From assembly GCA_001247695.2 (NCBI GenBank), contig LGRX02027799.1, positions 1-28,416 of the forward strand: a stretch of DNA of 28,416 nucleotides, in the 5' to 3' direction. The notes beneath the pieces are model-generated. The model was not told the origin of the DNA. It did no database searches and saw nothing but the letters and a program-made list of their open reading frames with translations. Both the position numbers and the translations under genes were made by a program. The stretch's first letter is position 1, and each line of letters opens with the position of its first letter. The stretch is from Cymbomonas tetramitiformis (lineage: Eukaryota > Chlorophyta > Pyramimonadophyceae > Pyramimonadales > Pyramimonadaceae). Of this stretch, positions 1 through 28,416 are shown piece after piece.

Positions 1-314
1 TGTCACATTTCCCAAAACTGTAACGGGTCCTAGCCCTCAAATCTTCATCTGGCCAATGGAAAGTCATTATTCCATGCCAGCTTTAACACTGTTGTCGCTT
101 AACTTATTCTGACTGACACGTCAATGGCAAAGGAGTCATCGCCGTCGTCACCGTATCATTTCTTGGTGACCTGATACTGCGAATATCTTCCCTAGCAGGT
201 TTGTCTCTCTCACGAGGTCATCTTGGCGAAGCCTGTCATACTGTCACTCCTGTCACGCGTGTCACCAGCTGGACAAACCCGGCTCGATACCACGAGAAGC
301 CGGCGTTTGTTACA
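1..314 (-). repeat. Repeat A2 of element E (partial)
   Basis: On the minus strand it begins TGTAACAAACGC at 314 and runs off the window edge, covering about 314 of the 526 bases seen in copy B. It is near-identical to 5612-5926, the A1 repeat of the same element, and similar to 8941-9466 and 16242-16767. Confidence 0.85.
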
Positions 315-316
315 GC

Positions 317-548
317 TGTCGCAAACGTGTGCATATGGTGGTACAAATATCCTCGGGATCGGACAGTCTCAACACTCGCGGATGATCGTAAGTTTGTCAT
401 TAACATTGTCATTAACATTCACTGGTGCCGGTAACTGAACAAGCAATTCTCAACGCAGCACGAGACCATAAGGCTACAAAATCTTTGAAATTCTGATATC
501 CTAAGATCAAACGCTAAGCTCTTCCATGCAAGCCCAGATTTCCAACAT
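317..548 (-). repeat. Repeat B1 of element E
   Basis: It matches the 220-bp B repeats at 16020-16239 and 16767-16986. It is 232 bp long because a GTCATTAACATT motif is tandemly doubled near 397-420. It ends on the minus strand in GCGACA, followed by two bases (GC) and then the TGTAAC start of A2. That junction forms a near-palindrome at 303-328. Confidence 0.8.
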
Positions 549-584
549 CCCCCATCTGTAGCTGCTGCACGCAGTAGCACAGAC

Positions 585-2576
585 TCAAATATGGGCTTGT
601 TCAGCATACTGTGTCGTATCACCATCTGCCATGAACTTGCCCAAGCTGAAAGTGAACATACCAATGCCTTCACCTTCTCCACCCTGTAACATCCTCGCTC
701 TGACCAGCGGATTCTTGAATACCAAGACCCACATACACCTGCGGCCAATAGGTCCATGTTCCAGATGCCCAATCACATGCAAGCGTCCCGTCTGACTCAA
801 TCGTCTGAAGTACGCAGCCCTGCTCTCGGTCATGTCTGTCAAGTAATAAGATGGAACGTGGACACATGCCACCACACGACTGGCCATCACTGCCAATGGA
901 AATGCAATGTCCAGCGCTGCAAACCACGGTGAAGTCACCACCGCGTCACAAACACCATATTTCTCCTTCCATAAGCGATAATTACCTGGTTGAAGTGCGT
1001 CACGCGCCTCAGACCAACCCAACTGAGAATTCCAGTCATTATTCATGAACCTCAACTGCGGCCACTGTTCCATCATCACCTCACTGATGACCCCAGTACC
1101 TGCCCATGGGTCCCAGACGCCATCGATGGACTTCCAATCCACCTCTGTCGCCAATCGCCTCACCTCGGAGGGCACCGTGATGATCAGCTCAAGCCCCCAC
1201 TGCAGCGCGCTAGCTTCTCGCACCTGAGCCTTGGTCATATGTCTCAATTCCCCTCGTCTTTCGACTTCTTCTTCAGCCAAGGCAGGCACACGAGGTGCAT
1301 CCCTCAGCTGCCTTGCCATTGCTTTCTGTTCCCGGTATTTCTTGCTTAGCACCGTGCGATGCCCTTCATTCCAACGTCCTGGCATGAAGACCTGCACAGC
1401 CTTGGACAGCTTATCCTGCCTGCCCCAATCAATCTGATCTGGCATGCCCAGGAACATGTCCTCCCCTTCCAATAGCATCTCCCTTGATGAAATCGCATGC
1501 CATGGCTGAGATTTGTCCCCCTTCACCACGCGGCGAGGACCCACGTCTGCTGGCAGCAGGCGCATCTCCGAGGACAGCTTCTCGCTAAGCTGCTGCTCCT
1601 TTATGCCCAGTCTATCCTCCAGGACTCCAGAGCTCTCATCTTCTTGGGTCTGCACCTCGGCGCTGGCAGCTTGAATTCCCGTGCCTGAGCACCTGAGACA
1701 TAGCCACTCGCCTTCTGGTACTCCATCCAATGCTGGGTTAAGACACCACAAGTGGTAACCCCTGTTGCATGCGTCACATAGCAACATCTCTGCCTCCCCA
1801 TCAGTCCTCCTGCACACTTCGCATGCCAGGTGCTTGCTGGGAACCGCTGCACTGCAATCATACTGGTCCTTCACCTGTAGGTGACATGGCGCGATGCTCT
1901 GCACAGTGCTTTTCTCTCTTAACTTGGTGGCGTCCTCAAGCACCACCACGCCATCTCGCTGTATTTTGACCAACTTCAGGATGGCGGACTTGGTCGCGAC
2001 TTCCATGCCGCTGCGAGGCTTCTGTCTAATGTAGACAAAGTCACCCACCTTGAACCGGTGTGGTTTGGGCTCAATCCCACCACCCCTTCTTCCTTCGTAA
2101 TGTAGAGTGTCACGATGTTGTGCCACCTCCAGACTGCAACCAGCGTGCACCATCAGTCGCTTCACCACCTCTGCCCTTAGCAGTAGCTCCTTGACCCGTG
2201 CGTCCTTGTCATCCTCGATCTCGGGACTGAAATCTATGCTGGGCGCTCGCTTCAAGTCCGGTGGCACCACTGCCTCTTGGGCAAATAACAAAGTGAACGG
2301 TGCCACCCCTGTGGACTCTTGGCGCGCTGCATTATAGCTCAGCACGAGTGCCCAGAGCTGCTCGTCCCACTCATAGTCGAGGCCCTTCTCCAAGGCGATC
2401 TTCTTGAAACAGAACTTCATCGTACGCACCACCCGCTCCGTGAGGCCGTTGCCTTCCGGTGAGTCTGGCGACGTGACTCGACGGTCTATCAGGCAGTCTC
2501 TGCATAGCTGCTTGAATTCTGCACTCTGCTGGCGCCCCGAATACCGCCAGGACATGGCTGCGAAATGCCGCTGCAA
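585..2576 (-). CDS. Integrase C-terminal part + PHD finger + SAM-methyltransferase-like domain
   Basis: This 663-codon open frame is the 3' part of a retroelement polyprotein, not an independent gene. It begins inside the integrase core: the catalytic Glu lies in NGLTERVVR near 2425-2455. A GPY/F-like module follows (HRFKVGDFVYIR). A C4HC3 PHD finger spans about 1689-1823 (CEVC...CDAC...H..C...CLRC). The last ~220 residues resemble a class I SAM-dependent DNA methyltransferase. They have a glycine-rich motif DPWAGTG (1092-1112) as SAM-binding motif I and TSPWF (921-935) in the place of the catalytic (D/N/S)PP(Y/F/W) motif. PHD fingers usually read histone tails; the methyltransferase base specificity cannot be told. 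The start shown is only the limit of the open frame, since the upstream integrase half is at 2514-3909 in another frame. The C-terminal half is about 94% identical by eye to the ORF ending at 15983. Confidence 0.8.
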   Translation of the reverse strand: MQRHFAAMSWRYSGRQQSAEFKQLCRDCLIDRRVTSPDSPEGNGLTERVVRTMKFCFKKIALEKGLDYEWDEQLWALVLSYNAARQESTGVAPFTLLFAQEAVVPPDLKRAPSIDFSPEIEDDKDARVKELLLRAEVVKRLMVHAGCSLEVAQHRDTLHYEGRRGGGIEPKPHRFKVGDFVYIRQKPRSGMEVATKSAILKLVKIQRDGVVVLEDATKLREKSTVQSIAPCHLQVKDQYDCSAAVPSKHLACEVCRRTDGEAEMLLCDACNRGYHLWCLNPALDGVPEGEWLCLRCSGTGIQAASAEVQTQEDESSGVLEDRLGIKEQQLSEKLSSEMRLLPADVGPRRVVKGDKSQPWHAISSREMLLEGEDMFLGMPDQIDWGRQDKLSKAVQVFMPGRWNEGHRTVLSKKYREQKAMARQLRDAPRVPALAEEEVERRGELRHMTKAQVREASALQWGLELIITVPSEVRRLATEVDWKSIDGVWDPWAGTGVISEVMMEQWPQLRFMNNDWNSQLGWSEARDALQPGNYRLWKEKYGVCDAVVTSPWFAALDIAFPLAVMASRVVACVHVPSYYLTDMTESRAAYFRRLSQTGRLHVIGHLEHGPIGRRCMWVLVFKNPLVRARMLQGGEGEGIGMFTFSLGKFMADGDTTQYAEQAHI

Positions 2577-3909
2577 TGGTCCTTGCCTCCTTGTCGGGAA
2601 TGGGCACGCAGACTATAAACCTGGTGTAGTGCTCGGTCATGATGAGCACCCTGTTGTTGCCCGCCTTGGTCTCTCTCCTTGAAGGCCACGCTAGGTCCAA
2701 TGACCACCGGTACATAAATGACACGATCTCAAGGGGCGACAGGCACGCCTCTTCCCTTGCGTAATGAGTCTTCACACGCTGGCAGGTCTCACATTGGGTC
2801 ACCACGGCCTCAACATCCTTCCTTAGATCGGCCCACCAATGACGCTGCCACAGAAGATGCTGCGTGCGCCTTATACCCCAATGGCCCGTTCTGGAATGAT
2901 ATTCCTTGACCAGCGCAAGACGGTCAGCGGGCTTGGGTATCCTCACTTCCTTGCCTGACAACGTGATCATGTAGATCTCGTCCGTAGCTTCATCCCACCG
3001 ATGTCGTGCTGCGCGCCTCCTCACGCGACGGACTTCGTCTTCTGGTAACTTCACGCCACCTTTGGACCTCAACCATCTGAGGCACCATGCGTCATCATGA
3101 ACATCCCGATACTTCTCGCGATCGGCCTGCTGCTCGGCCACGCTGGCCATCAAGTCCGCGAGCCTGGTGGTGCACGCTAATCTGGGCAGTCTCATCTCTG
3201 CATCTTTGGCAGGCGGACTCCAAGCAGGCACGTTGACACGCACTGCTGGAGATGCGCCCTCCTTCACGAAGTGGCTCTCGTGCCTCCGGCGATACTGCTC
3301 GATGGTGTGGAGCTGCCACTCGTTCTTCTTCTTCTTCTTGGTCTCCGCCTTCTGTCGCTGAGTCCCAATTCCTTCTGCACCCTTTTGCCCTTGTGAGCAC
3401 ATTATCTGCAGCCTCTCCTCCCAGTCACGGTGACTCATGGTCTTCGCCACCTGCTGGGTATATGCGTTTGAATTCTCAACCCATTCCGCCAGCAAAGCTT
3501 GCCTCTGCTGAGGATCCGACCTCGCGTGGTCCGCCCAGTTGTTGTCTACAGCTATAGGCTGTCCTGGGGAATTCTCCGCCTCCAAGGACTCCTCGCTGTG
3601 AGGAAGCCCCTTCCTGCTTGCTTCTGCGACCGCCATCAACAGTTCCATAGCCCTGCGATCCATGGCCAGGCCCAGAATGCTCGCCAGTTCTGTGTCGTTC
3701 AGGCCATCGGCCATGCGTAGTTCGCTTGCGCTGTAGCCCATGGCTAGCGCCTTCTCGTCGAGGTTCACCTCTCTGGACTCCTCCTCGATGTCTTTATCAT
3801 TCTGGTTGCGCACCACAGTGCCCATCCTTGCTTTCCTGAATGCTCTTGACCCTTGCGTCGCCATGATGGTGGGAAGAGCCCTCAATGGTTCTCCCACCAC
3901 GTTCACCAC
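2514..3909 (-). CDS. Retroelement integrase N-terminal part (broken)
   Basis: The frame opens at 3909 with ~190 residues of linker of unknown function, including a lysine-rich stretch. An H2C2 integrase zinc-binding motif follows (H...H...CETCQR, about 2760-2910), then the start of the DDE core with the first Asp in SLDLAWP (2688-2703). At GAPAEC (near 2530) the frame is lost. In related integrases a TDxGxEF-type motif with the second catalytic Asp follows here. In this copy the sequence jumps straight to AEFKQL in the frame of the ORF at 585-2576. A short out-of-frame deletion has therefore removed the second catalytic residue. Protease, reverse transcriptase and RNase H are not found upstream. 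Residues after about 2514 in this frame are a shadow. Confidence 0.75.
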
Positions 3910-3910
3910 G

Positions 3911-4073
3911 TAATGAACGGTCTCTGGCCAAAGCGCGACTCACAATTAGACACTTTGGCTGCGGGAACCGTTCATTAGCTAATGAACGGTCTCTGTCCAA
4001 AGCGCGACTCACAATTAGACACTTTGGCTGCGGGAACCGTTCATTAGCTAATGAACGGTCTCTGGCCAAAGCG
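3911..4073. repeat. 69-bp palindromic tandem repeat, 2.4 copies
   Basis: Units start at 3912, 3981 and 4050, giving an exact 69-bp period. The first two units are bounded by inverted ends TAATGAACGGT / ACCGTTCATTA, with inner GGCCAAAG / CTTTGGCT arms. The third breaks off after the left arm. It resembles a head-to-tail array of a small inverted-repeat (MITE-like) unit. It abuts the first in-frame codon of the integrase ORF and marks the edge of the foreign DNA in element E. Confidence 0.75.
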
Positions 4074-4174
4074 AAATTTTTCTTGGACCTCGTGATAGAT
4101 TGTGTAATATTGATCAGCACAGGAATGTGGAATATTGTATGATAATTTTCTAAATTTACGATGTGTACATATTC

Positions 4175-4246
4175 GCGACATTGGTCGAGTTGGTACGGCG
4201 CTAGGCTACGAACCTCGCACTCGTGGGTTCGATTCCCACTGAGGGT
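4175..4246 (+). pseudogene. tRNA-Arg(ACG)-like sequence, probable SINE head
   Basis: An A box (4182-4192) and B box GGTTCGATTCC (4226-4236) have the spacing of a real tRNA. The D stem (GTCG/CGGC), T stem (GTGGG/CCCAC with loop TTCGATT) and anticodon stem (4 of 5 pairs) can be drawn. The anticodon loop CTACGAA gives anticodon ACG (Arg). The acceptor stem does not pair (GCGACAT against TGAGGGT), so it is not a working tRNA. Transcribed non-tRNA sequence seems to follow (about 4247-4360), with inverted ATTTAAGGCG / CGTCTTAAAT ends. That fits the 5' head of a tRNA-derived SINE; a decayed tRNA gene is the alternative. Confidence 0.55.
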
Positions 4247-4438
4247 CTAGGTTGCGCAGATTTAAGGCGTGGTTTGGAGAGTGCTGACGAGCATGCGACG
4301 GCCGTCCCGCCTGCAGACGTGCAGTGTTGGGGGTGTCTCCCAAGCGTCTTAAATTGGCATGACCTACCAAAACCCTTATGCTTTTTTTGGATAATGTGTT
4401 AATAATTTTTGAGTGACGGTGTCTTTTTTTTGTAACAG

Positions 4439-5081
4439 GTGTGCTTTAAGTTCTACTATATGGCTTACGGCATCAGCTACGGGTATCTTCAAGACTGTCG
4501 AACACGCGTGCTCGAGGGCCGACACACGTTTGTTCATGGATTGACGTACGAGGAGGACAACCGCAAGGTTTCCCTGAAACGCGAGTCGGTCGTCGCATGG
4601 CTCGAGAAATACGCGGACGAATACGGACAACCCCAACCTCACAAACCCGAGAAGCACCTTTCAGATGGATTGACCATCGAAGAGCTGTGGGACGAGTACC
4701 TTCAGAGCTTGGGTGAGAATGAGGAGAGCAAAAAACTCTCTCTCAGTTACTGGTACAAAATATTTGAAGAAGATTGCAGCAAGTGGCTAAAGATTCCATC
4801 GGTGAACCGATTTTCTCACTGCGATGTTTGCGCGTCCTTCAAGTTATTGAAGGAAGGCTTAACCAAATCTCAAAAAGGTGAATATTCATGAATAGCTTTG
4901 TGATGTGTTTATATGTTTATGTAATTTGTTCACTGACCCGATTTTGTGTATCATGCACAGGGCAATACAACGGGCCTCTCAACAAACATCTGGCAATCGC
5001 ACGAGCGGAGCGCCAGAAGTTCTACAAACATGGTCGTAAAGCGAATATGACCAAGAGCATTGCCATGAACAAAACTTGGCA
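4439..5081 (+). pseudogene. Partial multi-exon transposase-like gene fragment
   Basis: Two exons are visible. Exon 4439-4877 follows a T-rich acceptor ending AACAG. A GT...AG intron spans 4878-4960, and an exon opens at 4961 and runs to about 5081 in the matching frame. The protein includes CFKFYYMAYGIS, then SYWYKIFEED, then FSHCDVCASFK and ERQKFYKHGRKA. From memory, this pattern (an early Cys/YGIS block, a CxxC block, a charged R-E-R-Q-K block) resembles the region upstream of the DUF7869 domain in transposase-like proteins of algae, oomycetes and animals. That assignment is inference. The second exon is cut at about 5081, where the leader repeats of element E begin. No first exon is visible. 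Confidence 0.5.
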
Positions 5082-5401
5082 AGCAGTTAGGCCAGTGCAC
5101 CATGGGTGCCCCTGGATTCACTGAAGGACAAGGTGCTGAGCATATCACTGAGTGGAGGAAGGCTGCACATGACTAGTGAATTCAAGGTTGATCCGTTGTC
5201 GCCGTCGCTGGTAGCTCTTTCAGTGAAAATACCACCAAGTTCAGGGAAGAAGAAGGGTCCGCCAGTGCACCGTGGGTGCCCCTGGAGTCGCCTGACTTCC
5301 GAATCCGCTCTTGTAAACTGCTGTTGACTTCTCGCCAAAGGGCCTCTACTTCTGGATTAGCACTGAAATAAAAAGCCGCTCCGCGCAGGACATTATTGTT
5401 T
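5082..5401 (-). repeat. Leader of element E with two hairpin units
   Basis: On the minus strand this matches the start of the leader of copy B (9467-9795). Two inverted-repeat units lie at 5262-5285 and 5092-5115, about 170 bp apart, each with outer CCAG/CTGG and inner GCACC/GGTGC arms. The match to copy B stops abruptly at about 5082. Confidence 0.75.
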
Positions 5402-5926
5402 TGAAAAAGTATGAAAACAGCAGTAAAATATATTCATCAAAAATTGTACAATAACCACAAAACACGAATTATTGTCTCCAAAAACTGTGAGCAGAACTGT
5501 CTTAGCAATCTAGCACTGGCACGCGAACAGCCACCTAGCACTTGCGAAGGCAAAACAATAATGAGTCCACTAGTCTGGCCTTCGGTCAGAGCTTACTTAT
5601 CTCTCAATGCTCTGTCACATTTCCCAAAACTGTAACGGGTTCTAGCCCTCAAATCTTCATCTGGCCAATGGAAAGTCATTATTCCATGCCAGCTTTAACA
5701 CTGTTACCGCTTAACTTATTCTGACTGACACGTCAGTGGCAAAGGAGTCATCGCCGTCGTCACCGTATCATTTCTTGGTAACCTGATACTGCGAATATCT
5801 TCCCTAGCAGGTCTGTCTCTCTCAGGAGGTCATCTTGGCGAAGCCTGTCATACTGTCACTCCTGTCACGCGTGTCACCAGCTGGACAAACCCGGCTCGAT
5901 ACCACGAGAAGCCGGCGTTTGTTACA
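5402..5926 (-). repeat. Repeat A1 of element E
   Basis: This is the 5'-terminal repeat of copy E. It starts TGTAACAAACGC at 5926 and ends TTTTTCA at 5402 (525 bp). It is closely similar to 8941-9466 and 16242-16767. As in copy B, it is followed directly by AAACAATAATGTCC and the leader, not by a copy of repeat B. Confidence 0.85.
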
Positions 5927-8240
5927 GCTGTTATCCGACCCTCTGCCACGAGTCCAGCAGATAGTTTACGGAAAGCCGCTCCCAGGCTCTTGATCACTGA
6001 AGCCATGAGCTGCACCTTCCTCTGCATCTCGTCCGCCGCAGGCGCCATGCATGGGCACCTGTGCGTCGGCCTCGTACTCCTCGGGTGTCTTCACTGGGAA
6101 GCCCCTCATGCGTTGGGTGCTACCCAGTGCTACAGCCGGTGCTGCCATGTACTCGGAGTCAGCACCCTTGCTTGGTGTCTCAGGGAGTTCCCCCAAGCCC
6201 AAGGTGTCGAGTGCGTTCGAGAGCACTTCTTCACCCATCTCCTCGGCCAGTGCTGAGAGTAGATTGATCGGAGAGCCAGACGGCGCTCCTGCTTCTCCGT
6301 GGCCACGGTGGTGCACTTCGTGTATGTTGACGATGTGCGTCTCCCTCTCCGCGACGCGCGCTGCGACTGGCTCCTCGTCGGAACCCTCATCTTCAGACAG
6401 TACCTGCGACCTCACACTACCAGCACGACTAGCAGTTTTTCGGGCAGCCACCATGCCCTGGTACTCAGCCTTCAACGCCTCAGGGTTGCCAGTGGTACCC
6501 TTCTGGTTGTCCGCTGGTGGTTTCTTGACTGGTGCTCGATACTTGTCCTTCTCGTCGTTGGACAGTTGCTGCCAGTCCGTTACCAGAATGCCCCAGTCGG
6601 AGCTCTTGAAGCGGTTCTTCAAGTTGTACATGCGCAGGGCGGCATTCTCCGCGTCCCACCACTTGCTGGAACCAAGCCTGTCCTCGTGGTACCCAGCAGG
6701 CATCTTGACGTGCTTGTAGCCACTCCTGCACTGCTCAGGCTCGGACTCGTGCCAGCCCCCTCCGAAACAGCGTACGCACTTGGGCTTGTCGTTTGTGCGG
6801 GTGCCCTCTGCTGGCGGCGGCGTCTTGTTGTAGGAGGGCTTCTTGGTCCTTTCGGCCACGTTCACCTCCTTCTTCATCTTCTTAGAGGGCGGTGTCTCCG
6901 CCTTCTTGCTGTCCTCCAGGTCGCCTGACTGTCCTTCCCTAGCTGCCTCAATCTTCTTGATCGAGTTCTTTATTGCCTTGAGGTCGAGGCCATGTTGACG
7001 AGCTTCCCAGGTAGAGTACTGGCAGCCACATCGCCTGGTGATCTCCTGCAGGAAGATGAGAATCCAGGACTCCGCATCGTTCTTGAGCTTGTCCTGTACC
7101 TCGACGATGGACTCTAGGTCCTTCCAGGTCACCCGATTGGGTGGCGGGAACTGTGCCCTCAGCTGCTCCTTCACCCGTGTCTGGAAGATCTTGATGCGCA
7201 GGTTCTCTACGCAGTCCTCGATGAAGGTACGCAGCTCTGCGTCGCTCAGCAGTTTACCAGTGTTGAGCTGCATCTCCCTGCGTTGACACATCTTCATGTA
7301 TGTTAGCCCATCCTGCCCCAACTCTTGAGGCTTCTGGGTCAACAGATCAACTTTCTCTTGCGTTCCCTTCATCATGAACTTCTTGTCAAGGGCAGCGATA
7401 AAACCCCTGAGTGCATAGAAGTACTGCATGTCACGGGTACCGTCATGTCCCGTCAAGCCCTTCAGCGAAGTCCCATCAGTCAGATAGTCGTCGGAAACTT
7501 CCCCTTCGGCGTCATGATTCGTCGCTGGCCTCGCTATCACCCACGTGGCACCAGCATTCCTCTCATTGAAAGGGGGCCTAGCACATGGGATAGAACCCTC
7601 AAGTGGGCCATGTTCACTAGTGTCTTTGAGGACTCTGTCCATGTTGGAGGCCACTACACCCCCTTTCTCATAATTCTCACGCCACCAGCTGAGGGTCTGC
7701 GAATTCTCGCCAGTCAGACACGCGGGGATAATGTCCCACAATGTTTCAAAGTCAGGAGGTGTCTCTCTCAGGGCCTTGATCTGCGCTTCTGTGAGCGTGC
7801 CAGCCACGGACCTGAGCTTCTTCCTGATGTTGGCGTTGTGCTGACGCACAAAGTTCTCGCACATGTTGGCGAATTCCCTCAGGAACTTGGGACGGTCCTC
7901 CTCCTTGGTCCCCGTGTAAATGGGCAGAGTACCAAGGGCGAGGCGCGTGGAGTCAGTGTACTCCATTTCTTCCTCAAATATCACTACCGGCTCTTGTGCT
8001 TGTACCAGAGGTTGCACTGGTGCCTGAGGTTGTACTGGAGCTTGTACCTGAGGTTGTACTGGGGCTTGGCCCTCAGGCTGGCCTCTGACAGCCTCTTCCT
8101 CTTCTTCCAGCTCTGTAAAGTGCTGGCTCACCCGTACTGCTCTCTGGTTACGCCTCTCTGCCCTTTGCTGTTTCTGAAGGTCAGTGCTGGACTCCGTTGC
8201 TACTTTCCCGGTGGTGAGGAGATGCCAATGTGAAGGCTCT
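5927..8240 (-). CDS. Retroelement Gag-like protein, interrupted (divergent relative of B gag)
   Basis: The long frame spans 8131-5966 (721 codons) and is open back to about 8240 without an ATG, so the true start is unknown; GTG at 8131 is nominal. The protein has a Q/P-repeat N-terminus, a conserved core (YTGTKEEDRPKFLREF, then LKGLTGHDGT and DLESIVEVQDKLKNDAESW), a Lys-rich basic stretch and a variant zinc knuckle (CVRCFGGGWHESEPEQC). The core aligns residue by residue with the Gag part of the ORF at 13444-15983, but identity is clearly lower. Near 6045 the frame probably shifts: the minus-strand frame at 6048-5935 reads a plausible continuation (ADEMQRKVQL) that runs into the element E insertion at 5926. 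The role is particle assembly and RNA packaging, by analogy with retrotransposon Gag. Confidence 0.7.
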
Positions 8241-8410
8241 TTTCACTCCACACTTCCGAGCTTACCAGTACGGATAGATCCGTCCCTGGCTTCACCTTTC
8301 AGTGCTTGAGATACTCTCAACCCGGCCACTTGCTTCAGTGGCATCTTCAGGCTGATTTATCTTGGGGGTGCTCTCAACACTGGTACCTGTGCAGTACCCT
8401 GAGAGTTTCC
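8241..8410. other. Gap between two Gag genes
   Basis: This is the boundary between the C-element Gag stop (8411) and the open frame of the neighbouring Gag. It contains stops in the relevant frames. I see no terminal repeats or target duplication, so the way the two elements were joined is unknown. Confidence 0.4.
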
Positions 8411-8936
8411 CTAAGGAGCTGGAGCTGAAGCTGGAACTGGAGTTGCAACTGCTGCAGTAATGCTGTGCTGATTCTTCAGTTCCTTAACCAAGGTGTTGAT
8501 CGTATTGATGAGTTTGCCGGACCCATCCTTAGCACCCTGATTCTGCTGCTGCTGCCTCCGGTTCTGGAAAGGATTCTGAGCTGGTGGCTTTCCCTTGATA
8601 TCTTTTCCATCTGGGGTCTTGGTGGAATAACAATCCTTCTCGATGTGACCAACACGACCACAACGATTGCAAGACTGAGGATTCTGTGATTTTCCTTTTC
8701 CTTTGCCCTTGCCTTTCCCACCTTTTCCCTTGCTCCGATTTTGATTGGAGTTCTGGCTGCCACTTTGGTTCTGATTCCGATTTCTGTTGGATCTGTAATA
8801 TGGCTTCTGGCCACGTCCTTTGTCCTTGTCCTTCTTGACTGGACCTCCTGATGACTGCTCCCTCTGACCCCGATAGTGAAGAGTTTCTGACTGCTTTGAA
8901 TGAATGACATAATTCAAATCAAGCAGTATCTGTGTG
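8411..8936 (-). CDS. Ty3/gypsy-type Gag, C-terminal half (zinc knuckle)
   Basis: This is the 3' half of the gag gene whose 5' half is at 16987-17789. It has a very basic G/K/N/Q-rich region, a canonical CCHC zinc knuckle (CNRCGRVGHIEKDC, C-x2-C-x4-H-x4-C), a Q-rich stretch and an A/P-rich end before the stop at 8411. The knuckle binds the element RNA in related retrotransposons. The frame is open back to the target site at 8936, and joining it to 16987 across the insertion keeps frame. The combined length would be about 442 residues. No C-element pol is recognisable to the left. Confidence 0.8.
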
Positions 8937-8940
8937 GTTT
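8937..8940. repeat. 4-bp target-site duplication GTTT (left)
   Basis: It is paired with GTTT at 16987-16990. Removing 8941-16986 plus one copy restores the gag reading frame of element C across the site. Confidence 0.85.
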
Positions 8941-9466
8941 TGTAACAAACGCCGGCTTCTCATGGTACCGCGCCGGGTTTGTCCAGCTGATGACACGCGT
9001 GACAGAGATGACAGTGTGACAGGTTTTGCTAAGATGACCACCTGAGAGATGCAGACCTGCCAGAGAAGATATGGTCAGTATCAAGTGATCAGGGAATGAT
9101 ACGATGAAGATGGCAGTGACTCCTTTGCCACTGACGTGTCAGTCAGAATGTGGTAAACGGTAACATTGTTAGAGCTTGCATGGAATAATGACTTTCCATT
9201 GGCCAGATGAAGATTTGAGGGCTAGAACCCGTTACAGTTTTTGGGAAATGTGACAGAGCATTGAGAGATAAGTAAGCTCTGACCGAAGGCCAGACTAGTG
9301 GACTCATTATTGTTTTGCCTTCGCAAGTACTAGGTGGCTGTTCGCGTGCCAGTGCTAGCGTGCTAAGACAGTTCTGCTCACAGCTTTTGTACACAATAAT
9401 TCGTATTTTGTGGTTATTATACCAATTTTGATGAATACATTTTACTACTGTTTTCATACTTTTTCA
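8941..9466 (+). repeat. Repeat A1 of element B
   Basis: This is the 526-bp 5'-terminal repeat, the same length as A2 at 16242-16767 and nearly identical to it. It is followed by AAACAATAATG, whereas A2 is followed by repeat B2. No tRNA-like primer-binding site is evident just downstream. An antisense open frame of 104 codons runs through both copies but is broken in element E. Confidence 0.9.
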
Positions 9467-10950
9467 AAACAATAATGTCCTGCGCGGAGCGGCTTTTTAT
9501 TTCAGTGTTAATCCAGAAGTAAAGACCCTTTGGCGAGAAGTCGGCAGTAGTTTGCAAGAGCGGATTCGGAAGTCAGGCGACTCCAGGGGCACCCACGGTG
9601 CACTGGCGGACCCTTCTTCTTCCCTGAACTTAGTGATACCTCAACTGAAAGGGGTCACCAGCGACGGCGGCAACGGATCAGCTCTGAATTCACTGGTTAA
9701 TGAGCGGCCTTCTTCTATCCGGTGATATGCTCAGCACCTTGTTCTGCAGTGAATCCAGGGGCACCCCTGGTGCACTGGCCTAACTGCTAACAGGTGTTCT
9801 TCAGTTTAGAGCTAATCAGCACGGCATGAGCTTGGGCGACGGCGGCGACAGAGTGGATCAGCAGTTAAGGTGTGCCTTGATGAGCTACCTCTCAGTGGTC
9901 TCTCCAGTTGACCACCTTGTCTGAAGTGAATCCAGGGACACCCCTGGTGTACTGGCCTAACTGAAAGGCAAGTGTGCGTGACCTGGGAGCTAATTAGCGG
10001 CGGCATCTGCCTGGACAGAGCAGACCGGCAGTGAGTTATTACCTTATGAGTGGACTCTCACCTTACGGTTTCTCTGGCAGTTCTACCTTGTCTGACGGTT
10101 AATCCAGGGGCACCCCTGGTGTACTGGCCTAAACCTGAAGCAGGAGCAAGCTTGCCAGAGGGATAGCAGCGGCATCAACCCTGAAGGTGACAAGTGGGTG
10201 GTCTTTATATACGTTATTCACTGGTTTGTCAAAGGTGACTGGTGGATTCAGACCTAATTGAGTACTGGCCCAGCCTGGAGTGCTGTTCACCACTGGGTAT
10301 TCTCTGGTTCTTTATCATGATGTGTATGAGAATTCTTTTATCTCTTTTACAGTACATGGCAGCCGGTGAGGCCCTTATATCACCAGCTACCTTCTGAATT
10401 AGCAGTGGTGTTGCGAATCCAGGGGTGCTCAGCACACTGGCTTAGCTCCCAGCTCTGTGTGGCGACTTCTCTCTTGCTTACTGGACTGGGGGTGGACTTC
10501 CATGCCAACTTCCGTGCCCTTAATGAGCAGTGGTGCGGTGAATCCAGGGGTGCTCAGCACACTGGCTTAGCTCACACCACTGCGTATTCGTGCTATTTCT
10601 GGTGCCTGGTTGGAAGAAGTGCTGTCTTTATAGGCTCTGTGCTCTTGATGGACGTTGGCTTAGCTAATCCAGGGGTGCTCAGCACACTGGCCCAGCTCTA
10701 AGCCCCTCTTGCACGAGTATTTTGCATCTGCTGCTGATCCAGAGCTGTTAGACATATTGCTGGACTTTTGGGCTCGCGCTGGCTGCACGCGTTTCGTCCT
10801 TCTGCTGGTTCAGAACGGTGTTAATCCAGGGGCACTCAGTGCACTGGCCTAAACCAGACTGAATTAGGCCTGCATCCTGTTGGTAAATAAGCTCTGCGCC
10901 AAAGAAGGACACGCTTCCTTAGTCCCACTTGCTGAGCACTGACGTAGCGC
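9467..10950 (+). repeat. Hairpin-array leader of element B
   Basis: This is a non-coding leader of degenerate tandem units, each centred on an inverted repeat: 9583-9606, 9755-9778, 9932-9955, 10104-10127, 10419-10440, 10544-10565, 10669-10690 and 10826-10847. Spacings are 172, 177, 172, 315 (a decayed unit lies near 10248-10272), 125, 125 and 157 bp. Each core has AATCCAGGG (or CTCCAGGG), two 5-nt complementary arms, and A-CTGGC. Arms vary in a paired way: GCACC/GGTGC, ACACC/GGTGT, GTGCT/AGCAC and GCACT/AGTGC. Sequence between cores is much less conserved. It could act as RNA structure (packaging, translation) or as DNA binding sites. Confidence 0.85.
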
Positions 10951-11275
10951 TTGATCACGGAGAGCGAGGCGGAGCTGAGCGCCGCCGCTGCCCAGTCCAG
11001 ACAGCGTGAGGCACGGCGACTGGCACGGGAGACAAGCAGTCAGCAGCTTGACATTGGCTATATGAGCACAGAAGGGTCAGGTCCAGAATCCAGTCCCCCC
11101 ACACCATCATCATTACCAGCAATAAGGGCAGTAGCAGCATCAAGAGCAGCAGCCGCAGCCAATCAGTTCCTCTTTGCGTTTGACGACGTAGACGAGATGG
11201 ATTATCATGACAGAGACAGTCACACACCTGACAAGATTGATGACAAGCTTAGTTACACTGGTGGCAAGAATGAGG
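10951..11275 (+). CDS. Gag N-terminal segment of element B (before element D)
   Basis: This segment is in frame with the ORF at 13444-15983 once element D is removed. An in-frame TAG at 10945-10947 sets the upstream limit. The first ATG is at 11062 (MSTEGSGPES); earlier initiation would need a non-ATG codon or splicing from the leader. The segment is rich in A, S and acidic residues and ends YTGGKNE at the insertion site. It aligns with YTGTKEED in the related Gag at 5966-8131. That match supports both the frame and the site of the insertion. Confidence 0.7.
11265..11275. repeat. 11-bp target-site duplication of element D (left)
   Basis: CAAGAATGAGG here is repeated at 13433-13443. A 9-11 bp duplication is typical of Mutator-like elements. 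Confidence 0.85.
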
Positions 11276-11599
11276 GAAAAATAATTAATATAGAATAAGT
11301 TTTCTTAATCTTAGAATAACCCGTTTCATCGTTAATTTAGAATAAGTTTTCTTGATGTCATCCGGCTATGACCGGTGGTCCTTTTCACGACTCGTGTTCA
11401 AATAATGTGCACACAGGTCAAACGCTCTCGTTCCCGCTGGTGCCATCATGAGGAAGCCTCCAAAAAGCTTTAAGAAGGTTTGTCTCGCTTGTGATAATGG
11501 TGGGCGCCGTTGTAATAGACACTCACGGCGTGTCCTGCTTGAAAAAAAAGGCCCCTGTACTTCTTCTAGATTCTAAACCCTTTGACTTGCCTTTTACCG

Positions 11600-13045
11600 C
11601 TGCACGCGACCGGCAAGCATCTTTGAAACTTCCGAGTTTCAAAGATGCGTTTTGTATTTTGGGTGCACCCTAATTTTACAAAACGGCCGAGCGCTTCCCG
11701 TTTGTGCGGGATATTCACATTTATTCCATGGAATATTTCATATGGATTAACACACATAAGCACGAAGGCATCGGCCACGCATCTTTGAAACTAACGAGTT
11801 TCAAAGATGCGTTTTTTGTCATTTGGGTGCGCATACCCAAATAACAAATCAGCCGAGCGCTTCCCGTTGGCGTGGGGTATCCAACGCTTGAATGTTGAAT
11901 ATTCATTGTAATATGAGTTAGCAAGCGAGGTTGCAAAGGCATCGGGACAGAATCTACGAAACTGTCCTATGCCTTTGCCTTTGGGTTTGGGTTCGAAGGT
12001 GACACCCAAACCCAAAGATGCCAAACAGCCGAGGGCTTCCCGTGCGTCCTAACGCACGAAACTTGGCACGAATACTACCATGGTACATATATTTAAGTTA
12101 CCAGAAGCTCAAGGCTTCAAGATACTTGTGCGCGAAACGCGCAATTTATTTCTAAGGCAGATGTTTTGGGTTTGGGTTCGAACGTGACACCCAAACCCAA
12201 AGATGCCAAACAGCCGAGGGCTTCCCGTGCGTCCTAGAGCACGAAACTTGGCACGAATACTGCCAAGATACATATATTTAAGTTACCAGAAGCTCATGGC
12301 TTCAAGTTACTTGTGCGCGAAACGCGCAATCTATTTCTAAGGCAGATGCTTTGGGTTTGGGTTCGAACGTGACACCCAAACCCAAAGATGCCAAACAGCC
12401 GAGGGCTTCCCGTGCGTCCTAGAGCACGAAACTTGGCACGAATACTGCCAAGATACATATATTAAAGTTACCAGAAGCTCTAGGCTTCAAGTTACTTGTG
12501 CGCGAAACGCGCAATCTATTTCTAAGGCAGATGCTTTGGGTTTGGGTTCGAACGTGACACCCAAACCCAAAGATGCCAAACAGCCGAGGGCTTCCCGTGC
12601 GTCCTAACGCACGAAACTTGGCCCGAATACTACCATGGTACATATATTTAAGTTACCAGAAGCTCAAGGCTTCAAGTTACTTGTGCGCGAAACGCGCAAT
12701 CTATTTCTAAGGCAGATGTTTTGGGTTTGGGTTCGAACGTGACACCCAAACCCAAAGATGCCAAACAGCCGAGGGCTTCCCGTGCGTCCTAGAGCACGAA
12801 ACTTGGCACGAATACTGCCAAGATACGTATATTTGAGTTACTTGAAGCTCAAGGCTTCAAGTTACTTTTGCGCGAAACGCGCAATCTATTTCTAAGGCAG
12901 ATGCTTTGGGTTTGGGTTCGAACGTGACACCCAAACCCAAAGATGCCAAACAGCCGAGGGCTTCCCGTGCGTCCTAGAGCACGAAACTTGGCACACATAC
13001 TGCCAAGATACATATCTTTCAGTAGCTTGAAGCTCAAGGCTTCAA
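11600..13045. repeat. 185-bp hairpin satellite inside element D
   Basis: The motif CCAAACAGCC recurs at 12021, 12206, 12391, 12576, 12761 and 12946, an exact 185-bp period. Each unit is preceded by an inverted repeat TTTGGGTTTGGGT ... ACCCAAACCCAAA. Two older diverged units lie at about 11600-11850. Their hairpins have other sequences but still pair: one has TTTTGTA/TACAAAA arms around GGGTGCACCC, the other ATTTGGGT/ACCCAAAT. They also carry a second palindrome, CATCTTTGAAAC / GTTTCAAAGATG. Confidence 0.85.
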
Positions 13046-13157
13046 GTTACTTACTTTTTTTCAAGCAGAACACGCCGTGAGTGTCTATTGTGGCAAAGAT
13101 GGCAAATAATAAAAGTCATTATGCGTAAAGAGTCGTTAATCACGGCCGTGACTTTTA

Positions 13158-13234
13158 GATTCACGGCCGTGAATCTTTCCGAATGGAACCAAAAACCGTT
13201 CGATTTTAATCGAACGGTTTTTGGTTCCATTCGG
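13158..13234. repeat. Perfect palindromes in element D
   Basis: Positions 13158-13175 are a perfect 18-bp palindrome centred on CGGCCG. Positions 13179-13205 and 13208-13234 are perfect 27-bp inverted arms separated by only two bases (TT). Such a structure could extrude as a cruciform or be cleaved during replication. Confidence 0.9.
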
Positions 13235-13432
13235 ACATATGGACATCACGGCAAGACAACTCTTCAGTGTAATATTTCGCATGGCATGGGGATAGCTCAA
13301 CAGGTACAGGTACAACGTCATGGATGCATGCACCGGTCATAGCCGGATGACATAAAGAAAACTTATTCTAAATTAACGATAAAATGGGGTATTCTAAACT
13401 TATGAAAAAATATTCTAAATTAAATAGCCTAC

Positions 13433-13443
13433 CAAGAATGAGG
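13433..13443. repeat. 11-bp target-site duplication of element D (right)
   Basis: CAAGAATGAGG, identical to 11265-11275. Joining at either copy keeps the Gag frame (YTGGKNE then DRVLFIRRF). Confidence 0.85.
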
Positions 13444-15983
13444 ACAGGGTGCTTTTCATCAGGCGCTTTGTTGAAATGGTGGCAAAAGTACAGCGGGCTC
13501 ACAAGGCTAAGATACGCAGGCACACGAGGTCAGCGGCCTTTCACTCGCTCAACACACTGGCAAAAAAGGCCTTCATAGAGTCCAAACCAGACTACAGATC
13601 GCTGTGGGACCTCTTGCCTTCATTCTTAGCAGGAGATGATCATGCCACCTCAGTCGCTTATGAGTGGTGGTGCGCTTCATACATGAAGGATGGCCTTATG
13701 GCCTCCCATGCGTGTCACGTCTTGAAGGACCTCACCACGAGGGACTCTTACCAGGGCTCAGTACGCTGCGCACAACCCCCTTTCCATGAGTTGGCGCCAG
13801 GGACAACATGGGCAGTCTGTAAGAAGTTCGAGGATGGTGATGCTGAGGGTGAGCTGTCTGACGAGTGGGAGGAGGAGGAAGCAACTTCTACCAAGGGTCT
13901 CACGGGGCCAGATGGCACGGAGGACTCTCACTATTTTTGGGCCTTGAGGGCGTTCATTGCAGAGCTCGAGGCCAAGTTCCTGCTGAAGGGCACCAAGGAG
14001 AAGGAGGACCTGTTGGTCGCCAAGTCGCAGACCGCCGAGCAGGATGGCCTTGCTTACGTGAAAAGTTGTCGACGCAGGGAAGCGGCGCTCAACGCTGGCA
14101 AGTCAGTGGGGGACTCCATCGTCAGACAGGACGTTGAGGAGTGCATCAAGGGTCTGCGCATCAAGGAGTACCGAGATCGCGTATCGGAGCAGCTGCGAGT
14201 CAGCCACCCTGCACCCAGCAGGGTCACCTGGGAGGACCTTGAGGTCATCGTGGAGGTGCAGGATAAGTTGAAGAACGATGCAGAAGCATGGGCCCTGACG
14301 CTCCAGCAGGAACTCGTACGCAGACTGACTTGCGTGTATTCCTGCTACGAAGCCAGGATGCTGGGGATTGACCTCTCTGAGTTGGTGTCCTCCATGAGGC
14401 GTTCTGGCTCCTCCCACAAGACTGGGGACAAACGTAGGGACACTAAAAAGAAGGAGCCAGCTCAGTCTGGTGGTGATGGTGCGAAGAGGCCTACAAGGGA
14501 GGCGAACAATGCGGAGAGGCAGAAGCCCACTTATGGCAAGGTGCCGCCACCTGACGCCCCGAAGCAGTTCGAATGCGAGTACTGCTTCACGAAGTTGCCC
14601 CATTCGCCAGAGCGCTGCTATACTGGGTGTCGGGAGGCTAAGGTGCCCCACAACTTCCACAAGGATCGCCAGCACTCGAAGTGGCCAGCTGAGGTCAAGA
14701 ATGCTCAGATGCGTGCTTACAACATCGCGCACCGCTTCAACGACCACAAGATGGGGATCACCACGAAGGAGTGGCTCAAGCTGCCGGAGTCCAAGCAGAA
14801 GCCGCAGAAGCCGCAGCCATACCACTTATGGTGTCTTAACCCAGCACTGGATGGAGTACCAGAGGGCGAGTGGCTATGTCCCAGGTGCTCAGGCACGGGG
14901 ATGCAAGCTGAGGTGCAGACCCAGGAAGACGAGAGCTCTGGTGTCATGGAGGACAGACTGGGCATGAAGGAGCAGCAATTGAACGAGAAGCTGTCCTCAG
15001 AAATGCGCCTGCTGCCAGCAGACGTGGGTCCCCGTCGTGTGGTGAAGGGAGACAAATTTCAGCCATGGCATGCCATCTCATCAAGGGAGATGCTATTGGA
15101 AGAGAAGGACGTGTTTTTTGGCGTGCCATATCAGATTGATTGGGGCAGGCAGGATAAGCTCTCGACGGCCGTGCAGATCTTCATGCCAGGGCATTGGAAT
15201 GAGGGGCATCGCACGGTGATGAGCAAGAAATATCGCGAACAGAAGGCAATGGCAAGGCAGTTGAGGGATGTACCTCTTGTGCCTGCTTTGGCTGAAGAAG
15301 AAGTTGAAAAACGAGGAGAAGTGAGACACATGACCAAAGCCCAGGTGCGAGAAGCTAGCGCACTGCAGTGGGGGCTTGAGCTGGTCATCACAGTGCCCTC
15401 CGAGGTGAGGCGTTTGGCGACAGAGGTGGACTGGAAGTCCATCGATGGCGTCTGGGACCCATGGGCAGGTACTGGGGTCATCAGCGAGGTGATGATGGAA
15501 CAGTGGCCGCAGTTGAGGTTCATGAATAATGTCTGGAATTCTCAGTTGGGTTGGTCTGAGGCGCGTGACGCACTCCAACCAGGTAATTATCGCTTATGGA
15601 AGGAGAAATATGGTGTTTGCGACGCGGTGGTGACTTCACCTTGGTTTGCAGCGCTGGACATTGCATTTCCATTGGCAGTGATGGCCAGTCGTGTGGTGGC
15701 ATGTGTCCACGTTCCATCTTATTACTTGACAGACATGACCGAGAGCAGGGCTGCGTACTTCAGACGATTGAGTCAGACGGGACGCTTGCATGTGATTGGA
15801 CATCTGGAACATGGACCTATTGGCCGCAGGTGTATGTGGGTCTTAATATTCAAGAATCCGCTGGTCAGAGCCAGGATGTTACAGGGTGGAGAAGGTGAAG
15901 GCATTGGTATGTTCACTTTCAGTTTGGGCAAGTTCATGGCAGATGGTGATACGACCCAGTATGCTGAACAAGCCCATATTTGA
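13444..15983 (+). CDS. Gag-methyltransferase fusion protein (element B, after element D)
   Basis: The frame is uninterrupted for about 845 codons and continues 10951-11275 across element D; the full protein would be about 954 residues. The N-terminal part is Gag: core motifs LKDLTTRD, TKGLTGPDGT and VEVQDKLKNDAEAW, a basic region, and a variant knuckle CEYCFTKLPHSPERC. At about 14819 the Gag sequence (KPQKPQP) passes straight into the second half of the PHD finger (YHLWCLNP...CPRC), so the first zinc ligands of the PHD are lost. The linker and methyltransferase-like domain then follow: DPWAGTG at 15456-15476 and TSPWF at 15633-15647. Compared with the 3' part in element E, the methyltransferase-like half differs at only a few residues. 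Protease, RT, RNase H and integrase have been deleted in frame. The product could package as Gag while carrying the methyltransferase domain; activity is unproven. Confidence 0.8.
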
Positions 15984-16019
15984 GTCTGTGCTACTGCACG
16001 CAGCAGCTACAGATGGGGG

Positions 16020-16239
16020 ATGTTGAAAATCTGGGCTTGCATGAAAGAGCTTAGCGTTCGATCTCAGAATATCAGAATTTCAAAAATTTTGTAGCTTTAC
16101 GATCTTGTGCTGCGTTGAGAATTGCTTGAACAGTTACCGGCACCAGTGAATGTTAATGACGAACTTATGATCATCCGCGAGGGTTAAGGTTGCTCGATTC
16201 CGAGGATATTCGTACCATCATATACACGCGTTTGCGACA
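16020..16239 (+). repeat. Repeat B1 of element B
   Basis: This 220-bp repeat begins ATGTTG, 37 bp after the methyltransferase stop codon, and ends GCGACA. It is the same length as B2 (16767-16986) and nearly identical to it (about three differences). Confidence 0.9.
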
Positions 16240-16253
16240 GCTGTAACAAACGC
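16228..16253. repeat. 26-bp near-palindrome at the B1/A2 junction
   Basis: The B1 end (GCGTTTGCGACA), two bases GC, and the A2 start (TGTAACAAACGC) make a palindrome with two mismatched pairs, centred on ACAGCTGT. The same structure is at 303-328 in element E. It is what one would get by joining the right and left ends of the element head to tail with a 2-bp spacer. Confidence 0.85.
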
Positions 16254-16767
16254 CGGCTTCTCATGGTACCGCGCCGGGTTTGTCCAGCTGATGACACGCG
16301 TGACAGAGATGACAGTGTGACAGGTTTTGCCAAGATGACCACCTGAGAGATGCAGACCTGCCAGAGAAGATATGGTCAGTATCAAGTGACCAGGGAATGA
16401 TACGATGAAGATGGCAGTGACTCCTTTGCCACTGACGTGTCAGTCAGAATGTGGTAAACGGTAACATTGTTAGAGCTGGCATGGAATAATGACTTTCCAT
16501 TGGCCAGATGAAGATTTGAGGGCTAGAACCCGTTACAGTTTTTGGGAAATGTGACAGAGCATTGAGAGATAAGTAAGCTCTGACCGAAGGCCAGACTAGT
16601 GGACTCATTATTGTTTTGCCTTCGCAAGTACTAGGTGGCTGTTCGCGTGCCAGTGCTAGCGTGCTAAGACAGTTCTGCTCACAGTTTTTGTACACAATAA
16701 TTCGTATTTTGTGGTTATTATACCAATTTTGATGAATACATTTTACTACTGTTTTCATACTTTTTCA
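16242..16767 (+). repeat. Repeat A2 of element B
   Basis: This 526-bp copy of A1 lies between B1 and B2 and begins TGTAACAAACGC. Together A2 and B2 would look like a 745-bp LTR, but the 5' end of the element carries only the A part. Confidence 0.9.
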
Positions 16768-16986
16768 TGTTGGAAATCTGGGCTTGCATGAAAGAGCTTA
16801 GCGTTCGATCTCAGAATATCAGAATTTCAAAAAATTTGTAGCTTTACGATCTTGTGCTGTGTTGAGAATTGCTTGAACAGTTACCGGCACCAGTGAATGT
16901 TAATGACGAACTTATGATCATCCGCGAGGGTTAAGGTTGCTCGATTCCGAGGATATTCGTACCATCATATACACGCGTTTGCGACA
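16767..16986 (+). repeat. Repeat B2 of element B
   Basis: This is the 3'-terminal 220-bp repeat, ending GCGTTTGCGACA at the target duplication GTTT (16987-16990). It is preceded directly by A2. Confidence 0.9.
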
Positions 16987-17789
16987 GTTTCTTGCCACGA
17001 CAGATTATTCCTTTCCTGTTCTGTCAGGAATCTGAGTTGGAACTGTCTGCGGAGATCTGGATCCATACTGGTGACGAATCTGTCCTTTATTAGCACATCG
17101 TTCAAATCAACTGCTGCTAAAGCAGCCAGTGACGTGAACGTGTGCAAATAGTCTGAGAAGGTTTGGTTCCCTTGATGCAGCGCCATAAGGTGTTTCTTGG
17201 CAACTGATCTCTTATGAGGGTTACCAAATTGGCTGAGGAATATCCGTCTGACCATTTCATAGGTGGCATTTGGCTGTTGTGCCAAGACCTGAAAATAGTG
17301 TCTGTCGTTGTTCTGAATAAGAGTCAGAAACACTGTAATCAAATCCTTGTCCTTGACTCCTGGATAGGTGAACTGGAAATATCGGTCCACCGAGTCCAAC
17401 CAGACTTCTGCGTCCTGTCCTGATTTGAATTCCCTAGGTGGTGTCATTTTCACCTTTGGGACCAAACTAGGTGGAACTGGTGCTGGGACAGAATCTGTAT
17501 CTGGATCTGTAAAAACCATCGGAGGATTATCTTCTGTGTACTCGGTCTCTGGTTCCTGAGGTTCATTGGCTGGATCCCTAAATCGGCTCATGTCTGGCTT
17601 AATACGACCGATGTCGTCGAAGTAGCCTATCTGGTCGTATCTGGTTTGTGTGTTGTCATAACCAGCGATCCATTTCGGGACTTTAAACCGGCTGAATGCA
17701 TCATATGAACCAAGAATGTCGAAAAACCATGTCGATGGATCTGGGTTGATAACTGGAATCTCTGGCTCTTCCTCTTCGAGTGCAACCAT
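16987..17789 (-). CDS. Ty3/gypsy-type Gag, N-terminal half
   Basis: It starts at ATG 17789 (MVALEEEEPEIPV). The first ~110 residues are acidic and proline-rich. A typical Retrotrans_gag domain follows (DKDLITVFLTLIQ, then NPHKRSVAKKHLMALHQG and TFSDYLHTFTSLA, then DPDLRRQFQLRF). This family forms the retrotransposon capsid. The last codons before the insertion read LSWQE, and the frame continues at 8936 in the zinc-knuckle half. Reading into element B adds a few foreign residues and a stop at 16965. The gene was open until B inserted, so C was relatively young then. Confidence 0.8.
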
Positions 17790-19741
17790 CTAAAAACAAA
17801 ACACAACACAAAAATACCTTCAGCTAATCAACTAACTGAGTGTGTGTGATTTATATATATATATATAGTATATCTGTATGTTTACATACATGTAGTACAT
17901 TTGTACATAATAATGAGGTAGTTATACATATATATCCACCTTCTTCCCCCCTCAAGGAAGTGTGTGATATAAGGCAGTTGTCAATTGCCTGTACCTCATA
18001 AATAGTATGCATTCCTTATAGGAAGCATCTGTTACAGTTTTAGGGTTGTTGCCCGATATATTTTCATGTCTGTGTCGATTACAGCATGATATATTTATGC
18101 CAAACACGAAGTTTATCGAATATTTAGTGGCATTTTAGGGCATGTAAGGTTACAGTGGCCCATATTCCCAATAATGTGATTAGGGTGTTACATGATATCA
18201 GTAACCCTAAAATAGGTAAAAATAAAGCAGTATAAATATTTTGCAAACATTTTTAAGCAAAACTGCATTTAATACCACACTGAATGTTACGTGGTTTCCA
18301 GTAGGTATGTTACACCTCTGAAACACACATTCAATATTTAGGGTGTTACACATGCTGCATAAATCAGGGATTGTTTCTTGATAGCTAAATATTCATATTA
18401 GCAAAAAAAAATCAATCCGAAATTTTCATTTTTCATTTCACGCACAACATTTTGACGCATTTCGTTACAGCCAATATGTATACCCCTATATATTCCACAC
18501 CTGCTATCTAGGGTGTTACACGAGATATGACTATAGTCATTATGATTTTCTCATACCTCAATAGGTATAAAATCATATTATCAAATAAAATAGGGTCCGA
18601 TTTTCAATTTTCAAATCTATCGCAAACGGATTTTACCTATTTTGGCCGTTTTTCGGCATATATATACATATATACACATATCTCTGTGTGTGTGTGGACT
18701 GCAAAGTACAGAAACACTGCAGATCACTTTACCTTTGCGCATGACAAATTTCATGGCATAAAAGTGAATTATTCTGCATATCAACATCTGAGGTTGATCA
18801 CATTTGTGGGTTTTACTGATTGAAACCCATGGAAGTAAATGTACTTCCTGATGATATTTAGATTTACCAACTAAAAGCGGATTATCCACTTAAGTGATAA
18901 TTTATCAATCTATGATATGTTTTGAGCATATGACTGTGCTCTAAGATATATCAAAATGATATCTCTTATTTTAAACATATCAGGACATTGCTTGATTATA
19001 TAATCAAAGCGGTTTGACACAACACATATATATGTGTGTGCTTGTCCACAACAACTTCTATCAGATGTCAATATAGTTACTGCTCTGAAAGAGTTACATG
19101 CATTTTGGACTGATCAGTTCTGTATCAGTTGTCATAATGCAATGTACTTGTTGTTGTTGCTCCAGCGATGATATGTGAGACGAATGGACTGTGCCCAACA
19201 GTTACCAGCTGTTGTATGGGCACCGTATATTGCCTTCGGGTCTGGAGATATCTCCATCCAGCCCTTCAGCAGGTTGTTTGATCCTGTCCCATATGTATCG
19301 CCATCGCTTGACATCCAACACGCACATGTGTTTGTTGGATGGTATCTATGTATCATATGTTGATATAATACTTGAGCATATACACTTAGTGAGTCAGTGT
19401 ATATTGTCAACATACATAATGATGCCAGTGACTTATGTATTGTATAGGTACTTGCTGATTTAGTACACTAGCAAATTGATTTATCATATAAGATGATCTG
19501 TATACCATTGGACAGCATGTAGCTAACATGATATATATCAATTTGATTAGTGTTTATTGTAATCCTGTATATCTCATCGTGAATGACGAGTTGCTTGGTA
19601 TATTTCACACATGGCTCTGGTGAGCAATCCTTTCAGTGATCCACAATAGAACGATATGTGGTCCGAAGAGTATCTCGACTCCACCGGGACATAACGAGCT
19701 AATTATTGTGTTAAGACCACTGAATAGGCACCTTACACCAT
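17790..19741. other. AT-rich region without recognisable genes
   Basis: I find no ORF with recognisable features over nearly 2 kb. It holds a TA dinucleotide run (about 17850-17875) and diverged repeats near 18041-18660. The part next to 17790 is presumably the 5' leader of element C, and the part near 19640-19741 may belong to the 5' end of the LINE. Base composition is clearly more AT-rich than the elements to the left and the gene to the right. Confidence 0.6.
18041..18660. repeat. Diverged ~160-bp tandem repeat with TAGGGTGTTACA core
   Basis: The motif TAGGGTGTTACA(C/T) recurs at 18181, 18339 and 18509, with a weaker form (TAGGGTTGTTGC) at 18041. Spacings are about 140, 158 and 170 bp. 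The last two units also share a T-rich stretch after ATCCGA / GTCCGA. This is consistent with an old satellite or nested leader repeats. Confidence 0.4.
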
Positions 19742-21421
19742 ATGGGTTCGAATATAATTAACATGCACAGCAGGTATGTTTTTGTGATAATGGACCGTAA
19801 TCCAAACACGGAAATTTTCACACATGTCATATCCAAAAACTCAAAAGCAAAACTCACCCATATCATGGCCAACACAACTATGGCAGAAATGACAGTTAAA
19901 ACAGGATGGACGGAGGAAAACCCTTATATCATCTCCGACCACGGGATAGTATGGGCTGAATTTAAGCTCCCTCAAAACGACACCAAACCGGAGATTTCTA
20001 CCGATACAACTTTGCCAACACCTAGATTTAATGGTGCCAAGGAAACCACACATGATGAGTACCCAGGGTACCCAATTAGAATGACAAACAAAAATAAGGA
20101 TACAAAAAGGAAAATAAACAGGAAAGATATTGTAGGACTTCTCGAAGCAAACGGATACAGCACAAATGAACTTGTGCACGCGTGCATCTATAAAAACAAA
20201 GCTAGAGCTGCTATCAGCACCATCAAGGGTGACACCACTGATCTCGATCTTAAACGGGATAATACTGACGGCAGCCCCATAACAGTGAGCAAGCTCATAG
20301 CTAAAAATAAAGAGACAGACAACATAGAACAATGTCTAAAATGGCACAACAAACCCAAGGAATGGTGGATTCACCTTAATAGCCCATGGCATGCAGCTCA
20401 CTTACTCTCTAGAGGAAAGGGGATGCCGGAAGGTGGTCTAAATTTAGGCCATAACGACAAAGATAACATCTGGCATATAGGTTCGCCTCACCTACTGAAT
20501 AAGAAAGATGTAAATGCCTATCTCAAACGACACCTTTCATTCAGCTCACTGGAAGTTAAGAAAATCACGAAATCCGGCACAGATGAGCACATGACCAGCT
20601 GGGATATTCTTCTACAACCCCATATGCCTGCTAAATTCTGGAACCTGTACGGATCTGAGATGCATTCGGAAAAAATAGACTGCACCGCCCATTTATTCCA
20701 AAACGCTACAGGCTGGGTGTCTTACACTGAAAGACTACATAGCACACTCGAAATGGAAAATGGATCGGAAGCAACTAGAAACGGCGGCACTGGCCTCAAG
20801 GAAATGCACCCTGACGCGACATGGGATACCCTGCACAAATTGGCACATCAGGCGGCAAGTGACGCCTTTGGCACCAAGAATCTGAACAAAACTGGGAGGT
20901 CCGAAAAACCATCAGCAGTATCTAACTATATATACAAATGGCTAAACACAGTACGCCGCACCATCAAATATTTGGATACAAGAACTCATGTTAGCAACAT
21001 TCCAAAGCAAGCCAAAAAGGCTGCCCGCACGCTACCGTTTGCCTCGCTCCAACCCAAACACAATGAAGCAGCAGCCACATGGGGATTACGATTGCATGAA
21101 AAGTATGTAATAATCAGAAATGCTTTTCAGAAAAGCAGAGACACAGACATTGAACGACGCAAACTCCGAGAAAAAGAAGCCCTGCAGCATCCTTTCTCAA
21201 CTAACCTTTCGAGGTTTCTAGACACAGTCATGGGAAAGATGAAACCTACTAAAAAAGGTGCAGCCGCAACCCCAGGTAGTGATGGAAAGATACCTGAGAC
21301 AAAATCAGGAAGACTAAACACAACACTAGATGAATACAAAAAAAATTATTTTCTACTAACCCGAATGAGCCAGATGAACTCCCTCAGTGGCTTACTGACA
21401 TTCTCAAGGATAGCCCTCTAA
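19742..21421 (+). CDS. LINE ORF, upstream part: endonuclease remnant and linker
   Basis: This is a 559-codon open frame. Near residue 65 it has YIISDHGIVWAEF, the SDH motif that closes the apurinic-like endonuclease domain of LINEs, so only the C-terminal end of that domain is present. About 450 residues of linker follow, with no domain I recognise. The frame ends just downstream of an A8 run at 21338-21345. Adding one A, as in the partial copy at 23679-24114, would carry the reading frame straight into the reverse transcriptase at 21448-23661. The element appears 5'-truncated and carries a one-base frameshift, unless the A run is a programmed slip site. Confidence 0.75.
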   Translation: MGSNIINMHSRYVFVIMDRNPNTEIFTHVISKNSKAKLTHIMANTTMAEMTVKTGWTEENPYIISDHGIVWAEFKLPQNDTKPEISTDTTLPTPRFNGAKETTHDEYPGYPIRMTNKNKDTKRKINRKDIVGLLEANGYSTNELVHACIYKNKARAAISTIKGDTTDLDLKRDNTDGSPITVSKLIAKNKETDNIEQCLKWHNKPKEWWIHLNSPWHAAHLLSRGKGMPEGGLNLGHNDKDNIWHIGSPHLLNKKDVNAYLKRHLSFSSLEVKKITKSGTDEHMTSWDILLQPHMPAKFWNLYGSEMHSEKIDCTAHLFQNATGWVSYTERLHSTLEMENGSEATRNGGTGLKEMHPDATWDTLHKLAHQAASDAFGTKNLNKTGRSEKPSAVSNYIYKWLNTVRRTIKYLDTRTHVSNIPKQAKKAARTLPFASLQPKHNEAAATWGLRLHEKYVIIRNAFQKSRDTDIERRKLREKEALQHPFSTNLSRFLDTVMGKMKPTKKGAAATPGSDGKIPETKSGRLNTTLDEYKKNYFLLTRMSQMNSLSGLLTFSRIAL

Positions 21422-23661
21422 TCCCCGATACGGCCGCCGCGAGACTATTGACAGAAATCACGCACAAAGAACTCCAACAAGCATACTCGGACTGTGGTAT
21501 CTCTACAGCACCAGGACCCTCAGGGATGAGATACTCGCAGTGGATCAAGGGCCCAGAGAATTTTCAAGAGGTTACTGTCTCACTTTTTAACCACATTCTT
21601 ATAACTGGGAAATTTCCAAAGAGTGCAAAATCTGGAGTCATCCTTCCAATCCCTAAAAATCCCTCTGCACCATGCACAATAGATAATTCCAGACCCCTCA
21701 CAATGTTGGAAACGGGTCTTAAACTATTTAATACAATAATTGCTAACCGTCTCAAAACAATACTTAACACCCACCCCATTCTCTTTCCCATTCAAGATGC
21801 CTTTCTTCCGAATAAAAACATAGATGACTCACTCCAAATTCTGAATGAAGTAATTTCGGATGCCAATAGATATGACAAAGACCTCCACGTAGTTTACCTG
21901 GACCTCAAACAAGCATTTGACAGAGCTGAATTCTGGATGAGCAATCTAGCGCTCAGAAAGTTGGGACTCCCATCACAAATAATCAACATCATCTCAGACA
22001 TTACCAATGATGCCTCTAGAATGGTACTCACTGAAGAAGGCCTCACGGATGAATGGTCCCTAGAATGTGGAGTCCCTCAGGGAGAAGTTTTGAGCCCACT
22101 AAGGTTTGTAGCCATTATGGACATTCTGGCAATTTGGTTAGCAAAAAGAGCAAACGGTGTAAACCCGACAGGAACCACATATGGATATGAACTGAACTCG
22201 GAACGCCATAGACCAGACAAACCAGGAAATAATATTATTCCTCCCTCCCAAAACCTATTAGAAAAGGACACCACTTTAAATATCTTTGCACGGTTCTTTT
22301 GTGATGACATCATTCTCGTGGGGAAAACTAAAGACGAAGTTCAAGACATGCTAGGTATAGTGAATGAATTTATGAGCTTCATTGGTATTCCCATCAATGT
22401 TAAGAAATCCAAATACTCTTACAGAAAGCGCATCAAACCTCAGGGCAAAACAGTAACGCGATATGACCTGTCCGATGATTTACTCATCTCAGGGGGTCAT
22501 CTAGAGCCCAATACAAATGACTCAAGTCCTTCCATTGATTCGAAATGGATACCCCCTGAGTCACCAGAATTCCTCGATTTCTCCAACAGCAAAGAGGTAA
22601 ACAGATATCTCGGAGTATGGTTTGCACTAAATGGGGAATGGGACAAACAGGCGGAAATCCTTATCGACAGACTTAAATCTACCTTAATATCCATCCAACT
22701 GCAACACATGACTCTACACCAGCTAAGATATGTTATAAATGCGGTTGTAGTTCCGAGGATGGCATACCCCCTTAAAGTTACCTCAGCAATTGCCAACTCC
22801 TCAAAGAATGTCGCAATTGAATTAGACAAAATGATAACTTCGTTTATAATTAAATATTTGGGCTGCCCAGTTGACACCAATCACCAAATAATCTGGACAA
22901 CAGTCTGCCAAGGCGGGTACGGTATTGATAGTGTCTTTGATGTTGTAACCGCGTCGTGTATTACTGAAACTATGAACACCCTGTGTTCTGCGGATGAACA
23001 CGAATATTGGCAACACAACCACACGGACCGTATCACTGATCCCCACCTCATCTCACTACACCGTAGAAACAGCAATCTATGGCTTAAAATAATAATTCAA
23101 AACATGAACAACGAAATGGGTAAAAATGCCATCTCGGGTTTCCCCTTATCACACTATGCAACCTACAGTCAAACTAAAGACAAACGCTTTAACTGGTTTA
23201 GGCGTACAGGTCACATTATGGCAAAACTTGGATACGCTATCGACTCTAAAAATTACCCTGAAAATGAAGCGGGTGAAACCACATTAATCACCACCCTTCC
23301 CAGACAACTTTACATGTCGAGGAATGTTACCTCCGCAATACAAAAATACAACCTCAAGCACACAGGTTCCTTTCTGACTCCCTGCGGTGGAATGTTAAAA
23401 AACTGGCAAGAAAGTAAAGGCTTTTTCAGGCTGAACGGTAATAGACCCCCTGGATGGTTAACCGAAATCGAAAAGGAAATGCTTCAAAACCCTGTAGATT
23501 TGGACCCACAGGCCAGATATGTCAAGAAACAATATAGAGACAACATAGTTCCCCCCGACACGGGTGAATTTCATTGGAAAGGAAATGGTGACCGAAATTC
23601 CATCTCTCTCATTCACATTACCAATATTGACTCAGAGGCCATGTCAATACAATATACATAA
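21346..23661 (+). CDS. LINE reverse transcriptase
   Basis: This is the non-LTR reverse transcriptase part, open from just after the A8 run (reading NPNEPDELPQWLTDIL) to the stop at 23661; a nominal start at 21448 is TTG, not a true start. RT motifs in order are STAPGPSGMRYSQW, then SRPLTMLETGLKLF, motif A VVYLDLKQAFD with the first catalytic Asp, then CGVPQGEVLSPL, and motif C FFCDDIILVG (FCDD for the usual YxDD/FADD). A ~400-residue C-terminal region follows, with no RNase H I can identify. The enzyme would copy its own RNA at a nicked target. Key residues are intact, but the frame is separated from the endonuclease part by the frameshift. Confidence 0.85.
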   Translation, partial: LFSTNPNEPDELPQWLTDILKDSPLIPDTAAARLLTEITHKELQQAYSDCGISTAPGPSGMRYSQWIKGPENFQEVTVSLFNHILITGKFPKSAKSGVILPIPKNPSAPCTIDNSRPLTMLETGLKLFNTIIANRLKTILNTHPILFPIQDAFLPNKNIDDSLQILNEVISDANRYDKDLHVVYLDLKQAFDRAEFWMSNLALRKLGLPSQIINIISDITNDASRMVLTEEGLTDEWSLECGVPQGEVLSPLRFVAIMDILAIWLAKRANGVNPTGTTYGYELNSERHRPDKPGNNIIPPSQNLLEKDTTLNIFARFFCDDIILVGKTKDEVQDMLGIVNEFMSFIGIPINVKKSKYSYRKRIKPQGKTVTRYDLSDDLLISGGHLEPNTNDSSPSIDSKWIPPESPEFLDFSNSKEVNRYLGVWFALNGEWDKQAEILIDRLKSTLISIQLQHMTLHQLRYVINAVVVPRMAYPLKVTSAIANSSKNVAIELDKMITSFIIKYLGCPVDTNHQIIWTTVCQGGYGIDSVFDVVTASCITETMNTLCSADEHEYWQHNHTDRITDPHLISLHRRNSNLWLKIIIQNMNNEMGKNAISGFPLSHYATYSQTKDKRFNWFRRTGHIMAKLGYAIDSKNYPENEAGETTLITTLPRQLYMSRNVTSAIQKYNLKHTGSFLTPCGGMLKNWQESKGFFRLNGNRPPGWLTEIEKEMLQNPVDLDPQARYVKKQYRDNIVPPDTGEFHWKGNGDRNSISLIHITNIDSEAMSIQYT

Positions 23662-23678
23662 TACAGTAACAATGCCAT

Positions 23679-24114
23679 GATGGAAAGATACCCGAGACAA
23701 AATCAGAAAGACTAAACACAACACTAGATGAATACAAAAAAAAATTATTTTCTACTAACCCGAGTGAGCCAGATGAACTCCCTCAGTGGCTTACCGACAT
23801 TCTCAAGGATAGCCCTAAAATCCCCGATACGGCCGCCGCAAGACTATTGACCGAAATCACGCGCAAAGAACTTCAACAAGCATACTCGGACTGTGGTATT
23901 TCTACAGCACCAGGACCCTCAGGAATGAGATACTCGCAGTGGATCAAGTCTTATAACTGGGAGATTTCCTAAGAGTGCAAAAGCGGGAGTCATCCTTCCA
24001 ATTCCTAAAAACCCCTCTGCACCATGTACCATAGATAATTCCAGACCCCTCACAATGTTGGAAACGGGTCTTAAACTATTTAATACAATAATTGCTAACC
24101 GTCTCAAAACAATA
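23679..24114 (+). pseudogene. Partial tandem copy of the LINE
   Basis: It matches 21281-21764 (end of linker to start of the RT domain). It has a 47-bp internal deletion corresponding to 21550-21596 and an A9 run where the main copy has A8. It stops abruptly at AAAACAATA, followed by unrelated sequence. It lies only 17 bp after the stop of the main copy. A second insertion, template switching or a local duplication could explain it. Confidence 0.85.
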
Positions 24115-24427
24115 ACCTCAGGGAGGCGTCGATGTCGCTGTCCCTCGTGAGGGACTTCTTGGATCTCGTAGTAATTCCCATCTCTAGAAAAGCCTGAGGG
24201 GAGGCGGTACGCTGCAGCACGTTTGGGTAGGGTCGCGGAGAAAATGCGACGTCACAGATACGGACGGGACGGTCGAGCCATGCGAACGAGGGGCAAAGGA
24301 AGATGCCGTCGAAGTCAAAGGTGCCAAGGTCACCAGCCCAAAACACGGTAGCAGGCGGGATCAGAGCGTGCAGAAAACCGTGAATGGACATTGCGACGAC
24401 GAAACCCGATCCAAGCCGGTACCCCAT
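24115..24427 (-). CDS. Hypothetical protein, truncated
   Basis: An ATG at 24427 opens a frame (MGYRLGSGFVVAMSIHGF) that runs into the LINE copy at about 24115. About 100 residues are visible; they are rich in hydrophobic residues and Pro. I recognise no domain. Composition is GC-rich like the region to the right, so it may be a real gene 5' exon cut by the LINE, or a chance frame. Confidence 0.3.
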
Positions 24428-25044
24428 AGCTGCGGCTCAAAGTCGCTCACCGCAAGCGTGCTCATCTCATATCCGCTGATACCCAAACGCGCAAACGCGC
24501 ACCACCTCTCCGAGCGGCCGTTTAGCCAATCATGGCCAAACTAGCAAGTGGAATAAAGCGTGGATGGGGCCACGACCTACCGGAATATCCTAGTTCACTA
24601 GATATCAGAGGGTCCCGATCTGTGTGGATAAACTCTGTTAAGATAAATAAACCCTAAGCTAGATATACCCGGAACGGTCTCGCAACGGTCTCGGAAACTA
24701 GCCTACCTGTGACACAGCACGAACCTATAGATCAGTCAGCAGTCCAGTGTTGGTCCTAGGGGTCTGTCATAGGGGCCTGCACCGGGACTCCCAGTCAGGG
24801 CTACCTATACAGATTCCAGCAACGGGTTTAAGATGGCGGACGGACCGTGCCACACGAGCGGAACAAACAACAGGCACTGCAAGTGACATCCGAGCAGGCG
24901 AGGGGTGACACAGGGCACCACAGACCTCCCTCCTTATGGGGGGTGAAAGTCAGTGCTCCCATGACTACGCAAGGACGTGTCCTCTCCCGAATAATCGAAC
25001 CTCGATCGCTTCGATCGCGGCTAAGAGACTCCGGTTTCGGAGTC
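24428..25044. other. Gene-poor region
   Basis: I see no supported ORF. A GC-rich stretch with short palindromes (for example around CGATCGCTTCGATCG near 25003) leads into the microsatellite. No RNA gene is apparent. Confidence 0.5.
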
Positions 25045-25346
25045 ACATGACATGACATGACATGACATGACATGACATGACATGACATGACATGACATGA
25101 CATGACACGACATGACGATGACATGCCATGCCATGCCATGCCATGCCATGCCATGCCATGCCATGCCATGCCATGCCATGATATTATATTATATTATACT
25201 GTATTATATGACATGACATGTCATGGCATGACATGACATGACATGACATGGCATGACATGACATGACATGACATGACATGACATGACATGACATGACATG
25301 ACATGACATGACATGACATGGCATGACATGACATGTCATCATGACA
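25045..25346. repeat. Pentanucleotide microsatellite (NCATG)n
   Basis: It has three blocks: ACATG repeats (25045-25105, then interrupted), CCATG repeats (about 25124-25180), an AT spacer (25181-25208), and ACATG repeats again (25209-25346) with occasional GCATG/TCATG. The self-complementary CATG recurs every five bases throughout. Confidence 0.95.
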
Positions 25347-25442
25347 CGCAATAGATCATCGCCGTTAGCGGATAGCGTTACAAATTGGCAACAAGATACA
25401 AGTGCCACGAATTGTCAGAGAAACCATTTGCACGGATAACGC

Positions 25443-25452
25443 ATAAAAAGGC
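25443..25452 (+). promoter_or_regulatory. Possible TATA-like element
   Basis: ATAAAAAGG lies about 30 bp upstream of the ATG at 25477. The position is close for a TATA box with a very short leader, so this is weak. Confidence 0.2.
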
Positions 25453-25476
25453 ATTGCTTTTCCTGCATATACCAAA

Positions 25477-27742
25477 ATGGTGGAGGAAGCTATGGATTTC
25501 TACGAGATCTTAGGAGTTTCCAAAGGATGCAAAGAAACAGAGGTTTGAAAATCTTCTCATAAGGTTGTTCCGCATGGCTCACAGTGTTCATCATTCCGTG
25601 ATCTTGTTGGTATGTTTTTGCAGGTCCGGCGCGCATACCGAACCCTGATTACGAAGGAACACCCTGATAAGGGCGGAGATCCTGAGAAATTTGCCCTGAT
25701 ACAACGAGCATACGATGTGCTTTCAAGCGATGCCAAAAGAAAGCAGTACGATGAGACTGGCCGTGCAGATAAGACTCCGGACGAAGAGCTTCTGGATTCC
25801 TTCGGAGGAGGTACCGAAATTGCGTTATCATATTGCCATTTACGCATGGGTGGCTGGTTACTTGGGAAATTGATACTGTTGGGTTGCAGGTGCTTTCCGT
25901 GATAAAATGCGTGAGCAGGAGGAAGAACGTGAGAGCATGGCAGAACAGATAGCATTGAGGGAAAAGGAACAAAGCCATAGCGCGGGTTTTGAAGCTTGGA
26001 TGCGCGCACGAGGAGACGAGGCTCAGCAGGTGATCCCTGTTCTTCTTTTCAAGCAAGAAGGTAAACGCTAAGATGGTTGCTCACTGTGACCGCGTCCTTC
26101 CAGGTTTTCACCGCCGAAACCGCAGCTGACCAGTTTGGAGTGGTCAAGTCGAGTTACGAGGCTGTGGCCCTTCCAAAAATCAAAGCGTTTGAAGTCAAAT
26201 GCGCAGATCTTGGGAAACCAAAAGATTCCCTCGAGTTGAAGTCAGAAGCCATTCCTGTCGAGCTTGAATGGGGAGAGGTAAGCCCAGACTCGGCGTGAGC
26301 TGAGGAATAACTTCTTCTCCTGGAACGTAGCCTCACATGGAGTTCAACTCTGATTTTCTTTTTTTCGCACAGGTTTTGGTCAACGTCCGTGCCGCACCAA
26401 TTAACCCGGGTGATCTGTACGCTGTTCAAATGGGAGGGGCCGGAAGCCCTGATGCTTGCAAGCCGCCCTTTGTGGCTGGAAACGATGGGATGGGCGTCGT
26501 GGTAAAGGTATGATTTGAAAAGCAGCTCCCATGGGTGAAAGCTCAGAGCCTTCCTTGCTTGTCCGTTTCATTTATCGAGCGAGAACCTGTCAGAGTTAAA
26601 GGTACCGGGTACTGGGTCGCCCTCCTGATCTAGCATCACCGGTGAAAGCTTCCCCTCAGTCTCCCTGCTGGTTCATCAGTCGGCGGTGAGCGCCACTCCA
26701 AAGATTCCTTCTTCATTCAGCGTTCAAAACCTCCCCGAGATTCCCCCTGTGTATGTCCATCAACGGTTAATAGCTTCCCGGAATTCTCCTCCTGGTTCAC
26801 TTCCTCTATCGAGTGACAATCCGCCACCTGCTCGCTTCGCGTTATGAAGTCGTCGTTTTTCTCGGCGACCCTCTTAGCCTCTGTTGTTGCTCTGTGGCAG
26901 GTGGGACCTGGCATCAAGAACCTCGCTGAAAACGACTGGGTGTTCCCCTTTAAGCCTGGCATGGGCACTTGGCGCTCCCTCACTGTTTGGAAGGAGAAGG
27001 ATGTCCTCAAGATGCCGGTGCGAGAGATCTTCCGCTCAACTGCGATAACTATCCGAGGAAGCTGTAGTACCCTGTAGTACCCCGCCTGCACCCTTTTATC
27101 CACAGCCTTACGATGTCGTGCATTTCGACGTACGTTTCCCCTTTACACGTTTTCGGTATCGTGTGCTGCCTTAGGTAAGTCTGGCATTGGTGCAACGGCT
27201 GAGCTTGCTGGATTCGTGCCAGGTGGATCTTATGCCTCTTGAATATGCGGCGATGATGCGCGAGCTATGTGTGGCATACCGCCTCCTCGAGGATCATGGA
27301 ACTCTCAAGGTGTGCTGCGCTTGCTCTCCAGCTGCTGCCACCGCGCCTGGCCTTGGCAAATCTTATCACCACTCCCAAATCGTATGAGTTCAGTGGCCAC
27401 CATCCCCTTGCCTAAACTTAGACCTGCCTCAACTCAGATTAGGCTCATATCCACCGCACCTCGGCTGCAAGAGCAGTCCTTGCGTCCCAATGTTCAAGGA
27501 TTGCAGTAGGATGCACGGTGTGGAAGACGTGGCATCCATACAACTGTATCCGGCCACTGAACTGCGTGTGGAGTGCAATGCAGCCTGGTGACAGCGTCAT
27601 ACTGAACGGGGCCAACAGCACAATCGGCACAATCATCATCCAGCTGTGCCGCATGCTGAAGCTGCGCACTGTTGCGCTCCTGCGAGACAGCGGCGACTTT
27701 GAGAAAACCGCCACGTGGCTGAAGTCCCTCGGAGCCACTGAG
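25477..27742 (+). CDS. DnaJ-domain / mitochondrial-type enoyl-CoA (ACP) reductase fusion, partial 3' end
   Basis: Eight exons join in frame: 25477-25542, 25624-25810, 25890-26029, 26104-26277, 26373-26507, 26901-27017, 27223-27309 and 27584-27742. All introns are GT...AG. Exons 1-2 encode a J-domain (FYEILGVSKG, HPDKGG, KRKQYDETG) that would stimulate Hsp70 ATPase. Exon 3 is a charged, probably helical linker (REQEEERESMAEQIALREKEQ). Exons 4-8 encode a medium-chain dehydrogenase/reductase of the MECR type: APINPGDLY, GNDGMGVVV, LAENDWVFP, GMGTWR, MQPGDSVI-like CxxMQPGD context, NGANSTIGTIIIQL and KSLGATEV. MECR reduces trans-2-enoyl thioesters with NADPH in mitochondrial fatty-acid synthesis. 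The exon holding the MECR start has no ATG of its own, which favours a true fusion. Later exons are expected after 27742 but are unclear. Confidence 0.75.
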
Positions 27743-28416
27743 GTACCCTTCCAACCTGCACCCTGTTACGGTCACGTCATGCAATAATCTTTATGTACAA
27801 TACGGGCACCGAGGCGGACCTCCGCTCTGCTGCCTGTGACCGCCACGTGGCGAAACAAGCTTGCAGGCACCGACGCAGTCTTTTTAAATCCTCCTCGTGA
27901 TCGTTTATCTTTTGCAGCCTTGCATGGCGAGATGGAGAGGCGGGGACGGAGCATTCAGCCGCCCCGCCCTCGCCTTTGTGACCCCAGAGTGAACCATTCC
28001 CAGTGGACATCAAAACAGGGTCCGGACTCGACTTGCCACTGCTCCAGGCAAGTCCTGTAGGATGCCCTGGATTTGTGGAAGCTGGGGCACTACCTTCGAG
28101 GGGGTCAGGAGATCGGCTGCAGTCCTAGACCGAGGGGCAAAAGCTTGGTCGCGGGTCAACAGTCTTGAATCATAGGGCACGGCCTTATCTGTACGACGCC
28201 GCCGTGCGATGGCCAGGCTGTTCACGACGCAGCTCTTTCATCGATGCGCTGATTTGACTTCAACTTGGGCGGCTTGTCACTATGTCACCAGCAGACAGTT
28301 GGGCGGGGCCGCTGTCAGAAGAGGTGGGGTGCGTCTGAGTTGCGGTGCTCAGCGGCTGCGGAGGGGGGAGCGCCGGGCCAGGTGGTTCTGGACGGGAGCG
28401 GCGTGCTCAGTGGCTG
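27743..28416 (+). other. 3' continuation of the reductase gene region, exons not resolved
   Basis: A possible exon begins after the acceptor TTTTGCAG near 27917 (reading MARWRGGDGAFSRPALAF, then a GT donor near 27978). It resembles the stretch before the DCVGG block of MECR, but the frame and borders are not secure. From 28080 the DNA becomes very GC-rich and contains a short repeat, GTGCTCAGCGGCTG at 28347 and GTGCTCAGTGGCTG at 28403. The window ends there. Confidence 0.35.

What the first reader, a model, noticed from the sequence alone, without database searches (positions are those of the whole stretch)
8941..16986. Retroelement with split direct repeats (A1 ... B1-A2-B2) but integrase-style ends and target duplication
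Two repeat units are arranged as A1 (8941-9466), B1 (16020-16239), A2 (16242-16767) and B2 (16767-16986), with equal lengths of 526/526 and 220/220. Known split-direct-repeat retrotransposons (PAT, Ngaro and relatives) use a tyrosine recombinase and make no target duplication. This family instead has TG...CA ends, a 4-bp duplication (GTTT) and, in copy E, an H2C2/DDE-type integrase. Copy E repeats the same order on the other strand (A1 5926-5402; B1 548-317; A2 from 314) with the same A1/leader junction. LTR-style replication would rebuild two identical LTRs, so an A-only 5' end kept in two copies argues for another replication route. This may be an undescribed type of element.
Basis: partly seen in the sequence, partly recalled or inferred. 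Interest (0 to 1): 0.93.

Follow-up and report, generated by a model that had tools for sequence, protein, structure and literature searches.

The report
Retrotransposon integrated out of register
In a green alga, a retrovirus-like jumping element joins the chromosome by ends that lie inside the repeats that its predicted copying signals mark out, so it likely inserts from a closed DNA circle, a route that was dropped for retroviruses.

Summary
Confirmed: copy D is TSD-A1-internal-B1-GC-A2-B2-TSD (8937-16990), with TG...CA ends and a 4-bp GTTT duplication; joining the flanks over one GTTT reopens the interrupted gag frame.

New here: copying signals and integration ends disagree. An 11-nt self-priming PBS starts right after A and a purine-rich tract ends right before B, so the predicted cDNA repeat is B-A. 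Yet the chromosome-joined ends are A-start and B-end; they form an inverted repeat (20/28 positions in D, 19/28 in E) and meet inside the B-A repeat as CA-GC-TG. D is a circular permutation of BA-internal-BA, as if a 2-LTR circle had been opened there.

It recurs: E starts at the same base, and two Cymbomonas gene models from other sites (P0001, P0010) show the B-end abutting foreign ORFs; P0001 keeps A-then-B order. All 5 visible outer junctions use these ends.

Relatives carry an H2C2/DDE integrase; Pfam scans showed no tyrosine recombinase. Reading: a Gypsy-like element probably integrating from a circle. The circle is inferred, only one complete copy was read as DNA, and the genome-wide count never ran (genome search did not complete).

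The parts
8937..8940 (.). target-site duplication GTTT, left of copy D
8941..9466 (+). A1 of copy D, TGTAAC...CTTTTTCA; its start is the chromosome-joined left end
9305..9315 (+). CATTATTGTTT in A1, exact complement of the PBS-like 11-mer; predicted RNA 5' end
   Evidence: start site inferred
9467..9477 (+). PBS-like 11-mer AAACAATAATG directly after A1 (Tf1-like self-priming predicted)
9478..16011 (+). rest of the internal region of D: long leader, 185-bp tandem repeats (11979-13052), gag-like/PHD/methyltransferase ORF
13428..15983 (+). 851-aa stop-to-stop ORF of D: gag-like part joined to the end of a PHD finger and a methyltransferase-like domain; no integrase or RT domain found
   Evidence: (PHD E = 0.0023, below Pfam cut-off)
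16012..16020 (+). purine-rich tract GATGGGGGA directly before B1 (predicted PPT)
   Evidence: function inferred
16021..16239 (+). B1 of copy D, TGTTGA...GCGACA
16212..16269 (.). near-palindrome centred on the GC spacer 16240-16241 between B1 and A2; predicted inner integrase attachment site
   Evidence: 21 of 29 pairs in D (E: 20 of 29; A2|B2 junction 9 of 29)
16242..16767 (+). A2 of copy D
16768..16986 (+). B2 of copy D; its end GCGACA is the chromosome-joined right end; A2|B2 border reads TTTTTCA|TGTTGG
16987..16990 (.). target-site duplication GTTT, right of copy D
16991..17789 (-). gag of the interrupted element X, upstream half (Retrotrans_gag)
   Evidence: (PF03732, E = 1.7e-8)
8411..8936 (-). 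gag of element X, downstream half with a zinc-knuckle-like motif
   Evidence: (zf-CCHC E = 0.0047, below Pfam cut-off)
5402..5926 (-). A1 of copy E, same start TGTAAC and same leader junction; left flank CAGC
5391..5401 (-). PBS-like 11-mer of copy E
2371..3939 (-). copy E ORF with Integrase_H2C2 and the first part of the integrase core
585..2612 (-). copy E ORF: rest of the integrase core, PHD finger, methyltransferase-like domain
548..556 (-). purine-rich tract GATGGGGGA of copy E
317..547 (-). B1 of copy E (231)
1..314 (-). A2 of copy E, cut by the window edge
5966..8242 (-). gag-like ORF Y that flanks copy E's A1; related to D's gag (67% over 314 bp)

Best explanation
This is an LTR retrotransposon, Ty3/Gypsy-like by its relatives' proteins, whose chromosome-joined ends (A-start, B-end) lie out of register with its likely cDNA ends (B-start, A-end), and it probably integrates from a two-LTR circle that integrase would open at a near-palindrome inside the LTR. 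Shown by sequence: D is A1-internal-B1-GC-A2-B2 between 4-bp duplications; A-start and B-end form an inverted repeat and meet as CA-GC-TG inside the B-A repeat; D equals BA-internal-BA closed at A|B and cut at B|A. Inferred cycle: RNA starts in A1 at CATTATTG, folds back on the PBS and self-primes as in Tf1; strand transfer to A2 and plus-strand start at GATGGGGGA give linear BA-internal-BA; its ends are joined to TTTTTCA|TGTTGG; integrase cuts the B|A palindrome of the circle (or of a head-to-tail dimer), loses the two spacer bases and inserts A-internal-BA-B with a 4-bp duplication. That provirus again yields BA-internal-BA, so the cycle closes. D shows no integrase and E's integrase frame is broken, so both would depend on relatives.
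For: 4-bp TSD and restored target frame for D. PBS-like 11-mer exactly at the A|leader border of D and E; only 3 of 3934 D-leader 11-mers and 2 of 11400 control 11-mers have an exact complement in A1. Purine-rich tract exactly before B in both. A-start/B-end inverted repeat 20/28 (D) and 19/28 (E); random TG/CA pairs of the window reach 20 in 88 of 200000 draws; B-start/A-end match at only 10 and 8 of 30. P0001: A-start then B-end then a foreign gag; 10 of 12 gag relatives align from exactly that border. P0010: B-end (10 of 12 residues) running straight into an integrase ORF. 5 of 5 visible outer junctions at A-start or B-end. Within-copy homogenisation: 32 columns separate D from E, 0 separate A1s from A2s. 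D/D/E motifs in 5 of 5 fetched relatives. Precedent: foamy virus integrase cuts the palindrome of 2-LTR circles (PMC1180852, passages).
Against: No circle has been observed. Only D is a complete copy read as DNA; P0001 and P0010 are annotated proteins and assume colinear DNA. A symmetric 2-LTR circle should also give A-B-A-internal-B insertions; 0 of 3 informative copies (D, E, P0001) show it, which has chance 1 in 8 if both forms are equally common. Of the 4 variable positions in the end repeat, one keeps its match by a double change, one gains and two lose it. Other centres in the window score higher as palindromes (at least 15 at 23 or more of 29, against 21 here; 14 lie in the ACATG microsatellite, one is a hairpin at 13206). 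For MLV the internal LTR-LTR site was reported as poor or unused (reference titles), and linear DNA is the accepted precursor (PMC11054761, passages).
Confidence: 0.6

Rival explanations
1. PAT-like copying: no LTR-type cDNA is made; the RNA of A1-internal-B1-A2-B2 is copied, the missing ends are filled in from the internal B1-A2 stretch, and the resulting circle is inserted by a DDE integrase instead of a tyrosine recombinase.
For: Same A1-B1-A2-B2 layout as PAT/Ngaro elements (PMC4157794, passages); it gives the same circle; only one insertion orientation was seen (3 of 3).
Against: It does not explain why a PBS-like 11-mer and a purine-rich tract sit exactly at the A|leader and internal|B borders, nor why B1 and B2 are homogenised over their whole length (216 of 219 identical; D against E 194 of 219).
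Confidence: 0.17
2. Ordinary Gypsy element with LTR = A (526 bp), B being the last part of the internal region; D's B2 is a one-off rearrangement.
For: E as far as visible (A1-internal-B1-A2) fits it; A has TG...CA ends.
Against: D's duplication and the restored X frame put B2 inside the insertion; P0001 also has A then B-end at its border; P0010 has a B-end border; A-start pairs with B-end (20/28), not with A-end (8 of 30 in D, 9 of 30 in E); the stretch before A2 (GCGTTTGCGACAGC) is not purine-rich.
Confidence: 0.12
3. DNA transposition: the whole A1...B2 unit moves as a DNA transposon by its inverted ends.
For: Inverted repeat of about 28 bp at the ends and a 4-bp duplication.
Against: A1 and A2 would then diverge by position, but 0 columns group A1s against A2s while 32 group by copy; predicted PBS and PPT; relatives carry RNase H and integrase.
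Confidence: 0.04
4. Segmental duplication, recombination between nested copies, or misassembly produced the arrangement.
For: The window is densely nested and the genome is repeat-rich (68.3% interspersed repeats; PMC10675990, passages).
Against: Flanks of D, E, P0001 and P0010 are unrelated, borders coincide to the base, and D has a clean duplication with a restored frame.
Confidence: 0.05

Closest known systems
Ty3/Gypsy LTR retrotransposons of the self-priming Tf1 kind (PMC7175516, passages)
   Same: 11-base self-complementary PBS next to the LTR; in relatives RNase H before an H2C2/DDE integrase
   Different: In Tf1 the LTR ends are also the integrated ends (recalled); here the integrated ends lie inside the predicted LTR and the provirus is permuted
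PAT/Toc3/Kangaroo and Ngaro elements with split direct repeats (PMC4157794, passages)
   Same: A1...B1-A2-B2 order; a methyltransferase domain occurs in PAT elements and a methyltransferase-like domain here
   Different: Those use a tyrosine recombinase and make no duplication; here a 4-bp duplication and a DDE integrase in relatives; the methyltransferase-like domain was not shown to be homologous to theirs
Spleen necrosis virus with an internal LTR-LTR junction (Panganiban & Temin 1984, as told in PMC11054761, passages)
   Same: An attachment junction inside the genome used from a 2-LTR circle, giving permuted proviruses
   Different: Built in the laboratory and later not accepted as the normal route; here a natural element with the site inside its LTR
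Foamy virus integrase cleavage of 2-LTR circles (PMC1180852, passages)
   Same: Integrase cuts a palindrome made of two joined attachment ends
   Different: There the palindrome is the LTR-LTR junction; here it lies inside the LTR, 219 bp from its start in D, and the LTR-LTR junction is not palindromic (9 of 29)

Membership tests
Ty3/Gypsy LTR retrotransposon | RT-RNase H upstream of an H2C2/DDE integrase | tested here: met
   By relatives, not in D or E: P0026 has RNase H (1-43), H2C2 (510-562), rve (581-676); D/D/E motifs in 5 of 5 fetched relatives (residues assigned by recalled motif). E has H2C2; RT not found in D or E.
Ty3/Gypsy LTR retrotransposon | short target-site duplication | tested here: met
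   4 bp GTTT for D with restored target frame; not visible for E, P0001, P0010.
Ty3/Gypsy LTR retrotransposon | provirus bounded by two complete identical LTRs whose ends are the integrated ends | tested here: not met
   D is A1...B1-A2-B2; E starts with A only; P0001 ends A-then-B.
Tf1-type self-priming | PBS complementary to the RNA 5' end | tested here: inconclusive
   Exact 11-nt complement at the A border in D and E; RNA 5' end not mapped.
PAT/Ngaro (DIRS order) | split direct repeats A1-B1-A2-B2 | tested here: met
   D; P0001 in part.
PAT/Ngaro (DIRS order) | tyrosine recombinase, no target duplication | tested here: not met
   4-bp duplication; no tyrosine-recombinase family among Pfam matches of 8 window ORFs and 7 relatives at E <= 0.01.
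Circle-integrating retroelement | circular DNA with two B|A sites as integration precursor | not testable with these tools
   Needs eccDNA sequencing.

The most novel reading that the evidence does not exclude
A natural lineage of Gypsy-like retroelements carries its integrase attachment palindrome inside the LTR and integrates from 2-LTR circles, making permuted, PAT-like proviruses. Split direct repeats thus arose with a DDE integrase, and circle integration, claimed in 1984 and then dropped, is a working life cycle in nature.
Probability: 0.5. Interest if true: 0.94.

Novelty: new variant of a known kind. Interest (0 to 1): 0.85.

Why it matters
In known LTR elements the ends made by reverse transcription are the ends used by integrase (standard model, recalled). 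Here they appear to be different places, 219 bp apart in D, which requires a joining step between copying and integration. That would revive two-LTR circles as integration precursors, show how a split-direct-repeat layout can arise without a tyrosine recombinase, and break a rule on which LTR-finding software rests, so such elements may be called with wrong ends or missed. It is directly testable on a long-read Cymbomonas assembly.

Tried and rejected
LTR = A alone: disfavoured because A-start pairs with B-end and the stretch before A2 is not purine-rich (sequence). LTR = A-B: rejected because leader follows A directly in both copies and B1 precedes A2. DNA transposition: disfavoured by the 32-to-0 grouping of A columns. 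Tyrosine recombinase: none among Pfam matches of the proteins scanned. Penelope-like elements (circularly permuted pLTRs): PMC3846280 was read in passages; the family's integrase and RNase H speak against it.

Search for other DNA copies led nowhere: the 15-mer TGTAACAAACGCCGG hit 27 viral stretches and the 18-mer GCGACAGCTGTAACAAAC hit 2, with no extended similarity to A, B, leader or D (longest BLAST piece 25 bp). Protein and alignment scans of viral contigs and genome contigs confirmed no relative. A protein search with translated LTR pieces found none at E <= 10; its length limit excluded P0001 (735 aa). Of the 107 proteins compared with the window's LTR and leader stretches, only P0001 and P0010 gave LTR-derived stretches at E below 0.05; the other 11 listed scored E 0.44-0.99 and were taken as chance. 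None of the 12 proteins P0108-P0119 matched an LTR stretch.

Literature (listings unless said): split direct repeats + integrase + retrotransposon, 8 papers; permuted + LTR retrotransposon + integrase + provirus, 0; circularly permuted + LTR retrotransposon + target site duplication, 3; internal attachment site / two LTR circle / tandem LTR, 8; 2-LTR circle + retrotransposon, 15 of 78 listed and 12 of 28 listed; Gypsy + PHD finger + integrase + Volvox, 0. No title or abstract start there describes such an element. The two Cymbomonas genome papers PMC10675990 and PMC5741210 were read in passages only and those passages mention none. Absence from these searches is not proof.
Full report
WHAT IS THERE. 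The host is Cymbomonas tetramitiformis or a near relative: the E polyprotein matches CYMTET proteins at up to 91%. Copy D (8941-16986, +) is A1-internal-B1-GC-A2-B2 between GTTT duplications. It sits in the gag of another element, X, on the minus strand (Retrotrans_gag in 17789-16965, E = 1.7e-8; a weak zinc knuckle in 8959-8411, E = 0.0047). Joining the flanks over one GTTT gives one open frame across the site. Copy E (5926 to beyond base 1, minus strand) starts with the same TGTAAC and has the same leader junction and the same B1-GC-A2 order. D and E share 848 bp at the 5' end and 1758 bp at the 3' end at 90-91%; most of their middles differ.

TWO SETS OF ENDS. Copying signals: the first 11 leader bases after A, AAACAATAATG, have an exact complement inside A (9305-9315) in D and likewise in E; 3 of 3934 leader 11-mers of D and 2 of 11400 control 11-mers (17000-28400) have any such complement in A1. 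This matches the 11-base self-primer of Tf1 (PMC7175516, passages). GATGGGGGA ends at the base before B in both copies. So the predicted cDNA repeat is B-A (TGTTG...TTTTTCA, 747 bp in D). Integration ends: the chromosome-joined ends of D are TGTAAC... and ...GCGACA. As inverted repeats they match at 20 of 28 positions (E: 19 of 28). Random TG/CA pairs from the window reach 20 or more in 88 of 200000 draws, a number that includes the window's own repeats. B-start and A-end match at only 10 (D) and 8 (E) of 30. Centred on the GC spacer, 21 of 29 pairs match in D and 20 in E, against 9 at A2|B2; but at least 15 other centres of the window score 23 or more, 14 of them in the ACATG microsatellite and one a hairpin at 13206. 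Between D and E four of the 28 end positions vary: one changes on both sides and keeps the match, one gains it, two lose it: weak evidence only.

PERMUTATION. BA-internal-BA closed into a circle and cut at B|A gives exactly A-internal-BA-B. The A2|B2 border of D is TTTTTCA|TGTTGG, the two predicted cDNA ends joined with no extra base. At the B|A cut point two bases, GC, lie between CA and TG.

RECURRENCE. Of 107 proteins, two carry LTR-derived peptides. P0001 (CYMTET_43656, 735 aa) reads as a spliced model: integrase-PHD-methyltransferase, then VTNAGFSWYRAGFVQL (A-start), then YSYHHVHAFAT (B-end), then IPRVVRPLGHYEELC..., a foreign gag. Of 12 other proteins found with this tail, 10 align from exactly that isoleucine; the three whose upstream residues were printed continue upstream as ...LLEVTKRL. 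P0010 (CYMTET_12752) begins MFVPSYARVCDS (B-end, 10 of 12 residues as in D) and goes straight into LTERVVRT of an integrase ORF. E's codons there (GGC CTC) fit a direct join after GCGACA, but a hidden intron, with B followed by A, cannot be excluded, and then P0010 would say nothing about the border. With D (two ends) and E (one end) this makes 5 of 5 visible outer junctions at A-start or B-end and 0 at B-start or A-end. The flanks differ at all four sites.

HOMOGENISATION. In the roughly 314 A columns held by all four repeats, 32 separate copy D from copy E and 0 separate A1s from A2s. A1 and A2 are therefore re-made from one template, as reverse transcription does and DNA transposition does not.

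ENZYMES. All five relatives fetched (P0002, P0003, P0012, P0015, P0026) carry the motifs LDLAWP or LDLTWP, LVDGGKEF and SPEGNG, taken from recalled motifs as D, D and E of the integrase. Pfam: P0012 and P0026 match H2C2 above cut-off; rve is above cut-off in P0026 and just below in P0012. P0001, itself a permuted copy, encodes the second D and the E plus PHD. E's integrase is split between two ORFs in different frames, and D showed no integrase domain, so both would need help in trans. [quoted passage not shown] whole model mean 67.9, pTM 0.46; best Foldseek match 2f8l, E = 4e-5; Ty3 integrase 7q5b also matches, E = 3.4e-4).

HOW IT LIKELY WORKS. Shown by sequence: provirus order, target duplication, inverted ends, position of the PBS-like and purine-rich stretches, recurrence of the ends. 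Inferred: self-priming, BA-internal-BA cDNA, closure to a 2-LTR circle (a head-to-tail dimer would serve as well), integrase opening of the B|A palindrome, insertion. The RNA of an A-internal-BA-B provirus would contain R in A1 and again in A2, so it could regenerate BA-internal-BA; B2 is not needed for copying.

KNOWN CONTEXT. Circle integration was claimed for spleen necrosis virus by putting an LTR-LTR junction inside the genome (Panganiban & Temin 1984, as told in PMC11054761, passages), then displaced by linear DNA as the precursor (same source; Ellis & Bernstein 1989 and Lobel 1989 seen as reference titles). Foamy virus integrase does cut such palindromes (PMC1180852, passages). Split direct repeats are described for tyrosine-recombinase elements that make no duplication (PMC4157794, passages).

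LIMITS. Only one complete copy was read as DNA. Two of four copies are known from annotated proteins. The reciprocal circle product A-B-A-internal-B was not seen (0 of 3 informative copies: D, E, P0001). The genome-wide test did not run (15 unanswered calls, the last). My odds: repeats and duplication of D 0.97, recurrent shifted ends about 0.85, circle route about 0.6.

Noticed in passing
4436-4891 (+): A 151-aa open frame on the strand opposite to copy E, in its middle that does not match D; possibly from another inserted element.
   Followed up: no
585-1640 (-) and 14907-15983 (+): A methyltransferase-like domain follows the PHD finger of the integrase ORF; distant green-algal and metagenomic relatives (for example P0046 Volvox africanus) align over about 90% of the query.
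   Followed up: partly
relatives P0018, P0041, P0051: Related Cymbomonas proteins carry a C-5 cytosine DNA methylase match (PF00145), apparently between RNase H and integrase in this family.
   Followed up: partly
11979-13052: 5.8 copies of a 185-bp tandem repeat in the long leader of copy D.
   Followed up: no
13177-13235: Near-perfect hairpin centred at 13206 (28 of 29 pairs) just after the tandem array in copy D.
   Followed up: no
19724-24114 (+): A non-LTR-type reverse transcriptase ORF (RVT_1, E = 8.1e-23) with a partial direct repeat of its coding part (21280-21762 and 23678-24114, 86%).
   Followed up: no
25045-25339: (ACATG)n microsatellite of about 59 units.
   Followed up: no
3911-4073: 69-bp tandem repeat, 2.4 copies, at the start of copy E's integrase ORF.
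   Followed up: no
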